Source of the DNA: Synechococcus sp. UW105
GTDB lineage: Bacteria > Cyanobacteriota > Cyanobacteriia > PCC-6307 > Cyanobiaceae
Direction of reading: 5' to 3'
Length of the DNA stretch: 64,000 nucleotides
Assembly: GCF_900473935.1 (NCBI RefSeq)
Contig: NZ_UCNN01000005.1
Coordinates: forward strand, 1-64,000
This document shows, piece by piece, positions 1 to 64,000 of the stretch (position 1 is the stretch's first letter; every line of letters starts with the position of its first letter). The notes below the pieces were generated by a model, which searched no databases, had not been told where the DNA came from, and saw only the letters and a list, made by a program, of their open reading frames with translations. Made by a program: the position numbers and the translations under genes.

Positions 1-364
1 GGTGGATCCGCCTCGAAAGGTGGAGAGGGTGGTGGTGGCGGTTCCGCTGGTTCCGTCTCCCTCGGACTCTCCTCACAGATTGCGGAACTCGCTATCCAAA
101 CCAAGGGCGACAACGCCCATGCCGTCTTCCTTCAGTCCATCGGTGGTGGTGGTGGTGCCGGCGGCCTCGTCAACAACGCCTCCTCCGGTGGCAACCTCAA
201 CGCCTCCTTCTCCATGGGCGGCACCGGTGGTTCCGGTGGTTCCGCTTCCAATGTCAACTTCTACGCCGACGGCACCTTCATCACACAAGGTGATGCCTCC
301 TACGGCGTCCTCCTCCAGTCCATCGGTGGTGGCGGTGGTCAAGGTGGCTCCGTTACCTCAAACG
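1..364 (+). repeat. Direct repeat, copy 1 (exact, at least 364 bp)
   Basis: This segment matches 877-1240 base for base as far as I could compare, at an offset of 876 bp (292 codons, in frame). The match breaks just after 364, where the first copy continues GTTGCTGCAGG and the second CCTCGGCATC. The copy may continue left of the window. An exact match including wobble positions indicates a recent duplication or gene conversion inside the giant gene. Confidence 0.9.
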
Positions 365-3300
365 TTGCTGCAGGCACTGGCAACAAAACCGCCAACTCAT
401 CCTTCACTCTTGGTGCCGCCATTGGCAAAGGTGCTTCCGGTGGTGGTGGTGGCAATGCAGGTTCCGTCAACGGCTCCATTGCTGGCGCCATTGCAACCAC
501 AGGTGCTGGCTCCGTTGGTTTCTTTGCTCAGTCCGTCGGTGGTGGTGGTGGTGCCGGTGGCTCCATCACCAACAGCGCTTCTGCAGAAGGGGAGGCCAAG
601 TTTGCCGCCTCAGCCACCTTTGGCATGGGCGGTTCCGGCGGCAAAGGCGGCAATGCAGGTTCCGTCAGCTTCCAGGTTCCTCAAAAGCTGACCATCACCA
701 CAGGTGGAACAACGGCTGCTAATGCCTCCACCTCCATCGGTCGCATCGGTGCTGGTGGTGCTGGCGCCGGTGCCCATGGTCTCCTCCTCCAGTCCATCGG
801 TGGTGGTGGTGGTAAAGGCGGCTCCATCATCGGTGCCAATTCAGCCACAACCACCTCCAACTCCTCCTTCTCCATGGGTGGATCCGCCTCGAAAGGTGGA
901 GAGGGTGGTGGTGGCGGTTCCGCTGGTTCCGTCTCCCTCGGACTCTCCTCACAGATTGCGGAACTCGCTATCCAAACCAAGGGCGACAACGCCCATGCCG
1001 TCTTCCTTCAGTCCATCGGTGGTGGTGGTGGTGCCGGCGGCCTCGTCAACAACGCCTCCTCCGGTGGCAACCTCAACGCCTCCTTCTCCATGGGCGGCAC
1101 CGGTGGTTCCGGTGGTTCCGCTTCCAATGTCAACTTCTACGCCGACGGCACCTTCATCACACAAGGTGATGCCTCCTACGGCGTCCTCCTCCAGTCCATC
1201 GGTGGTGGCGGTGGTCAAGGTGGCTCCGTTACCTCAAACGCCTCGGCATCCGCCAAGAGCGCGAATGCAAGCTTCACGATGGGTGCAACCGTGCCGATTG
1301 GTGCTGCGGGTGGCGGTGGCTCCTGGGGACAAACCGTTCAAGGCAGTATCTCCGGGGCGATCCAAACCTCAGGCGATAACTCGATCGGCTACTTCGCCCA
1401 ATCGATTGGTGGTGGTGGCGGCGTTGGCGGCTCAGTCACTGGTACAGCAAAGGGTTCAGGCAACGCCAAGATGCAGGCCTCAACAGCGGTCAGCATGGGT
1501 GGTGCTGGCGGTTCCGGTGGCTCCGGCGGTCGTGTCAACATCAACGTGCCCAAGACCCTCACCATCGTCACCGGTAATGCCAGCACCGGTACCGGTGCTG
1601 GCGCCCATGGTCTCCTGCTCCAGTCGATCGGCGGTGGCGGCGGTCAGAGCGGCTCTGTTCTGAGCTCCAAAACCTCATCAGGGAACTCCCAGACGTCCTT
1701 CCAAATGGGAGCTTCCGGTGGTCTGACCAAAGCTGGTGGAGATGGCGGCAGAGCTTCCGCCGTCACCCTTGGCAGATCAAGCCAACTCGCTGATCTCGCC
1801 ATTCAAACCGGTGGTGATGGCGCTCATGCACTCTTCCTCCAGTCCGTCGGTGGTGGTGGTGGTGCAGCAGGTTCGATCAACACCGGCGCTGCTGGTGGCA
1901 ACGTCTCCGCCTCAATGGCCATGGGTGGTGCCGGCGGCACCGGTGGTGGGGCTGGCGCTGTCAACCTCTTTGCTGATGGCACCTTCATCACCAAAGGCGA
2001 CGGCGCCTACGGCGTCCTCCTCCAGTCCATCGGTGGTGGGGGTGGTCAGGGCGGTTCGATCACCGCCAATGCATCTCCTTCTGCAACAGACGTCAACTCC
2101 AACTTCTCCTTTGGTGCAGACGGCACCAAGGCCGGGGATGGCGGCGCTGGCGGGCAAGCCGATGACATCACCGCTCGCCTCTCTGGAAACATCGTCACCA
2201 CAGGCACCCAGTCCACAGGTGTCTTTCTCCAGTCCGTGGGTGGTGGTGGTGGCGCCGGTGGCTCTATCACGAACACCGCGACCAACAGCGGCAACGCCAC
2301 CTACTCCGCTTCCGCCACATTCGCGATGGGCGGCAAAGGCGGTGGCGGATCCACCGCAGGCGACGTGTCTCTCACAACCAATCGCGCGAAAGCCCTGCGC
2401 GTCTCCACTACTGGGGAGTCGGCCAAAGGCATCCTGCTCCAGTCCATCGGTGGTGGTGGTGGTCAAGGTGGTTCCATCCACAACAAAGCCGCGAACAGCA
2501 CCACCAAGGCGGAGCTCGGTGGATTCGCAGCCGGTGTCTCCGGAGCTGGCGGTGGCGGTGGCAACAGCGGTTCGGTCCGCCTGAACGCCAATGACCTCAT
2601 CATCACCACCACTGGTAACAACGCCATCGCTCTGATGGCTCAGTCCATCGGCGGTGGCGGCGGTAGCGCTGGCAGCAACGTCAATAACGTTCAAGGCGGT
2701 GACGTCAGCGTCAACGTTGGCATCGGTGCCAGCGGTGGAGACGGCGGCAATAGCGGTGCCGTGTCGATCAACATCCAAGACGGCACCATCCTCACGTCTG
2801 GCGATAACGCCACAGCCCTTTACATCCAATCCGTCGGCGGTGGTGGTGGTAGCTCCAGCAGCTTTGTTGGCGGCACCTCCTCCTCCAAGATCTCCCTCAA
2901 CGGAACCATCGGCGGCTCAGGTGGTTCCGGCGGCAACAGCGGCAGCGTCTCCATCACCAATGCCGCCGACATTCAAACCACAGGCGCCAACGCCATTGCC
3001 ATCTACGCCCAGTCCGTCGGTGGTGGTGGTGGTGAAGCCTCCCTCGCCACGCCTTCATCCGCAGAAGGCAACACCATCAGCGGCACCCTCCAGGTCGGTG
3101 GCACCGCCGGTGGCGGCGGCAGTGCCGGCAATGTCTCCGTCACGAACAACGGCATCGTCATCACCAAGGGGAGCCAATCCCATGGTGTCTTCTCCCAATC
3201 GGTTGGCGGAGGTGGCGGTCGTATCAGCATCGCCACCCCAAGCGCCAGCGCAGGCACTGATGCCTCCATCAGCTTTGGCGGTTCCGGCGGCGACGGTGGT

Positions 3301-6300
3301 AATGCCAGCAACGTCTCCGTCACCAACTCCGGGGTCATCGATGTCAGCGGCAATGCTGCCTACGGCATCTATGCCCAGTCTGTCGGTGGTGGTGGTGGCT
3401 CCCTCTCCAGCACTGCTGCCATGAGTGCATCTCTCGGCGGATCCGGCGGATCCGGCGGTAATTCCGGCAACATCACCATTACCAACAACGCTGGTGCTGA
3501 CATCGTCACCCGTGGTGACAACGGTATCGGTGTCTTTGCCCTCGCCATCGGTGGTGGTGGTGGCGACATCGGCAGCAGCCAAGACTCCCTCAGCCTCGGT
3601 GCATCCGGTGGTAAAGGCGGCAGTGCGGGCAACGTCACACTCACCAACGCCGGCAATATCACCACCTATGGCACCGGCTCCTATGGCGTCGTCGCGAAAT
3701 CCATCGGTGGCGGTGGCGGACGCGCCACCGCCAACATCAATCAAGGCACCCTCAGCCTCGGCGGGTCTGGCGGTTCAGGTGGTGGCTCAGGCACCGTCAC
3801 CCTGCGCAACAGCGGCGACATCCTCACCTTTGGCAGCTCCTCCATCCCCGTCTATCTCCACAGCGTCGCTGGTGGTGGTGGTGATGTCCAATCTGGCTTT
3901 GGCAACGCCACCCTCGGCAGCAATGGCGCCACCGGTCGCTCTGGAAAAACCGAACTCTTCAACACCGGCACCCTCCAATCCAACTCGGAGTTCTCCCCCG
4001 CGATCCTCTATCAAGCCATCGGTGGCGGTGGTGGTTCCGCTGACAGCGCTAAGGGCACCGTCCAAATCGGTTCAAGCAATGCCGCTGGGCTCCAATCCGC
4101 CCAGGCCATGGGCTTACGCAACGAAGGCAGCCTCATCACCCTCGCCCGCTATTCCCCCGCGATCTTCGCCCAGTCCATCGGTGGTGGTGGCGGTCGCATC
4201 GCCCAGACCTCTGGTGGCTCGGTCACCATCGGCAGCATTGATGCCGCAGCCTCTGCCGATCTCTCTGGCGGTGACATCAGAATCAATAACTTGGGGAAAA
4301 TACTCTCCACCAAAGGCGATTACAGCCAGGCACTTTCCGCTCAATCCATCGGTGGTGGTGGCGGTTGGGTCGGACCCGTCGAAGGGAATCTGATCCTCGG
4401 CGCTCAAAACAGTGCTGCTCCCATGGATGGCGGTGACATCACTGTGATGAACCGGTCTGTGATCACCACCACAGGCAACACCTCACCAGGCATCAGCCTC
4501 CAATCCATCGGTGGTGGTGGTGCCTATACCGGACAAGTCGACGGTTCGGCTCAGTTCGGCAGCATCAGCAGTTCTGGTAGCCACAACGCAGGCAAGGTCT
4601 ACCTCATCAACTCCGGCTCTGTTCAAACCAGCGGCAACTTCAGCCCTCTGATCAACGTTCAATCCATCGGTGGCGGTGGCGGCCGTGCCGGCGACATCGG
4701 CACCAGCCTCAACCTCGGTGCTGTCAACCTCATCGGCGCATCCGCCAATGGTGGTGATGTCACCGTGCGCAACAGCGCAAAACTGCTCATCAGCAAAGGG
4801 CTGAGCTCACCCGCTCTCCTTGCCCAGTCCATCGGTGGTGGTGGTGGTGCCAGCGCTGAAGTCACAGGCAACGTCACGATGGGTGCCAGCGGCACCGGCA
4901 GCGCCAACGCTGGTGCTGTGAACGTCACCAGCTCCAGCCTGATCCAGACCACCGGTAACAATTCCATCGGTCTGCTTGCCCAATCCATTGGTGGTGGCGG
5001 TGGTGTGGCTGGACTCTCCGTCGGTGATGCCGTCATCCTCGGCGGCTCCCTCGTTGGCAACGCCTCCGGTGGAACTGTCAACGTCACAAGCACCGGTGAC
5101 ATCACTACCACCGGTATTAATGCAGCTGCACTCCTCGCCCAATCCATCGGTGGTGGTGGTGGTGCAGCGGCCAAGTCCCTTGGCACCCTCAGCAGACTCG
5201 GTGCCAGCGCTGGCAACATCGCCAACGCTGAAAACGTCACCGTCACCAACAGGGGCATCCTCCAAACCGCAGGCAATGGCTCCCCAGCCCTGATGGTTCA
5301 ATCCATCGCAGGCGGCGGCGGATACATCGCTGAGACGAACGCCCTTGCCCGCTACAGCGTCACTCTCGCGGGGAGCAACCTCACCTCCGCCAACGCAGGT
5401 GACGTCAAGCTCACAAACACCGGTCGGTCTCTTGTCACCGTGGGTGCCTACAGTCCCGCCCTCGTCGCCCAATCCATCGGTGGTGGCGGTGGTTGGTCAT
5501 TGCTGCGCAGCACACCCAATGCCCAGCTCGGTAGTGAAGCTGGCACCAGCCTCAAAGGCGGCAATGTCACGCTGACGAGCACCAGCACGATCGGTACAGC
5601 AGCAAACTTCTCCACCGCTGCGGTGATTCAGTCAGTCGGCGGCGGCGGTGGAGTCACCGGCAATGCCCTCGGCAATGTCACCCTTGGCGCCTCCAAGGTG
5701 AGAGGCAACCTCAGCGCTGGTTCCATCAACGCCAAACTTACGGGCAACGCCATCACCGAAGGGCAAAACTCGGCTGCACTGGTGGTTCAGTCGGTTGCAG
5801 GTGGTGGTGGATTTGGTGCTGAAGTGAAAGGCAATGCCGTTCTCGGCATGACAAGCACAGCCAGCAGTGCTGCCGACGCAGGTTCAGTGACCTTCTTAGG
5901 TTCTGGAGAACTGGTGGTGACCAAAGGCATCGATGCCCCGGCGATTGTTCTTCAAACCATCGGTGGTGGTGGTGGTTGGATCGGAAATGTGGGCGGCAAT
6001 GCAACGCTGGGAGCCACTCAGATTGGCAGTGCCAATGCAGGCTCCATCCAGGCAAGCATCAATTACAAATCGATTCAGACCATCGGAGAAAACTCCACCG
6101 GCATCTTGGCTCAGGCCATCGCTGGAGGTGGTGGATTTACCGGATCAACAAAAGGTAGCGTTCTGAATCTGGGTGGAACAATTGCGGGCAATAGCACAAG
6201 CAACGCAGGCGATGTGACGCTGACGAATAACGCCATAATCATCACTTCAGCTGGAACCGATAACATTTCAGGGATCAATTCGGCAGCAATCATTGCCCAG

Positions 6301-9300
6301 TCCATCGGCGGTGGGGGCGGTGCATCGGCCACGAGCAAGGGAGACGCTATCCGCTTAGGCGGCATCTCCACCGCCACAGAGTCGGGGAGTTTGCCAACAA
6401 TCACAACAGGCAATGTGGAGATCACTAATAAGGGAATCCTGAGCACAAGTTCAGTAGGGTCAGCAGGTCTAATTGCCCAGTCCATTGCTGGCGGTGGTGG
6501 CTATATTTCACAAACTGGTGATTACGAAGAATACTCAGTCTCTTTTGGCAGCAATGGAGCGATCAATGCCAAAGCCGGGAACGTCAATGTCAACAACACT
6601 GGTGCTCAAATTGCAACATCAGCCAACTTCTCACCCGCACTTGTGGCTCAATCCATTGGTGGTGGTGGTGGATTCTCACTGCTAACAGCCAGCGGGAATG
6701 GAACAACACAACTTGGAAGCCTGAACAATTCTGGCAGTGCCAGCTCAGGCGATGTGCAGGTCACCGCTCGCTCCATTCTCTACACCCAAGGAGACTATGC
6801 ATCAGCGCTGACGGCTCAGTCGATCGGTGGCGGCGGTGGTTACACAGGAAGTGCACTAGGAGATGCCAACTTCGGAGCCAAGCAAGTGAGCGGCAATCTC
6901 AGCGCAGGAAATGTTGTGGCCAATCTCACAGGAAATGTCGTCACTGAAGGAAAGAACTCTTCCGCCATGGTGATTCAATCGATCGCCGGAGGTGGCGGCT
7001 TTGGAGCTGAAGTCATCGGAAACGCCACACTTGGGATGACAAGCTCAGGGCCAGGAACTGCCAACGCCGGTTCGATCACCTTTACTGGATCTGGCAAAGC
7101 AGTAGCCACAGAAGGGAATGACTCACCAGCACTCGTGATGCAAACCATCGGTGGAGGTGGTGGCTGGATTGGAAATGTGGGAGGAAATACAACACTCGGC
7201 GCCACACAAATCGGCAGTAGCAATGCCGGGTCGATCGAGGCCAATATCAACTACACAACTATCCAAACAAAAGGAGACAACTCAACAGGAATCTTGGCGC
7301 AAGCAATTGCCGGAGGTGGCGGCTTCACCGGCACACAGACTGGCAATATTGCGACGATGGGCGGCACGATTGCAAGCAACAGCACGAGCATTGCCGGCGA
7401 TGTCAAAGTAACCAACAAGGCAACGATCGCGACATTCGGAGTCAACTCTGCAGCGATCATTGCTCAATCCATTGGTGGTGGTGGTGGCTCTTCCGCAACC
7501 AGTGCGAGCAGTACCGTGCGAATGGGCTCTATTTCCACTGCAGCGGAGTCAGCAGATATCCCAGTCATCACGACCGGCAATGTCACGGTCAGCAACACAA
7601 GCAATCTCAGCACAACAAAGGTCGGGTCAGCAGGCCTCCTCGCACAGTCCCTAGCTGGCGGTGGTGGATACTTGGCTCAAACAGGCAGTGACAAAAAATA
7701 CAAAATTACGTTTGGCAGCAGCGGGGAGCTCAACGCAACCGCAGGTGCCGTCACAGTCAACAACTCTTCCAAGGCAATTACTACCAAAGGGAATTATTCA
7801 CCTGCTTTAGTCGCGCAATCGATTGGAGGTGGCGGTGGCTATAGCTTGCTGAATGCAAGTGGCTTGGGAGAAACACGAATCGGCGCCATTAACAACAACA
7901 GCGGCAGCGCCAACTCCGGCAACGTCACTGTGGAAAATAAGGCAATCCTCTGGACCACCGGTGCATTCTCCGCAGCCCTAACGGCCCAAACAATCGGAGG
8001 CGGTGGCGGCGTGATTAGCTCCGCCGCTGGAGATCTTGCGCTTGGCACTAAAAACCATCTTGCCGCTGCAGCATCAGGTGACATCAAGGTCACCAACACG
8101 AACCTTGTTCAAACCGATGGGAACTATTCGAGTGGAATCATTATTCAGTCGATTGGAGCCGGAGGCGGATACATTGCCGGGTCCTCAGGCGGAAAAGCGA
8201 CACTTGGAGCAGTGAATGGCCTTAGCGATACGTTAGGTACAGCGGGCAGCATCACTCTCTCTTCAACAGGACAGTCGATCCAAACGTCAGGGATTGGTTC
8301 AACGGCAATCCTGGCTCAATCCATTGGCGGCGGTGGTGGATTCATTGGCTCTTCCAAAGATGGGGTGACATTCGGAGGTACTAATCTGAAGAACATCAAC
8401 GCTGGCAATGTCAACGTCACCAATACCAGCTTGCTCAGCACAACAGGCGGTGCATCAGCGGCCCTTGTTGTTCAGAGTATTGGTGGTGGCGGTGGTGTCG
8501 TCAGCCTCACCAGCAATGAGACAATTCAGCTGGGGGGTGACAATATAATTGACTCCATAGCAGGCAATATCAATATCAAAAATAGTGGAAATATCTCTAC
8601 TACAGGGGTTACATCACCCCTGATCATGGCGCAGTCCATCGGTGGTGGCGGTGGCTACGCCACCCTAAACAATGAAATCGCGAAGGCTGACAACACACAA
8701 ACTCTGCAAATGGGTGATAACGGCTCTCTTCGTGCACGTAGCGGATCAATCACCCTCACCAATTCGGGCAATCTCTCATCCAAAGGCATCTCTTCGTCTG
8801 CGATGGTTGTGCAGTCGATTGGTGCAGGTGGCGGCAACGTGCGCCGGCTGGACCAAAAGGAGCTCGCATCCAATCTTCAATTGGGAGCGAGTACAACCGG
8901 CAATGGCTCAGGAGGAGATATCACGGTAAGCAACACCGGCAACTTCATCACAACTGAAGGCGATTATGCCAGAGGCATCCTGATCCAATCCATCGGTGGT
9001 GGTGGCGGTTGGCTGGCAGGGAGCACAGCAGAAGATACAACCGTCCAAGTCGGATCGCTCTCGCCATATGGAACTGTCAAAGGCGGAAACATTGACGTCA
9101 TCAACAGAGCCAACATCACAACTACTGGATTGAGTGCAGGGGCTATTACTGTTCAATCCATTGGCGGCGGCGGCGGATTGATTGGCAATAAAGTTGGCAC
9201 CCTTCAGTTGGGGATTGCCAAAGGGTCTGGACAGAGTGATTCGGGATCTGTAGACGTAACAAACTCTGGGTCAATTAGCACCAAGGGAGTTGATGCACCA

Positions 9301-12300
9301 GCTCTCCTACTTCAATCGATTGCTGGTGGAGGTGGTCGTGCCGATCAGTATTACGGCAATGTTCAGGTCGGACTCACAGGCCGAAACGGTACGCTCAGTG
9401 CGACCAGCGGCCTGGTTAAGCTTATCAATACTGGCAAGTCTATTTACACAGAAGGCAACAGCTCGCCTGGTATCGCAGCACAGTCAATTGGCGGTGGTGG
9501 TGGTTTCATCGGAGAAAATAGATTCACAGGAACACCACCTAGCTCATGGAAAGGGCATATGGGAAGTGGCGCCTATCAATGGGACAAACAAGGTTCTGTC
9601 GTTCCCGATGTCTATGGAGACATGGACAATGCCGGGAATATTGAGATCACAAACACGGCCTCAATCACTACAAAGGGGGAAATTTCACCCGCCTTGGTTG
9701 CACAATCGATCGGCGGTGGCGGGGGTTATGCCGGCAGCATGAATGCAGCAAAAATCTCACTCGGAGCAAATGGATTCATTTCTAGCGATGCTGGCAATGT
9801 TGTAGTTAACAACAGCGGAGATATCAGCACCACAGGGGCAGGCTCCGGTGGCATCCTTGCCCAATCAATTGCTGGGGGTGGTGGTTTCCTCAGCGCAAGA
9901 ATCATCAGCCAAATGTTCCTGGGCTCTCTTTACACAGCCAGTTCCACCAGTGGGAAAGTTACCGTCACAAACTCCGGAAACATCAGCACAACGGGTCGAG
10001 GCTCCATTGGATTGCTTGCACAAAGCGTGGGTGGCGGTGGCGGTGTCAACGCCTATGCTCAATTAAAGGGGGATTTGCTTACCGATACTGAAGGGAGCTA
10101 TCGCCTGTTCCTCTCTGGTCACAAAGCATTTAACTCAGGTTCAGAAGACATCACCGTTAAAAATACAGGTGATTTCATTACAACCACGGGAAGAGGTGCT
10201 CCAGCTCTCTTGATCCAAAGTGTTGGTGGTGGCGGTGGCTGGACGGACCTCCAATCTGCAAGCAACAGCAACTTACGCCTGGGCAGCCAAGATGGCTCTG
10301 TTGGCTTTGGTGGCAACATCGACGTCAACAACACAGCCAATCTCTCCACCACAGGAAATTATTCGCAAGCCATCCGCGTGCAAACCGTAGGCGGTGGTGG
10401 TGGTGCCGTGAGCGCCAAAGCAAATTCGGTACGGATGGGCGCCAAAGACATGGCTGGCAACAGTAGTGGTGGCGTCATCACATTCAGCAATAGCGGCAAC
10501 ATCTCAACAACGGGTGATGGCTCCACAGGCATCAACATCATGAGCTTGGGAGGAGGTGGTGGAACCATTTTCGGGACATCGACCGCCCTGGCAAACATGG
10601 GAATGAGCGCACAAAATCTCACCGTTGACGCCAGTGGCGGCAACGTCACTGTTGAAAATACTGGTAGCTTTATTACCACCTCAGGTGAAGCGGCAACTGC
10701 TATCACTGCTGTCAGCGGTGGCGGCGGTGGTGGATTCATCGCTGAAATCGGTGGCGATCTGTTGGTTGGTGCCAACACCAAAGGCAACACAACAGCAGGC
10801 AATGTATCTGTCACCAATACAGCCGTACTAAACACGCTTGGTGACGGATCAATTGGTCTTGCAGCTGTCAGCCATGGAGGAGGACAGGCACTCACAGGAC
10901 CGGTAACAAAAGGGGAGAATCTGATATCAGTAGGAAACGTCGGCGGCTCCGATGGATCCGGTGGCGCAGTCACCGTCAACAACACCGGTGTCATCACGAC
11001 AACTGGAGCTGCTGCACCGGCGATTCTTGTGCAATCGGCTGGTGGCGGTGGCATCTATGCACCAGTGGCATCTGATCCAAAGTTCTTCTGGCTTGGCAAT
11101 GCCAGCACGAATACTGAAGGCAATGCCGGCAGCACAATCACCATTAACACCAAGGGAGACATCACCACTAAAGGCATAGGTTCACAAGCATTGATTGCTC
11201 AATCCATCGGTGGTGGTGGTGGCTTCTTAGGAGACATCACGCCTGCCAAAGGCGGATTGAGCGCTGCTCTTCTCGGAAGCCAAGGTCCACAAGGCATCGA
11301 TAAGAAAAAGACAGCTATCGATTGGTACGAAGACTGGGAAAAAATAATCAATGAAGAAGCTGCTGGTGACAGTAACTACTTCAAATCGCTGGGAAAACTG
11401 GACCGAGTCGACGCGATGATCGTCAAAAATAAAACAGTTGGCATAGGTGGAGGCGGCAATGCCAATGCCGTCAATATCACAATCAACGCCGAGCAATACT
11501 ACACACAAGGCGACAATTCGTCCGTAGTTCTTGCACAAAGCATTGGCGATGGTGGAGGGTGGCTCCTACTCGACCAAGGAAACAATTACTCCTTCCTCGG
11601 CTCAATCCAAGCCAATGGTGGAAAAGGTGGCGCCATCACCATTAACAGCAAAGTTAATTTGTTTAGCTTAGGCATCAACTCCCCAGCCCTTGTCGCCCAA
11701 TCGATTGGCGGTGGCGGTGGTGCCACTGGTGACTCTCACAAATTTGCAAGGATCGGAACTCTGCAAGGACGAGGAGACACCAGCGCAGGCGATGTGACAA
11801 TCAAGCAAACCGGCAATGTCAGCACCAAAGGCATCTACTCCAGCGGCCTGCTAGCCCAATCCATCGGCGGTGGCGGTGGGCTCGTCGGCATTGTTTCAGG
11901 CGCTGTCAGCGTTGGATCGATACAGTCCCGCGCCTCGCAGACATCGAGCGCAGGCAAGGTCAATGTCTCCACAGACGGGACGATTCAAACAACAGGCAAC
12001 AACTCCCCTGCCTTAGTGGCGCAGTCCATCGGTGGTGGTGGTGGCTGGATCGGCCAGGCTGACGGCCAAGTTGACATTGGTTCGTTCGGCACACTCGCAA
12101 GCAACAACCAAGGGAATTCGGTTGCAGTCAGCACGAATGGTGCGATTCAAACTTTCGGCAGCAACAGCACAGGAATCCTTGCCCAATCCATCGGTGGCGG
12201 TGGCGGCTTCCTAGGCATCAACACAGCAAATGATTATCGAATGCTCCTAGGCGCCACTAACTCAACAGGCTCAAACAACTCTGCCGATATTTCAGTTGAC

Positions 12301-15300
12301 AACAAAGGCGCTATTACCACAACTGGCAATAACTCAGCCGCCCTCATCGCGCAAAGCATCGGCGGTGGCGGCGGCTCAGGGGCCATCAACTGGGAAAAAT
12401 CAGATAACCGGAACGGGAACGAATCAACTCCTCTATTCCTTCTTGGTGGGATCAATGGAAGATCTGCCAATTCAGGCAACATTACAGTCAACAATCAATC
12501 CAACCTGACCACGACCGGCCTGGGATCGCCAGCACTGCTCATGCAAAGCATTGCGGGAGGAGGAGGCTCCATCCAATCGTTGAATGATGCCTACGCTGGC
12601 CTAATTCAATTCGGCTACGACTCAGGCACCAGCAGCAACACTCAAGCCTCCGCAGGCTCGATCAACTTCAACTCCAAAGGTGGCAGCGTCATCTCAACAT
12701 CTGGAGAGCGCTCAGCGGCTGCCATCCTGCAGTCGATTGGAGGAGGCGGTGGCTGGGGATTAGTAACTTCCAGGACACAATCCATGCTGGGCAGCGGATT
12801 TACTTTCGGGAAATATTTCACCGACACAAAAAATGTACGTTTTACGGGGATAGCAACAGGCGGACCAATCACTTCCAATGTCAGTGGAACCCTGCAAACC
12901 AGCGGCAATAACAGCCCTGCTTTTGTCGTTCAGACCATCGGCGGCGGCGGCGGGTTTGCAGGCAATGCAACAACTAATGGCTGGTTAGGGGCTTACATCA
13001 ATGCTGCCTCCGTCGGCATCACCGGTTCGAGCAATCTGCCAATGCCGATCGCCTGTCGCTTCGGGTCTTGCGAAATTCAACCGGTTGAACAAACAGTTCT
13101 GGCTGATATTGAAGGTGACCTGATCACGCAAGGTTCCACATCCCCGGTCATGCTTGTCCAGGCCATCGGTGGTGGTGGTGGCCGTCTTGGCACTGTTGGC
13201 GGTAACGCCACCCTCGGCCTCGACAGCCTTGGTGTCAGCAAAGGAGATGGCGGTGCCATTCGCGTGGTCAGCAATGCCGGTGCCTCTCTCACCTCCCTCG
13301 GCAATGATTCCGCTGCTCTGGTGATTCAATCCATCGGTGGTGGTGGTGGCTCAGTCAATTCCATCGGCGGAAACGCCACTCTCGGCGGCTCGGGCACCGG
13401 TAGCTTCCGTGCTGGTGCCATCACCCTCAACGGACCCTTCACTGCTCTCACCAAAGGCATCAACAGCCCCGGTGTAGTGATGCAATCCATCGGTGGTGGT
13501 GGTGGTCTCGCCGCTAATGTGGATGGCGATCAAATCAACTTCGGCACCGTCAGCACAGGCAACACCTCAGCCGGTGATGTCACTGCCATCAGTCAGCGCT
13601 GGAATATCTCAACGCAGAAACTCAACTCACCGGGCCTCATCCTCCAATCCATCGGCGGAGGCGGCGGCGTTGCCTACACCTCCAAATCCTCCGTCAGCCT
13701 TGGCGGCGATGTAGTTGGCCAAACCAGCTCCGGATCGATCAGCCTCACCTCCAAGAGCAACTCAAGGATCCAAACCACAGGTGTTTCTTCCCCAGCAGTA
13801 ATCGCCCAAACCATTGGCGGTGGCGGCGGTTACGTCGGTGGCGACGGCAGTGGTGATTCAGCTGCTGTGGAACTGGGTGGCAGTGGCCAAATGATCGGCA
13901 ATAGCGGTTCGATTGATCTTTACTTCAGCAGTGCCAGCAACCTGGTTACCACGGGCGTGCAATCGCAAGGGGTGATTGCCCAATCCATCGGTGGCGGCGG
14001 CGGTTTCACCTCCCAAAGCGGAGACATCATGCGCATCGGCATGGATGGCGGTATCGCCAATGCTTCCGATGTGCTCATCACCCAACAAGGCACGATCATC
14101 ACCACCGGCAAACACTCAGAAGGCATCGTTGCTCAATCAATTGGTGGTGGTGGCGGTAGCGCTGGAGCCAGCAGCACCAGCCTTGTGATGGGAGCCGCCA
14201 ATGCCAGCGGTAATGCCGGCAACGTCACCCTCAACAACACCGGCGGAACCATTCAGACCACAGGCGATTACAGCATCGGTGTGGTCGCCCAATCCGTTGG
14301 CGCCGGTGGTGGTCGGATCGGCAGTGCCAGCGGCTCTCTCACCCTTGGAGCTAACGGAGCCAGCGGCAATGCTGGCAATGTCACCATCAACAACACGGGT
14401 GGAACGATTGCAACCAGAGGCAATTACGCACCCTCTTACCTGATGCAATCCGTCGGTGGTGGCGGAGGCATGGTCGGCCTTGGTGACAGCAACGGCAGCG
14501 GTACCGTCATCCTCGGTGGTGGCAGCAGCGGCACCGCCGGCTCCGGCGGCAAACTCACTCTTATCGAAGGCGGTGGCATTCTCCAAGCCACGGGGCAATT
14601 CTCACCTGGCGTGATCCACCAATCCATCGGTGGCGGTGGTGGCTGGATCGGCAGCGTTCCCGCTGGCACCGTCCAACTCGGTGGCCTCACCACCGGGACC
14701 TCCACCAGCGCTGACCTCGAACTCACCCTCCCCTTTGAGATTCTCACCACCGGCGCTGCCAGCCCTGGAGCCGTTCTCCAGTCCATCGCTGGCGGTGGCG
14801 GCATCGTCGCTGATGTGGGCGGCAACGTCACCATCGGTGGCACCCAGCAAGCCAATGTCGACGCCTCCGCTGGCTCCCTCAACTACACCCAGCTCTCCCG
14901 CAGCATCACCACCGGTGGTGCTGACAGCCCCGGTGTTGTCCTCCAGTCCATCGGTGGTGGTGGTGGTCTCCTTGGTGCCGTCGATGGCAGCGTCACCACC
15001 GGCAGCACCTCAGCTGCCGGCAGCGATGTCCGCGGTGGGGCCATCACAGCCACCAGCGCTGCTCCCATCACCACCATCGGCATCAGCTCTCCTGGTTTCA
15101 CCATCCAATCCATCGGTGGCAGTGGAGCCCTCATCGGCAGTGCTCCAACCTCCGTCACAGCAGGCGGCAGCGGTTTTGGCGATAGCCGCTCAGGCGCCAT
15201 CACCTTCACCAACTCCGGTGAGATCAAAACCGCCGGTCTCAATTCCACCGGTGTGATCCTCCAGTCCATTGCTGGCGGCGGTCTCTACACCACCTCAGCT

Positions 15301-18300
15301 GGCAGCAACGCCGTCAGTCTCGGCGGCTCGGTGATCGGCAACAACGACAGCGCTGCCATCACCTTCACCAACTCCGGAGCCATCACGACTGTCGGCAGCA
15401 ATTCAGCAGCGATCGTCGCCCAATCCATCGCCGGTGGTGGTGGTGCTGTATTTGGCCTCGAAAACGCCACCGCCACATCCATCACGCTCGGTGGCGAAAA
15501 CGCCAGTGAAAACAAGGCCAGCGCCCTGAACCTGACCATCACCGGAAACCTCACCACCACAGGCAATCTCTCCCCTGCTCTGCTCGCCCAGTCCATCGGT
15601 GGTGGTGGTGGCTATGCACCTCTGCCCTCTGCCAACGCCCGCGCCGGTGCCATCAACAGTCTCAACCTTGATGGCAGCAGTGTTGAGCTCAACCTGAGCG
15701 CTGATGTGCTCACGACGGGCTTTGGCAGCGACGGCCTGCTAGTCCAATCCATCGGTGCTGGCGGTGGTGTCGTGGGCTCCTCCACAAGCTTCCTCACCAT
15801 GGGCGCATCGAACCTCGCCAACGGCGATGCAGCTGACGTCACCGTCAACAGCACAGGCACCATCAGCACCACCGGTGCACAATCCATCGGCATCTTTGCC
15901 CAGTCAATCGGCGCCGGTGGTGGACGCGCTGGCACCGCCGCCGGCAGCGTCACCCTCGGTGCCAACGGCGCCACTGGTGATGCCGGTAACGTCTCCCTCA
16001 ACCTCGCCGCTGACGGCGGTAACGGTTCAATCATCACCACAGGCGCGCAATCACCCGCCTTTGTGCTCCAGTCCGTCGGCGGCGGCGGTGGCCTGGTCTT
16101 CCCAAGCACCGACACCAGCAGCGGCGATCTTCTCCTCGGTGGTGGAACAGAAGGCAGCCAAGGTTCGGGCGGTGTGATCAGCTTCACGGCCGGAGGGAAC
16201 AGCGCCATCACCACCATCGGTGCAGGATCCAGCGGCCTCTCCTATCAATCCATTGGTGGCGGCGGTGGTTACACCGGCAGCACCAGTGCCAATGCCCAAC
16301 TGGGCGGCCGATACCTCGGCACATCCTCCGCTGCTGATCTCAGTCTCAGCAGTCAGATCAATGCCGCCACCAATGGAACCGATGCGGCAGCCTTGATGCT
16401 CCAATCCATTGGCGGCGGTGGCGGCCGCGTTGGCGACGTTGGCGGCAACGCCAACCTCGGCGGTACATCCGGCCTGCTCGGTACTCCGGAAGGCACAGGT
16501 GGTTCCCTCAATCTCACCATCGATTCCAACCTCATCAGCTCTGGTGATCGCGGCGCCGGTGCCATCGTTCAAGCAATCGGCGGTGGTGGTGGTGTCGCTG
16601 GCGCCATCGGCGGCAATGCCATCCTTGGCGGACAAGGCCTTGGCAATCGCAGCGCAGGAGCGCTGACGCTCACGATCAACAACAAGGTGGGCTCCGCTGG
16701 CAGTCATGCCCCTGGCCTGATCGCCCAGACCGTCGGCGGCGGTGGCGGCAGCGTCGACACCGTGGCAGGAAACCTCAGCCTCGGCCGCACCTCTTCGGTC
16801 GCCAACACCGGCAACACATCCGCCGCTGCCATCGAGCTCACGATCAACTCCGGTGCACAGCTGTTCAGCACTGGTAGTACCAGCCCGGCACTGATGGCTC
16901 AGACCATCGGCGGAGGCGGCGGGTTTGCCGCATCCACCACTGGGACCGTGCAGCTGGGCAGCGGCGGCAGCGGCACCCTCAATGCCAATGCAAGCGCAGG
17001 CGGCATCACGTGGAGCAATGCAGCCGGAGGCGTCGTGACGGAAAACACAGCAACGGGCGTGAAGGCCACCGAAGTGCCTGGAATCTCAACCAGCGGCAAT
17101 TTCTCTCCTGCCGTTGTGCTCCAATCCATCGGCGGTGGTGGTGGATACACCACCGGAGGTAGCAGCGTCAGCTTCTCCGCTGCTGACCATGGCGGCAGCT
17201 CCACAACCGCAGGTGACATCAGAGTCACCAATAGTGGTGTGATCACAACCAGCGGTGACAACAGCTTTGGCATGCTGATCCAAAGCATCGGTGGTGGTGG
17301 TGGTGTCGGCGGCTCCTCCTCGGGAGTGGTCAGTCTCAACAACACCAATAAAGACTCCAGCTCTGGCAACATCTGGCTCACCAACACCGGCACCATCCGC
17401 ACTAGCGGCAAAGGCTCCCATGCTGTCGTGGCTCAGAGTCTTGCCGGTGGTGGTGGCTTCGTCTTTGGCGGCGTCAACAAGGCCAGTGCCCATAAAGCCT
17501 TGAGCACCCCAAGCGGGACATCAGGCAACCTCACCTACAACAACTCAGGCACGATCAGCGCCACCGGCGAGAACGCTGTGGCCTTGCTCTTCCAAACAGC
17601 CACAGGCGGCGCCTACCTCTACCAAAACCCTGATGGGACGGTGAGCAACATCACTGAAGGCAGCACCGATACGGTCCAGTACACCGATGAATTCACGTAT
17701 GACGAACGTCAATACTTCGGTGCACGTGCCGGTGAAGTGAAAGTGATCAACACCGGTGTCATCATCTCCAGCGGGGAAGGTGGCATTGGCATCACCAAGA
17801 GCACAAGCGCCATCAGCGGCAACTTGAACGTTGTCAATGAAGCTGGTGCTGTCATTCAAGGTGGCACTGGCAGCGATGCGGCCGCCATCGTGCTGCCCAC
17901 AAACACCGTTGAACGCGTCACCAATTACGGCACCATCATTGGCGGCAGTGATGGCAGTGGTGAAGCCATTCGAGGCCCAGGTGGTCCGGATGAAATCAAA
18001 AACTACGGCGAAATCTCTGGAGACATCATCATTCCAGGGCTCACCAAGAACATCTACAACGCCCCGGATGCACGCCTCGAGTCGAACCTCGTTCTAGCCA
18101 ATGGCAATGTCACCCTTTATCAGCGTGGCGTTGTGAACCCCGGCGGTGAGTACCGCATCGGTGATCTCAAGGTCTACGCCAACTACGGAACCACCCACAC
18201 CTCCCTCTACGAGGCAGACCTCGTTCTCCGCTCCGGCAAAACTGACAACCTCACCACCCACTACCGCGCTGATCTCAACGGCACCGTTGAACTCCTCGCC

Positions 18301-19716
18301 AACCAGGTCGGTCAGGCCATGCCTGGATCCTTCGTCTCAGAAGGCATCATCAATGCCCAAGAAGGCATCACCATCGGTGATCTCAAGCTGATCGCTCCCA
18401 AATCAGCCGTTGCCTCCTTTGACTTCGAGCTCACCAACAACAACACTGATCTCGCCTTCCACTACGACGTTGACTATGCACCAGGCGGACTGGATCCCAA
18501 CTCCACCGCCGTCGGCAAGGCCGTCAACACCATCCAAGCCGCTGGCAGCACAGCAGACTTCAACGCCATTGCTGCGCTGATCTTTGCCAAGGAGACCAAA
18601 GGCGAGCTCAACAAGCTCTACCGTCAGCTCTCTGGTGCCACCTCCGCTGCCTTCCCGCAAGTGGCTCTCGCCACTGGCCAGGCCTTCCAGCAAGAAGTCA
18701 ACACCAGCCTTGATTCCGCTGTTCTCTCACAGCTGCAGCGGTGCATCCTCAACGTCCAAACTCTCCAGCCTGGTGACACCTATACGGGTGATCCAAGCGA
18801 CTGCGGCAAGTGGCGCACATGGGTGGAAGCCGGGGGTTCCGATGCATCAACACCTGGCAGCGGTAGCTCAGCCAAAGCCGGCTACAACACCTCCGCCTTC
18901 AAAACCTCCGTCGGTGCTGACACCCTCGTGGGTGACAACACCCTGATCGGTATCGCTGGTCGCTTTGACAACCTCTGGACCACCACCGATGAACCCACCA
19001 CCTTCGGGAAAACCGAGGGCTGGAGCGGAATGCTCTATGCCAAGCAGCGCCTGTCCTCCTCCACCTGGCTCACTGGATCCTTCTCCGCTGGTGGTTTCGC
19101 AACCGACACCACCCGTCAGGTCAACATCCAGGGCTACCCCTCCACCGAGGAAGGTTCCTCCAGCAGCACCGCCATCGGCGGCAGCCTCCGCCTCAGTCAT
19201 CTGATCAGCACCGGCAACCAGGGCAGCCTCACCCCAAGCCTCGGCCTCAGCTGGCTGCAGCTCAACCAAGCGAGTTACTCCGAGAGCACGACAACCAACA
19301 ACCGCGCCTATATCCAGCCCGGTAACCCCCTGATCAAAACCGACGATCCAGGCAAAGCCAGTTACTCCCTTAAGTACGACGCCGCCACCTACAACTCCGT
19401 TCCACTCGAACTCGCCATCGCCTTCAAGCAACCCTTTAAGACCGGTAGCACCACCTTCATCCCCCGAATCAGCCTCGGCTATGCCTGGGATCTCGGTGAT
19501 ACCAACCGGGCCCTCACCGCCAGCTTCCGCTCGGCTCCAAAGGGCTCCTTCACGGTGGATGGCACACCGGCACCGACCTCCTGGTTCAACGTTGGGCTCG
19601 GCCTAGACGTCGCACTCAACAACCGCTTCTCGCTCTACTTCAATGGCCTTGGTCAGATTTCACCAGCTAGCACCCAATCCATCAACTACAACGGTGGATT
19701 TAGGTGGAGCTTCTGA
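1..19716 (+). CDS. Giant repeat-rich autotransporter (5'-partial, at least 6571 aa)
   Basis: The frame is open from base 1 with no start codon needed, so the N-terminus and any signal peptide lie outside the window. About 100 units of roughly 60 residues fill most of the protein. Each has an Asn/Ser-rich strand followed by a core like AQSIGGGGG, as expected of a beta-solenoid passenger. The repeats fade after about 17.6 kb. A pre-barrel segment at 18.6-18.7 kb reads LYRQLSGATSAAF, resembling the conserved junction of autotransporters. The last 300 or so residues (about 18.80-19.71 kb) look like an autotransporter beta-barrel: alternating strands, WRTWVEAGG at its start and a terminal RWSF with the C-terminal Phe expected of outer-membrane proteins. 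Predicted location is the outer membrane with the passenger outside. Only four cysteines were found. Charged non-repeat inserts occur near 9.5, 10.1 and 11.3 kb. The role (adhesion, motility, grazing defence) cannot be told from sequence. The family call is firm; the function is open. Confidence 0.92.
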   Translation, partial: GGSASKGGEGGGGGSAGSVSLGLSSQIAELAIQTKGDNAHAVFLQSIGGGGGAGGLVNNASSGGNLNASFSMGGTGGSGGSASNVNFYADGTFITQGDASYGVLLQSIGGGGGQGGSVTSNVAAGTGNKTANSSFTLGAAIGKGASGGGGGNAGSVNGSIAGAIATTGAGSVGFFAQSVGGGGGAGGSITNSASAEGEAKFAASATFGMGGSGGKGGNAGSVSFQVPQKLTITTGGTTAANASTSIGRIGAGGAGAGAHGLLLQSIGGGGGKGGSIIGANSATTTSNSSFSMGGSASKGGEGGGGGSAGSVSLGLSSQIAELAIQTKGDNAHAVFLQSIGGGGGAGGLVNNASSGGNLNASFSMGGTGGSGGSASNVNFYADGTFITQGDASYGVLLQSIGGGGGQGGSVTSNASASAKSANASFTMGATVPIGAAGGGGSWGQTVQGSISGAIQTSGDNSIGYFAQSIGGGGGVGGSVTGTAKGSGNAKMQASTAVSMGGAGGSGGSGGRVNINVPKTLTIVTGNASTGTGAGAHGLLLQSIGGGGGQSGSVLSSKTSSGNSQTSFQMGASGGLTKAGGDGGRASAVTLGRSSQLADLAIQTGGDGAHALFLQSVGGGGGAAGSINTGAAGGNVSASMAMGGAGGTGGGAGAVNLFADGTFITKGDGAYGVLLQSIGGGGGQGGSITANASPSATDVNSNFSFGADGTKAGDGGAGGQADDITARLSGNIVTTGTQSTGVFLQSVGGGGGAGGSITNTATNSGNATYSASATFAMGGKGGGGSTAGDVSLTTNRAKALRVSTTGESAKGILLQSIGGGGGQGGSIHNKAANSTTKAELGGFAAGVSGAGGGGGNSGSVRLNANDLIITTTGNNAIALMAQSIGGGGGSAGSNVNNVQGGDVSVNVGIGASGGDGGNSGAVSINIQDGTILTSGDNATALYIQSVGGGGGSSSSFVGGTSSSKISLNGTIGGSGGSGGNSGSVSITNAADIQTTGANAIAIYAQSVGGGGGEASLATPSSAEGNTISGTLQVGGTAGGGGSAGNVSVTNNGIVITKGSQSHGVFSQSVGGGGGRISIATPSASAGTDASISFGGSGGDGGNASNVSVTNSGVIDVSGNAAYGIYAQSVGGGGGSLSSTAAMSASLGGSGGSGGNSGNITITNNAGADIVTRGDNGIGVFALAIGGGGGDIGSSQDSLSLGASGGKGGSAGNVTLTNAGNITTYGTGSYGVVAKSIGGGGGRATANINQGTLSLGGSGGSGGGSGTVTLRNSGDILTFGSSSIPVYLHSVAGGGGDVQSGFGNATLGSNGATGRSGKTELFNTGTLQSNSEFSPAILYQAIGGGGGSADSAKGTVQIGSSNAAGLQSAQAMGLRNEGSLITLARYSPAIFAQSIGGGGGRIAQTSGGSVTIGSIDAAASADLSGGDIRINNLGKILSTKGDYSQALSAQSIGGGGGWVGPVEGNLILGAQNSAAPMDGGDITVMNRSVITTTGNTSPGISLQSIGGGGAYTGQVDGSAQFGSISSSGSHNAGKVYLINSGSVQTSGNFSPLINVQSIGGGGGRAGDIGTSLNLGAVNLIGASANGGDVTVRNSAKLLISKGLSSPALLAQSIGGGGGASAEVTGNVTMGASGTGSANAGAVNVTSSSLIQTTGNNSIGLLAQSIGGGGGVAGLSVGDAVILGGSLVGNASGGTVNVTSTGDITTTGINAAALLAQSIGGGGGAAAKSLGTLSRLGASAGNIANAENVTVTNRGILQTAGNGSPALMVQSIAGGGGYIAETNALARYSVTLAGSNLTSANAGDVKLTNTGRSLVTVGAYSPALVAQSIGGGGGWSLLRSTPNAQLGSEAGTSLKGGNVTLTSTSTIGTAANFSTAAVIQSVGGGGGVTGNALGNVTLGASKVRGNLSAGSINAKLTGNAITEGQNSAALVVQSVAGGGGFGAEVKGNAVLGMTSTASSAADAGSVTFLGSGELVVTKGIDAPAIVLQTIGGGGGWIGNVGGNATLGATQIGSANAGSIQASINYKSIQTIGENSTGILAQAIAGGGGFTGSTKGSVLNLGGTIAGNSTSNAGDVTLTNNAIIITSAGTDNISGINSAAIIAQSIGGGGGASATSKGDAIRLGGISTATESGSLPTITTGNVEITNKGILSTSSVGSAGLIAQSIAGGGGYISQTGDYEEYSVSFGSNGAINAKAGNVNVNNTGAQIATSANFSPALVAQSIGGGGGFSLLTASGNGTTQLGSLNNSGSASSGDVQVTARSILYTQGDYASALTAQSIGGGGGYTGSALGDANFGAKQVSGNLSAGNVVANLTGNVVTEGKNSSAMVIQSIAGGGGFGAEVIGNATLGMTSSGPGTANAGSITFTGSGKAVATEGNDSPALVMQTIGGGGGWIGNVGGNTTLGATQIGSSNAGSIEANINYTTIQTKGDNSTGILAQAIAGGGGFTGTQTGNIATMGGTIASNSTSIAGDVKVTNKATIATFGVNSAAIIAQSIGGGGGSSATSASSTVRMGSISTAAESADIPVITTGNVTVSNTSNLSTTKVGSAGLLAQSLAGGGGYLAQTGSDKKYKITFGSSGELNATAGAVTVNNSSKAITTKGNYSPALVAQSIGGGGGYSLLNASGLGETRIGAINNNSGSANSGNVTVENKAILWTTGAFSAALTAQTIGGGGGVISSAAGDLALGTKNHLAAAASGDIKVTNTNLVQTDGNYSSGIIIQSIGAGGGYIAGSSGGKATLGAVNGLSDTLGTAGSITLSSTGQSIQTSGIGSTAILAQSIGGGGGFIGSSKDGVTFGGTNLKNINAGNVNVTNTSLLSTTGGASAALVVQSIGGGGGVVSLTSNETIQLGGDNIIDSIAGNINIKNSGNISTTGVTSPLIMAQSIGGGGGYATLNNEIAKADNTQTLQMGDNGSLRARSGSITLTNSGNLSSKGISSSAMVVQSIGAGGGNVRRLDQKELASNLQLGASTTGNGSGGDITVSNTGNFITTEGDYARGILIQSIGGGGGWLAGSTAEDTTVQVGSLSPYGTVKGGNIDVINRANITTTGLSAGAITVQSIGGGGGLIGNKVGTLQLGIAKGSGQSDSGSVDVTNSGSISTKGVDAPALLLQSIAGGGGRADQYYGNVQVGLTGRNGTLSATSGLVKLINTGKSIYTEGNSSPGIAAQSIGGGGGFIGENRFTGTPPSSWKGHMGSGAYQWDKQGSVVPDVYGDMDNAGNIEITNTASITTKGEISPALVAQSIGGGGGYAGSMNAAKISLGANGFISSDAGNVVVNNSGDISTTGAGSGGILAQSIAGGGGFLSARIISQMFLGSLYTASSTSGKVTVTNSGNISTTGRGSIGLLAQSVGGGGGVNAYAQLKGDLLTDTEGSYRLFLSGHKAFNSGSEDITVKNTGDFITTTGRGAPALLIQSVGGGGGWTDLQSASNSNLRLGSQDGSVGFGGNIDVNNTANLSTTGNYSQAIRVQTVGGGGGAVSAKANSVRMGAKDMAGNSSGGVITFSNSGNISTTGDGSTGINIMSLGGGGGTIFGTSTALANMGMSAQNLTVDASGGNVTVENTGSFITTSGEAATAITAVSGGGGGGFIAEIGGDLLVGANTKGNTTAGNVSVTNTAVLNTLGDGSIGLAAVSHGGGQALTGPVTKGENLISVGNVGGSDGSGGAVTVNNTGVITTTGAAAPAILVQSAGGGGIYAPVASDPKFFWLGNASTNTEGNAGSTITINTKGDITTKGIGSQALIAQSIGGGGGFLGDITPAKGGLSAALLGSQGPQGIDKKKTAIDWYEDWEKIINEEAAGDSNYFKSLGKLDRVDAMIVKNKTVGIGGGGNANAVNITINAEQYYTQGDNSSVVLAQSIGDGGGWLLLDQGNNYSFLGSIQANGGKGGAITINSKVNLFSLGINSPALVAQSIGGGGGATGDSHKFARIGTLQGRGDTSAGDVTIKQTGNVSTKGIYSSGLLAQSIGGGGGLVGIVSGAVSVGSIQSRASQTSSAGKVNVSTDGTIQTTGNNSPALVAQSIGGGGGWIGQADGQVDIGSFGTLASNNQGNSVAVSTNGAIQTFGSNSTGILAQSIGGGGGFLGINTANDYRMLLGATNSTGSNNSADISVDNKGAITTTGNNSAALIAQSIGGGGGSGAINWEKSDNRNGNESTPLFLLGGINGRSANSGNITVNNQSNLTTTGLGSPALLMQSIAGGGGSIQSLNDAYAGLIQFGYDSGTSSNTQASAGSINFNSKGGSVISTSGERSAAAILQSIGGGGGWGLVTSRTQSMLGSGFTFGKYFTDTKNVRFTGIATGGPITSNVSGTLQTSGNNSPAFVVQTIGGGGGFAGNATTNGWLGAYINAASVGITGSSNLPMPIACRFGSCEIQPVEQTVLADIEGDLITQGSTSPVMLVQAIGGGGGRLGTVGGNATLGLDSLGVSKGDGGAIRVVSNAGASLTSLGNDSAALVIQSIGGGGGSVNSIGGNATLGGSGTGSFRAGAITLNGPFTALTKGINSPGVVMQSIGGGGGLAANVDGDQINFGTVSTGNTSAGDVTAISQRWNISTQKLNSPGLILQSIGGGGGVAYTSKSSVSLGGDVVGQTSSGSISLTSKSNSRIQTTGVSSPAVIAQTIGGGGGYVGGDGSGDSAAVELGGSGQMIGNSGSIDLYFSSASNLVTTGVQSQGVIAQSIGGGGGFTSQSGDIMRIGMDGGIANASDVLITQQGTIITTGKHSEGIVAQSIGGGGGSAGASSTSLVMGAANASGNAGNVTLNNTGGTIQTTGDYSIGVVAQSVGAGGGRIGSASGSLTLGANGASGNAGNVTINNTGGTIATRGNYAPSYLMQSVGGGGGMVGLGDSNGSGTVILGGGSSGTAGSGGKLTLIEGGGILQATGQFSPGVIHQSIGGGGGWIGSVPAGTVQLGGLTTGTSTSADLELTLPFEILTTGAASPGAVLQSIAGGGGIVADVGGNVTIGGTQQANVDASAGSLNYTQLSRSITTGGADSPGVVLQSIGGGGGLLGAVDGSVTTGSTSAAGSDVRGGAITATSAAPITTIGISSPGFTIQSIGGSGALIGSAPTSVTAGGSGFGDSRSGAITFTNSGEIKTAGLNSTGVILQSIAGGGLYTTSAGSNAVSLGGSVIGNNDSAAITFTNSGAITTVGSNSAAIVAQSIAGGGGAVFGLENATATSITLGGENASENKASALNLTITGNLTTTGNLSPALLAQSIGGGGGYAPLPSANARAGAINSLNLDGSSVELNLSADVLTTGFGSDGLLVQSIGAGGGVVGSSTSFLTMGASNLANGDAADVTVNSTGTISTTGAQSIGIFAQSIGAGGGRAGTAAGSVTLGANGATGDAGNVSLNLAADGGNGSIITTGAQSPAFVLQSVGGGGGLVFPSTDTSSGDLLLGGGTEGSQGSGGVISFTAGGNSAITTIGAGSSGLSYQSIGGGGGYTGSTSANAQLGGRYLGTSSAADLSLSSQINAATNGTDAAALMLQSIGGGGGRVGDVGGNANLGGTSGLLGTPEGTGGSLNLTIDSNLISSGDRGAGAIVQAIGGGGGVAGAIGGNAILGGQGLGNRSAGALTLTINNKVGSAGSHAPGLIAQTVGGGGGSVDTVAGNLSLGRTSSVANTGNTSAAAIELTINSGAQLFSTGSTSPALMAQTIGGGGGFAASTTGTVQLGSGGSGTLNANASAGGITWSNAAGGVVTENTATGVKATEVPGISTSGNFSPAVVLQSIGGGGGYTTGGSSVSFSAADHGGSSTTAGDIRVTNSGVITTSGDNSFGMLIQSIGGGGGVGGSSSGVVSLNNTNKDSSSGNIWLTNTGTIRTSGKGSHAVVAQSLAGGGGFVFGGVNKASAHKALSTPSGTSGNLTYNNSGTISATGENAVALLFQTATGGAYLYQNPDGTVSNITEGSTDTVQYTDEFTYDERQYFGARAGEVKVINTGVIISSGEGGIGITKSTSAISGNLNVVNEAGAVIQGGTGSDAAAIVLPTNTVERVTNYGTIIGGSDGSGEAIRGPGGPDEIKNYGEISGDIIIPGLTKNIYNAPDARLESNLVLANGNVTLYQRGVVNPGGEYRIGDLKVYANYGTTHTSLYEADLVLRSGKTDNLTTHYRADLNGTVELLANQVGQAMPGSFVSEGIINAQEGITIGDLKLIAPKSAVASFDFELTNNNTDLAFHYDVDYAPGGLDPNSTAVGKAVNTIQAAGSTADFNAIAALIFAKETKGELNKLYRQLSGATSAAFPQVALATGQAFQQEVNTSLDSAVLSQLQRCILNVQTLQPGDTYTGDPSDCGKWRTWVEAGGSDASTPGSGSSAKAGYNTSAFKTSVGADTLVGDNTLIGIAGRFDNLWTTTDEPTTFGKTEGWSGMLYAKQRLSSSTWLTGSFSAGGFATDTTRQVNIQGYPSTEEGSSSSTAIGGSLRLSHLISTGNQGSLTPSLGLSWLQLNQASYSESTTTNNRAYIQPGNPLIKTDDPGKASYSLKYDAATYNSVPLELAIAFKQPFKTGSTTFIPRISLGYAWDLGDTNRALTASFRSAPKGSFTVDGTPAPTSWFNVGLGLDVALNNRFSLYFNGLGQISPASTQSINYNGGFRWSF
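877..1240 (+). repeat. Direct repeat, copy 2 (exact, 364 bp)
   Basis: Second copy of the segment at 1-364. A related but diverged third block follows, with its equivalent LAIQT codons near 1798, about 831 bp further on. The 5' part of the gene therefore grows by blocks of about four solenoid units. Confidence 0.9.
5300..8720 (+). repeat. Higher-order super-repeats of about 1.17-1.19 kb within the giant gene
   Basis: The same ordered set of unit variants recurs. Units reading GGGGY(I/L)(S/A) begin near 5311, 6490 and 7657, at spacings of 1179 and 1167 bp, with a shortened fourth block near 8640. The matching NLSAG-LTGN segments at 5704 and 6892 are 1188 bp apart. Protein similarity is strong but wobble bases differ widely, so these duplications are older than the 876-bp one. 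Confidence 0.75.
18802..19713 (+). other. Autotransporter beta-barrel domain of the giant protein
   Basis: This approximately 304-residue C-terminal segment carries short amphipathic strands with aromatic residues at regular intervals (for example SGMLYAKQRL, SLGLSWLQL, RISLGYAWDL) and ends in Phe. That matches the translocator domain of type V secretion (Pfam autotransporter family). It should insert via the Bam complex and let the repeat passenger reach the cell surface. The start is placed at the Cys-Gly-Lys-Trp segment and is approximate. Confidence 0.85.
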
Positions 19717-20077
19717 TTTCGATCCAAAAGAAATCTAGTAACAAGCAACCACTGTCTTTGCGAACAACTAAACCTCAACAAATCAAAACACTACCGCAAT
19801 GGACAGAACATGAAGACAGCAAAAAGCCTATACACCACTACCACTACAACTACAACTGGAAACACCTTAAATAGCGACCAGATCGCCACTTATAGAAAAG
19901 ACAAATATCGTAGCTAAAATCAAAACTAAAGCATATGAAAAACTTAAAAACCAAAATTGGATAACGACTTGAGAGTCTGTATAGGCAACTGAATCGGCTC
20001 GAAGCCTTGGCCAGTGTTCTCAAGGAGCAGAAAGCGGTAACCACCACTCTGCTTGGCAGATTAAAAGAAGGGACTCA
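19717..20077. other. Intergenic region after the giant gene
   Basis: This AT-rich 361-bp stretch separates two convergent genes. It contains a short CCACTA/CAACTA tract at about 19832-19859 and a possible gene-fragment tail at its right end. I saw no clear hairpin followed by a T-run, so no terminator is called. Confidence 0.5.
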
Positions 20078-20093
20078 TTACCAGACCCTATAA
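19965..20093 (+). pseudogene. Possible remnant: C-terminal tail of a lost gene
   Basis: A 42-codon open stretch reads like real protein: a helical, Leu/Glu/Gln-rich sequence containing LYRQLNRLEALASVLK and ending in GTHYQTL before TAA. An in-frame stop lies directly upstream at 19962-19964 and there is no plausible start or ribosome binding site. Base composition is richer in G+C than the sequence just upstream. Its last 16 bases overlap the convergent DUF218 gene. It could be the 3' end of a gene lost at the island edge, or chance. The family is not recognised. Confidence 0.25.
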
Positions 20094-20869
20094 ACCAAAC
20101 GTCCAAGCAGCTCCCGTAAAGCGCGGGAGCTTTCATCTAAGGCGTGTGCACTGGGGAACCACTGGGTAGGATCACGCCAAAGAGGACCGGCCCAACCTGC
20201 ACGGGATTGAAAATCTACAGGGAAAGGCTGAACACCAAGACCCTGGCGTTGAAACACTCGCTGCGCTCGTTTCATGTGAAAGGCACTCGTGACAAGCAAA
20301 ATCTTGGGAGGTGCAGAATTAGCGTGGAATGTCGGCGTGGAACTCTCATTCGCTTCGAAGAGATTTCGAATCTGGGAAGCTTCTTCTGCGGTATTAACAA
20401 CGGCTGAGGTCACCACGATTGAATCTGATGAAATACCCTGTCTCTCGGCTTCCTTCCGATACAAATGACCTTCCAGGGGCTGCCCAGGTCGAAACGGGCT
20501 GGTTCCGCCAGTGAAAAACAATAGCGGCGCCTTACCAGCCCGATACAACTCCAAACCGGCCAGAAACCGATCAGGATCCTGCCATTCGCTAAAACGAGCC
20601 GAACCAAGTGCGGGGTGAAGTCCACCACTCAACACGACGATGGCATCTACATTTGACACTGCTTCTACACGTCTGCGCTGCCAGGGTGACTCCAAACAAC
20701 GCCATAACATCTGGCTGACAAAACCAAGGGAAAAGAACCACAAAAGCAGCACAGCGGTGATCACAGGCCAGCGCCATCGAGCGATTAACCCAACCAGCAA
20801 CAAGAGCAGGCTCAGCCCCAGTGGCAAAACCGCAAGGGGCATGATCTTACTCACGAAATAACCGATCAC
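20078..20869 (-). CDS. YdcF/ElyC-type DUF218 membrane protein
   Basis: The 263-residue protein has two hydrophobic segments near the N-terminus (roughly residues 10-30 and 34-55). A DUF218 domain follows, with AIVVLSGG at its start, TGGTSP in the middle and TSAFHMKRA near its end. E. coli relatives (ElyC, SanA, YdcF) act in envelope homeostasis, and ElyC is linked to lipid-carrier use in peptidoglycan and surface-polymer synthesis. The start is a GTG at 20869; an ATG at residue 10 (20842) is an alternative. It sits at the boundary between the giant gene and the glycan island. The family is clear; the exact role is not. Confidence 0.85.
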   Translation of the reverse strand: MIGYFVSKIMPLAVLPLGLSLLLLLVGLIARWRWPVITAVLLLWFFSLGFVSQMLWRCLESPWQRRRVEAVSNVDAIVVLSGGLHPALGSARFSEWQDPDRFLAGLELYRAGKAPLLFFTGGTSPFRPGQPLEGHLYRKEAERQGISSDSIVVTSAVVNTAEEASQIRNLFEANESSTPTFHANSAPPKILLVTSAFHMKRAQRVFQRQGLGVQPFPVDFQSRAGWAGPLWRDPTQWFPSAHALDESSRALRELLGRLVYRVW

Positions 20870-21179
20870 AGCAATCTCGAAGACTTCAGGTTGAAGGAGG
20901 CAGCCGACTTGCCATGGGACAATGTACTCAAAGCAATGTGGAAGAGCATAGTGAGCTTGTACTAAAATTTGGACGAAAGGAATCTAAGACTTTTGATTTG
21001 GATAAAACAATCTCAAAGCAGGGACGCCTGACATCCTGTAGAAGCAAAGAATCAACAATGAGAACACAGGGGAAGAAGAAGGCGGGATGAAACTCAACAT
21101 CAGAAAAGAAAGAAAGAACCAAGAAAACAACTAGGAGGTTCGAAGTCATGATAAGATAGAAAAAAGCTCGGCAAATATC
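20870..21179. other. Intergenic region at the left edge of the island
   Basis: This 310-bp AT-rich stretch lies between a minus-strand gene start and a plus-strand gene start, so it should hold two divergent promoters. I could not identify convincing -35/-10 pairs. One short plus-strand reading frame with a Shine-Dalgarno-like AAGGAGG upstream is listed separately. Confidence 0.4.
20914..21090 (+). CDS. Small hypothetical ORF, 58 aa
   Basis: An ATG at 20914 opens a 58-codon frame ending in TGA at 21088-21090. AAGGAGG lies at 20894-20900, giving a rather long 13-base spacing. The product would be hydrophilic and basic, with a Gly-Lys-Lys-Lys-Ala-Gly end, and resembles nothing I recognise. It could be translated, or be chance in AT-rich DNA. 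Confidence 0.2.
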   Translation: MGQCTQSNVEEHSELVLKFGRKESKTFDLDKTISKQGRLTSCRSKESTMRTQGKKKAG

Positions 21180-22427
21180 ATGAGCAGTATTGAAAAAAAG
21201 GACAATTCTAGAATTGTATTCATTAGCGATAGCTACCCACCAAGCATTGACGCCACCTCAGCACTGAATGCTGACATTATAGAAAAGATATCAGAAAGGA
21301 ATGAAATTACACTAATACTACCCTCGGAACTTAGGGAAACATTAACCAAAAAAACAAGTTTATTCAAAAGGGAGGGTAATAAATACACAAGGCTACTGCC
21401 GATACCATTTGCCAAAACTAAGAGCAAAGGACTTAAAATAATAAAATTTCTAGCATATGCAGGAGGCTGCTGGGCATACGTAATGCTAAAAAGGCATCCT
21501 AGAAACACGTATATAATACACTCTTCGCCACCAATAAACATACCGCTGTTCGCAATTCTGATAGCCTGCCGCAACCTTGTTTCACGCAAAAGGCGAAGGT
21601 CAATCGCCTACATACACGACCTGTATCCTGACATTGTGCAAGAACTAACAAAAACAAATGCAATGCTAAGGCTAATATATAGAGTCACAAAGAGAATATA
21701 CAGCATATCCTACAACTCTTTCGACGCTGTGATAACTTGCTCAGAAAGCATAAGCAAAGTCATAAACAAGAATTACGACGTACCAAAAAGAAATATAATA
21801 ACGATTTGGAACTGGAGCTTAACAGAAAGCGTAGAAGTAAAGGAAGTACCCATTCGATCTAGAGAAAAAGGTGGGAGGAACCCTATCTACTGCATAGGAA
21901 ACTTTGGGATATTACACATGCCGGAAGATTCAATAGACTTACTTAGCACAATCGCCAAAAATACTGATCAGAAGATAAATTTATACTTGCGTGGAACACA
22001 TGCAAGAAGATTGAACTCGAGGTTTAAGGAACAAAAAAACAATGTGCGAATATGCAAGTACATGACACTGGAAGAGCTAAAGCATACTTACTTAACCGAA
22101 AACCCGATTACATTTGTGTCACTGAATAGGAAATCATCTCTATACGCATTCCCCAGCAGAATAGCCACAGCTATATCACTTGGGTCACCAATAATATTCT
22201 TTAGCGATGACCATGAGCAAAATCCAATAAGCAGGATAATATGCAGAGAAAAAATAGGGGTATGCTTAAAGAAAACCGAAAGCAGTGCGGAGATCGAAAA
22301 GAAGATATTAGAAGTGAAGATCAACTACAAAGAATATTCTCTAAGATGCATTGAATACTATAAAGCGATTATGTGCAAAGAAAAGAACATAGAAAAAATA
22401 ACAAGTCTAATAAAGAGCCTAGAATAA
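21180..22427 (+). CDS. Glycosyltransferase, GT4/WbuB-like
   Basis: The 415-residue protein has the layout of a GT-B glycosyltransferase. An N-terminal strand-loop reads VFISDSYPPS, followed by IHDLYPDIV near the middle of the first domain, typical of WbuB/WcaI-type enzymes. The C-terminal domain has an acceptable donor-site region (FPSRIATAISLGSPIIF) but not a textbook E-x7-E pair. WbuB-type enzymes transfer N-acetyl-L-fucosamine-like sugars, which fits the UDP-2-acetamido-2,6-dideoxy-L-hexose genes that follow on the other strand. It is the only plus-strand gene in the island, is very AT- and Lys-rich, and converges with the 2-epimerase gene with one base between stops. Donor and linkage are inferred. 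Confidence 0.75.
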   Translation: MSSIEKKDNSRIVFISDSYPPSIDATSALNADIIEKISERNEITLILPSELRETLTKKTSLFKREGNKYTRLLPIPFAKTKSKGLKIIKFLAYAGGCWAYVMLKRHPRNTYIIHSSPPINIPLFAILIACRNLVSRKRRRSIAYIHDLYPDIVQELTKTNAMLRLIYRVTKRIYSISYNSFDAVITCSESISKVINKNYDVPKRNIITIWNWSLTESVEVKEVPIRSREKGGRNPIYCIGNFGILHMPEDSIDLLSTIAKNTDQKINLYLRGTHARRLNSRFKEQKNNVRICKYMTLEELKHTYLTENPITFVSLNRKSSLYAFPSRIATAISLGSPIIFFSDDHEQNPISRIICREKIGVCLKKTESSAEIEKKILEVKINYKEYSLRCIEYYKAIMCKEKNIEKITSLIKSLE

Positions 22428-22428
22428 C

Positions 22429-23556
22429 TTATTTATGCCAACAATAAAAATTGATATAGTCAATATAACCTAGAACAATTCTGAGCACTTTTTTAGAGAC
22501 ATTTTCAGAATGATAATCAGAAACGGTGCCGATTCTTGATTGAATAGAAGAAGATTGGGATAAAACAACTGATATATTATGTAAAACGGAGTCTGGGTCT
22601 AAGGAGGAAAGATATAACGTACCTGAATCGATTCCTTCAGGCCTCTCATGTGCTGAACGGACTGTGATTGATTTCAGGTTGAGAAGAGAAGTTTCCTCTG
22701 AAATAGTTCCACTGTCGGATATTATTAGCTTAGCAGACTGCTGAAGTTGGATATAGTCGGTGAAACCAAATGGCTTTAAAAAACGAATTAATGGACTGAG
22801 TTCTAGATCAGTATTGCAAGAAAGAAGCTTTTTTTTAGTTCGTGGATGAGTAGAGACAATAACTGGGAGGTTGTATTTATAAGCGATCGAGTTAAGCGAA
22901 GATAACAACATAGCTAAATTAGAAGGTGAATCAATATTTTCCTCTCGGTGAAGACTAACAAGAAAGTAAGAATCAGAGGAAAGGGAAAGTTCGCGAAGTA
23001 TGTTTGAAGAATTAATTTTGTGCATATAAAAATCTAAGACTTCTTTCATGTGAGATCCTGTCTTAAATATAGTCTCAGGTCGAATACCCTCAGAAATCAA
23101 ATAACGCCTTGCATGTTCAGAAAGTACAAGATTTACATCAGAAAGATGGTCTACAACTTTACGATTGAGTTCCTCAGGAACGCGTTGGTCAAAAGAACGG
23201 TTGCCAGCCTCCATATGGAATACAGGTATTTTTCGACGTTTTGCTGGTATAATTGAAAGGCAGGAATTTGTATCTCCATAAAGGAGAATAGCATCTGGTT
23301 TAACTTGGTCCATAATATTATCGGCTTTAGCAATAATTAGGCCAATTGTCTCTGCTACAGAATCACCGACTGCGTCTAAATAATGATCGGGCTGACGAAG
23401 CTCCAAGTCATCGAAAAATATCTGATTAAGTTCGTAATCATAATTTTGACCTGTGTGAACTAAAGTGTGGTCAGTAAATTTGTCAAATTCAGAGATTACG
23501 CGGGAAAGCTTGATAATCTCAGGGCGTGTTCCTACGATAGTAAGTATTTTTTTCAT
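22429..23556 (-). CDS. UDP-HexNAc 2-epimerase, WecB/FnlC/WbvD family
   Basis: The 375-residue protein is a full-length non-hydrolysing 2-epimerase. It has GTRPEIIKLS at the N-terminus, HMEAGNRSFDQ in the middle, LHREEN, and DSGTISEE with RPEGIDSGT in the C-terminal nucleotide-binding half. In the FnlC/CapG/WbvD group this enzyme takes the last step, inverting C-2 of a UDP-2-acetamido-2,6-dideoxy-L-hexose. It is placed last of three consecutive biosynthesis genes and overlaps the upstream dehydratase gene by ATGA, implying coupled translation. A housekeeping WecB making UDP-ManNAc is the alternative, but the context argues against it. Confidence 0.88.
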   Translation of the reverse strand: MKKILTIVGTRPEIIKLSRVISEFDKFTDHTLVHTGQNYDYELNQIFFDDLELRQPDHYLDAVGDSVAETIGLIIAKADNIMDQVKPDAILLYGDTNSCLSIIPAKRRKIPVFHMEAGNRSFDQRVPEELNRKVVDHLSDVNLVLSEHARRYLISEGIRPETIFKTGSHMKEVLDFYMHKINSSNILRELSLSSDSYFLVSLHREENIDSPSNLAMLLSSLNSIAYKYNLPVIVSTHPRTKKKLLSCNTDLELSPLIRFLKPFGFTDYIQLQQSAKLIISDSGTISEETSLLNLKSITVRSAHERPEGIDSGTLYLSSLDPDSVLHNISVVLSQSSSIQSRIGTVSDYHSENVSKKVLRIVLGYIDYINFYCWHK

Positions 23557-24578
23557 GAAATAAGAGACCTAATGAATGGAAGAGATGATAGCAGGTCTAC
23601 AAGAGAGTCAATACCTAAGCGTGTTGTATTGTGAGAAGTGTAGTCAGATATTGGGTCTAACGATGAAGAACCATCGCTAAAATAAGAACTATAATTAAGA
23701 TCACGTGTATCAGGGGGAATTCGATAATAGCGACCAATATCTACCGACTTTGCCATCTCTTCTCTAGAGACTAGGGTTTCATAAAGCTTTTCACCATGGC
23801 GAGTTCCAATGACCTTAAGTGGAACATTTTTGTCAAAAATAATTTTCAATGCATTGGCAATATGTTCAACTGTAGCTGCTGGTGATTTTTGGACAAACAG
23901 ATCACCTTGGCCTCCATTGGCCATTGCATGGAGTACGAGATCTACAGAGTCATCAAGGGACATTAGAAATCTGGTCATTTTAGGGTCGGTAATGGTTAGA
24001 GGCTGACCATTGAGGATCTGGGAGGTAAATAATGGGATAACCGAACCTCTTGATGCCATCACATTTCCATATCGAGTTGAATTAAATATTGTTCTATCAG
24101 ATTGATGGTGACGGGAATGTGCAATGAGAATTTTTTCAGCCATAGCTTTAGATAGACCCATGGCATTAATAGGGTAAACTGCCTTATCTGTACTGAGTAG
24201 AACCATACTTTTAGCAACACCAACGGCAGAGACTGCTCTAAGTAAATTTTCAGTTCCAAGAATATTGGTTTGAACAGCTTGTGATGGAAAGAATTCACAA
24301 GAGGGAACTTGTTTCAAAGCTGCGGCATGAAAAATATAGTCGACACCCTTGACGGCATCGTACAAACTATCAAATGAACGAACATCACCAAGATAAAAAG
24401 ATACATTGCTAGTATTTATACTGTTGCGTAGATCATCTTGCTTTTTTTCATCTCTACTAAAAATTCTAATTTCGGAAGCATCATAATCATTAACTAATCT
24501 ATTCAATAATGTACTACCAAAAGATCCCGTGCCACCAGTAATCAAAAAGACTGAATTAGAAAATTGCTTTGTGTCCAT
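23553..24578 (-). CDS. UDP-GlcNAc 4,6-dehydratase/5-epimerase, CapE/FnlA/WbvB type
   Basis: The 341-residue SDR has the nucleotide-binding motif LITGGTGSFG at residues 12-21 and STDKAVYP around 129-136. Position 140 is Met with Lys144, giving M-x-x-x-K where most SDRs have Y-x-x-x-K; this substitution is described for the CapE group and separates it from PseB-type dehydratases. It should open the pathway from UDP-GlcNAc to UDP-2-acetamido-2,6-dideoxy-L-sugars by forming 4-keto intermediates. I chose the ATG at 24578; an ATG at 24596 adds six residues and increases the overlap with the upstream gene from 23 to 41 bases. Confidence 0.87.
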   Translation of the reverse strand: MDTKQFSNSVFLITGGTGSFGSTLLNRLVNDYDASEIRIFSRDEKKQDDLRNSINTSNVSFYLGDVRSFDSLYDAVKGVDYIFHAAALKQVPSCEFFPSQAVQTNILGTENLLRAVSAVGVAKSMVLLSTDKAVYPINAMGLSKAMAEKILIAHSRHHQSDRTIFNSTRYGNVMASRGSVIPLFTSQILNGQPLTITDPKMTRFLMSLDDSVDLVLHAMANGGQGDLFVQKSPAATVEHIANALKIIFDKNVPLKVIGTRHGEKLYETLVSREEMAKSVDIGRYYRIPPDTRDLNYSSYFSDGSSSLDPISDYTSHNTTRLGIDSLVDLLSSLPFIRSLIS

Positions 24579-25431
24579 CGTCGTTATGGTGAGCATGCAT
24601 GGCTTTAATCATGTTTAGCCAAGTAGGAGGATTGTAGCACAACAAACTTTGCAATCGCTTGGAGTTTAGACTCCTGTCGATAGAAACGGACGAGTCGGGC
24701 AGAATACAAATGTCTCGATTGTAAACGTTTTTGACTATATCTAATAGAGTGAATTTATCAATTTTTGGTCCGGCGAGATTTAACAGACCTGAGACACGTG
24801 ATTTAGAGAGGAGATAAGTGTGCAAGAATTGAGAAAGTTCTAAGGTAGTAAGCCCGGAAAAAAAAGCATTTTTAAAACCATTACATTTGTCTTGTCTCAA
24901 GAACCATTCCAGCAAGCCATAAGAGGTAGAAAGCTCATGTCCGACTGTTGAGGTACGCAGGGTGAGCACATTGGGAATGTTGGATACTTCGCCTAAGTGC
25001 TTACTTTTACCATAGACATCTAACGCATCAGGAGAATCAAGCTCAGAATAATCACCACGTGATCCTGCGAAGACACAATCAGAAGAAATATGTATAAGAT
25101 GAAAGCCAAATTCTATAGAGTTATTGGCAAGAAAATGTGGTAAATATGAATTAACTGGGCAAGCGTATTCAGTAAGACTGGAGTTTGGTAAATGCTTAGT
25201 TAATCCGGCACAGTTAATAACAACGTCAAAGGAATTGAATTTAAGATAGTCTCGCAGCTGATTAAAGTTAGTAGCATCAAGTTGAGCAGACCTGATTCGA
25301 TCAGGTAGCCGCCGAGCAAGAATATCTGGTTTTCTGCAGATTGTGTGAAGATCGTAAATATTATGGTCAGCAAAAAAAGATAATATTGTAGATCCGATAA
25401 GTCCGGAGCCACCCAGAATGAGAGTTTTCAT
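24556..25431 (-). CDS. RmlD-type 4-keto sugar reductase, WbvR-like
   Basis: The 291-residue extended SDR has GGSGLIGS at residues 7-14, an SSDCVFAG segment near 116-123 and the catalytic pair Tyr140/Lys144 (YGKSK), as in dTDP-4-dehydrorhamnose reductases. It ends where RmlD ends and has no C-terminal cupin domain, unlike CapF/FnlB. Between a CapE-type dehydratase and a 2-epimerase this matches the WbvB-WbvR-WbvD set of Vibrio cholerae O37, which makes UDP-L-RhaNAc and then UDP-L-QuiNAc. The substrate is inferred from that context. It overlaps the upstream glycosyltransferase by ATGA. Confidence 0.78.
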   Translation of the reverse strand: MKTLILGGSGLIGSTILSFFADHNIYDLHTICRKPDILARRLPDRIRSAQLDATNFNQLRDYLKFNSFDVVINCAGLTKHLPNSSLTEYACPVNSYLPHFLANNSIEFGFHLIHISSDCVFAGSRGDYSELDSPDALDVYGKSKHLGEVSNIPNVLTLRTSTVGHELSTSYGLLEWFLRQDKCNGFKNAFFSGLTTLELSQFLHTYLLSKSRVSGLLNLAGPKIDKFTLLDIVKNVYNRDICILPDSSVSIDRSLNSKRLQSLLCYNPPTWLNMIKAMHAHHNDDGHKAIF

Positions 25432-26504
25432 GGGTGAAAAAGAGTTGAAATAAAATCTGAGGTATCCATAATAAAAGGAGGTGAAGGTTTATGCTTAAGA
25501 AAGCGCATTACACAGTGAGCAATAGAGAGTGGGGAGCATGAATTAAAGGTGTCAAAGGGAATTGAGACATCATAGACGTAGTCAAGATCAGAGGAAAGGA
25601 TGGGTAGCTTTTCCAAACTTGACTCTGCTAAGGGCATGCCGAAAGACTCTGTAGTAGATGGATATATAAGAGCATCAGAAAGCTGCATATAACATAGTAC
25701 GTCGGATCTTGAAATAGACCCTAAATTGACAATATTTAAATCAGAGGATGAAGATGTATCGGATATTTGCTTGAATAATTTTGGGTAGTCAATTCGTGAA
25801 ACAGTTAAATATAGGCAGGGGTTAAGGCCATAACTGGATAAAATTTTCCACGCAATAAGGAGATTAAGATGATTCTTATGATACTCACCAGAAGCAGGGT
25901 AGAAAAAAGAAAAACTATGACTTTTGGTTTTTGATGGAACCAAGTTTAAAGATTCGGAATTAGATTGAGAAACATGCATATATGGAATAAAAGGTCGGAG
26001 ATGGACTGGATTGAAGAATCTAGGATACGCTTTCTTGAAAATATTAAACATCGTCTTTGATTGGACAAAGACTTGATCAGCATTTCGCAAAAAGAAAGCG
26101 AAGTGGATTCGTTCATATAACAACCTAGGAATAATTTTTAAGCGGCTGCTGAATAATTTGAGCAGCGAACAAACAAGCAATGAATTATGAAGATACAGTA
26201 TTGTTTTACAGTCAAGCTTTAATATCGGCGGTAGATTTCCAAAACACAAACATACATCATAATAGCGAGAGATTCTATAAATACTATAATAGGAGAAAAT
26301 ACGATTAGGGAGTGAAGGATTGATTGGGTAAAAAACTATTTTTGAAGTAAGGCTAGCAGGGGGAATATAACGATTGTCGCATACAACCAGAATTCTAGAA
26401 ATACAGCTATTTACATCTAGAGAGGTCAAAAGGGAACCCAGTAAGATATTAGCGCCGCCTGAATGGATGTTATTGGCAAACAATAGAAGAGAGTGGTTAC
26501 TCAT
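25428..26504 (-). CDS. Glycosyltransferase, GT4 family
   Basis: The 358-residue protein starts with a strand-loop NNIHSGGANILL typical of GT4 acceptor domains. It carries STTESFGMPLAESSLEKLP in the C-terminal half, the E-x7-E donor-binding motif of retaining GT-B enzymes. A soluble or membrane-associated cytoplasmic enzyme adding one sugar to the lipid-linked repeat unit is expected. Its gene overlaps the downstream RmlD-type reductase by ATGA and follows the polymerase gene after 13 bases. The sugar transferred cannot be read from sequence. Confidence 0.85.
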   Translation of the reverse strand: MSNHSLLLFANNIHSGGANILLGSLLTSLDVNSCISRILVVCDNRYIPPASLTSKIVFYPINPSLPNRIFSYYSIYRISRYYDVCLCFGNLPPILKLDCKTILYLHNSLLVCSLLKLFSSRLKIIPRLLYERIHFAFFLRNADQVFVQSKTMFNIFKKAYPRFFNPVHLRPFIPYMHVSQSNSESLNLVPSKTKSHSFSFFYPASGEYHKNHLNLLIAWKILSSYGLNPCLYLTVSRIDYPKLFKQISDTSSSSDLNIVNLGSISRSDVLCYMQLSDALIYPSTTESFGMPLAESSLEKLPILSSDLDYVYDVSIPFDTFNSCSPLSIAHCVMRFLKHKPSPPFIMDTSDFISTLFHP

Positions 26505-26517
26505 AGAGAATATGATG

Positions 26518-27609
26518 CTAGGAAAGAAGAAATATGGAATGATAAGGGAAATATTTTAAATGCTCATTACTATAAACTATATTAAAAGAGAGCATGGCAG
26601 GAAGAAAAACGAATAGAGCAAAAGAAAATTTGGTTTTTAGTGAAGAGGACCTCGCTAGGGCAAAGAGAAGCAGCAGAAAGACAACAAGTGAGGTACCTCT
26701 GGTTGCTAGAATTTGGTAACCAAACAAAATGGAGAATCCATACATCAAAACAATAAGAATAGAAGCAATTATATAGAATTTTTTTTCGTGGTAAAAGGGT
26801 GCACAACAAACCAAGAGTGAAATAATAAGTCTTTCGGCGAAACCAAAGAAACTAGCGCCAAAACTTAATGATTGATAAGTCGCAATGGAAGTAGAAAAGC
26901 GTGCATAAAATACGACAAATACTAGAAATAGTATAAAAAGAACTGGGATTATGTATGGAATAGAATGCATCAATCGATATGCCCTTAAACGTAGGGCAGA
27001 ATAAAACAACAATATAGATGCAGATTTCTTAGTAAGGAGCTTGTTGAATAATGAAAGGCTGATATAGAAGAATAATGCGAAGCAAAAGGAGGGAATGTGG
27101 GCAAAAAATGCTGCAAATAATATGACATATCTAAAATCTGCAATGAACTTTGAAGGTTCTCGGAAACCTAAGGCAGAGCACCAAGAAACTTGAGTTGTTA
27201 AAAACAACAGGAGTAAGGTAAGTGATAAGGCTTCTTTTAGAAGACCGAACGATGGAACATATAGAATAAGGAAATAGAGTGAAGAAAAGAGAAGTGGAAA
27301 ATAATGACGTGTGGAAATATAAAATATCAGCAGCGAAATTAAGAACAGGTAAAGAACCCTGTAAGATAAACAGTCGAGAAGAGAAAGATTTACCATATAA
27401 CTTCCCAACGAATACAAGGAGCCCCAATCCGCAAGAACAAGATTATTAGAACATATTAATTGATAAGATTCAAAATCACTGCCTAGAAAGATAGAGGAGC
27501 CATAAACGAAGAAGAAAACAAGACTTGTGAGTATATTGAGATAATGAGAACGTGGGTAAAATATACTAAGTCCGCACAAAGTCCAGGCAAAAGAGTAAGG
27601 TAAAAGCAT
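26518..27609 (-). CDS. EpsG/Wzy-like polysaccharide polymerase
   Basis: The 363-residue protein is hydrophobic nearly throughout, with about ten probable membrane segments and a short N-terminal stretch containing GSDFESYQ. Patterns of this sort (an early Asp-x-x-x-Tyr motif after two segments, a large loop, clustered Arg) are seen in EpsG-family polymerases. It lies among glycosyltransferases, where a repeat-unit polymerase is expected, and no other candidate polymerase is present in the island. These families are poorly conserved, so the assignment rests on topology and context. Confidence 0.65.
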   Translation of the reverse strand: MLLPYSFAWTLCGLSIFYPRSHYLNILTSLVFFFVYGSSIFLGSDFESYQLICSNNLVLADWGSLYSLGSYMVNLSLLDCLSYRVLYLFLISLLIFYISTRHYFPLLFSSLYFLILYVPSFGLLKEALSLTLLLLFLTTQVSWCSALGFREPSKFIADFRYVILFAAFFAHIPSFCFALFFYISLSLFNKLLTKKSASILLFYSALRLRAYRLMHSIPYIIPVLFILFLVFVVFYARFSTSIATYQSLSFGASFFGFAERLIISLLVCCAPFYHEKKFYIIASILIVLMYGFSILFGYQILATRGTSLVVFLLLLFALARSSSLKTKFSFALFVFLPAMLSFNIVYSNEHLKYFPYHSIFLLS

Positions 27610-27815
27610 AACAAGGATGAATAAAACAATGGTTCAATTTCAAAATCTTGATGTAGAGAAACCTAAAAGATTAGATATCGATGAGGGGCTGCATTAATCT
27701 AGGAAAGAGGATTTTTGTCTTGAAGTAGGTAGCAAAAGAGGTGGAAAGCAGTACTTGGTGAATGCTACAAGCAAAAGACTATGATGACGTAATTCTGACA
27801 AGCAGCTCATTAATA

Positions 27816-28985
27816 TCATACAAATGACAAGTTTGACAACTCAGATATCGCGTCGTCAAGTGGAAAATGATGATTACCGATGAACAAACCATAGTTGTGG
27901 ATATGGTCGGCATTAGGTAATGCTGTTGGAACCTCGGCATGAAAATACTTCATGACATCATTCCTTGTAAAATTTCCAGCAACTATAGGACGACATTCGA
28001 ATCCAAGTAGATTTAGTTTATCTAGCAAGTCCTTTCTTCTAACCGTTGAACCAGGACGGATAGTGAGGCTAAAGCCAAACCAACTACTCTGACCTATTTC
28101 TTTTTGTATTAATAAATCTGGATGACTTTGGAGTTTACGTTGAAACTTAATTCCATTTTCACGACGTTCCAGTACAATCTTTGGAAGCTTTTTCAATTGT
28201 TCCAGACCAATCGCACCAGATAACTCTAGTGGGCGGAGGTTATATCCAGGAAGTATGAATCTGAAAGATTCCATAAAGGGATCCTGATCATTTATTTGGC
28301 ATAATTGATTATGACGGGGTAAATTACGTGTCCATCCATGGGCTCTGAGGCATTTCATTATGTGATATAGCTCCTCATCATCGGTGACGGTAAGTCCACC
28401 CTCCATTGTCGAAATGTGATGGGAGAAGAATGAACTAAATGATCCCATTATACCAAAACTGCCTGCTTTTTGATTCTTATATGTTGCCCCAAGGGATTCG
28501 CAATTATCTTCAATAAGGATGGCTCCAACATTGGAGGCTATTGATTCAATAACCGAAAAATTATTTGGATTTCCTAAAAGATTTACGCACATAATTAAAC
28601 GTGTGTTCTCTGAAACAGCATTTGCTAGTTGGTCAAGATCATAGTTTAATGTTTCCAAATCAATATCAACAAATTTAAGCTTAAGCCCATATTGTAGCAA
28701 TGGGGTGTAGGTAGTACTCCATGAAACAGCAGGTACAATGACTTCATCACCTTGCTTTAGTGGATTCTCGTTTGTAAAAAATAATGCTGCCACCATCAAC
28801 AGATTCGCTGAGGAGCCAGAATTACTCATGACACAATATTTACTACCTATATATTGTGCAAATGACTTTTCAAACTGCTCAACATGATTGCCCATTGTGA
28901 ACATGCGAGAATCAATAACACGCTTCATTGCATTGATCTCATCTGAATCCCAAGTCGAGAGTGCCAAGGGGAATTTGAAGGTCAT
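27816..28985 (-). CDS. colD: ColD-like GDP-4-keto-6-deoxymannose 3-dehydratase
   Basis: The 389-residue protein is a DegT-fold PLP enzyme. SNSGSSANL and LLGNP lie in the cofactor region and EDNCESLGA at 160-168 binds the ring. The usual PLP lysine is replaced: the segment at 185-197 reads SFFSHHISTMEGG, placing His189 at the catalytic position. E. coli ColD has His188 there and removes the C-3 hydroxyl using PMP and glutamate. Length also matches ColD (388 aa). RfbH, which shares the His, is longer and has a C-terminal Fe-S cysteine set that is absent here. The product would be GDP-4-keto-3,6-dideoxymannose. The gene overlaps the upstream epimerase-reductase by ATGA, and Gmd is encoded at the same island's far end. 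Confidence 0.8.
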   Translation of the reverse strand: MTFKFPLALSTWDSDEINAMKRVIDSRMFTMGNHVEQFEKSFAQYIGSKYCVMSNSGSSANLLMVAALFFTNENPLKQGDEVIVPAVSWSTTYTPLLQYGLKLKFVDIDLETLNYDLDQLANAVSENTRLIMCVNLLGNPNNFSVIESIASNVGAILIEDNCESLGATYKNQKAGSFGIMGSFSSFFSHHISTMEGGLTVTDDEELYHIMKCLRAHGWTRNLPRHNQLCQINDQDPFMESFRFILPGYNLRPLELSGAIGLEQLKKLPKIVLERRENGIKFQRKLQSHPDLLIQKEIGQSSWFGFSLTIRPGSTVRRKDLLDKLNLLGFECRPIVAGNFTRNDVMKYFHAEVPTALPNADHIHNYGLFIGNHHFPLDDAISELSNLSFV

Positions 28986-29902
28986 CCGTTAATGGTGGAA
29001 AGGAAGTATTCGTAAGTTAATTTTATACCATCATTTAAACTAAACATGGGACGCCAGCCCCAGGCAATCTGTTTATTGGTTGAAACTTTTTTTCTCCTCA
29101 TGCCTACTGGCATGTCAGTATTATGAACAAAGAAACCATCAAAGCCGATTATCTCCGCAGCTACTTCATAGTAATGGTTGATCGTGAAATCCTCACTTAA
29201 GCCTATGTTCATCAAAGGTGGTAATGAGTCATATCGATCAATACATTCAAATATACAATTGGCCAAATCTGTCGCATACATAAATTCTCTCTTGGCGAGT
29301 CCATCACCCCATATCTCAATATTTTGAACGCCAGATTGGACTGCTTTATGTATTTTATATATTATTGCTGGAATAAGATGCGACTTAGGAGGGAGGAAAG
29401 AATCATATCTACCATATATGTTGCAAGGGATAATCGTTTTGTACTGATAATTGGGATCCCTAGATATATATTGACAGAGACGTTGGCACATTATTTTGGC
29501 CAGGGCATATCCTTCATTGGTAGGCTCAAGTTCACCAGCGAGTATCATATCTTCAGTAAGTGGATCTTGACGACCTTTTGGATACATACACGAACTGCCT
29601 ATATTTAGGAATCTATTAATGCCCAATGAGTGTGAAGCAAGGATAATATTCTTGCCTATATCAATATTTTGAACCAAAAAGTCTACGGGAGAGGCTATAT
29701 TAGCCTGAATACCGCCAACTCGACCTGCGGCATGAACAACAATATCAGGTTTGCAATCGGAAATATATTTAAGTACTGATGAGTATTGAGTTAGGTCTAA
29801 GTCTGTTCGTCTTGGTGCAAGGATTTCGTGGGAATGATTACCACTAATTTCGAGTATGTTTGAACCGACAAGCCCACTGCCACCAGTCAAAAGGATTCGC
29901 AT
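28982..29902 (-). CDS. ColC/GDP-fucose-synthase-like epimerase-reductase
   Basis: The 306-residue SDR has GGSGLVGS at residues 7-14, SSCMYPK with Cys105, the catalytic pair Tyr132/Lys136 in GYALAK, and His175 in KSHLIPA. Cys and His at these places do the epimerisation in GDP-L-fucose synthase (Cys109/His179 in E. coli). ColC is a close relative that epimerises C-5 and reduces C-4 to finish GDP-L-colitose. The direct ATGA overlap with the ColD-like gene favours ColC. Plain GDP-L-fucose synthase is the alternative, since the two cannot be separated safely by eye. Confidence 0.78.
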   Translation of the reverse strand: MRILLTGGSGLVGSNILEISGNHSHEILAPRRTDLDLTQYSSVLKYISDCKPDIVVHAAGRVGGIQANIASPVDFLVQNIDIGKNIILASHSLGINRFLNIGSSCMYPKGRQDPLTEDMILAGELEPTNEGYALAKIMCQRLCQYISRDPNYQYKTIIPCNIYGRYDSFLPPKSHLIPAIIYKIHKAVQSGVQNIEIWGDGLAKREFMYATDLANCIFECIDRYDSLPPLMNIGLSEDFTINHYYEVAAEIIGFDGFFVHNTDMPVGMRRKKVSTNKQIAWGWRPMFSLNDGIKLTYEYFLSTING

Positions 29903-30395
29903 GACTAAAGATATTTTTTAATATAAAATGAAACGAAATGAGCAAGGCTGATTAAAAGCATTTTTAATTACAGGTATATAGTCAAATTTTTGGCGCATCG
30001 TTGAAACGTAACTAATACCATAATACACTATTAGCTATATAGAAGACTGCTTCTCTGGAGAAGCTAGGTGAGGATGCTGTAGCGACACAACCAATGATGT
30101 GTAGTGCTATTGGAAAACAGCAAGAAAGATGTGACATGCTCATTCTATTTCTTCTAGTGAGAAAGTTTTAGAGTGTTAGGTAGAATCAGGAGTTAGTAAA
30201 AAATTATTGAGATTGATTAGATATAAGGGGTAGGGGGGCAAGAGTTCAAGAGGGTGTTGGATTATAGTTACTTGTAAACTTATCTAATAAGTATTCGCTA
30301 TATTGAGCAGCAGTGTAGGGATAATAAGGATTTAGCAGCAATATTTAGAGTGCAAGGTTCTTGCCTTAAGATAAAATGAAGTTAGTTTTTAGGGA
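29903..30395. other. Long AT-rich intergenic region inside the island
   Basis: These 493 bases lie between two minus-strand genes and contain no reading frame I can support. There is a short perfect inverted repeat at 30049-30064 (GCTTCTC/GAGAAGC) and a poly-G run near 30230. The promoter for the ColC/ColD operon should be here, but no convincing -35/-10 pair was found. It may mark a join between separately acquired gene modules. Confidence 0.45.
30049..30064. repeat. Perfect inverted repeat, 7-bp arms
   Basis: GCTTCTC and GAGAAGC are separated by two bases. Neither strand has a T-run afterwards, so it does not look like an intrinsic terminator. It may be chance or a small regulatory palindrome. 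Confidence 0.3.
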
Positions 30396-31331
30396 CTAAG
30401 GGCAATCGATAGAGATAATATTATCTAATTCATCTAGTAATCCACGACTACAATTGTACAATGTGCCACCCGAGGAGATGTGCAATGATGCAAGATACTC
30501 AAAGTCAGCTTTGATCGAATCACGATCAGCCATGAAGATTGATGCTTCAGTTTTTTTAATTAAAGGAAATTCAGGCAAGTAACGGATAGCTTGATTGATA
30601 AGAATTGTCAAAATATTCCTTGATGAGGTACGCAAAATAGCTTTGGATTTCGAAAATATATTGTCGTGATTGTAATAAGGTCCGCAAGAGCCATAAAGAT
30701 GCACGGAATTGTCGGATAGATCCTTGTAAATATACTCTTTCTGATAGGAAGGAATTTCTACGCCAATAATAGTAATGGGGTTACACCCCATAAGGATTGC
30801 GAGGGCTAATGCATGCAGAGAGACTGTAGCGCCGGTTGAATAGGTGTTTCTGTAGCCATATGTCTTGGAGAGTAATGATTGAAGTGAGTTTTGAATACCA
30901 AGCAAAGCTCGTGCCTTCTCTATAGATTCTAATGATTTATTCCTCGGGCAAGATAATGAATTCTCTAGATGATGGTTATAGTAAATAAGGTTTCCATCAA
31001 AGTAGGAATAAGAAATTAGTAATTTACGAGAAATTGATCTAGGTGCTTGAAAGGCAAACGTCGACAAACCGACAAATACCTTTTTAGGTGAAATAGCCCT
31101 TATTGCAGCAGCGTGTTCAGTCAACCATGGTCGAATCCAATGTGGATTAGCAAATACCCAGTAATCTGTCTTGAAGTAGTTTTGGGCTCTTAAGGGAGTA
31201 TCGCCAACAGAAAATATAACTCCATTAAATGTGCTATATGAATAATTAGCCCACGAAGGTGCGCCTCCAACAATTAAAGCAGGCTCACCAGAATGGGCAC
31301 CGATAAAAGAATCTAATGTTGGATTGTCCAT
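30396..31331 (-). CDS. DUF115/GT42-like protein, possible nonulosonate transferase
   Basis: The 311-residue protein opens with ALIVGGAPSW, a nucleotide-site loop like the GNGPS motif of DUF115 (motility accessory factor) and GT42 sialyltransferase proteins. It has STGATVSLHALALAILMG in the middle, ITIIGVE after it, and LYNCSRGL near the end, all in the order seen in those families. Members transfer sialic-acid-like sugars from CMP donors to glycans or flagellin. The gene lies just downstream of the NeuB/CMP-synthetase genes, which would supply such a donor. The call is by motif and context; no alignment was possible. Confidence 0.5.
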   Translation of the reverse strand: MDNPTLDSFIGAHSGEPALIVGGAPSWANYSYSTFNGVIFSVGDTPLRAQNYFKTDYWVFANPHWIRPWLTEHAAAIRAISPKKVFVGLSTFAFQAPRSISRKLLISYSYFDGNLIYYNHHLENSLSCPRNKSLESIEKARALLGIQNSLQSLLSKTYGYRNTYSTGATVSLHALALAILMGCNPITIIGVEIPSYQKEYIYKDLSDNSVHLYGSCGPYYNHDNIFSKSKAILRTSSRNILTILINQAIRYLPEFPLIKKTEASIFMADRDSIKADFEYLASLHISSGGTLYNCSRGLLDELDNIISIDCP

Positions 31332-31426
31332 AATAGATAAATAATTTTATAATTAAGATAATCGAAAAGAGTAAAAGAAGATGGAATGTTCCTAAGGATC
31401 TAGATGAGATAACGTATAGACACTAG

Positions 31427-32257
31427 TTACCAGACACTCCTACCTCCATCCATAATCATATTATGCCCATTCATATAAGACGAGGCATCTGAGCATAAAA
31501 ACTGTATAGCAGATCTATATTCACTATTATGGGCCATGCGACCAAGAGGAATTAGCGAAGATAAACGAGTAACAAACTCTTTGTTTTGATCGGTAAATAC
31601 ACCACCAGGTGATAATGCATTACATCGCACACCTTTATCGGCCCAATAAGTAGCTAGATATCGAGTTAAACCAATTAGTCCTGTCTTAATTACAGAGTAA
31701 GTCACAGGCTTAACGGCTTGCCTTTGCTCCTCTACGTCAGATTGTTGATACAAACGTTGATCAGGAGCTATTATAGATAAATCGGAGGCAATATTTAAAA
31801 TAACTCCATCATCTGGACTTAATGCCATTTGATGACCGAAAATCTGACTACATAGAAAAGATCCAGTTAATCCAACCGCAATTTGTGAATCCCACTGCTC
31901 CCTCGGGAAATACTCAAAACGGGATGTATTTTCAATTAGATCATTTGCTTTTACCTTGGGATCAATAGCAGCATTATTTACAAGTATATTAATAGTCAGG
32001 GTAAGTCCTTCCACTTTTTGCTGGACGGATATAATTGAATCAATAGAGGTCACATCCATTAGAAAAGATAAGATCTTAGCTTGAGGAAATTCGAGTCTTA
32101 GTTTATAGAGTGCTTGATCAAGTGCATTGTGAGAAACATCAGTAAGGATTACACATGCACCACACTCCAGTAAAGCTGCAGCATGCTGCATTCCTAAAAG
32201 ACCAGCAGCTCCAGTAATAAGAGCTGTTTTACCACGCAGATCAAAGGGCTTAAGCAT
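31427..32257 (-). CDS. SDR oxidoreductase, PtmA-like
   Basis: A classical short-chain dehydrogenase of 276 residues. It has ALITGAAGLLG near the N-terminus, NNAAIDPK, a Ser region (LNIASDLS) and a YSVIK active site, and ends in MIMDGGRSVW. PtmA-type SDRs of this sort lie beside legionaminic-acid genes in Campylobacter. I place the start at the ATG at 32257, which leaves 19 bases after the upstream SDR; the longer frame would overlap that gene and add a hydrophobic stretch foreign to the family. Predicted to oxidise or reduce a sugar intermediate in the nonulosonate-type pathway. The substrate is unknown. Confidence 0.8.
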   Translation of the reverse strand: MLKPFDLRGKTALITGAAGLLGMQHAAALLECGACVILTDVSHNALDQALYKLRLEFPQAKILSFLMDVTSIDSIISVQQKVEGLTLTINILVNNAAIDPKVKANDLIENTSRFEYFPREQWDSQIAVGLTGSFLCSQIFGHQMALSPDDGVILNIASDLSIIAPDQRLYQQSDVEEQRQAVKPVTYSVIKTGLIGLTRYLATYWADKGVRCNALSPGGVFTDQNKEFVTRLSSLIPLGRMAHNSEYRSAIQFLCSDASSYMNGHNMIMDGGRSVW

Positions 32258-32276
32258 AGCTTGAATAGGTGAGGGA

Positions 32277-33044
32277 TTAGGACTTAGTTTGCCCACCATC
32301 AATAGTCCAGATAGCGCCAGTAACAAAATCTGCTTTTGGAGAGAGAAGATAATGAACAAGCTGAGCAATATTTTCGGGAGATCCGAATTTATTCAAAGAG
32401 ACTTCTTTTTTTAACATGTCATAAACATGGACTTGATTCTCTTTAAGTTTAGATCTCCAGATAGAACCCTCAAATAGAATGTTTCCAGGTGCTATAGCAT
32501 TAATTCGAACACCCTTTACGCCGAGGGGCCGAGCAATACCACGGACATACGCATTTAATGCGGCCTTTGCTGAGGAGTAAGTTACAGGTGCACCATTAAC
32601 AACTTCTAGCCCACAGATTGAGGAAATACAGACTATAGACCCATTTGATTGGGTTAGAAGAGGAATTGAAGCTTCGACAACATTTGTAGTAGACAGAAAG
32701 TTATTGGCAAATACTCGTTTCCACTCATCAAAACTCTCCTCACCAGGTGGGACCGAGCGACCACTCCCAACATTGCAAACTAGAGAATCAAGACAGCCAA
32801 ATTGCCGCTTAATATGAGTGATTAATCTTTCGGCTTCATTAGGGACAGAAACATCCGCAATATATCCGACAGAGCCTGGGAGAGAACGGACTGCTTGTTG
32901 GAGAGTGGTATTTTGGCGACCATTTAAGACAACATCATAACCCTCTGTATGCAGTTCTTTAGCAATAAAATATCCGATACCTTGGCTCGAACCAGTAACC
33001 AAGGCGACTTTTTTGGGAGTGAGTACATCAGAGGGAGGTGCCAT
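32277..33044 (-). CDS. SDR oxidoreductase, FabG-like fold
   Basis: The 255-residue protein is a classical SDR with LVTGSSQGIG at residues 15-24, CNVGSG, ICISS-type serine strand, the YSSAK catalytic pair and TIDGGQ at the end. It is the second of two adjacent SDRs in the nonulosonate-type operon, 11 bases after the isomerase gene. FabG itself is unlikely because of the setting. A sugar or sugar-phosphate dehydrogenase working with the neighbouring PtmA-like SDR and the class III aminotransferase is the simplest idea, but this is inference. Confidence 0.8.
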   Translation of the reverse strand: MAPPSDVLTPKKVALVTGSSQGIGYFIAKELHTEGYDVVLNGRQNTTLQQAVRSLPGSVGYIADVSVPNEAERLITHIKRQFGCLDSLVCNVGSGRSVPPGEESFDEWKRVFANNFLSTTNVVEASIPLLTQSNGSIVCISSICGLEVVNGAPVTYSSAKAALNAYVRGIARPLGVKGVRINAIAPGNILFEGSIWRSKLKENQVHVYDMLKKEVSLNKFGSPENIAQLVHYLLSPKADFVTGAIWTIDGGQTKS

Positions 33045-33055
33045 AATTATTATAA

Positions 33056-33898
33056 TTAAAAAGCCTTGGAGGATACGAGCAAACTAGAGATTGAATTAAA
33101 ATACTGAGAGATTAAGTTAGCGTGATCACCATCTATTGAACGAGCAGTCTGAAGTATATAATTGCCATGATATTTTATCTTAGCCAACTCTAGAAAAACT
33201 AGATTGAAATCAGCATTCCCGGAGCCTAATGGAACAGTAGTTCCACCCAACAATCTATCCTTTACGTGTACATTCACAACTCGTTTTCCATATGTAGACA
33301 ATTCCTCGACGGGATTATAGCCAAGAGAGGCACTGTTACCGATGTCATAATTGATCCCAAAAGAATGATGAGGGAAGCGACTAATAAAGCGACCTAATTC
33401 TTTAGGAGGGAGATCACTTTCGAATGCAACGCGTAAACCCTGGGCCTTGAAAAAATCTTCATATTTTACCATAAATTCAACAAAAAAATCTTCCTCTTTT
33501 GAGCTATTGATAGCACCATCATCAACTAGGGGTATAATTATTAGTTGAATTCCTAGCTTAGAACAAGCGCGAGCTATTGAAAAAAAATCCTTTATGAGCT
33601 CAGACTGTTCTACCCCTTTAGACTTCCAGAACGGTGCTTGCATAAAGCAATCTCCAGTCAAAGAAGGGATCGCCAGATCATAACATTTTGACAGATAAAG
33701 AATTTCTTGCTGGCCATCGAGTGTCATCAATGGGTTTTGATAGAGATAATCTTGATCTAAAGTCCATTCCATAAGAGAGATGCCAATATCTCTTGAGATG
33801 ATGAATTCATCCCGCCAAGACTTCCAAGGGAATGCTTGTATTTTGCCATCTACAAGATCAGAAAGGCGACCTTGCATAAAACCAATTTCTTTAGCCAT
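33056..33898 (-). CDS. Sugar-phosphate isomerase/epimerase-like TIM barrel
   Basis: The 280-residue protein belongs to the xylose-isomerase-like TIM-barrel superfamily (AP endonuclease 2 fold). It starts IGFMQGRLS, has FESDLPP, INYDIGNSASLG and VNVHVKDRL with the metal-binding Glu/Asp/His pattern, and PLGSGNADF late in the barrel. Members move keto groups or epimerise sugars. Its place between the aminotransferase/VOC genes and two SDRs points to a sugar-remodelling step. The gene ends 11 bases before the next one begins. The exact reaction is not known. Confidence 0.72.
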   Translation of the reverse strand: MAKEIGFMQGRLSDLVDGKIQAFPWKSWRDEFIISRDIGISLMEWTLDQDYLYQNPLMTLDGQQEILYLSKCYDLAIPSLTGDCFMQAPFWKSKGVEQSELIKDFFSIARACSKLGIQLIIIPLVDDGAINSSKEEDFFVEFMVKYEDFFKAQGLRVAFESDLPPKELGRFISRFPHHSFGINYDIGNSASLGYNPVEELSTYGKRVVNVHVKDRLLGGTTVPLGSGNADFNLVFLELAKIKYHGNYILQTARSIDGDHANLISQYFNSISSLLVSSKAF

Positions 33899-33916
33899 GA
33901 TTCAACCTTATTAAAC

Positions 33917-34105
33917 TTATAGAGGTGTACTTGGAATTGCCAAACATAGAAACATGTGGGGGGTGAGATGGTTGTAAGTTAATCTTAAATCATATAGTTT
34001 AATTTTCTGGAGTATCATCTTGTCCTTCACTAAGTGGCTGGGAGACTCAGACTTGGGAAAGTACATTGAAATATACACCTGGAGTAGCCGCACTAACTGT
34101 GTCAT
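33917..34105 (-). CDS. Small hypothetical ORF, 62 aa
   Basis: A 62-codon frame begins at an ATG that overlaps the stop of the VOC gene by ATGA, the same arrangement used by the real genes here. It ends 18 bases before the isomerase gene begins. The predicted protein is basic with no motif I recognise. The gap is otherwise empty. Coupling supports it weakly; it may be chance or a decayed gene. Confidence 0.22.
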   Translation of the reverse strand: MTQLVRLLQVYISMYFPKSESPSHLVKDKMILQKIKLYDLRLTYNHLTPHMFLCLAIPSTPL

Positions 34106-34539
34106 GATTTTAGTAATTCAACAAGTTCAAGGAGCACTCCTTCAGGACCTTGCGCATAAATCACTTTAACAAGTCCATCTGGAGAGTACTGAGGGGGCGC
34201 GGGAAAAATCACTTCTTCCATTCGAAGCTTTGAAACCAAGCTATCTAAATCAGTAACTGTTAAGGCTATGTGTGTCAAACCAATTGAGTAGGGTGTTCCT
34301 TTCCAAAAAGTGGCGTTATCATGAGAATGAAATTTAAGCAATTCGATCTGACCACTGACAGGGGCTGATAATTTGACAGTGGTGACATTCACATTTGATA
34401 AACCCATCATAGAATCAATATGAGTACCAGATTCTGTCATCTGTTTTACAATAGTAAAGCCAAGAATATCGCACCAAAAACGCAATGCTTTGTCGAGATC
34501 GTTAACCACAAGTCCAGTATGTCGAATCGATGTGATCAT
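34102..34539 (-). CDS. VOC-superfamily (glyoxalase-like) protein
   Basis: The 145-residue protein is a single vicinal-oxygen-chelate unit pair. The first half starts with IRHTGLVVNDLDKALRFW and the second with LTHIALTVTDLDSLVSKL; the metal ligands would be the first His, a Glu in QIELLKF, the second His and Glu near LLELVE. Such enzymes epimerise, isomerise or cleave small metabolites by enolate chemistry. It is translationally coupled (ATGA) to the aminotransferase upstream. An epimerase or isomerase acting on a keto-sugar is plausible. The substrate is unknown. Confidence 0.75.
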   Translation of the reverse strand: MITSIRHTGLVVNDLDKALRFWCDILGFTIVKQMTESGTHIDSMMGLSNVNVTTVKLSAPVSGQIELLKFHSHDNATFWKGTPYSIGLTHIALTVTDLDSLVSKLRMEEVIFPAPPQYSPDGLVKVIYAQGPEGVLLELVELLKS

Positions 34540-35912
34540 TTTGATGCCTCCTCAGCAATAGCATCTGCGAGTACATCAATTCCTTCCAGTAAAGCATCAT
34601 CCTGAATAATAAGAGGTGGGCCTAACTTGATAGACTCACGGCCAGTATGTACAACAAGCAAACCCTTTTGCATACAACGCTCAGCGACTCGGCTTGTAAA
34701 TGTACTATCAGCAGCACCAGTATCAGGGGAACGAAACAAAATGGCTGCGATTAAGCCCTTACCCAGCACTTCCGAGATGCGGTCGGGAAAACGGCGTTGG
34801 AGAGATCGTAAACCCTGAAAAAGCAGATTCCCCTTACGCTCCGCCTCATTCACTAAATCACGAGCCTCAAGCTCCTCTATAACAGCTAAACCAGCAGCAC
34901 ATACAAGTGGGTTAGCCGAGTGTGTACTACTCATATTTCCTATATCGGGTAAATCCATGACATCAGCGCGTCCAATCACCCCAGACAAAGGTACTCCTCC
35001 TCCCATTCCTTTTCCTGTGCAAATCAAATCTGGCATAACATCATAATGTTGGTAACCAAAGTTTTTGCCTGTACGTCCAAATCCAGATTGCATCTCATCG
35101 AAGGTCAATAGAATATTATATTTTTTACATATAGCTTCTATAGCTTTAACAAAATCATGAGGATAAAATACAGCACCCCAGCCTTGAAAGGTTTCAAGCA
35201 TAAAACCAGATATGTCCTTGCTTATATCGATTCCTTGATCGAGAAGATGAGACAGTCCTCTCTGTAAGAACTCTTCCCCACAACCTTCATCCACAAGCCA
35301 TGGATAAGGAAATGGGATATGATGTATATTTTGATCCTGATAGCCGATCCAATCACGCTGTTTGAAGTTACTACTCATCATCTGAGCACCAAGAGTTCGC
35401 CCATGCCAATTATTTTCTATACAAATTATCCCCTTTCGGCGCTTGTTGGAGCGCTGTCCATGCATGCGCATGAGTTTTAGTGCTGCCTCTGTCGCTTCAG
35501 TTCCTGCAGACAGCAAAAATGCTTTCTCAAAGGGTGTACCAGCAAATGAAACTAACTTTTCAAGATAAGCTGCTCGAATAGGATTGCAATAAGCATAACA
35601 GCTATATAGAGGTTGATCTAAAGAAGATTTAATGGCAGCAGAGACTCGCTCATTGGAATGACCAACGTTAGCTACAAAAATTGTTGAGGTGAAATCAATC
35701 CAACGATTGCCTGCAATATCTTCAACAAAAGAGTCTTTAGCCTTGGCCCAAACAATAGGGAGTTGGCCATGCATTGAACGAGATTCCACTTGATTTAAGC
35801 GCTCGAGAAGTTCAACAGTTCCAGGAGCTGGTATAGCTGTTTTAATAAGACGATAATCTGTATGAACAGTAGGGACTACTACAGGATTGACGGAGAAAAC
35901 ATGATCTGACAT
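34536..35912 (-). CDS. Class III PLP aminotransferase
   Basis: The 458-residue protein is a full-length fold-type I class III aminotransferase. It shows LSAGTEATEAALKL in the phosphate-binding region, NNWHGRT, TFDEMQSGFGRTG and the PLP lysine in CTGKGMGGG. Relatives act on ornithine, GABA or glutamate semialdehyde. Some, such as NeoB/BtrB in aminoglycoside pathways, aminate a sugar at a terminal aldehyde carbon. In this operon an SDR-generated terminal aldehyde would be a suitable substrate (inference). Start is the ATG at 35912, two bases after the CMP-synthetase stop; a TTG at 35918 would add two residues. Confidence 0.85.
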   Translation of the reverse strand: MSDHVFSVNPVVVPTVHTDYRLIKTAIPAPGTVELLERLNQVESRSMHGQLPIVWAKAKDSFVEDIAGNRWIDFTSTIFVANVGHSNERVSAAIKSSLDQPLYSCYAYCNPIRAAYLEKLVSFAGTPFEKAFLLSAGTEATEAALKLMRMHGQRSNKRRKGIICIENNWHGRTLGAQMMSSNFKQRDWIGYQDQNIHHIPFPYPWLVDEGCGEEFLQRGLSHLLDQGIDISKDISGFMLETFQGWGAVFYPHDFVKAIEAICKKYNILLTFDEMQSGFGRTGKNFGYQHYDVMPDLICTGKGMGGGVPLSGVIGRADVMDLPDIGNMSSTHSANPLVCAAGLAVIEELEARDLVNEAERKGNLLFQGLRSLQRRFPDRISEVLGKGLIAAILFRSPDTGAADSTFTSRVAERCMQKGLLVVHTGRESIKLGPPLIIQDDALLEGIDVLADAIAEEASK

Positions 35913-35914
35913 TC

Positions 35915-36646
35915 TCAATCCGGCCCAAATATAGATGACGATATACTAGGGTCTATTTCGATCAGTTGCTCAAGGCCGACAAAATCACTTTCTGTATCGA
36001 TCTCAGGAGCTGGCGGGGTGAGAAAAGGTAGGACATAGTCTCCATGAATTATTTTATTGCGCAGGATAAAGCTCACAGATAACACATCGACATAGCCATT
36101 TGCAGAATAAGTATCGGGGAACACTTGTCGAGCATTATTTGCCATATCTAATTGTGTACTTTCGCTAAAAAGCCTCTTTAATCTTCCGTCCGAAGATAAT
36201 TCAAACGTTTTATAGGCAGACTCAGACATTAAATGAACTGAACGAAGGGCAGTTGCTTGCTCTGATTCAATAAAAGCTTCTATTGCGTCATCAACTACGC
36301 GGGGATTACGAAAAGGTGTGGTTGGTCTTATATGAACGATGTATTCAGGCAATGTATTATTGGCGTCAAGCCATTCAAGGGCGTGCTTTATGAATTCATA
36401 ATCTGTAGAAGTATCACCCGATATACTTGCAGGCCTAATAAATGGAACTTCTGCGCCTAAACCTATTGATAATGAAGCATACTCTGGAGAATCAGTAGAA
36501 ACGATTGTCCTTTCAATTAGACGACTCTTTAGAGATGCTGCTATTGACCATTCGAGCAAGGAACGGCCCCCGAGAAGCCTAACATTTTTATTTGGTACAC
36601 CCTTAGATCCAGACCTTGCTGGTATTAAAGCTATTATTTTTACCAT
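35915..36646 (-). CDS. CMP-nonulosonate synthetase, NeuA/LegF/PseF-like
   Basis: The 243-residue protein begins IALIPARSGSKGVPNKN, the CTP-binding signature of CMP-acylneuraminate synthetases. It contains IVSTDSPEYA, HIRPTTPFR and an NGYVDV-type acidic metal site. It activates a 3-deoxy-2-keto acid sugar with CMP for a transferase. Size matches bacterial NeuA/LegF. It follows the NeuB-like gene after six bases and precedes the aminotransferase. Which acid it uses is not evident; KdsB is unlikely because the motif set is NeuA-like. Confidence 0.87.
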   Translation of the reverse strand: MVKIIALIPARSGSKGVPNKNVRLLGGRSLLEWSIAASLKSRLIERTIVSTDSPEYASLSIGLGAEVPFIRPASISGDTSTDYEFIKHALEWLDANNTLPEYIVHIRPTTPFRNPRVVDDAIEAFIESEQATALRSVHLMSESAYKTFELSSDGRLKRLFSESTQLDMANNARQVFPDTYSANGYVDVLSVSFILRNKIIHGDYVLPFLTPPAPEIDTESDFVGLEQLIEIDPSISSSIFGPD

Positions 36647-36652
36647 AGATCA

Positions 36653-37501
36653 TTAATGATTTGCTTCTAGCTCAAGGTGACCTCGAAGTTTTGCTGCTAT
36701 AGGAACCTCAGCATCAATAACTCGTTTCTTACCATCTCCCATCGCTTTCTCAATCTTGCGGACTGCACCGACCAATTGGGTAAGACCAGAAGGCTCAATA
36801 GATGCAGATTGATCACTGCCATACATTGCACGATCTAGCGTAATATGTCTTTCAAGTGAAGTTATTCCCATGGCTGATGCCGCGTACGAGACTGCCAACC
36901 CAACTTCATGACCACTGTAACCTACATTACACTGATATCGCTCTCTCAAAGTATGTATCATGCGAAGATTGGCATCTTCATCCCGCATTGGATATGTAGA
37001 AACTGTATGCATTAGTTCAAAGGGGCAATTAGCGGCTCGAAAAATATCAACCGCATTTTGAATATCGTCATAGGTACTCATGCCAGTAGAAATAAAGGTA
37101 TGTTTTTTTTCGTCTGCAACAAGCTTTAGGAGATCATCATAGACGAGCATTGCAGAGGCAATTTTATTGTACTTACAATTAAAATATCTTAAAAACTTTT
37201 GACTTTCTAGGTCCCATGCTGATGCAAACCAGTCAATATTTTGATCTTTACAGTGTTGAGATATTGCTTGAAAATTATCCTTGTCAAATTCTAGTGCTTG
37301 TTTTTGATCCCTTTGAGTATTTCCCCAAGGACTCACTCTTGGTTGACTCAAAAACTCCTCACCGTAGACTAGATTAATATCACGCTTTTGGAACTTAACT
37401 GCATCACAACCTGCTGCTGCTGCTACGCTCACTAATTCCTTTGCAATATCAAGATCACCGTTATGGTTGATCCCTACTTCAGCAATGATCGTGATACCCA
37501 T
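36653..37501 (-). CDS. NeuB-family nonulosonic acid synthase lacking the SAF domain
   Basis: The 282-residue TIM-barrel synthase retains the catalytic pattern: IIAEVGINHNGD with Glu8, DAVKFQKRD, NKIASAML, STGMSTYD, HTVSTYPMRDEDANL, GYSGHEVG and ERHITLDR with metal-binding His. It should condense PEP with an aldose to a 3-deoxy-2-keto acid. Canonical NeuB, LegI and PseI are about 340-350 residues with a C-terminal SAF (antifreeze-like) domain that closes over the partner subunit's active site. This protein ends after the barrel, and nothing in frame follows. The aldose substrate is therefore likely not plain ManNAc. It is the core of the nonulosonate module. Confidence 0.85.
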   Translation of the reverse strand: MGITIIAEVGINHNGDLDIAKELVSVAAAAGCDAVKFQKRDINLVYGEEFLSQPRVSPWGNTQRDQKQALEFDKDNFQAISQHCKDQNIDWFASAWDLESQKFLRYFNCKYNKIASAMLVYDDLLKLVADEKKHTFISTGMSTYDDIQNAVDIFRAANCPFELMHTVSTYPMRDEDANLRMIHTLRERYQCNVGYSGHEVGLAVSYAASAMGITSLERHITLDRAMYGSDQSASIEPSGLTQLVGAVRKIEKAMGDGKKRVIDAEVPIAAKLRGHLELEANH

Positions 37502-37548
37502 GCATTCAAATTGGTTTACTTAATTTAAACCGATGACACGCCCAGATG

Positions 37549-38088
37549 TCAAGACAGCGCGCAAACCTCATCGACACTGAGATCACTAAGTTTTATTAAT
37601 TTTTCAACAAAACTCCTGACAAAGCCGTTTCCACCATTCTTATCTATCGCTAAATCACAATACTGAAGGATCAGTGGATGTGCATCCTGGGGAGCAACAG
37701 AGAAGATTCCTTCTTTCAACATAATTGAGAGGTCATTTAGATCATTGCCAAGATAGATAGTGCCCAAGGGAGTCTTCGAGTGATTTATTAAATAGCTGCA
37801 GACGAAATCAAACTTATTGCTCTCAGATTGAAAACATTTAAGGTTTAGTTTTTGGCACCTTTTCTGCACGACGGGATTTGATTCCTTCGATAAAACAAAA
37901 CAGTCAGGGATCCAATTGTTAATGACTGAAAAACGCCGTAGAATATCGAATGCTAACCCGTCAGATCGATCACACGCTACTGATTCAACACCGGTTTGAT
38001 CTAGGTAAACTTTATTGTCGGTGAATACCCCGTCGAAGTCGAAAATTATGGTATGCACAATTTCCCAATGCGGTAACGAATTATTCAT
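37549..38088 (-). CDS. KdsC-like HAD phosphatase
   Basis: The 179-residue protein has the HAD nucleophile motif FDFDGVFTD (Asp17, Asp19), a capless C0 fold like KdsC, a Lys in LSKESN and YLGNDLNDL as the metal motif. KdsC cleaves Kdo 8-phosphate; a Bacteroides relative cleaves KDN 9-phosphate next to a NeuB-type synthase. A phosphatase here implies that the NeuB-like step uses a phosphorylated aldose. A second, more typical KdsC is encoded at 63007-63570, so this copy probably serves the nonulosonate route. It overlaps gmhA by 8 bases. Confidence 0.82.
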   Translation of the reverse strand: MNNSLPHWEIVHTIIFDFDGVFTDNKVYLDQTGVESVACDRSDGLAFDILRRFSVINNWIPDCFVLSKESNPVVQKRCQKLNLKCFQSESNKFDFVCSYLINHSKTPLGTIYLGNDLNDLSIMLKEGIFSVAPQDAHPLILQYCDLAIDKNGGNGFVRSFVEKLIKLSDLSVDEVCALS

Positions 38089-38668
38089 GAGAGACTAGGC
38101 CTAGATTTTTTTCTATCATATCGCATAGGATATGCGCCAATAAAATGTGTGTCTCCTGGACTCTTGCTGTTGAATAACTTGGAACAACTATTGAGTAATC
38201 AGCAATTGGTTTACAGACACCCCCATCTTTGCCAAGAAATGCCAGAGAAGATACTCCCATAGACTTAGCCTGTTGTATAGCAGCTACTACATTGGAACTA
38301 TTTCCAGAAGTGGAAATTGCAAATAAAACATCTCCTTGTCGCGCAAGAGCCTCTACTTGACGCGAGAAAATATCCTCATAAGAAAAATCGTTAGAAATGC
38401 AAGTGATGGATGAGATATCTGATGCTAGGGATACTGCTCTTAATGGTTGTCTATTAATAGAAAATCTTCCCAGAAGTTCAGCCGCTATATGCTGACTGTC
38501 GGACGCACTACCACCATTTCCACATACAAATATCGTACCGCCTTTTTCAAGTGAGCTGACTAAAACGGATGAGAACTGTAAGAGAGGTTCCAGAGATAGA
38601 TCAAGAGTGGATTTGATGACAGAAATATGCTCACAGAAATGAGCTTCGACAGCATGAGCACTGGTCAT
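38081..38668 (-). CDS. gmhA: Phosphoheptose isomerase GmhA
   Basis: The 195-residue SIS-domain protein has CGNGGSASDSQHIAAEL, with the zinc/active-site His following, FAISTSGNSSNV, and ARVQETHILLAHILC at the end: the full GmhA pattern. It converts sedoheptulose 7-phosphate to a manno-heptose 7-phosphate. It is the first gene of the nonulosonate-type operon, overlapping the phosphatase gene. No HldE, GmhB or heptosyltransferase is visible in the window, so the heptose phosphate could feed a nearby enzyme rather than the usual ADP-heptose route. Confidence 0.88.
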   Translation of the reverse strand: MTSAHAVEAHFCEHISVIKSTLDLSLEPLLQFSSVLVSSLEKGGTIFVCGNGGSASDSQHIAAELLGRFSINRQPLRAVSLASDISSITCISNDFSYEDIFSRQVEALARQGDVLFAISTSGNSSNVVAAIQQAKSMGVSSLAFLGKDGGVCKPIADYSIVVPSYSTARVQETHILLAHILCDMIEKNLGLVSHE

Positions 38669-38839
38669 AAGGATAATAAGCGAAATGCTATTCTGAGAAG
38701 CCTATTTTTAAAGGAGAGAGCTGAATGGAACCATTGAAAGCATAATCATAAGAAAACAATTAGATCCAAGCAGAGGCACCTAACATAGCATAAAATCATA
38801 GTAAGAAATTAAAAGGCATGGAAGATTACTAATAAACCT

Positions 38840-40636
38840 TTAAGTCTGAAGGACTTTTGAGGGTGGGCCTTCATCAGTTATTTTACCTTCTTCAAGGTGA
38901 ATAAGGCGATCACAATTCTCTACTGTGGTTAGGCGATGGGCAATCATAATTATTGTCATTTGCTCCTTAAGCTTACTCAAAGATTCAATAAGGAGCCTCT
39001 CAGTTCTATTGTCTAGTGCGCTTGTAGCCTCATCAAAAATTAGAATACTAGCCTGTTTATATAGCGCCCTAGCTATACCTATGCGCTGACGCTGCCCTCC
39101 ACTTAATCGTATACCCTGTTCACCAACTACAGTATCGTAACCATACTCACAGCTCTCGATAAAACTTGATATCTGGGCTTGTTCGGCTGCCTTACGTACG
39201 CGCTCTAAGTTGACAAGGTGTTTAGGTACACCAAAAGCAATATTCTCTGCAATGGAGCTATCGACAAGATAAATTGACTGTGGTACATGGGCTATGGAAG
39301 CTCTCCAATCATAGAGAAGTTGAGGACAAGCAGAATCATAGAGATCAACACCATCTACCAAAATTGAACCAGAGGTGGGCTTAAGCAATCCCATTATAAG
39401 GTCCAGGGTTGTCGACTTTCCTGAACCAGTACTACCTATAAATCCAATACTTTCTCCAGATTTAATTTCTAAATTGAGATCATGGAGTATATAATTTTGA
39501 TTAGGGTGATAGCGGAAGTCTACATTCCTGAATATCAACTTATTTTGAAGCTGTATAGTGTTTGCTTTAGCTGCACGGAGTGGCAAAGGCAGAGAGAGCA
39601 TTTCAAGCACAGTTGCCATTGCTGCAGAGCAGGATTTTAAAACTGCCCACCCACTATAAATCTGTTGCAAAGCCGGAAGCAGGCGTTGAGCTCCTAAAGC
39701 AAGCGAGCCTAAAAGTGGTATGACAGATGCTCCACTTCCCCTTTGGAGAACAAGGAGGAAACCAAGGATTGCAATTGAAACCATGCATAAAGCCTCAAAT
39801 GCATAACGAGGAAAGGAGGCTATAAAAACATTTTTGGCTTGAAACTGCCTACGAGGACGATCAGCATATCCATAAGATTTCAAATATGCATCTTGAGTGC
39901 CATCCAAAAGAACGTCTCTAATCGCACCCAAGCCTTCTTGAAGAGCTTTTAGTTGCTTAGCAGATGTCTCTTCAATTTTATGACCATTACTCCTTAATTC
40001 TCGACGTGCCACAAAGGCTAAAACCATATAAGCACAACCAAAAACAATCGTAGTTGCGAGAGCAACTTGAGCATCAATTAGCAATAGGCCAACTATAAGA
40101 GCAGTGGCAATTATAGATGCTGTTATTAGTTGAAGAGAAGCATTTAGAGCTGAGACAGCCAGATCCACTTGGGTAGATATACTAGTGATCACTTCACTAC
40201 TGTTTCGCCGTATGTGGACTTCGTAGGGCTGATAAAGAGTTTTTTTATAAGCATCATGGCCTAAATCTGACCCAACCGCTGCAACCAGTCGACCATTGAG
40301 CCAAACATTTAGAAGTCTGATGCATCCTGCGAATACAGCAGTAGAGGCAAAAATAAGGGTTGCAAATAAAAGTAATTGATTGGGTCTGGTTAGGCCAATT
40401 AAACTTACCAAGTCCTGGACATCAGCACGTTGCAAAAGGACATCCGGCTCACTAAGCAAGGCCAAAAAGGGCAGCACTGCGCCTAAGGACAGTAACTCTG
40501 CAGCAGCACTTACAATCATTACGATTGAAAGCATTGCAAATTGAATACGTCGACGACGGCTGAGATGGTGCCAAATAGATGCCAACAAGCCAAGGGTTGA
40601 TTCTGAGCGCTCTAGGTGTTGCATAGATTCTCTCAT
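38840..40636 (-). CDS. ABC exporter, MsbA/PglK-like lipid-linked glycan flippase candidate
   Basis: The 598-residue half-transporter fuses a membrane domain of about six segments (residues 30-330) to an ATPase domain. Walker A is GSTGSGKST, the signature LSGGQRQR, Walker B ILIFDEATSALD, and the switch His lies in IMIAHRL. PglK and MsbA of this architecture flip lipid-linked oligosaccharides or lipid A. No Wzx-type flippase is seen in the window, so this may translocate the island's repeat unit. Gaps of 171 and 265 bases separate it from its neighbours. The substrate is inferred from the setting. Confidence 0.85.
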   Translation of the reverse strand: MRESMQHLERSESTLGLLASIWHHLSRRRRIQFAMLSIVMIVSAAAELLSLGAVLPFLALLSEPDVLLQRADVQDLVSLIGLTRPNQLLLFATLIFASTAVFAGCIRLLNVWLNGRLVAAVGSDLGHDAYKKTLYQPYEVHIRRNSSEVITSISTQVDLAVSALNASLQLITASIIATALIVGLLLIDAQVALATTIVFGCAYMVLAFVARRELRSNGHKIEETSAKQLKALQEGLGAIRDVLLDGTQDAYLKSYGYADRPRRQFQAKNVFIASFPRYAFEALCMVSIAILGFLLVLQRGSGASVIPLLGSLALGAQRLLPALQQIYSGWAVLKSCSAAMATVLEMLSLPLPLRAAKANTIQLQNKLIFRNVDFRYHPNQNYILHDLNLEIKSGESIGFIGSTGSGKSTTLDLIMGLLKPTSGSILVDGVDLYDSACPQLLYDWRASIAHVPQSIYLVDSSIAENIAFGVPKHLVNLERVRKAAEQAQISSFIESCEYGYDTVVGEQGIRLSGGQRQRIGIARALYKQASILIFDEATSALDNRTERLLIESLSKLKEQMTIIMIAHRLTTVENCDRLIHLEEGKITDEGPPSKVLQT

Positions 40637-40901
40637 TGCTTATTGATTAGCGCAGACAACGAGTTAAGCTTGTTCTAATTTTTCCCAAAGTGCGCACATA
40701 GAAATGCATGAGGCCTAAAATCATGCAACAAGAGATCAAAAGAATGATATAATTTTATCACAGCCCAATGAATACGCCAACGCCTAAGGGCAATGCCTTA
40801 AATACTGACTTCTAACAGCCAAAAAAAACAATAGTCAACCATAAAAGGAAAATATATGCAATAATAGAATTACTTATATTTTTTAGAAGGACGTGAAATA
40901 A

Positions 40902-41999
40902 TTACTCCCTTGCTCCAACAACAGAATAACCTCGTCTTTTTAAAAGGGCCTCCTTCCGAGCCTCATCTAAGTCAGAAGCTACCATCTCTGAAACAAGCTG
41001 CTCTAAAGTTGTATTAGGAGTCCAACCTAACTTTTCGCGAGCTTTAGCTGGATCTCCTAGTAGTGTTTCTACCTCAGCAGGTCGAAAATATCGAGGATCA
41101 ATTTTTACAACTTCTTCACCTGTGTCACTTCGTTTGCCAACTTCATCTAAGTCCTTCCCTTCCCATAGAATTGAACCCCAACCAAGCTCAAGTGCTGCCA
41201 ATTCAATAAAGCGTCGCACGCTCTCTTGCCTACCAGTAGCGATCACAAAATCTTCAGGTGGCCATTCTTGCTGGAGCATTCGCCACTGCATCTCTACATA
41301 ATCTCGAGCATGTCCCCAATCGCGGAGGGAATCAAGGTTACCCATATAAATACATTCATCCAGTCCTGCTTCAATCCTGGCCAAGCCACGTGTAATTTTT
41401 CGAGTAACAAAAGTTTCACCTCTCCTTGGACTCTCATGATTGAACAATATCCCATTACAGGCATACATTTCATAAGACTCCCGATAATTTACTGTAATCC
41501 AATATGCATAAAGCTTGGCGACCCCGTATGGGCTACGTGGATAAAAGGGAGTACTTTCTTTCTGTGGCACTTCCTGCACTAAGCCGTACAACTCACTAGT
41601 ACTTGCCTGATATATTCTAGTTTTATCAGAAAGTCCTAATATTCGAACTGCTTCCAATATACGTAGAGTACCAAGTGCATCGCTATTAGCAGTATATTCA
41701 GGTGCTTCAAAGCTAACGGCGACATGGCTTTGAGCACCCAAATTATAAATCTCGTCAGGCTGGACCTGCTGAATAATGCGAATGAGGTTTGTACTGTCAG
41801 TAAGATCGCCATAGTGAAGCACTAGGCTGGGATCCTTTTCATGGGGATCCTGATAAAGATGATCAATCCGAGTAGTGTTAAAACTGCTAGAGCGACGCTT
41901 AATGCCGTGAACTTTATATCCTTTCTCTAAAAGTAACTCTGCTAAATAGCTACCATCCTGTCCTGTAATACCTGTGATTAAGGCTGTCTTTGTCTTCAT
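40902..41999 (-). CDS. gmd: GDP-mannose 4,6-dehydratase
   Basis: The 365-residue extended SDR has [18 protein letters not shown] at the N-terminus, [16 protein letters not shown], the catalytic [10 protein letters not shown] and [16 protein letters not shown], diagnostic for Gmd. It makes GDP-4-keto-6-deoxymannose, the precursor of GDP-fucose, GDP-rhamnose and GDP-colitose. The ColD- and ColC-like genes 11-13 kb downstream complete the last of these. I take the ATG at 41999; a GTG at 42002 is directly upstream. It faces the export genes across a divergent promoter region. Confidence 0.95.
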
Positions 42000-42409
42000 C
42001 ACGCTTCGAAGGCTCGGGGAGAATTAGAGGGGATAACAACGTACAGACACTAGGAAAGTGTCTGTTGTCACAGCAAACGGAAGAAAAGGTCAACCGTCGA
42101 AACCATGACGTTTCTGAAAGAGTTTGCCACGGCTCTGCCAAAGACAACCCTTCAAGCTCATAGCTGGGAAAGTCTCTAGTGACTTGCAATGAGTAATTAT
42201 CATAATGGCCAAAGGCATAAGCAACGCAACTGACACGTAATAGTGCCATATACGCTACGGAAAGGTCGGTCAGGGCTGATCACGAGAGTTTGCTCAGATC
42301 CAAATCAGTTCAATCTGCAAATGATTCGATCGCCTTGCTGGAAGAATCCACTCCATGCCCTGACCACTGACGGCCAGCGAACCTCGCTATTTGGCGTAAG
42401 TTTCGAAAC
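42000..42409. other. Divergent regulatory region between gmd and the export operon
   Basis: About 410 bases separate the minus-strand gmd and the plus-strand Wza-type gene, so promoters for both must lie here. A strong hairpin is present at 42044-42064. No frame looks coding. I see TTGCAA near 42183 and AT-rich patches but no well-spaced promoter. Confidence 0.5.
42044..42064. promoter_or_regulatory. Hairpin with 8-bp perfect arms
   Basis: CAGACACT and AGTGTCTG flank a five-base loop. It lies about 45 bases upstream of the gmd start, probably in its leader. No T-run follows on either strand, so it is more likely an operator or RNA structure than a terminator. Confidence 0.4.
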
Positions 42410-43636
42410 ATGAGAAGCTACCTCTTAAAGCCTGTGCAGCTCTACATACGCATTGCTTTGCTTGCTGGAGTTGCCTTAGGTACCACTTCAATGCTTAAGC
42501 CTGTCCAAGCAGAGGCAGTGGAAGGACTTCCAAGCGCTGGAAATTTCCCGAATAGACCTCATTCTGCTTCACCGATTAACGACGAATATATACTTGGGCC
42601 TGGTGATTCATTAGTCGTTGAACTAGTAGACATACCCGAGTACTCGGGCATTTTCACAATTGGCCCTGACGGGACACTCTATCTACCACGGATCAGATCT
42701 CTCTACGTAGAATCACTAACTGTGGAAGAGTTGCGGAATTTTTTAACTCAACAATTCAGTGCTTTCGTTCGTGATCCCCAAGTATACGTGAGCCCAGTCG
42801 CCTACAGGCCTATTCGTGTCTACATCGGCGGTGAAGTGCATCGTCCCGGTTTTTATTACCTCACTGGGCAGCAATCTACTACTAGCAATGTACCGTCAGG
42901 TGCTATGTCCCAGCCAAATTCAATTAACCTCTCTACTGGCATAGTAAACGTTTCTAAAACAGCAGCAGATGCCGCCTTGGCTGGCACAGAAGTGCTCAAA
43001 ATTGGTGGAGTAAGAATTAATGAAGGCTTAAGGCTGCCAACCGTTTTTGATGCTTTGCGTTCTGCTGGTGGCGTTACTCCATTCTCTAAGTTGAGCAAAG
43101 TTTCTGTTACTCGAAAACGGTCCCTAAGCAGTGGTGGAGGCAAAATACGCACACATCTTAACTTTCTAAGCGTAATTATGGAGGGAAATGATTCTCAAAA
43201 TATCCGTCTTTTCGATGGCGATACTGTTATCGTCGGCAGATCTCCTGTCGAACTTCGCGAACAGATCATCAAAGCAGGTCAAACAAATTTAAGTCCTGAT
43301 TTTATTCAAGTATATGTTACAGGCCGTGTCCGCGATCCAGGCTCAAAAATATTACCACAGGGAGCCAGCCTTGACCAAGCTCTTGCATCTGCTGGTGGCC
43401 AAAAAGTCTTACGCGGCCAGGTAGAGTTTATTCGTTTTAATCGTGACGGCAGCACCGACAAGCGTAGTTTTTTTGTAGGAGGCACAACTTCTGCAGGTTC
43501 CTATAAAAATCCAATATTGATGGCAGGCGATGTGGTGCGTGTTAACGAATCCCCACTTTCGGCAACCTTAAGTGTTCTCAACGAAATCACTTCGCCTGCA
43601 CTGGGAGTCTATTCCATCTACAGCATCTTCAAATAA
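42410..43636 (+). CDS. Polysaccharide export protein, Wza/OPX family
   Basis: The 408-residue protein has a hydrophobic signal segment (about residues 13-35, ending near VQAEA) and no lipobox cysteine. The Poly_export domain follows, with YILGPGDSLVVEL and GPDGTLYLP around residues 60-95, then SLBB beta-grasp repeats (VYIGGEVHRPGFYYL, VYVTGRVRDPGSKIL). Such proteins form the periplasmic and outer-membrane channel for capsule or exopolysaccharide export. It is followed after 12 bases by the co-polymerase gene, the usual partner. Confidence 0.92.
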   Translation: MRSYLLKPVQLYIRIALLAGVALGTTSMLKPVQAEAVEGLPSAGNFPNRPHSASPINDEYILGPGDSLVVELVDIPEYSGIFTIGPDGTLYLPRIRSLYVESLTVEELRNFLTQQFSAFVRDPQVYVSPVAYRPIRVYIGGEVHRPGFYYLTGQQSTTSNVPSGAMSQPNSINLSTGIVNVSKTAADAALAGTEVLKIGGVRINEGLRLPTVFDALRSAGGVTPFSKLSKVSVTRKRSLSSGGGKIRTHLNFLSVIMEGNDSQNIRLFDGDTVIVGRSPVELREQIIKAGQTNLSPDFIQVYVTGRVRDPGSKILPQGASLDQALASAGGQKVLRGQVEFIRFNRDGSTDKRSFFVGGTTSAGSYKNPILMAGDVVRVNESPLSATLSVLNEITSPALGVYSIYSIFK

Positions 43637-43648
43637 GCTGATCCAGCC

Positions 43649-45400
43649 ATGACAACATCCCAATCCCCCTCGGACAAAAGAGTTCAACAACTTGCCAGAA
43701 CTGATGATGAGATAAATTTGCAAAATGCTGCTGCTGCAATGCTGCGACGCAAATATTGGATTCTGGGTGGTGGCGTTTTAGGGCTAATGATATCTAGCCT
43801 CTACTTGATTAGTTCCAAACCGGTTTATCAAGGTGAATTCAAAATAGTGCTAGCTGGGGAGTCAGCCGGAAGCGGCGTTGCCTCCTTACTCGCCTCTAAT
43901 CCAACAATCGCAGCTATTGCTGGACTAAATGATAGTAGCAACGATTCGATAGGGACCGAAGTAGAGATCCTCAATAGTCCCTCAGTTCTTCTACCTGTAT
44001 TTGAGGCTGTTAAAGCAAGCAAATCATCTGAAGATGCCAAAGGAATGCGCTTTCATAAATGGTCAAAATCTGCTATAACTGTCAAAGAAGAAAAAGGAAC
44101 TACTGTTCTTAGCGTTGAATTTAGAGACCATAATAAAGAGTTAGTGCTTCCGATTACCAAAATGATCTCTGAAGCCTATCAGAGCTACTCCAACCGAGGT
44201 CGAGCACGCGAACTTAACAACCTAATTATCTATCTGAAAGAACAGATCTCGCTAATTAAACCAAAAGCAGATGCAAGTTCTCAGGCTGCTCTTGATTATG
44301 GCTATGAAAATGGCCTTGGAATAATTGATGGTCTACCTCTTGCTGGCAATGTTTCAGGTGCTGGCGCAACAGAAGGTTCAGGAGAAAAAGTTACCGGCAA
44401 TGGCGGCAGCATCGAAGCTGAGCGCACCGCCACTCAGCAGAAAGTAAAAGCACTAGAAATCCAAATCCAGCAAGCCTCCAAAGCAGGAGGCGGGTCTCTT
44501 TATTTTGCCTCTCAACTAGCATCACTTACAGATAAATCGTCAACCTTCGACCAGCTCACAACTGTTGAAACTAAACTCGCCGAATACCGTTCACGGTTCA
44601 ATGAAAATGATCCCTTAGTGCAGAAGTTAAATCGCGAGCGGAAAAGCCTAATCAGATACATCAATCAGCAAACTATTGCACTACTAAATGGTGAGCTGGA
44701 TCTTGAAAGAGCTAATCTCACTGCACTCAACCGCCCCAAGCATGTTGTAGCCCGCCATCGCGAACTCACTCAACAGGCCCTTCGAGATGAGGCAACGATG
44801 GTAACTCTGCAAAACCAACTCAAACAGTTTGAGCTCGAGCAAGCCCGTTCAACAAGTCCCTGGGAGTTGATCTCCACACCCACACTCCTCGACAATCCGG
44901 TAAGTCCACGAAAACGTCGCAACCTTGCTTTTGGCTTATTGACAGGCCTGTTTCTCGGCAGTGGAGTTGCTCTGATGGTAGATCGTAAAAGCGGCAGGGT
45001 TTACAGCCTTGACGAACTGAAGCGCGATTTACCCGGTCCCTTACTTGAACGCCTTCCCTATCACAATGGGATTTCCGGTGACTCCTGGGCTTCTGAGATC
45101 CAATTGCTTGTTGAGGGCCCCCTAATTGGCAGTGGATCAGTCGCCTTGATTCCGGTTGGAGACATCGAAACGTCTGTGCTCGATTACTTTGCATCAAAAC
45201 TGAACTTCTCTCTTGGCCTTGAACGTGACTTAATCGTGAGTCGGGATCTGCTCACCACGCGAAATGCCAATACCCAGCTGCTGCTGACCGCGCCCGGAGC
45301 TGCCAAACGCGAACAACTGCGTCAGCTGAGTGAACAGCTGGCTCTCCAGGGTAGGCCCTTGGCTGGATGGGTTCTCCTGGACCCTGAGCTTGAGGCTTGA
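43649..45400 (+). CDS. Polysaccharide co-polymerase, Wzz/GumC type
   Basis: The 583-residue protein has one membrane segment at about residues 37-55 and a second near residues 425-445 (LAFGLLTGLFLGSGVAL), preceded by PVSPRKRRN, the proline-rich signature of Wzz proteins. A long coiled-coil periplasmic region lies between. A cytoplasmic tail of about 140 residues follows the second segment but shows no Walker A, so it is not an active BY-kinase fusion. It should control chain length and link the polymerase to the Wza-type channel. Confidence 0.9.
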   Translation: MTTSQSPSDKRVQQLARTDDEINLQNAAAAMLRRKYWILGGGVLGLMISSLYLISSKPVYQGEFKIVLAGESAGSGVASLLASNPTIAAIAGLNDSSNDSIGTEVEILNSPSVLLPVFEAVKASKSSEDAKGMRFHKWSKSAITVKEEKGTTVLSVEFRDHNKELVLPITKMISEAYQSYSNRGRARELNNLIIYLKEQISLIKPKADASSQAALDYGYENGLGIIDGLPLAGNVSGAGATEGSGEKVTGNGGSIEAERTATQQKVKALEIQIQQASKAGGGSLYFASQLASLTDKSSTFDQLTTVETKLAEYRSRFNENDPLVQKLNRERKSLIRYINQQTIALLNGELDLERANLTALNRPKHVVARHRELTQQALRDEATMVTLQNQLKQFELEQARSTSPWELISTPTLLDNPVSPRKRRNLAFGLLTGLFLGSGVALMVDRKSGRVYSLDELKRDLPGPLLERLPYHNGISGDSWASEIQLLVEGPLIGSGSVALIPVGDIETSVLDYFASKLNFSLGLERDLIVSRDLLTTRNANTQLLLTAPGAAKREQLRQLSEQLALQGRPLAGWVLLDPELEA

Positions 45401-45407
45401 TACTTCC

Positions 45408-46448
45408 ATGGCCCATGTTCTTATCACCGGCGGTGCCGGATTCATCGGCAGCCACTCCTGCGTGGTACTCCTTGAGAATGGACACGACCTTCTCGTTCTC
45501 GACAACTTCTCCAACAGCTCTCCCGTGGCGCTTAAACGCGTGCAAGAGCTGACCGGACGGTCGCTGGAGTGTGTGAAAGGTGATCTGCGCGATCCCGCAT
45601 TACTTCAGAAGCTATTCGCCGATGCAAAAGCTGCGGGAGCACCGATCGAGGCTGTGATCCACTTCGCCGGCCTCAAGGCCGTGGCTGAATCTGTTGCCGA
45701 TCCACTGCGCTACTGGGATGTGAACGTGGGGGGCTCGTGCGCCCTGCTCGCTTCCATGGACGCTCACGACTGCCGCACCTTGGTATTCAGTAGCACCAGC
45801 ACTGTTTACGGAGAGTCAGAAACGTTTCCTCTCACCGAAACGACCCCCACGAACCCCATTCACCCCTACGCCCAGACCAAGAGGGCCGTAGAACAGATGC
45901 TGACTGCTCTCGCCCAAACGGGCACATGGCGCGTAGCGTCCCTGCGCTACTTCAATCCAGTGGGTGCCCATCCCTCCGGGCGCATTGGTGAAGACCCCCT
46001 TGGGATCCCAAACAATCTCTTCCCATTCATCACCCAGATCGCTGCAGGTCGAATGGACAAACTGAGGGTCTTCGGTAACGAGTACCCCACCCCCGACGGC
46101 ACCGGCATCCGTGATTATCTGCATGTGATGGATCTGGCAGAAGCGCATGCAGCTGCCATCAATCATCTGCTGCAATCAGATGCCCCCCTTAGCCTCACCG
46201 TCAACCTCGGTACTGGCAAGGGATTGAGTGTGCTGGATGTGGTGCATGGCTTTGAGAAAGCCACAGGCATCACCATCCCTTACGAGGTGGTGAAACGCCG
46301 CCCCGGCGATGTGCCCAAGCTGGAGGCCTGCCCAAAGAAAGCCGCCAACGTGCTCGGTTGGAGAGCCAAACGGTCCCTCGCCGACATGTGCCGCGACGGC
46401 TGGGCCTGGCAATCGGCCAATCCCCATGGCTACCGGAAGGCGTCATGA
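45408..46448 (+). CDS. galE: UDP-glucose 4-epimerase
   Basis: The 346-residue extended SDR begins with VLITGGAGFIGSHSC, contains LDNFSNSS, STSTVYGES, the catalytic YAQTK and the C-terminal LNLGTGKG-like stretch VNLGTGKGLSVLDV. It interconverts UDP-glucose and UDP-galactose (possibly the HexNAc forms) for polysaccharide synthesis. The start is the ATG at 45408, seven bases after the co-polymerase stop; a longer frame upstream lies wholly inside that gene. The stop overlaps the next gene by ATGA. Confidence 0.95.
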   Translation: MAHVLITGGAGFIGSHSCVVLLENGHDLLVLDNFSNSSPVALKRVQELTGRSLECVKGDLRDPALLQKLFADAKAAGAPIEAVIHFAGLKAVAESVADPLRYWDVNVGGSCALLASMDAHDCRTLVFSSTSTVYGESETFPLTETTPTNPIHPYAQTKRAVEQMLTALAQTGTWRVASLRYFNPVGAHPSGRIGEDPLGIPNNLFPFITQIAAGRMDKLRVFGNEYPTPDGTGIRDYLHVMDLAEAHAAAINHLLQSDAPLSLTVNLGTGKGLSVLDVVHGFEKATGITIPYEVVKRRPGDVPKLEACPKKAANVLGWRAKRSLADMCRDGWAWQSANPHGYRKAS

Positions 46449-47854
46449 TTTCGCTTCACCCCATCTCAAATCCCAAGCGCCTATGGCTGCTCGCCGGCCT
46501 AGCGCCTCTCGTAATCGCAGCGCCATTGCATGGGCAGGCACAAGACCAAGTAATTTGGCAACCAGTCAGCGAAGAGCAGGCAGATCAGCTTCAGATCCTG
46601 GTGCCCTCAGACGATGGTGGAGCTAACAGCATCCAGCCCAGTCCCTCTGAATCGCAAGAAGCACCACAGCCCAGTGCACCCCAACCGATTATTTGGGAGG
46701 TGGTGCCAGATGCAGAGTCTTCAGATCCCTCCACCACCAACCCATCGCGCTCAACAGAGGTGGTGTGGGAGCAACTACCCAAGAACCCATCCGTCGCAGC
46801 TGATGGAGCCAACAACGGCCCAACCAGCTCCATCGTCTGGGAGGTGCTGCCAGACACGATTGCTCCAATCGCGCCTGAAGCAGCAGACACGATCGCTGGA
46901 GTTGAAAGTGTTGAGCCGCCAGGCGACTCCACCGCTAGCGCAAGCGAAGGGCCACCATCGGAGGTGATCGCGCAGGAAGCTGCCATGCCAGCCCGCATGG
47001 TGCCGGGCCCACCACCGCCGGCTCCCCTTCAAGCGCTCAACCGTTCGATTGCCTATGGCGATGGCTTAGTTGGACCTGACATCAGCCTGCGCATTCCCAA
47101 CGGCTTCCGCTGGAGCCAGCGCTGGTTTGGCGATGTGTCGGTGCTGGGCTACGACTATCAAAATGGTCGCAACCCTGGTGATCCGTTTATCCCAGCCAGA
47201 GATTCTGGCAATCTTGATGGTTGGGCCATTATTCACGCCAATATCCTTCAAACCAAGAACTGGAGTGTTGCCCTCAACACCTCCTTCCGCAGCCTCCAGA
47301 ACAACCCAGACATTCCCGGCGGCAGCACTGGCATTGAAGATGGCGTCAGCTCAGGATTTCGCATCGCCCGCTCCATCGGTGATACCAGTGGGATCGCTTT
47401 CGGTGGCGAACAAGTGATTCAGTGGGATGACAACACCGACACTGGCCGCAACCTCTATCTGATGGCCTCCAAAGGTTGGTGGCTTGGCCATAACGGCAAG
47501 GACTATCCCCTCTTCATCGCCAACGGCGGATTCGGAACCGGTCGTTTCGCCAGTCTGACTGACAAAGATGAATTCTTCAATTTCACTTGTATGCCGGTGG
47601 AACAGAACCGCAAAGTGGCTCAGATTGATGAAAACCTCTGCTGGGGTCCCATCGGATCTGTGAGCTTGGTCGTCAATGAATGGTGGGGAACTTTTGTCGA
47701 ATATGCCATTGGCAGGGCAACATTTGGGGTGTCCAGCAACATCACAGGCGAAATTCCATTGCGCTTAACCGCCGGAGTTCACTTCGTTGAAAATGATGAG
47801 GTTGTAAGTTTCGACGAACTGCGCTGGATTGCACAGTTCAGCCTTGGCTTCTGA
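46445..47854 (+). CDS. Putative outer-membrane protein with Trp-Glu repeat linker
   Basis: The 469-residue protein starts with a probable signal peptide (residues 1-33). A Pro/Ser/Glu-rich region of about 165 residues follows, with four short repeats centred on Trp38, Trp84, Trp108 and Trp132 (VIWQPV, IIWEVV, VVWEQL, IVWEVL). The C-terminal 270 residues alternate like a beta-barrel, from about SLRIPNGFRW onward, and end in SLGF with terminal Phe. It may be an outer-membrane barrel acting with surface glycan export. The start ATG overlaps the galE stop. I do not recognise the family. Confidence 0.7.
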   Translation: MISLHPISNPKRLWLLAGLAPLVIAAPLHGQAQDQVIWQPVSEEQADQLQILVPSDDGGANSIQPSPSESQEAPQPSAPQPIIWEVVPDAESSDPSTTNPSRSTEVVWEQLPKNPSVAADGANNGPTSSIVWEVLPDTIAPIAPEAADTIAGVESVEPPGDSTASASEGPPSEVIAQEAAMPARMVPGPPPPAPLQALNRSIAYGDGLVGPDISLRIPNGFRWSQRWFGDVSVLGYDYQNGRNPGDPFIPARDSGNLDGWAIIHANILQTKNWSVALNTSFRSLQNNPDIPGGSTGIEDGVSSGFRIARSIGDTSGIAFGGEQVIQWDDNTDTGRNLYLMASKGWWLGHNGKDYPLFIANGGFGTGRFASLTDKDEFFNFTCMPVEQNRKVAQIDENLCWGPIGSVSLVVNEWWGTFVEYAIGRATFGVSSNITGEIPLRLTAGVHFVENDEVVSFDELRWIAQFSLGF

Positions 47855-49955
47855 CCATTTAATTCTGGCTGGCGGTGGCCACAGCCATGCCCTGCTGCTG
47901 AAACGCTGGGCCATGCAGCCACTTAAGCGACCTAAGGGACTGATCACTCTGGTCAGCAGCTCCAGTGCCTCGCTTTATTCAGGCTTGGTGCCGGCATACA
48001 TCGCTGGCCTCAACACTCTTAACGGCATCAGCATCGACATTCGCTGGCTGGCACAACAGGCAGGAGTCGCCTTCATTCAAGCCAAGATCACCGGGCTGAA
48101 TCCTGACGGGACACTCCTCCTACTCAATCGCCCGGCCCTGCCCTTTGATCGACTCAGCCTGAATGTGGGCGCGATCACCAATCCGCAAGGGTTCCGGCAC
48201 GCCATCCCAATCAAACCTCTTCAACCAGCTTTAGAAGCCATCGCCATCGCCGATGCTGAGGCCAATAACGCGGCTGCAGATCCCTTCCAAATTGTCGGGG
48301 CTGGCCTCGCTGCTGTGGAAGTAGCCCTGTCGTTGCGACGCCGCTGGCCCGGTCGTCGCCTGCACTTGTACATCGGAGAGCATCAGCTTCGCCCCTCCAT
48401 GGGGCAACGCCTGGACGAGGCCGGCATCGTGATCAAACGCACCACAGCTCCTGACACAAGCAGCACACTGCTATGCACCGGTAGCCATGCACCCCATTGG
48501 CTGGCAGCGAGCGGGCTCCCCTGCGACGCCCGAGGGAGGGTCCGCACCCATGCCAGCCTTCAGGTCGTAGGCCACCCCCAGCTGCTAGCTGCCGGTGATT
48601 CCGCCGTGATCGACGGAAACCAACGACCGCCATCGGGGGTGTGGGCTGTGCGCGCAGCCAAGCCCCTAGCTCGCAACCTCGAACGACTCAGCCACAACCA
48701 ACGGCCCTTGTCGTGGACACCCCAGCGCCGGGCACTCCAGCTCCTGGGGTGTGCCGTTGATCGGAGACGCCCCTCCGCCTGGATGCTTTGGGGGCCATTC
48801 CTGTTCGGGCCCCATCCCTGGCTGTGGCGATGGAAACGCCATCTCGACCATCGCTTCCTGAAACGACTGCAACCTGATGCTTCCATGGCAGCGCACAGTC
48901 GCAACACAACCCAAAACGCAGCCATGGCGTGCCGGGGTTGTGCCGCCAAATTGCCCGCAGCCCCGCTTGAGCAAGCCCTACAATGCTCCGGTGTAGGCCA
49001 GCTGAGCCAACAACCGGAAGACGCCCAGACCCTGGGAACCACAGCAACCAACACCACGCTGCTCAGCTCCGTGGATGGATTCCCTGCGCTGATTGCCGAT
49101 CCTTGGCTCAACGGGCGCCTCACAACCCTTCATGCCTGCTCCGATCTCTGGGCCTCTGGGGCTCGAGTGTCCACAGCCCAAGCCATCGTGACCGTGCCTG
49201 CCGTGGACAGTAGTCAGCAGGTGACCCTGCTCAGCCAAACCCTGGAAGGGATCCAATCAGCCCTAGCAGAGCAAGGAGCGACCCTGATTGGCGGCCACAC
49301 CATGGAGTCTCGCCAAGCCTCCAATCCTCCAATGGCGCTGGATCTACAGCTCAGCCTCAGCGTCAGCGGCTGCACCGCTTCAGGCCAGGTCCCCTGGCGC
49401 AAAGGGCCGATCCAGCGTGGCGATCTGCTGTTGCTCAGCCGCAGCTTGGGCAGTGGCGTTCTATTTGCAGCAGCCATGCAAGGCCGCTGCGCACCCCATC
49501 ATCTTGATTCCGCCCTGCAACAACTGAGCTGCAGCCAGCATCCCCGGCTCAACGAGCTACTAGCCCTCAGCCAACAGCAGCCAGAAGCCGTTCACTCCTG
49601 CACAGATGTGACCGGCTTCGGATTGCTGGGCCATCTCAATGAAATGGTGGCTGCCAGTGAGGCCATCAGCGTGAACCTCTTGGTGGATCAGATACCGAGT
49701 TTCGCCGGCGCCCTTGAATGCCTTGCGCAAGGGATCACCAGCACCCTGGCCCCCGCCAACCGCCGAGCCTTAGCCAGCTTGGGTACAAGCGTTCGCGTGC
49801 TGCGCGAGGGTCAAGACATCAGCCACAACCTCGAACCAGCGATCCAAGATTTACTGATCGATCCCCAAACCTGCGGCCCCCTGCTGGTGAGTTGCTCTGC
49901 CTCAGCGGCAGCGACGCTGCAAGACCTGGGATGGACAGCGATCGCCCGGGCTTAG
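47844..49955 (+). CDS. selD: SelD selenide,water dikinase fused to an N-terminal FAD/NAD oxidoreductase domain
   Basis: A two-domain protein of 703 residues. The N-terminal ~360 residues are a pyridine-nucleotide-disulfide-like flavoprotein with HLILAGGGHSH at residues 5-15 and VVGHPQLLAAGDSA at the second cofactor site. The C-terminal ~345 residues are SelD: CRGCAAKL holds the catalytic Cys (codon 48939) and Lys, with SSVDGF, CSDLWASGA, IGGHTME and DVTGFGLLGH following. It makes selenophosphate for selenouridine or selenocysteine. This fusion is known in cyanobacteria. The start is uncertain: TTG at 47844 gives the family-like N-terminus; TTG at 47829 adds five residues. Both overlap the preceding gene. 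Confidence 0.9.
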   Translation: MASDHLILAGGGHSHALLLKRWAMQPLKRPKGLITLVSSSSASLYSGLVPAYIAGLNTLNGISIDIRWLAQQAGVAFIQAKITGLNPDGTLLLLNRPALPFDRLSLNVGAITNPQGFRHAIPIKPLQPALEAIAIADAEANNAAADPFQIVGAGLAAVEVALSLRRRWPGRRLHLYIGEHQLRPSMGQRLDEAGIVIKRTTAPDTSSTLLCTGSHAPHWLAASGLPCDARGRVRTHASLQVVGHPQLLAAGDSAVIDGNQRPPSGVWAVRAAKPLARNLERLSHNQRPLSWTPQRRALQLLGCAVDRRRPSAWMLWGPFLFGPHPWLWRWKRHLDHRFLKRLQPDASMAAHSRNTTQNAAMACRGCAAKLPAAPLEQALQCSGVGQLSQQPEDAQTLGTTATNTTLLSSVDGFPALIADPWLNGRLTTLHACSDLWASGARVSTAQAIVTVPAVDSSQQVTLLSQTLEGIQSALAEQGATLIGGHTMESRQASNPPMALDLQLSLSVSGCTASGQVPWRKGPIQRGDLLLLSRSLGSGVLFAAAMQGRCAPHHLDSALQQLSCSQHPRLNELLALSQQQPEAVHSCTDVTGFGLLGHLNEMVAASEAISVNLLVDQIPSFAGALECLAQGITSTLAPANRRALASLGTSVRVLREGQDISHNLEPAIQDLLIDPQTCGPLLVSCSASAAATLQDLGWTAIARA

Positions 49956-50788
49956 CGACACGCCCGGGGATGGCAGGCCAGAAGGCGATTTTTCAGTTGC
50001 GCCTGCAGCAAGGGCCTCCCCGCCAGACGGGTGTATGGGATGCCAATACGTTGGAACCAATCCGGCGAGTGCTGCACACATTCCGCCAGAATTGTTTCTT
50101 CATCGTGGCCATAGGGCATGAGTGCAGCCCGTTCCGCCATGACGTTGAACAATTTCTGCAGAGCACTCCAACGCAGCCTGGGGCCAGAAAGGTACGACGC
50201 ATTTAAAGGCAGGTGGCGGCCATATCGCCGCATCTCACTGCCGTAATGGCAAAAGCGATCAGGGTGATCAGCACTCAACCAAAAACGCCAATTCGATCGC
50301 CGCCCATTGAAACGCGCAATGGTGGCGTCAATCCACACCAAGTGGTCGTGGTCGACCTCTGAGGCCAGCGCTGTGATCAGATCAATCTTGCTGAGCCATA
50401 CGGTGAGCATCTGGCGGAGAACCTCCGCACCGGCGCCCTTGTAATCGCGCCAGTAATGAATCACAGCTTTTTCGGCCCCAAACGCTGCAGGCTTCTCCAA
50501 CAGATCCAGTTGCATGGCCCGACAGCCCTGCATCAGACGCTCCGCCAACGACCAAGCAGGAAGGCTGTGCAATGACCGCAGCTCCGCCTGCAACACAATC
50601 CCGTGCTGACGACACAGCTGTTCCACCAGACTGAGGATCTCTTCAGACGAGGAGTAGAACACCAACTGCTCGCCTTGAATCAGCCGCAGGGTCTGGGGAA
50701 GCAGAGTGGTGTAGTGAGAACCCGAGCGCTTTTGGTTACCCCGAACAGGCCAGTACCCAGAGGCGTACAGCTTGCTGCTCAAGGCCAT
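49952..50788 (-). CDS. Hypothetical protein, possibly YibB/HtrL-like glycosyltransferase
   Basis: The 278-residue soluble protein contains HLVWIDATIARFNGRRS in the middle and FYSSSEEIL near residue 46, which resemble the HtrL/YibB group of small glycosyltransferase-like proteins. The likeness is loose. It ends four bases inside the convergent selD gene and starts at the ATG at 50788 (a TTG precedes it). A sulfotransferase gene is divergent from it. It lies in the GC-rich flank. Function not assigned with confidence. Confidence 0.55.
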   Translation of the reverse strand: MALSSKLYASGYWPVRGNQKRSGSHYTTLLPQTLRLIQGEQLVFYSSSEEILSLVEQLCRQHGIVLQAELRSLHSLPAWSLAERLMQGCRAMQLDLLEKPAAFGAEKAVIHYWRDYKGAGAEVLRQMLTVWLSKIDLITALASEVDHDHLVWIDATIARFNGRRSNWRFWLSADHPDRFCHYGSEMRRYGRHLPLNASYLSGPRLRWSALQKLFNVMAERAALMPYGHDEETILAECVQHSPDWFQRIGIPYTRLAGRPLLQAQLKNRLLACHPRACR

Positions 50789-50843
50789 CAAAACGCAGGG
50801 TTTGAGCGGAGCCTATTCCCCCTTCGACGAGGGAGCCAACGCC

Positions 50844-51731
50844 GTGCCTAGAAGCCATCACCGCCCGCGAAAGCCCCATTTCATCCTTGGGGTGGGGGCA
50901 CAAAAAGCGGGCACGAGCTGGCTGCACAAGGAACTGAGCCGTTGCAAAGAGATCAATTTCGGATTTTGCAAGGAGTACAAAGCCTTCCCAAACCTCCAAG
51001 CCGCTCGCTCAACGTCCGCACCTGGATGGTTCAACCGCCAAAGCCAGTTCGACACCACGACATTCGAGCAACTCACCGATATCGAGAAGCTGCAGAGCAT
51101 GAGGGAAGATCCGCGGTGTTACCTCCACTACTTCCGTGGCCTGATCGCCGATGATCCCACACTGCAGGCCACTGGCGATCTCTCCCCCCATTACGCAGAG
51201 CTCAACAGCCGGCAATTTCGGCAGGTGCGCCGCTTGCTCGAAGCTGGCGGGTTCGAAGTGAAAGTGATTCTGCTGCTGCGCGATCCGGTAGAGCGCATCT
51301 GGTCACAGCTACGCATGCTGCGGCGACAGAACCGCTTCCCTCAGCTCTGTGGTTACCGCCATGAAGAAACGGCTTTGGCCGTGCTCCATCACCACCCCCG
51401 TTTTGCCGCCAAAACGCAATACCACCAAACCCTCAAGGCACTGGAGCAGAGCTTTACCAGCGACCGCATTCACGTGGAGTTCTACGAACAGCTCTTCACC
51501 ACCGAAGCACACATCCGACTGCGGAAATTTCTGAATCTTGAATTACCACCCGCCCAATTCAAGACACGGGTCAACGCCTCCCCGAAGCAGGCCAATCTGT
51601 GCCCAATGCTGGAGCAGACAGTGGCCCTCGCCTACCGGGATGTGTACGAAGCGATGATCGATCGCTTCGGGAACACAGTGCTCGACCTCTGGCCCCACGC
51701 CCGCTGGCTGCAAGCCAACACCTGCCGCTGA
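50844..51731 (+). CDS. Sulfotransferase (PAPS-dependent), first of three
   Basis: The 295-residue protein has the PAPS 5'-phosphosulfate loop GVGAQKAGTSWLHKEL at about residues 16-31 and a 3'-phosphate motif in LLLRDPVERIWSQLRML near 145. A TGDLSPHYA segment lies between them. It should transfer sulfate to a glycan in the cytoplasm. A GTG at 50844 is the best start because the longer TTG frame at 50772 would overlap the divergent neighbour's coding region. It converges with a glycosyltransferase gene with five bases between stops. Confidence 0.85.
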   Translation: MPRSHHRPRKPHFILGVGAQKAGTSWLHKELSRCKEINFGFCKEYKAFPNLQAARSTSAPGWFNRQSQFDTTTFEQLTDIEKLQSMREDPRCYLHYFRGLIADDPTLQATGDLSPHYAELNSRQFRQVRRLLEAGGFEVKVILLLRDPVERIWSQLRMLRRQNRFPQLCGYRHEETALAVLHHHPRFAAKTQYHQTLKALEQSFTSDRIHVEFYEQLFTTEAHIRLRKFLNLELPPAQFKTRVNASPKQANLCPMLEQTVALAYRDVYEAMIDRFGNTVLDLWPHARWLQANTCR

Positions 51732-51736
51732 GACGA

Positions 51737-52873
51737 CTAACCCGGCTGCCCCTCCTCCAACGCGTCAAGACTGGGCAAAAGTTTCGCCAACACCAATAAC
51801 GACGTTGCGGGGTAAACGGGCAACTGGGGCAAAGAGGAGCGCAACAGCTCCCGATAGCGATTAAAAAGCGCTCGGCACAACTGTTCCTGCTGCAGTGAAA
51901 TCCACCGTCGCAAGATCAGCTCTTCCAGATCGCCCTCCACCTGGCCAGCCACACCATCAAGCACCGGTAGATACCCCTGCTGCAACGAGAGGTAAGCCAA
52001 CAGGCGCAAACGAATTGGCAATTCACCCGCATTGATCAATGCCAGTGCCCGATCGCAATCGGCACTTTTGGCATCCTCAAACCGGTTAAAGAGTGTTTTG
52101 AGCAAACAATCGCGAAAACTACGGGCCCAGCGATGGGTCAATGCCAAACCAAACAGGCCCACAGGCGCAGAAGCCTGACGATGGCTGGCCTGAGGATCAT
52201 CCACGGCAAATCCGTGATCGAAAGCAATCGAGGCCATCCGGTTTGAACGCACCAGGGGCTTGCCGATATGTCCCCAAAAACCCAGCCGCTGAGCATCGGC
52301 AGCATCAACCAACGGGTGCATCAACCAAGGCAAAAACAGCTGGGCCACATCTGGGAACAAGGCAAACAACTGCTCGATCGACACATCGGTGCGCAAAGGT
52401 TGCAGATACTCATCAGCATCCACCAGCAAGGTGAACGGTGCCCGAGAGGCCAACAACTGCAGATCCAGGGTTTTCAATGCAGCCGCGGGAGTCAAGCTGG
52501 CGGGAAACCGATGCACCTCACAGATCAACCCATCCGGGGTGGGCATGTGTCGCAGCACCTGCTCATCTGCTTCGCTCTGAACACACACATGCATGAGGCG
52601 CACGCCAAGTGATGCGTAATGGCGAAGGAAAGCGGCCCAATAGGGCTGCTCGATGCAGCAGTAACGGGTAATCAGCTGCACATCCCGCAACAGATCGGTG
52701 CAAGAAGCCGCGGCAACACCCAAGGGTTGCTGGGAGCGCAACAGCTTCTGACCGCCGAAACCATTGCCGCCGTCGACCCCGACCCAGGGGTCTTTGCAAC
52801 ACAGCTCTTCAGGTGCTGGGCGACGGCCAAGTAGGCGACCGATCATCCGCCCCATCACCCCGCGCCGTGCCAT
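51737..52873 (-). CDS. Glycosyltransferase, GT2/GT92-like
   Basis: The 378-residue protein has an acceptor-side pattern like family 92 and GT2-like enzymes: LITRYCCIEQPYWAAFLRHY, then LMHVCVQSEAD. TLLVDADEYLQPL follows with the DxD-type metal site. Several Trp/His-rich stretches come after. A cytoplasmic enzyme in surface-glycan synthesis is likely. The start is taken as the ATG at 52873, ten bases after the pcrA stop, because the longer frame would run into pcrA. Confidence 0.75.
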   Translation of the reverse strand: MARRGVMGRMIGRLLGRRPAPEELCCKDPWVGVDGGNGFGGQKLLRSQQPLGVAAASCTDLLRDVQLITRYCCIEQPYWAAFLRHYASLGVRLMHVCVQSEADEQVLRHMPTPDGLICEVHRFPASLTPAAALKTLDLQLLASRAPFTLLVDADEYLQPLRTDVSIEQLFALFPDVAQLFLPWLMHPLVDAADAQRLGFWGHIGKPLVRSNRMASIAFDHGFAVDDPQASHRQASAPVGLFGLALTHRWARSFRDCLLKTLFNRFEDAKSADCDRALALINAGELPIRLRLLAYLSLQQGYLPVLDGVAGQVEGDLEELILRRWISLQQEQLCRALFNRYRELLRSSLPQLPVYPATSLLVLAKLLPSLDALEEGQPG

Positions 52874-52883
52874 TGGCTTCTCC

Positions 52884-55265
52884 CTAAATCGGCTCAATCG
52901 GAGCCAAACGCGGATCAAGAATTTTGGGCCCCATCCCTGGGAACTTCACCGCAATCGATACCTTTTCACCGCTGCCAAAGGTGTGGGTGATCTCGCCGAC
53001 GCCAAAACTGGCATGGCTCACCTGATCGCCCACAGCCCAGCTCTTACCAGGGGCAGGACCGGCCTGTCGGCGCCGCACTGCATTGGCAGGCGCACTACCC
53101 GGTTTGGACCGATCAACGCGGGTCAGCCGCTCCAAGCGCTGCTCCCGCCGGATCGCCGCTCCACCGGACCGAGGGAGGTCTCCCTGCACCAGCGCTTCTG
53201 GCAACTCAGATAGAAAGACACTCGGCACAGCTGGTTCGCGCATCCCACCCCAGAGGCGCCGTTCGCTGGCGTGCGACAGGAATAGGCGCTCCTTGGCACG
53301 GGTGATACCCACATAACAAAGGCGACGTTCCTCTTCAAGCGAGGCGGGGTCATCAAGGGAGCGATAGCTGGGGAAGAGGCCCTGCTCCAACCCCACCAGG
53401 CACACCACCGGAAACTCCAGGCCCTTGCTGCTGTGCAAGGTCATCAAGGTGACGCGATCGGCCTCGGTGTCCTTGCTGTCAGCATCACTGGCTAAGGCAG
53501 CAGAAGCGAGAAAGCCCTCGAGATCACCCTCGTCGTTTTCTTCCTGGTATTGGAGAGCGGCATTCACCAGTTCCTGCAAGTTGCGGCGGCGTTCTTCAGC
53601 CTCATCGGTGCCCTCGGCAATCAACTCACTCACGTAGCCGCTCTTCTCAAGCACCTGTTGGATCAGCTCCGACGGCATCGTGTCGTGGATGTGCTGCTTG
53701 AGATCGTTGATCAGCTCACAAAACTGAAGCAGCCCTCGAGCAGAGCGACCACCAAGCGAACGTGCTGCTTCCGGATCACTGACCACATCCCAAAGGGGAA
53801 TGCCCAGCTGATTGGCAGCATCAGTGCAGCGCTGGATCGTGGTCTTGCCAATGCCTCGCTTGGGCACGTTGATCACCCTCAGCAGGCTGACGGTATCGGC
53901 CGGGTTGATCAGCAGGCGCAGGTAACCGAGCACATCCTTGATCTCGCGCCGGTCATAGAAGCGCAGACCACCCACCACCACGTAGGGAATCCGCCAGCGC
54001 ACCAGCGATTCCTCGATCGCCCGAGACTGGGCATTGGTGCGATAGAGGACGGCCATGTCGCCCCAGCGCAAGTCGGGGTTGGCTGCCTCCATCATTCTGA
54101 GCCGGTGTACGACCGCTTCGGCTTCGGCGATCTCATCATCACAGCGAGTGAGGGTGATCAGCTCGCCCTCGCCACGGGTAGGCCGCAAGACCTTGTCGAT
54201 CCGCTCACTGTTATTAGCTATGAGGGTGTTGGCCGCCTCCAGAATCGTGGCGGTGGAGCGATAGTTCTCCTCCAGCTTCACCATCGTGCGCGTGGCGTCA
54301 TCAGGCGCCTTGTCACCAAAGTCGTCCTGGAAACCCATCAGGATCGTGAAATCTGCAGCTCGGAAGCTGTAAATGCTCTGGTCGGCATCACCCACCACAA
54401 ACACTGAGCGTCCCGCCCAGTTGTCGTAGACCTGGGGATCCTTTCCATCGGTGACCAGCAGCTTGATCAGGTCGTACTGAGTGCGGTTGGTGTCCTGATA
54501 CTCATCCACCAACACATGGGCAAAGCGACGGTGCCAATAGGCGCGCACTTGCTCGTTCTGCTGCAACAGCTGCACCGGCAACAGCAAAAGATCATCGAAA
54601 TCGAGGGCATTGTTGGCGGCGAGGGCCTTGCGGTAGCGACGGTAGACATCGGCAGTGAGTTTGCCGCGCTGCCCCTCAGCATTGGCCTCCAACTGATCCG
54701 GCAGCCAGCCCTGGTTCTTGGCATTACTAATCGCCCAGCGCACTTTCTTGGGTTCGAAGCGCTTGGGATCGAGCTGCAGCTCTTGGGTGACGATCTCCTT
54801 CACCAGACTCTGGGCATCGGCCTCGTCGTAGATCGAAAACTGCTTGGTCCAGCTCAGCCCCTCGACATCCTTGAATTTGTCGATGTCGAAGCGGAGCATG
54901 CGCGCGAAGAGGGCATGGAAGGTGCCGATCCACAGCTCCTTGGTCACCTCCCTGTAGATACGGGAGCGCAGCTGGCGCTGCTCAACTGGCGGCAGGGTGC
55001 TCCAGGGCTGCCCAAATTGACTCTGGGCCAAACGCTGGGCCAGCAAGAGCTCCAGCCTCTCCTTCATCTCCCGGGCCGCCTTATTCGTAAAGGTGACTGC
55101 CAGGATCTGAGCCGGATCGGCGCCATGCTCGCCAATCAGGTGGGCAATGCGATGGGTAAGGGCCCGCGTCTTGCCACTACCAGCTCCCGCCACCACGAGC
55201 AGCGGCCCCTCGTGATGATCGACCGCCCGGCGCTGGGCATCATTGAGGCCGGCGAGAAAACTCAT
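52884..55265 (-). CDS. pcrA: ATP-dependent DNA helicase PcrA/UvrD
   Basis: The 793-residue superfamily 1A helicase has all the motifs: Walker A AGAGSGKT at 26-33, motif II VDEYQDTN at 253-260, GDADQSIYSFR, and SSKGLEFPVV with the C-terminal motifs after residue 560. A C-terminal tudor-like segment (VGDQVSHASFGVGEI) is typical of PcrA. It unwinds DNA 3'-5' in nucleotide excision repair and removes obstacles ahead of replication. Full length, no defects seen. A hairpin sits directly before its start codon. Confidence 0.96.
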   Translation of the reverse strand: MSFLAGLNDAQRRAVDHHEGPLLVVAGAGSGKTRALTHRIAHLIGEHGADPAQILAVTFTNKAAREMKERLELLLAQRLAQSQFGQPWSTLPPVEQRQLRSRIYREVTKELWIGTFHALFARMLRFDIDKFKDVEGLSWTKQFSIYDEADAQSLVKEIVTQELQLDPKRFEPKKVRWAISNAKNQGWLPDQLEANAEGQRGKLTADVYRRYRKALAANNALDFDDLLLLPVQLLQQNEQVRAYWHRRFAHVLVDEYQDTNRTQYDLIKLLVTDGKDPQVYDNWAGRSVFVVGDADQSIYSFRAADFTILMGFQDDFGDKAPDDATRTMVKLEENYRSTATILEAANTLIANNSERIDKVLRPTRGEGELITLTRCDDEIAEAEAVVHRLRMMEAANPDLRWGDMAVLYRTNAQSRAIEESLVRWRIPYVVVGGLRFYDRREIKDVLGYLRLLINPADTVSLLRVINVPKRGIGKTTIQRCTDAANQLGIPLWDVVSDPEAARSLGGRSARGLLQFCELINDLKQHIHDTMPSELIQQVLEKSGYVSELIAEGTDEAEERRRNLQELVNAALQYQEENDEGDLEGFLASAALASDADSKDTEADRVTLMTLHSSKGLEFPVVCLVGLEQGLFPSYRSLDDPASLEEERRLCYVGITRAKERLFLSHASERRLWGGMREPAVPSVFLSELPEALVQGDLPRSGGAAIRREQRLERLTRVDRSKPGSAPANAVRRRQAGPAPGKSWAVGDQVSHASFGVGEITHTFGSGEKVSIAVKFPGMGPKILDPRLAPIEPI

Positions 55266-55266
55266 G

Positions 55267-55287
55267 GCATGAGGCTATCGCTCATGC
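55267..55287 (-). promoter_or_regulatory. Hairpin and mini-ORF at the pcrA start
   Basis: GCATGAG and CTCATGC form a perfect 7-bp stem with a 7-base loop, one base upstream of the pcrA ATG. On the pcrA strand the same bases encode a seven-residue frame (MSDSLMP) whose TGA overlaps the pcrA ATG. It may affect initiation or be chance. Confidence 0.3.
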
Positions 55288-55345
55288 CCCGCAGTGGAAC
55301 CCGGCGTAGCCTCCTGCTCACCCAGGCTGCACGAAAGGGCTTTCT

Positions 55346-57121
55346 GTGCACATTCCTCCTTCGCTGCAACCACCGCAATCCATGCGCTGGCTGGTGGTGA
55401 GCTGCGGGCTGATTGGTTTGACCGCCATTGCCATCACGGTTGGGCTGATGGTTGGCTTCAGCGCGCTTCCCTCACCGACTTCCTCGGCAGGTCAACAGCT
55501 GCTGCGCAACTACAACAACCTCTCCCATGGAGTGGTATTTGCCAGCGTCGGTCTAGGCCTGATGGGTCTTTTAGTATGGGCACTGAGCCAACCAGCAGAC
55601 AGCGCACATCAGCCATCTCAGGAACACAAGCCGCTGGGCACACAAGCCATGCGCTGGTGTCGCCACCACCCGCTGCTGCTGATCGTGTTCATCGCCTACG
55701 GGGTGGTGATGGTGCAACACACCTCTGGCTTCTACCCGGAATTGCAGGGCTGGCTGAGAGACATCCACAACGGCCAACTGATCAACCCCTTCCAGCTACG
55801 CGATGGCTTGATCAATGAAACGATGCGGGCCAATAGCTTTCGCTTCTTTCCGCTCGCCCACCAGGACCTGCACTTCCTCAGTTGGCTCACGCCCTACGTG
55901 AAGGTATGGAGCCTGGTGAGCGTCCTGGAACTGGTGGCGATCGCGCTGCTGGCCAACCGAGCGGTGACCACACTGAGCGGAGGGAGCGAATCGCCTGGAC
56001 AGCTTTGGCTGATCAGCTTGCTGCTGCTGTTCCATCCCGCCACCGGCTGGGCCTTTTTCCAACTGATCTACAGCGAACGGTTGCTCACCCTGTTGTTCAG
56101 CCTGTTCATCTGCGCGGTCCTGGAGCATCAACGCACTGAAAGTCGCCACTCTTTCGCGCTTGCTTTTGGCTGTGCGCTCGTGGGGCTGTTCGTCAAAGAC
56201 ATCGCCGTCATTCTGTTCGTAGCGCCTGCGATCTTCACGCTGATGCTGGCTGCCAGCGGGCGAGATACTGGGAAGCGACAGTCTTACTCCCTGGAGTGGT
56301 GGCTGTGTGGTCTCAGCGTCGTGACCATCGCCGCCTACCTGGTGCTCAGCCTGCTGCCAAGCCTGTATGGAGGAAGCCATGGCTTTGCCAACAGCGATCG
56401 CTTAACGCTGATCGCTGATTGGCGCCTACTGGCGCTGACCCTGTTCAGCCTCACTCGCTGGCTGCTGATCGTGCGTGACCGCTGCAAGGCCAACTTGCTT
56501 GATGCACTCAACCTCGGAGCTCTGGCTTACGCCGCCGCGCTATTCATCAGTGTGGGCTACCCCTACGAGAGCTTCTGGACCCTGCCAGTGCAGCTGGTCA
56601 CCGTGCTGGATCTGGCTTTGATCTGGAGCCGATGGGCTGCACCGGCGCTGCACCGCAAAACCACACCAGCCTTCGTGGGTGCTTTTGGCATCGCCCTCAG
56701 TGCCGGGGTGCTGGCGCTGGAGAGCGGGCAAGCGCAAACCTTCAGCAAACGGATCGGCAAGATTCAGGTGAACCAGCAGAAATGGCGCACCACCTTCGAA
56801 GAGCTGGAAGCGCTCCTCAACGAACGGCGCAGAGCCGGAGAACCGCGCAACCTGATCTTCATGCAAACCTGGTTCGGACGTGCCGAATATGAGCGCCTTC
56901 CCTATGAAAGGCTGATCGAACTCGACCCAGTGACCCGCACCTATTCCGTGGTGGATGGCATCGGTCGTGGAAGGCGATACCGACCCCAGCCTGGGGATCT
57001 ACTGGCCAACATCGACAAACGCAAGCTCACGGTGCTGGGAGACGAAAGTAGCCGTTACGCAGAGGTTTATCGCTTCCGGCCCGGGATGAACTACGGAGCC
57101 ATTTATGAACGCCAACCCTGA
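55346..57121 (+). CDS. Polytopic membrane protein, unknown, GT-C-like topology
   Basis: The 591-residue protein has about ten to twelve probable membrane segments: one at residues 12-40, one near 60-80, then several from 110 to 470. A C-terminal soluble part of about 130 residues follows. No diagnostic motif was found. The layout (many segments plus a soluble tail) is common in GT-C glycosyltransferases and in lipid-linked sugar enzymes, and nearby genes fit that. The start is a GTG at 55346; an ATG at 55382 would remove 12 residues before the first segment. The family is not recognised. Confidence 0.75.
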   Translation: MHIPPSLQPPQSMRWLVVSCGLIGLTAIAITVGLMVGFSALPSPTSSAGQQLLRNYNNLSHGVVFASVGLGLMGLLVWALSQPADSAHQPSQEHKPLGTQAMRWCRHHPLLLIVFIAYGVVMVQHTSGFYPELQGWLRDIHNGQLINPFQLRDGLINETMRANSFRFFPLAHQDLHFLSWLTPYVKVWSLVSVLELVAIALLANRAVTTLSGGSESPGQLWLISLLLLFHPATGWAFFQLIYSERLLTLLFSLFICAVLEHQRTESRHSFALAFGCALVGLFVKDIAVILFVAPAIFTLMLAASGRDTGKRQSYSLEWWLCGLSVVTIAAYLVLSLLPSLYGGSHGFANSDRLTLIADWRLLALTLFSLTRWLLIVRDRCKANLLDALNLGALAYAAALFISVGYPYESFWTLPVQLVTVLDLALIWSRWAAPALHRKTTPAFVGAFGIALSAGVLALESGQAQTFSKRIGKIQVNQQKWRTTFEELEALLNERRRAGEPRNLIFMQTWFGRAEYERLPYERLIELDPVTRTYSVVDGIGRGRRYRPQPGDLLANIDKRKLTVLGDESSRYAEVYRFRPGMNYGAIYERQP

Positions 57122-57135
57122 ACAGGGCTGGTCGC

Positions 57136-58026
57136 TCAAGGGAAGGGAGACACCCCCGGCTTGATCCAGAGCCGCAGCCTCCGAAACAACCAGGCGGAAC
57201 GGAGACGCACAGGCAACGTCCATACCAACACCCCCATTTTCTGGGAGAACGAGAGTTGCCGGCGCCAGCTCTGATCCAGCCGAATCTGATCGGAATGACC
57301 AAACCGCATGTCATTGCCGTGAATGTCACGGCGAATCCCATCGCGCCACTGGAACTGCCCCTCTTCAAGAGGAAGCCCAAGCCATTCCATCACCCGCGCC
57401 ATCTCTTCACGCGGTTGTGCAGCGAGCCGCTCGTAATACACCCTGAGCGCCTGAACACCATGCAGCCTTTCACGGGTGAGAAAAAACAAGCGGGTGTAGT
57501 TGTAAGCCGCGCTCCTGAGCTGATCTCCACGTTTCCGAGCACTGTTCATCGAGCCAAAGGGACCGCGATGAAGATGCACTGGATACAAGACAAAATCAGC
57601 GCCCTGAGCGTTGGCGTCGAGCAGGCGCGACAGTCGCGGCAGCGATTTGGAGGAATCAACGATCAATCCGATACCACTCACCGCCGCGATCGCAGTGAAT
57701 AACGCCTGGTTGTGGCGGAGGAATGTGGCATCATCCCCGTCATCCCCGAGCACAAGCTGATCTAAAGGACGACCCACTGCCTCGATCACGTGCTGCTGTA
57801 CCTGGCTCCAAAAGGGGCACTGATCCGGCGCCAAGCGATGGCAGCTACACAAACGCCTCGTGGGATCTGGATTCGTGAGCATCTTCAGCTCACCGGCACT
57901 CACCACCTGGCTGTGACCACTCACCAGCAACGACAACAGCGTGGAACCGCTGTGGCCTCGACTCGTGATGTAAAGCACTCGAGGCTTCTGGGACTGCTGG
58001 CGCAGCGGCGGCGTCACTTCCGGCAT
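57136..58026 (-). CDS. Sulfotransferase family protein, second of three
   Basis: The 296-residue protein has YITSRGHSGSTLLSLLV near the N-terminus, a phosphate loop of PAPS sulfotransferases. CSCHRLAPDQCPFW follows, a Cys pattern frequent in this sulfotransferase group. DSSKSLPRL and VHLHRGPFGSMNSARKR mark the second binding region. The start is set at the ATG at 58026, two bases after the GT39 stop, so the two genes are likely co-transcribed and perhaps translationally coupled. The longer frame lies inside the upstream gene. Its acceptor is unknown. Confidence 0.82.
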   Translation of the reverse strand: MPEVTPPLRQQSQKPRVLYITSRGHSGSTLLSLLVSGHSQVVSAGELKMLTNPDPTRRLCSCHRLAPDQCPFWSQVQQHVIEAVGRPLDQLVLGDDGDDATFLRHNQALFTAIAAVSGIGLIVDSSKSLPRLSRLLDANAQGADFVLYPVHLHRGPFGSMNSARKRGDQLRSAAYNYTRLFFLTRERLHGVQALRVYYERLAAQPREEMARVMEWLGLPLEEGQFQWRDGIRRDIHGNDMRFGHSDQIRLDQSWRRQLSFSQKMGVLVWTLPVRLRSAWLFRRLRLWIKPGVSPFP

Positions 58027-58028
58027 CG

Positions 58029-59534
58029 TCAGCGATGCTCTGAATGTAGAGGTGTGACCAGGCGGCAACGCTGCACCTGGGCATAGGGCGAGGCACCGAC
58101 GTCGGCGATCTCTGCCGTTTGGCACCGGTAGCCAGCACCTTCAGCCCGCCTGCGCAACACGGTCAGCCGCGGCCGCGCCCCCTTGGCATCTCCACTGTCT
58201 GCTAGCCAGAGGTGGTGAGGCAATGCATCTGAGGCCAGCACTTGATCCAATTCTGAAGTCCCACCCCAGGAGCGCGCGGGCTGGGCCATCCGACCAGCCG
58301 CCACCTCCATCTGGTCACTGAGGTTGAACAGCCGCTCGCGCCGGGAGAAGCGATGGGACTCTTCAGCCAAAGCACGACTGACCAGTTGAAACTGATCGGC
58401 TTCCCTCGCTCCATGGCCATTCAGCGACGGATCCAACTCAGAGAAGCTGTGCCACCACCAACTGCACAACAAGGCCCCCAGAACTACAGAGGCGCCAACG
58501 CGGCCGCGAGCGTTGAACGGCAACGCCGCCAGTCGCACCGCAAGCCAGGGCACGAACGCCGGCAACAGCACCACGAAATAACGGCTGAAAGCAAGCGGTT
58601 TCCAGAAGGAGATCATCAGCACAGCCACCACCATCAACATTGAGGGGATCAAGCCGCTGGAATCCGCTAAGTCGATCTTCTGCCCAGCGTGTTTTTCCTG
58701 CTTCGGATCAGCCAGCTCTCGCTGCAATCCACAACAGGCAACCACAGCAGCCGCAAGCACCAACAGGGCAAGTTTGGGCAGAGGCCAGAACCCGAGTGCT
58801 CGAGCCAGGGTGTCTTCCAGGAGAGCGAAATCCGGTCGACCGATCCAGGCACCTGTGCCACTGCGCATCAGATAGGTCGATGCCTGCAGCATCCAGACCA
58901 GCGCAGGAATCAGTGCCAAGGCTGCGGAGAAGGCGGCACGGGGCCGTCGCTGCCAGGCGTCCCAGCAAACGGTGGCGGCGAAGAGAAACAGACCGTAGTA
59001 GTGGGTGAGTGCCGCCAAGGCCACGCTGAGGCCATAGGCCAGCCATTGGCTGCGCTGACGCCACCACCAGGCCAGGGCCACGAGCAACACCAACAGGGCA
59101 TACCCCTTGCCCTCGATTGCAAAACGCACGGGGTAAGGAGAGCAAAAAGCCATCAGAGCCGCCGCGGCCAGCGCCAACCGTGGCCTTGCCCATGCCTGCT
59201 GGCGAGCCAAGGCGCCTGCCTGGGCCGTGATCACCAAACCCCCAAACACATAGGCCAGCCAAGAAAAGAGGCGAAGCGTGACCGCTGAAGGCGGCAGCAA
59301 CTGGCCCCATAACCAGATCAACGTGTAATAGAGGGGGGGATGCGTGTCCTGACGGAGCATCGCCAGCAAAGCCTCATAACTGGGCTGAAAACTCTTGCCG
59401 ATGGTGTAAAGCTCGTCGCTCCACAAGCCAGTGGAATCAATCAGGGCCAGAGCTCTCAAAGCAAAGGCGCTGCCGATCAGCACCACCAAACTCGTCCCCC
59501 AACGCAGCAGACCAGGGCGCGATGGCCTCGTCAT
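58029..59534 (-). CDS. GT39-like membrane glycosyltransferase
   Basis: The 501-residue protein is polytopic with about ten membrane segments. The first periplasmic loop has GLWSDELYTIGK (Asp40, Glu41) and QDTHPPLYYTLIWLW, the acidic and HPPLYY motifs of GT39/ArnT-type transferases that use lipid-linked sugar donors. It should act at the periplasmic face on lipid A, a glycan or a protein. The start is the ATG at 59534, overlapping the nucleotidyltransferase gene by ATGA; the longer frame adds 83 unrelated residues inside that gene. A sulfotransferase follows. Confidence 0.85.
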   Translation of the reverse strand: MTRPSRPGLLRWGTSLVVLIGSAFALRALALIDSTGLWSDELYTIGKSFQPSYEALLAMLRQDTHPPLYYTLIWLWGQLLPPSAVTLRLFSWLAYVFGGLVITAQAGALARQQAWARPRLALAAAALMAFCSPYPVRFAIEGKGYALLVLLVALAWWWRQRSQWLAYGLSVALAALTHYYGLFLFAATVCWDAWQRRPRAAFSAALALIPALVWMLQASTYLMRSGTGAWIGRPDFALLEDTLARALGFWPLPKLALLVLAAAVVACCGLQRELADPKQEKHAGQKIDLADSSGLIPSMLMVVAVLMISFWKPLAFSRYFVVLLPAFVPWLAVRLAALPFNARGRVGASVVLGALLCSWWWHSFSELDPSLNGHGAREADQFQLVSRALAEESHRFSRRERLFNLSDQMEVAAGRMAQPARSWGGTSELDQVLASDALPHHLWLADSGDAKGARPRLTVLRRRAEGAGYRCQTAEIADVGASPYAQVQRCRLVTPLHSEHR

Positions 59535-60781
59535 CGCATCGCCTCCAATCGCTGCAAACGAGACCGACGCAGCGCCTCCCCCAATTGAGGGCCAGGCTGC
59601 AAGCCGGATGCGATCAACTCCCGGGCCGTCTGCGGCGGTTTCACATGGCGCCAGCGCCCCCACCAACGCAGCAACGGTCGCCAGCACGTTCCAGCCCGGG
59701 CCACCTCCAAGGCAACCACCTCCGGGCTCCACGGTTTCGCCTCCAGCGCTTCGCTCCATTGCGCAGCGCTCCAGCCTTGCCAAGGCTGTTGCAACACCTC
59801 CAGCGTCAACCAGTCTTGCAAGTGCTTCAGTTGCTCGAGCCAGCGTTGCTGTTGCAGGGGCAGTTGCAGGCGCTGGGCCAGGGCCAGAGGGGTCTGGCTA
59901 GCAGCGACGAACACGCACAACAACGGCAACCCCAAACGATCGGCCCTGTGCAAACGCCGCAGTAACAAGCCGTCGCTCTGCAACTGCGAATCCAGCAAAG
60001 TCAGAGCGCCCCAGCTCTGCAAATGCATCAGCGCCTGACGCCAGGGTTCGCGGCCAAACAACACATCAAGCTCCATGCGCAGGCGCGTGCCGAGAGCCGG
60101 CGGCACAGCATCAGGCCTGTCTCCAGGGCGCCAGGACCAGGGCCACTCCGCCACGGTGCGCTGCAGCTGTTCGACCGCCTGCGGCGCCAGGCGAAAGTTG
60201 AGACGGGCGGCATAACGCGCTCCTCGGAACACCCGGGTGGGGTCGTCCTGCACACTTCCTGCATGTAGGAAGTTCAGCTGCCGGATTGCCAAGTCACTCT
60301 GACCGCCATGGAGATCAAGCAACTCCGGTTCAGCTTCTGGCAGCGGCAGCACGAGGGCCATCGCATTCACGGTGAAATCCCGGCGGGCCAGGTCATCACG
60401 CAACAGCCCGGGCTCGACCAACGGATTCTCCCCAGGCGCGGGATAGCACTCACGACGGGCACGGGCCAGATCCAATAACACTCCATCCAGCACCATCTCG
60501 ACCGTGCCGAAACTGCCATGCACCCGAAGCTCCGACACCCGCGCCTCGCCGAGGCGCTGACGCAGAGAGGTCGCCAATTGCTCACTGCAGCCTTCCACCA
60601 CCAGATCAAGGTCCGGGAGGCTCCGCCATGGTTCAAGGTGGTGGTGATGCAACAGAGCATCACGCACAGCGCCCCCCACTAAAGCCAGACGTAAACCACC
60701 GAGAAGACGGGCTTGCTCTTGTAAGGCGTCGAGCACGCTCTCCGGGATGCCAGGCAAATGCACAGGCGGTTGATCAGCCAT
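59531..60781 (-). CDS. tRNA nucleotidyltransferase (CCA- or CC-/A-adding) / poly(A) polymerase family
   Basis: The 416-residue class II nucleotidyltransferase has LALVGGAVRD at residues 32-41 and the catalytic LDLVVEG with Asp57 and Asp59. RRDFTVNAMAL and FRGARYAARLNF follow, together the head and neck domain of the family. Some cyanobacteria split CCA addition between two enzymes, so this may add CC or A rather than all three bases. The motif difference cannot be judged by eye. Its ends overlap a glycosyltransferase gene by 8 bases and the GT39-like gene by 4, a mixed housekeeping and envelope operon. Confidence 0.9.
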   Translation of the reverse strand: MADQPPVHLPGIPESVLDALQEQARLLGGLRLALVGGAVRDALLHHHHLEPWRSLPDLDLVVEGCSEQLATSLRQRLGEARVSELRVHGSFGTVEMVLDGVLLDLARARRECYPAPGENPLVEPGLLRDDLARRDFTVNAMALVLPLPEAEPELLDLHGGQSDLAIRQLNFLHAGSVQDDPTRVFRGARYAARLNFRLAPQAVEQLQRTVAEWPWSWRPGDRPDAVPPALGTRLRMELDVLFGREPWRQALMHLQSWGALTLLDSQLQSDGLLLRRLHRADRLGLPLLCVFVAASQTPLALAQRLQLPLQQQRWLEQLKHLQDWLTLEVLQQPWQGWSAAQWSEALEAKPWSPEVVALEVARAGTCWRPLLRWWGRWRHVKPPQTARELIASGLQPGPQLGEALRRSRLQRLEAMR

Positions 60782-61874
60782 CCGATCGCTCCATGCTGCC
60801 TCCTATCAAGGATTGATCACAGAGCTGGCGCAGTTGCAAAGCCAGACGCTCAAACTGAGCCGCCTCCAGAAAAGCCTGGCGTGCAGGGGAACAGACTCCA
60901 CTCCCCAAGTCTGGATCGGCTTGGGCAGCCAGCAAACAGGCCTGAATCTGCTCGCACCAGAGCGGCGCCTCTGCCTTCAGTGGCAAATGCCAGATGCCAT
61001 CCACACCGGACTGAAAGTCAGCGGCAAATCCTGTGGCCACTGAGAGCATCAAACATCCACTGACCAGACCCTCCAGAAAGGACACAGGCCCCCCTTCTTG
61101 GGCCGACACCGAGCAGACCAGACGGGTCTGGCGATAAACCGCGCCGTAGTCGCTGTGGGGAGCATCGATCAGCTCAAGCGCAGCAGGCAGAGGATATTCA
61201 CAGGCCTGCCAACCATTACCCAGCACAGCCACACGCAGGCCCTGGTGGCTGAGCAGACCAATCAGGTCACAAAGCAGCGCATAGCGCTTGCGCTGGTGGT
61301 AGTTGCTGTTGCTGGAACCTACGTAACGACCCACAAACAGCACATCAAAGCGACGCTGGGCCAGGGGCCGGCCAGGGAAAAACAAACGGGGGTCGTAACC
61401 GGCTGGAAAGCGATGCAAGCGCTCTGACTCCACCCCTTGCATCCTGAGCAACGCCTCCTCATGGGCATTGAGCGCCAGCACCCCATGCAGACGACTGAGA
61501 TCAGGCAGACCAAGACCGATCCGCACATGACTCATGTAGAGGATCACGCGCTCCGCTGGAATGCCGTCTCGCAACAAGCGCGGGAGATGCCCTTGGAACA
61601 TCACCAACACGAAGGCATCCGCGCCCTCCATCATTGACGCCAGGCTGTTGCGATCCGAGGCCACCAGCAGCTCAGGGGCCTCGCCATCTCGCCAAACGCT
61701 GGTGGCGGTGAGATCACGCCAGAGGAAGTCGAGGATCCAACCCTGAGACCCTCCGGTGAGATAAGCAATCAAGCGACGGGGACCGGTGCCGGCCAATGCG
61801 CACTGCACCAGCGGTGGTCTGCGCGGCGGGGCAAGGCAGCCCAAGGCAAGCCGCAGCAGAGCACGCAATCCCAT
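60774..61874 (-). CDS. Glycosyltransferase, GT4-like
   Basis: The 366-residue protein has a plausible GT-B layout: an N-terminal domain with IAYLTGGSQGW, a middle linker RFPAGYDPRLFFPGRP, and a donor domain starting DVLFVGRYVGSS and containing SAQEGGPVSFLEGLVSGCL, which carries the E-x7-E-type motif. It probably adds a sugar to a lipopolysaccharide or other envelope glycan. It is first in the minus-strand operon and divergent from kdsD. Donor and acceptor unknown. Confidence 0.8.
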   Translation of the reverse strand: MGLRALLRLALGCLAPPRRPPLVQCALAGTGPRRLIAYLTGGSQGWILDFLWRDLTATSVWRDGEAPELLVASDRNSLASMMEGADAFVLVMFQGHLPRLLRDGIPAERVILYMSHVRIGLGLPDLSRLHGVLALNAHEEALLRMQGVESERLHRFPAGYDPRLFFPGRPLAQRRFDVLFVGRYVGSSNSNYHQRKRYALLCDLIGLLSHQGLRVAVLGNGWQACEYPLPAALELIDAPHSDYGAVYRQTRLVCSVSAQEGGPVSFLEGLVSGCLMLSVATGFAADFQSGVDGIWHLPLKAEAPLWCEQIQACLLAAQADPDLGSGVCSPARQAFLEAAQFERLALQLRQLCDQSLIGGSMERSDG

Positions 61875-62020
61875 TCAGCGATGACCCCACACCCAACTGG
61901 TCCGCCCAGACTCCCTGGCCACAGACTTGAGAGCCTGGTTCACGATCACAGAGGAGCTGATCAGAAGCCTAGAGGCTGCCTCCAGGGCCCAGAATCAACG
62001 GAAGCTCCGCTGATTAGCCG

Positions 62021-63007
62021 TTGTCTGCCCTCACCCGCTGCCTGCAAGAGGAAGCAGCCGCTATCTCCGCCGCTGCCGATCGTCTCAGCAGTCATGAGGT
62101 GGAACAGGCGCTGAACCTTCTGGAGCAGTGCGCCGATCGCAAAGCGAAGCTGGTGATTACCGGCGTGGGCAAAAGTGGCATCGTTGCTCGAAAAATCGCC
62201 GCCACCTTCTCCTCGATCGGCCTCATGGCCCTCTATCTCAATCCCCTCGATGCCCTGCATGGGGATCTCGGGGTGGTCGCTCCTGACGATGTTTGCCTAC
62301 TTCTCTCCAACAGCGGAGAAACAAGCGAGCTCCTCGAGGTCCTCCCGCATCTCAAGCGCCGAGGCACCGCCCGCATCGCTCTTGTAGGCAGGGCAGATTC
62401 CTCCCTAGCGCGTGGCAGCGATGTGGTGCTGGAGGCGGTCGTGGACCGAGAGGTCTGCCCCCTCAACCTCGCCCCAACCGCCAGCACGGCGGTTGCCATG
62501 GCGATTGGTGATGCCCTTGCGGCGGTATGGATGGAACGGCGAGGTATCTCGCCCGCCGATTTCGCCATCAACCATCCAGCGGGCTCGCTTGGCAAGCAGC
62601 TCACCATGACCGTGGCAGATCTCATGGTGCCGGCCACCAAACTTCCCGCCCTGCAACCCACAACCCCCCTACCGGAGGTGATCAGCCAGCTCACCCAGGG
62701 AGCGATTGGCAGTGGCTGGGTCGAAGATCCCACCAAGCCTGGATGTCTGGCGGGCCTGATCACGGACGGTGACCTACGCCGAGCTTTGCGAGATCACAGC
62801 AGTGATGCCTGGGCCAGCCTCAAGGCCACAGACCTGATGACAGTCGATCCGATCACGGTGACGGCCGAGTTGATGGCGGTCGAGGCCATTCAGCGGATGG
62901 AGCACAACCGCCGCAAACCGATTTCGGTGCTGCCGGTGGTGCATCCTGACGGCACGTTAGATGGATTGCTTCGCCTCCATGACCTGGTGCAGGCAGGGCT
63001 GGCCTGA
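62021..63007 (+). CDS. kdsD: Arabinose-5-phosphate isomerase KdsD
   Basis: The 328-residue protein has a SIS domain (residues about 40-175; ITGVGKSGIVARKIAATF, LSNSGET, APTASTAVAMAIGDALA) and then two CBS domains (about 205-328; ITDGDLRRAL in the first). This is the standard KdsD arrangement. It makes arabinose 5-phosphate from ribulose 5-phosphate, the first step to Kdo. The start is a TTG at 62021; no better codon lies upstream in the 146-bp gap. Its TGA shares one base with the kdsC ATG. Confidence 0.92.
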   Translation: MSALTRCLQEEAAAISAAADRLSSHEVEQALNLLEQCADRKAKLVITGVGKSGIVARKIAATFSSIGLMALYLNPLDALHGDLGVVAPDDVCLLLSNSGETSELLEVLPHLKRRGTARIALVGRADSSLARGSDVVLEAVVDREVCPLNLAPTASTAVAMAIGDALAAVWMERRGISPADFAINHPAGSLGKQLTMTVADLMVPATKLPALQPTTPLPEVISQLTQGAIGSGWVEDPTKPGCLAGLITDGDLRRALRDHSSDAWASLKATDLMTVDPITVTAELMAVEAIQRMEHNRRKPISVLPVVHPDGTLDGLLRLHDLVQAGLA

Positions 63008-63570
63008 TGAGAGCACTGCTGCGCTCCCTTCAATGGCGACGCCAGCGCCAAGCCCTGAGCCAGATCGAACTACTGGTCATGGATGTGGACGGTGTGCTCA
63101 CCGACGGCGGCCTTTGGTTTGATCCCAACGGTCTGCTGCAAAAACGCTTTGACGTGCGAGACGGGTTGGGCATCCGCCTGCTGCAACAAGCCGGGTTGCA
63201 ATTGGCCTTCCTCAGTGGCGGCAAAGGCGGCGCCACGGAAGTACGAGCACGGCAGCTGGGGATCAACCACTGCATGGTGGGCATCAAAGACAAACCCGCC
63301 GCCCTCGAGCGACTACAAAAGCAGCTCAATGTCACCGCCGCGGTCACGGCCTTTATCGGAGATGACCTCAATGATCTGGCCGTTCGCCATCAAGTGGGGC
63401 TACTGCTAACCCCATCAGATGCCTGTCGCGCGGTTCAATATCAAGCCAATGCTGTACTCAAGAGCCGCGGCGGCCATGGGGCCGTTCGCGAGCTGGCCGA
63501 GTACATCCTCAAGGCGAAAGGGCTCTGGAAAGAACTAAGCCACAATGGCTGGAGAGACCGCAATGACTGA
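63007..63570 (+). CDS. kdsC: Kdo-8-phosphate phosphatase KdsC
   Basis: The 187-residue capless HAD phosphatase has MDVDGVLTDGGLWF (Asp26, Asp28), FLSGGKGGATEVRARQLGI, IKDKPAAL and FIGDDLNDLAV: full KdsC pattern. It releases phosphate from Kdo 8-phosphate. It follows kdsD and overlaps the next gene, a sulfotransferase, by 8 bases, so the three are one operon. Kdo-containing surface glycan in this strain is implied; kdsA and kdsB must lie elsewhere. Confidence 0.93.
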   Translation: MRALLRSLQWRRQRQALSQIELLVMDVDGVLTDGGLWFDPNGLLQKRFDVRDGLGIRLLQQAGLQLAFLSGGKGGATEVRARQLGINHCMVGIKDKPAALERLQKQLNVTAAVTAFIGDDLNDLAVRHQVGLLLTPSDACRAVQYQANAVLKSRGGHGAVRELAEYILKAKGLWKELSHNGWRDRND

Positions 63571-64000
63571 CGGTTGCCCACAGACACCAGGCGTCTTTCT
63601 GCTGGGGGTCGGTGCCCAGAAGGCCGGCACCTCCTGGCTGTATCAACAACTGCACAGCCGCCGTGATGCAGATTTCGGCTGCCTGAAGGAATATCACGTC
63701 CACGACGCTCGCACCGTGCCGGAACTGGCCCGATTCCGCAACATCCGGATCCAGCCCAACCAACCCAAAACCTGGATTCAGCCCCGCAGCTGGCTGCGTC
63801 AGTGGTTCATCCACAACCCCGAGCGCTACACCGACTATTTCGCCTGGCTGTTGACGCGCCCCAACCTCAGGGGAGCTCAGATCCACCTCACTGGCGACAT
63901 CACCCCCTCCTATGCCCTGCTCAGCGCAGAGACCCTGCAAGAGATCAAAACCAGCTTTGAGCAGCGTGGCATTCCCGTAAAACCGGTGTTCCTGATGCGC
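63563..64000 (+). CDS. Sulfotransferase, third of three (3'-partial)
   Basis: The 146 visible codons contain LLGVGAQKAGTSWLYQQL at residues 14-31, nearly the same PAPS loop as the sulfotransferase at 50844, and TGDITPSYALLS near 112. The gene runs off the right edge. The ATG at 63563 overlaps the kdsC stop, so sulfation may be tied to Kdo-linked glycan synthesis. The acceptor is unknown. Confidence 0.85.
   Translation, partial: MTDGCPQTPGVFLLGVGAQKAGTSWLYQQLHSRRDADFGCLKEYHVHDARTVPELARFRNIRIQPNQPKTWIQPRSWLRQWFIHNPERYTDYFAWLLTRPNLRGAQIHLTGDITPSYALLSAETLQEIKTSFEQRGIPVKPVFLMR

Follow-up and report, generated by a model that had tools for sequence, protein, structure and literature searches.

The mannose 6-phosphate route to KDN is established in Prymnesium, and a Bacteroides thetaiotaomicron route is cited by PMC6200933. 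A phosphorylated, animal-like route was also proposed in 2012 for one Leptospira NeuB, the C-terminal domain of which was termed an endonuclease homologue and read as a phosphatase, and the product of which was read as Neu5Ac; neither isomerase nor glyoxalase occurs as a word in the main text of that paper (PMC3438082). Judging by the paper's description rather than by the sequences, this endonuclease-like domain may be a PF01261 TIM barrel. We found no survey of nonulosonic acids or KDN in cyanobacteria in the open-licence literature.

The window, a stretch of 64,000 nucleotides from Synechococcus sp. UW105, carries a nine-gene operon on the minus strand between 31427 and 38668. It had been described in an earlier note from the letters of the sequence; all nine open reading frames are present, and profile searches with Pfam and NCBIfam confirmed the stated domains. 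In order of transcription, followed by one neighbour, the features are:

38081 to 38668, minus strand: GmhA-type sugar-phosphate isomerase (SIS_2; TIGR00441 205.1 bits, cut-off 209.45)
37549 to 38088, minus strand: KdsC-like HAD phosphatase (NCBIfam only; NF058599 73.4 bits, cut-off 180; NF007019 KdsC 65.8 bits, cut-off 208)
36653 to 37501, minus strand: NeuB-type synthase without SAF domain (PF03102, 231 bits)
35915 to 36646, minus strand: CMP-acid-sugar synthetase, PseF-like (PF02348; best TIGR03584 PseF, 117.6 bits, cut-off 205.7)
34536 to 35918, minus strand: class III PLP aminotransferase, AT3 (PF00202, 302.5 bits)
34102 to 34539, minus strand: VOC-fold metalloenzyme, possible epimerase or isomerase (invariant residues, AF2 model, glyoxalase-fold matches)
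33899 to 34101, minus strand: gap of 203 bases between VOC and TIM barrel (a methyltransferase gene at the corresponding place in L116)
33056 to 33898, minus strand: PF01261 TIM-barrel sugar epimerase/isomerase (E160, D185, H211; AF2 model; fold match)
32277 to 33044, minus strand: SDR oxidoreductase 1, SDR1 (PF13561/PF00106)
31427 to 32257, minus strand: SDR oxidoreductase 2, SDR2 (PF13561/PF00106; proposed ATG start, mechanical frame to 32368)
30396 to 31331, minus strand: MptE-like protein (PF01973), a possible transferase and uncertain operon member (28.3 bits, cut-off 34.6)

The genes are tightly spaced, with intergenic distances from GmhA onward of -8, 47, 6, -4, -4, 203 and 11 bases, and then SDR2, the mechanical TTG start of which (32368) overlaps SDR1; the ATG at 32257 leaves a gap of 19 bases. 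The 203-base gap contains no long open frame; in L116, a Magnetococcales relative, a class I methyltransferase gene lies between VOC and TIM barrel.

The synthase is only 282 residues long, and Pfam places the end of its PF03102 match at residue 259 and matches no SAF domain in it. Residues K36, Q38, K113, H198, H219 and D230 are common to the SAF-less and SAF-type rows of an alignment, while K39, R40, R55, W59, G60, K67, W91, W96, E199 and R218 mark the SAF-less rows (against 35 SAF-type rows, L213 omitted). In a tree, the SAF-less proteins lie on one side of a single branch with local support of 96, and their open reading frames end no more than 21 residues beyond the NeuB match in 160 of 160 loci, versus at least 53 residues in 36 SAF-type controls. 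We define the SAF-less clade here by the missing SAF domain, its own branch and residues K39, R40, R55, W59, K67, W96 and R218; domain search, tree and marker residues place the window NeuB within it. The clade is large and spans many bacterial groups as well as viral contigs: relatives of the window NeuB occur in at least 583 stretches of the genome collection (SAF status checked in part) and in 202 viral stretches, and the phage collection holds two records with a relative at E ≤ 1e-30, both unannotated. Members are labeled N-acetylneuraminate synthase family protein in the two annotated records examined. The human synthase NANS presumably resembles this clade.

Every known nonulosonate, KDO and heptose route misses at least one defining model here. 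The synthase scores 242.9 bits with the N-acetylneuraminate model TIGR03569 (cut-off 399.65) and 176.8 with the PseI model (cut-off 340.25), and both the CMP-synthetase and the HAD phosphatase score below the cut-offs of their nearest models, PseF and the KDN-9-phosphatase model NF058599. The typical legionaminic and pseudaminic enzymes had been called absent, and two markers sought across the whole genome agree: the best match to the NeuC/LegG hydrolysing 2-epimerase (TIGR03568) reaches 86.3 bits, under its cut-off of 235.9, and PseG (TIGR03590) has no match. The window's own 2-epimerase is the non-hydrolysing wecB (230.7 bits, cut-off 210.15). The operon itself lacks a DegT aminotransferase, as claimed; one lies outside it at 27816-28985, with its best score, below cut-off, for RfbH. 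As for the ADP/GDP-heptose route, profile searches of the organism's own genome matched no GmhB anywhere, and the best HldE (rfaE domain I) match there has 33.4 bits, under the cut-off of 345. The earlier idea of an undescribed pathway is partly supported; the locus is no one-off, given its genomic and viral relatives, and a phosphorylated NeuB route had already been put forward for Leptospira. The novelty lies in the widespread SAF-less family rather than in a single genome.

We compared the surroundings of 80 genome loci, ranked top among at least 583 relatives and hence closest to the window, with SAF-type controls. The controls came from 39 regions in 50 hand-chosen genomes (50 of the 80 loci), SAF-type genes less than ~20 kb from a SAF-less one having been excluded beforehand; L200, L201 and L212 proved SAF-less and were removed, leaving 36 loci from 24 genomes. 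The nine window-gene queries were fixed in advance by the original finding and the E-value limits were the analyst's choice. Within 9 kb of NeuB, GmhA was present at 45/80 SAF-less loci (best 80 of at least 583) versus 2/36 controls, the KdsC-like HAD at 22/80 versus 0/36, the TIM barrel at 35/80 versus 0/36, SDR1 at 18/80 versus 0/36, SDR2 at 32/80 versus 2/36, AT3 at 13/80 versus 0/36 and VOC at 12/80 versus 0/36 (Fisher p 1e-7 to 0.017, uncorrected). The CMP-synthetase, near 47/80 of these best 80 of at least 583 and 16/36 controls, showed no significant difference (p=0.16). Contig ends cut the neighborhoods in both groups (mean length viewed, 14.6 kb SAF-less and 14.2 kb controls). Counting against the route proposed below, HAD is absent within 9 kb at 58/80 genome loci (best 80 of at least 583), and of 80 viral loci only 5 have GmhA and 2 have HAD nearby; many of the contigs end before 9 kb is reached. 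The viral loci include near-copies; collapsing them at 97% NeuB identity leaves 67, with AT3 at 12, VOC at 18, TIM barrel at 10 and GmhA at 5. Queries for a methyltransferase, a ThDP enzyme, a class IV aminotransferase and LIC12162 were picked after the SAF-less neighborhoods had been viewed, so that any enrichment of these is biased. As to the gene-order search suggested earlier, seven of the eight partner families recur within 9 kb at L103, L116 and L162; all eight were found at no other locus examined. Six operon genes occur together in four viral contigs.

These neighborhoods support the earlier proposal that an acid sugar is made through phosphorylated intermediates and then activated with CMP, GmhA being a partner in the pathway. 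So does the status of GmhA in this genome: it is an orphan, with no GmhB and no HldE above cut-off, and is the sole match to TIGR00441 at E ≤ 0.001. At the 45 GmhA-bearing genome loci (best 80 of at least 583), it lies less than 1 kb from NeuB in 35 and on the same strand in 40, with a median gap of 11 bases. GmhA may not be obligatory, since 7 of 50 genomes with a SAF-less NeuB (six MAGs and one single-cell genome) have no match at E ≤ 1e-20; for a comparison among cyanobacteria, the E ≤ 1e-40 line was set after the scores were known. From gene content, families, residues, neighborhoods, fusions and marker absences, we infer the substrates, the order of steps and the placement of the amine. 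We think it fairly likely that the operon produces a 3-deoxy-2-ulosonic acid, activated with CMP and destined for a surface glycan, through a phosphorylated, animal- or KDN-like route: GmhA would convert a ketose phosphate to an aldose phosphate, the SAF-less NeuB would condense this with PEP to an ulosonate phosphate, the HAD would release the ulosonate and the PseF-like enzyme would form CMP-ulosonate. The product is probably an amino-decorated acidic surface sugar derived from a phosphorylated sugar.

The identity of the sugar phosphate divides the readings. Tentatively, GmhA's D-glycero-D-manno-heptose 7-phosphate may itself be the substrate, giving with PEP a 3-deoxy-dec-2-ulosonic acid of a CMP-activated, aminated class, with ten carbons where eight or nine are usual; this heptose phosphate would amount to mannose 6-phosphate with one more carbon and would share its manno configuration, which is accepted by NeuB enzymes. 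We found no paper on a ten-carbon ulosonic acid in the open-licence literature. The main rival, which we regard as possible to a similarly limited degree, is that NeuB uses mannose 6-phosphate to form KDN 9-phosphate, with GmhA a mannose-phosphate isomerase variant or an accessory and the remaining genes leading to an amino-KDN. The Prymnesium precedent, and the B. thetaiotaomicron route as cited in PMC6200933, favor it, and the HAD lies slightly nearer the KDN-9-phosphatase model (73.4 bits) than KdsC (65.8), albeit under the former's cut-off of 180. At L227, the only one of three near-KDN-9-phosphatase regions examined to contain NeuB, that NeuB lies two genes from the phosphatase, is SAF-less and shares K39, R40, G60, W96, G197 and R218 with the clade, which also speaks for the phosphorylated route in general. 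However, GmhA would be unneeded for mannose 6-phosphate, and none is present in L227's 12.3 kb, yet it is among the most enriched neighbors here; it also retains the family-invariant residues (G50-S54, D57, H60, E64, T120, S124, Q171 and H179, invariant in 24 cluster members), and its best PDB matches, the closest solved structures, are phosphoheptose isomerases.

The phosphatase has no Pfam match at E ≤ 0.001, falls under the TIGR01670 cut-off (59.9 versus 106.95 bits) and matches KdsC entries and 3e81/3e8m in the PDB. Its resemblance to KdsC, whose relatives serve KDO, would suit an eight-carbon, KDO-like product, in which a GmhA-like isomerase supplies arabinose 5-phosphate and NeuB replaces KdsA. 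We consider this very improbable: the operon isomerase is GmhA-like rather than KpsF-like, so that the operon holds no KdsD/KdsC pairing, and the window carries a separate pair, a KpsF/KdsD-type isomerase (62021-63007) and a YrbI/KdsC-type phosphatase (63007-63570), both above their subfamily cut-offs. Fusions, which favor the phosphorylated route, join a CMP-synthetase-like domain to HAD in 6 loci and HAD to GmhA in L157. A ThDP enzyme is encoded at 15 of the genome loci (best 80 of at least 583); 12 of these have GmhA and 1 has the CMP-synthetase, so that the products of some clade members may not be CMP-activated.

The tailoring genes would act in two groups. In one, the TIM barrel and the two SDRs would oxidize, epimerize and re-reduce a hydroxyl; in the other, AT3 and VOC would turn a carbonyl into an amine under stereochemical control. 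The aminotransferase is closest by sequence to the solved GABA and acetylornithine aminotransferases. VOC has invariant H7, E66, H90 and E138 (28 sequences) and an AF2 model (pLDDT 91.1), with matches to the glyoxalase fold; the TIM barrel has invariant E160, D185 and H211 (37 sequences) and a model (pLDDT 96.5) with UlaE as its top fold match and YcjR also among the matches. YcjR works with dehydrogenase partners. The TIM barrel may nevertheless not be an epimerase, because a Gln replaces the Glu of two solved relatives at the aligned position. It is fused to VOC in L155, whereas none of the loci examined showed the fusion to NeuB that the Leptospira paper had led us to expect. A link between the TIM barrel and PtmF of the legionaminic route was also considered and rejected, PtmF being listed as an oxidoreductase (PMC4481668).

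The operon genes form separable modules. AT3 and VOC occur together in 11 of 13 AT3-bearing genome loci (best 80 of at least 583) and in 16/16 AT3-bearing viral loci (12/12 after collapse at 97% NeuB identity), and the CMP-synthetase, AT3 and VOC are contiguous in 25/160 loci, near-copies counted. A class III aminotransferase scan of the viral contigs gave no match, the viral AT3 relatives having been found via NeuB. The modules occur independently of each other, and a tree of 80 NeuB rows requires 12 changes to account for the 13 that carry AT3. This is in keeping with two unrelated functions in one operon, a NeuB/CMP pathway and an AT3/VOC/TIM/SDR pathway that would provide the glycan with an amino-acid or acyl group. 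We hold this to be unlikely, as AT3, VOC, TIM barrel and SDR1 are found at 0/36 SAF-type loci and thus track the SAF-less clade. Among other candidates, a transketolase (seen beside a plasmid NeuB) was dropped because its two halves are so rare at NeuB loci (at 1 and 2 of 80 genome loci, best 80 of at least 583; at 0 and 1 of 80 viral loci; at 0 of 36 controls), and LIC12162 (TIGR04331) was rejected as a dedicated transferase (5/80, best 80 of at least 583, versus 1/36, p=0.66). The MptE-like gene follows the operon after 95 bases and has the same orientation; such genes adjoin NeuB in 10/80 viral, 0/80 genome (best 80 of at least 583) and 0/36 control loci, and the three viral proteins scanned score above the Pfam cut-off.

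If the clade uses GmhA-derived sugar phosphates, its annotation as N-acetylneuraminate synthase is misleading, and an entire class of acidic surface sugars awaits assignment; were the acid to have ten carbons, this would be a ten-carbon class present in diverse bacterial groups and in phages. Since viral contigs and cells have these genes in common, phages may exploit or alter a surface sugar of the host. With GmhA and NeuB paired, two enzymes suffice for a direct test of the substrate.

Compared with known systems, the operon shares a NeuB and a PseF-like CMP-synthetase with the legionaminic and pseudaminic pathways but has a class III in place of a DegT aminotransferase, with NeuC below cut-off and PseG missing genome-wide. 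By description, it resembles the Aeromonas group I flagellar glycosylation islands, where, among seven subgroups, IA to IE have a class III aminotransferase gene beside pseF, although pse genes are present there; the main text of PMC7874193 does not contain the words GmhA, glyoxalase or TIM barrel. The TIM barrel shares its fold with YcjR (3-keto-D-glucoside 4-epimerase, PDB 6wn6; TM 0.69, rank 29) but is only 15% identical to it, and its Gln in place of one Glu is seen against other relatives. The second Leptospira NeuB locus, YP_002102-YP_002104, likewise combines NeuB, an extra aminotransferase and a CMP-synthetase with a proposed phosphorylated route, as described in PMC3438082. The KDN pathway of B. 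thetaiotaomicron and Prymnesium parvum shares the NeuB-type synthase, the KdsC-like HAD, the CMP-synthetase and, as we read the operon, probably a phosphorylated intermediate, and the KDN-like L227 has a SAF-less NeuB too; the window operon differs in having GmhA, the class III aminotransferase, VOC, the TIM barrel and the SDRs.

The earlier note described nine genes with their domains, and ORF and Pfam/NCBIfam searches recovered all of them on the minus strand at 31427-38668: GmhA, a KdsC-like phosphatase (HAD), a NeuB-type synthase without SAF, a CMP-synthetase, a class III aminotransferase (AT3), a VOC protein, a TIM barrel (TIM; PF01261), SDR1 and SDR2. Because most neighbours overlap or are separated by no more than 50 bases, with the 203-base VOC-TIM gap alone being wide, the nine genes probably form one transcription unit. 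That gap (33899-34101) retains no long open frame, and a Magnetococcales locus (L116) has a methyltransferase gene exactly there. The Synechococcus sp. UW105 genome (2.66 Mb, 99.9% complete) is cyanobacterial by its 13 phycobilisome-family matches; among 14 control genomes, this family was matched in Synechococcus elongatus alone. The operon is surrounded by the following:

38840-40636, near the operon: MsbA/PglK-like ABC exporter (NCBIfam, below cut-off)
Near the operon: FnlA-like, RfbH-like and GDP-fucose-synthase-like genes (NCBIfam, each below cut-off)
Near the operon: wecB (the sole one of five nearby NCBIfam names above cut-off)
Near the operon: export/chain-length proteins
95 bases downstream of the operon: MptE-like gene

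Elsewhere in the window, a single 6500-aa open frame (214-19716, plus strand), highly repetitive and glycine-rich, resembles a giant protein that is secreted or displayed on the surface.

When the operon proteins were compared with the NeuB, PseF, PseI, KDN-9-phosphatase and KdsC models, every one fell below cut-off, and in the whole genome NeuC matches stayed below cut-off and PseG gave no match at all. The operon isomerase and phosphatase are unlikely to be a KDO pair, since separate KpsF/KdsD-type isomerase and YrbI/KdsC-type phosphatase genes are located at 62021-63570. PMC4515613, in its abstract, describes cyanobacterial LPS as free of heptose and KDO; the lack of KDO sits oddly with this KdsD/KdsC-type pair, and the lack of heptose fits an orphan GmhA that serves a different purpose. 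The operon GmhA is the genome's sole TIGR00441 match (E≤0.001), and the whole genome contains no GmhB match and only weak matches to rfaE domain I, far below cut-off.

To place the synthase, we used 80 genome loci (the best of at least 583 relatives), 80 viral loci and 36 SAF-type controls. The open frame past the NeuB match, a length proxy for SAF rather than a domain scan, extends at most 21 aa in all 160 fetched loci versus at least 53 aa in the 36 controls. In a tree of 110 rows built with FastTree, a quick method, the 97 SAF-less rows are split from the remainder by a branch whose local support is 96; the tree contains long branches. When 35 SAF-type rows were compared with 161 SAF-less ones (80 from genomes, 80 viral and the window), K36, Q38, K113, H198, H219 and D230 were common to both groups, and K39, R40, R55, W59, G60, K67, W91, W96, E199 and R218 were characteristic of the SAF-less group; the extra basic residues are candidate phosphate ligands. 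By sequence, the nearest solved structure is 6ncs (290-residue chain). A second NeuB of the same genome (L002; G000:C15:102567-103292) lies within a 521-aa protein whose long N-terminal part has no Pfam match; by eye, it adjoins another CMP-synthetase-like gene.

GmhA lies within 9 kb of NeuB in 45/80 genome loci versus 2/36 controls, and in those 45 the gap is below 1 kb in 35, the strand is the same in 40 and the median gap is 11 bases. The invariant GmhA residues are kept in 24 cluster members, and the nearest solved structures are phosphoheptose isomerases. In a set of 50 genomes with this NeuB, 25 have a cluster GmhA, and GmhB is absent or trace-only in 13 of these 25 versus 4 of the 25 without (Fisher p=0.016). 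In a set of 60 related genomes that includes the window's own, two encode a close relative of the NeuB (100% and 54% identity; other matches at E≤1e-40 reach at most 38%). Both have GmhA, versus 2 of the remaining 58 at E≤1e-40 (p=0.003; 3 at E≤1e-20). Other substrate sources may exist, because GmhA at E≤1e-20 is missing in 7 of the 50 genomes.

In the proposed core, GmhA would supply an aldose phosphate, NeuB would combine it with PEP, HAD would remove the phosphate and the CMP-synthetase would activate the acid. The known product of GmhA is a manno-configured heptose 7-phosphate, which a NeuB reading the manno end could accept; a ten-carbon acid is for this reason a live, if tentative, option. 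A narrow search of the open-licence literature gave no report of a ten-carbon ulosonic acid. About as likely, and similarly short of probable, is a KDN-like nine-carbon acid, although its route from mannose 6-phosphate does not need GmhA. For a KDN-type comparison, a KDN-9-phosphatase model was searched in 288 genomes of another phylum, giving three matches at E≤1e-45 and none above the cut-off of 180; one of the three regions (L227, 162.6 bits) has a NeuB two genes off, and no GmhA was found in 12.3 kb of this locus. The L227 NeuB (295 aa, SAF-less) has K39, R40, G60, W96, G197 and R218, and has K67 replaced by Arg, R55 and E199 by His, and W59 and W91 by Tyr.

Other partners were also counted within 9 kb of NeuB, with family calls that depend on limits set in this analysis: HAD in 22/80 genome loci, TIM in 35, SDR1 in 18, AT3 in 13 and VOC in 12, each versus 0/36 controls, and SDR2 in 32/80 versus 2/36. 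The CMP-synthetase is frequent in both (47/80 versus 16/36; p=0.16), and DegT goes in the opposite direction (16/80 versus 16/36). Among 80 viral loci, the counts are GmhA 5, HAD 2, CMP-synthetase 32, AT3 16, VOC 23, TIM 11, SDR1 0 and SDR2 11. Domain fusions tie the core together: CMP-synthetase-like with HAD (six loci) and HAD with GmhA (L157); VOC is fused to TIM in L155. Of the loci examined, three (L103, L116 and L162) have seven of the eight partner families within 9 kb, and none besides the window has all eight. In L116 the order HAD, NeuB, CMP-synthetase, AT3, VOC, methyltransferase, TIM, SDR1 and SDR2 matches that of the window; one extra gene stands between HAD and NeuB, and a LIC12162-family transferase comes after SDR2. 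The L116 HAD begins at position 110 of the contig stretch, which leaves the GmhA side out of view.

AT3 and VOC occur together in 11/13 AT3-bearing genome loci and 16/16 viral ones, and TIM and SDR2 in 28/35 TIM-bearing genome loci. On the NeuB tree, the 13 carriers of AT3 require 12 changes, so modules or NeuB have been exchanged. Four viral contigs (L021, L035, L036 and L053; L035 and L036 resemble copies) carry NeuB, CMP-synthetase, AT3, VOC, TIM and SDR2 in the window's order, and an MptE-like gene precedes NeuB in all three scanned. L035 has PhoH and a PD-(D/E)XK exonuclease alongside the cassette, as expected of a phage contig.

Several loci combine NeuB with other enzymes. A ThDP enzyme accompanies SAF-less NeuB in 15/80 genome loci (L129, L130, L132, L133, L134, L138, L139, L141, L142, L148, L151, L158, L159, L165 and L171), 11 of them from Lachnospiraceae or related Clostridia; 12 have GmhA and one a CMP-synthetase, and activation of the acid sugar may be different there. 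A class IV aminotransferase (PF01063), a query picked after its sighting in neighbourhoods, is near NeuB in 17/80 genome loci (including L146:11941-12921) versus 0/36 controls; in two of these loci it occurs together with the class III enzyme. On an Azospirillum thermophilum plasmid (L237), a clade NeuB and a HAD with an extra N-terminal part stand back to back with genes annotated as a legionaminic cluster; a TIM barrel and SDRs are encoded 5-7 kb further on. A Methylomagnum ishizawai plasmid (L238) has a related NeuB (47% identity), HAD, a split transketolase and a class III aminotransferase that differs from the window's (25% identity).

The AF2 model of the TIM barrel (pLDDT 96.5) best matches UlaE (TM 0.83), and YcjR, a 3-keto-glucoside 4-epimerase, is also listed; these matches and the two SDRs suggest that the three proteins could carry out hydroxyl oxidation, epimerisation beside the ketone and reduction. 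This reading calls for caution, as a position that we take to be catalytic is Glu in two solved relatives and Gln in the window protein and the consensus of 37. VOC has a glyoxalase fold, and its two-His two-Glu set, presumably a metal site, is kept in 28/28. Among solved structures, AT3 most resembles GABA and acetylornithine aminotransferases in sequence, which favours a predicted amination of a terminal carbonyl.

The operon is real, and its parts are conserved and widespread. We read it as a new version of the nonulosonate-type pathway, one for which a new carbon backbone is credible. The literature offers several parallels. Prymnesium uses Man-6-P, and B. thetaiotaomicron is cited alongside it (PMC6200933). 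A phosphorylated route was proposed for a NeuB of Leptospira whose fused C-terminal domain was described as endonuclease-like and interpreted as a phosphatase (PMC3438082); this domain may correspond to the cassette's TIM barrel (PF01261). Leg, Pse and Neu clusters are the topic of PMC4481668 and PMC7371886, and in Aeromonas a class III aminotransferase adjoins pseF (PMC7874193).
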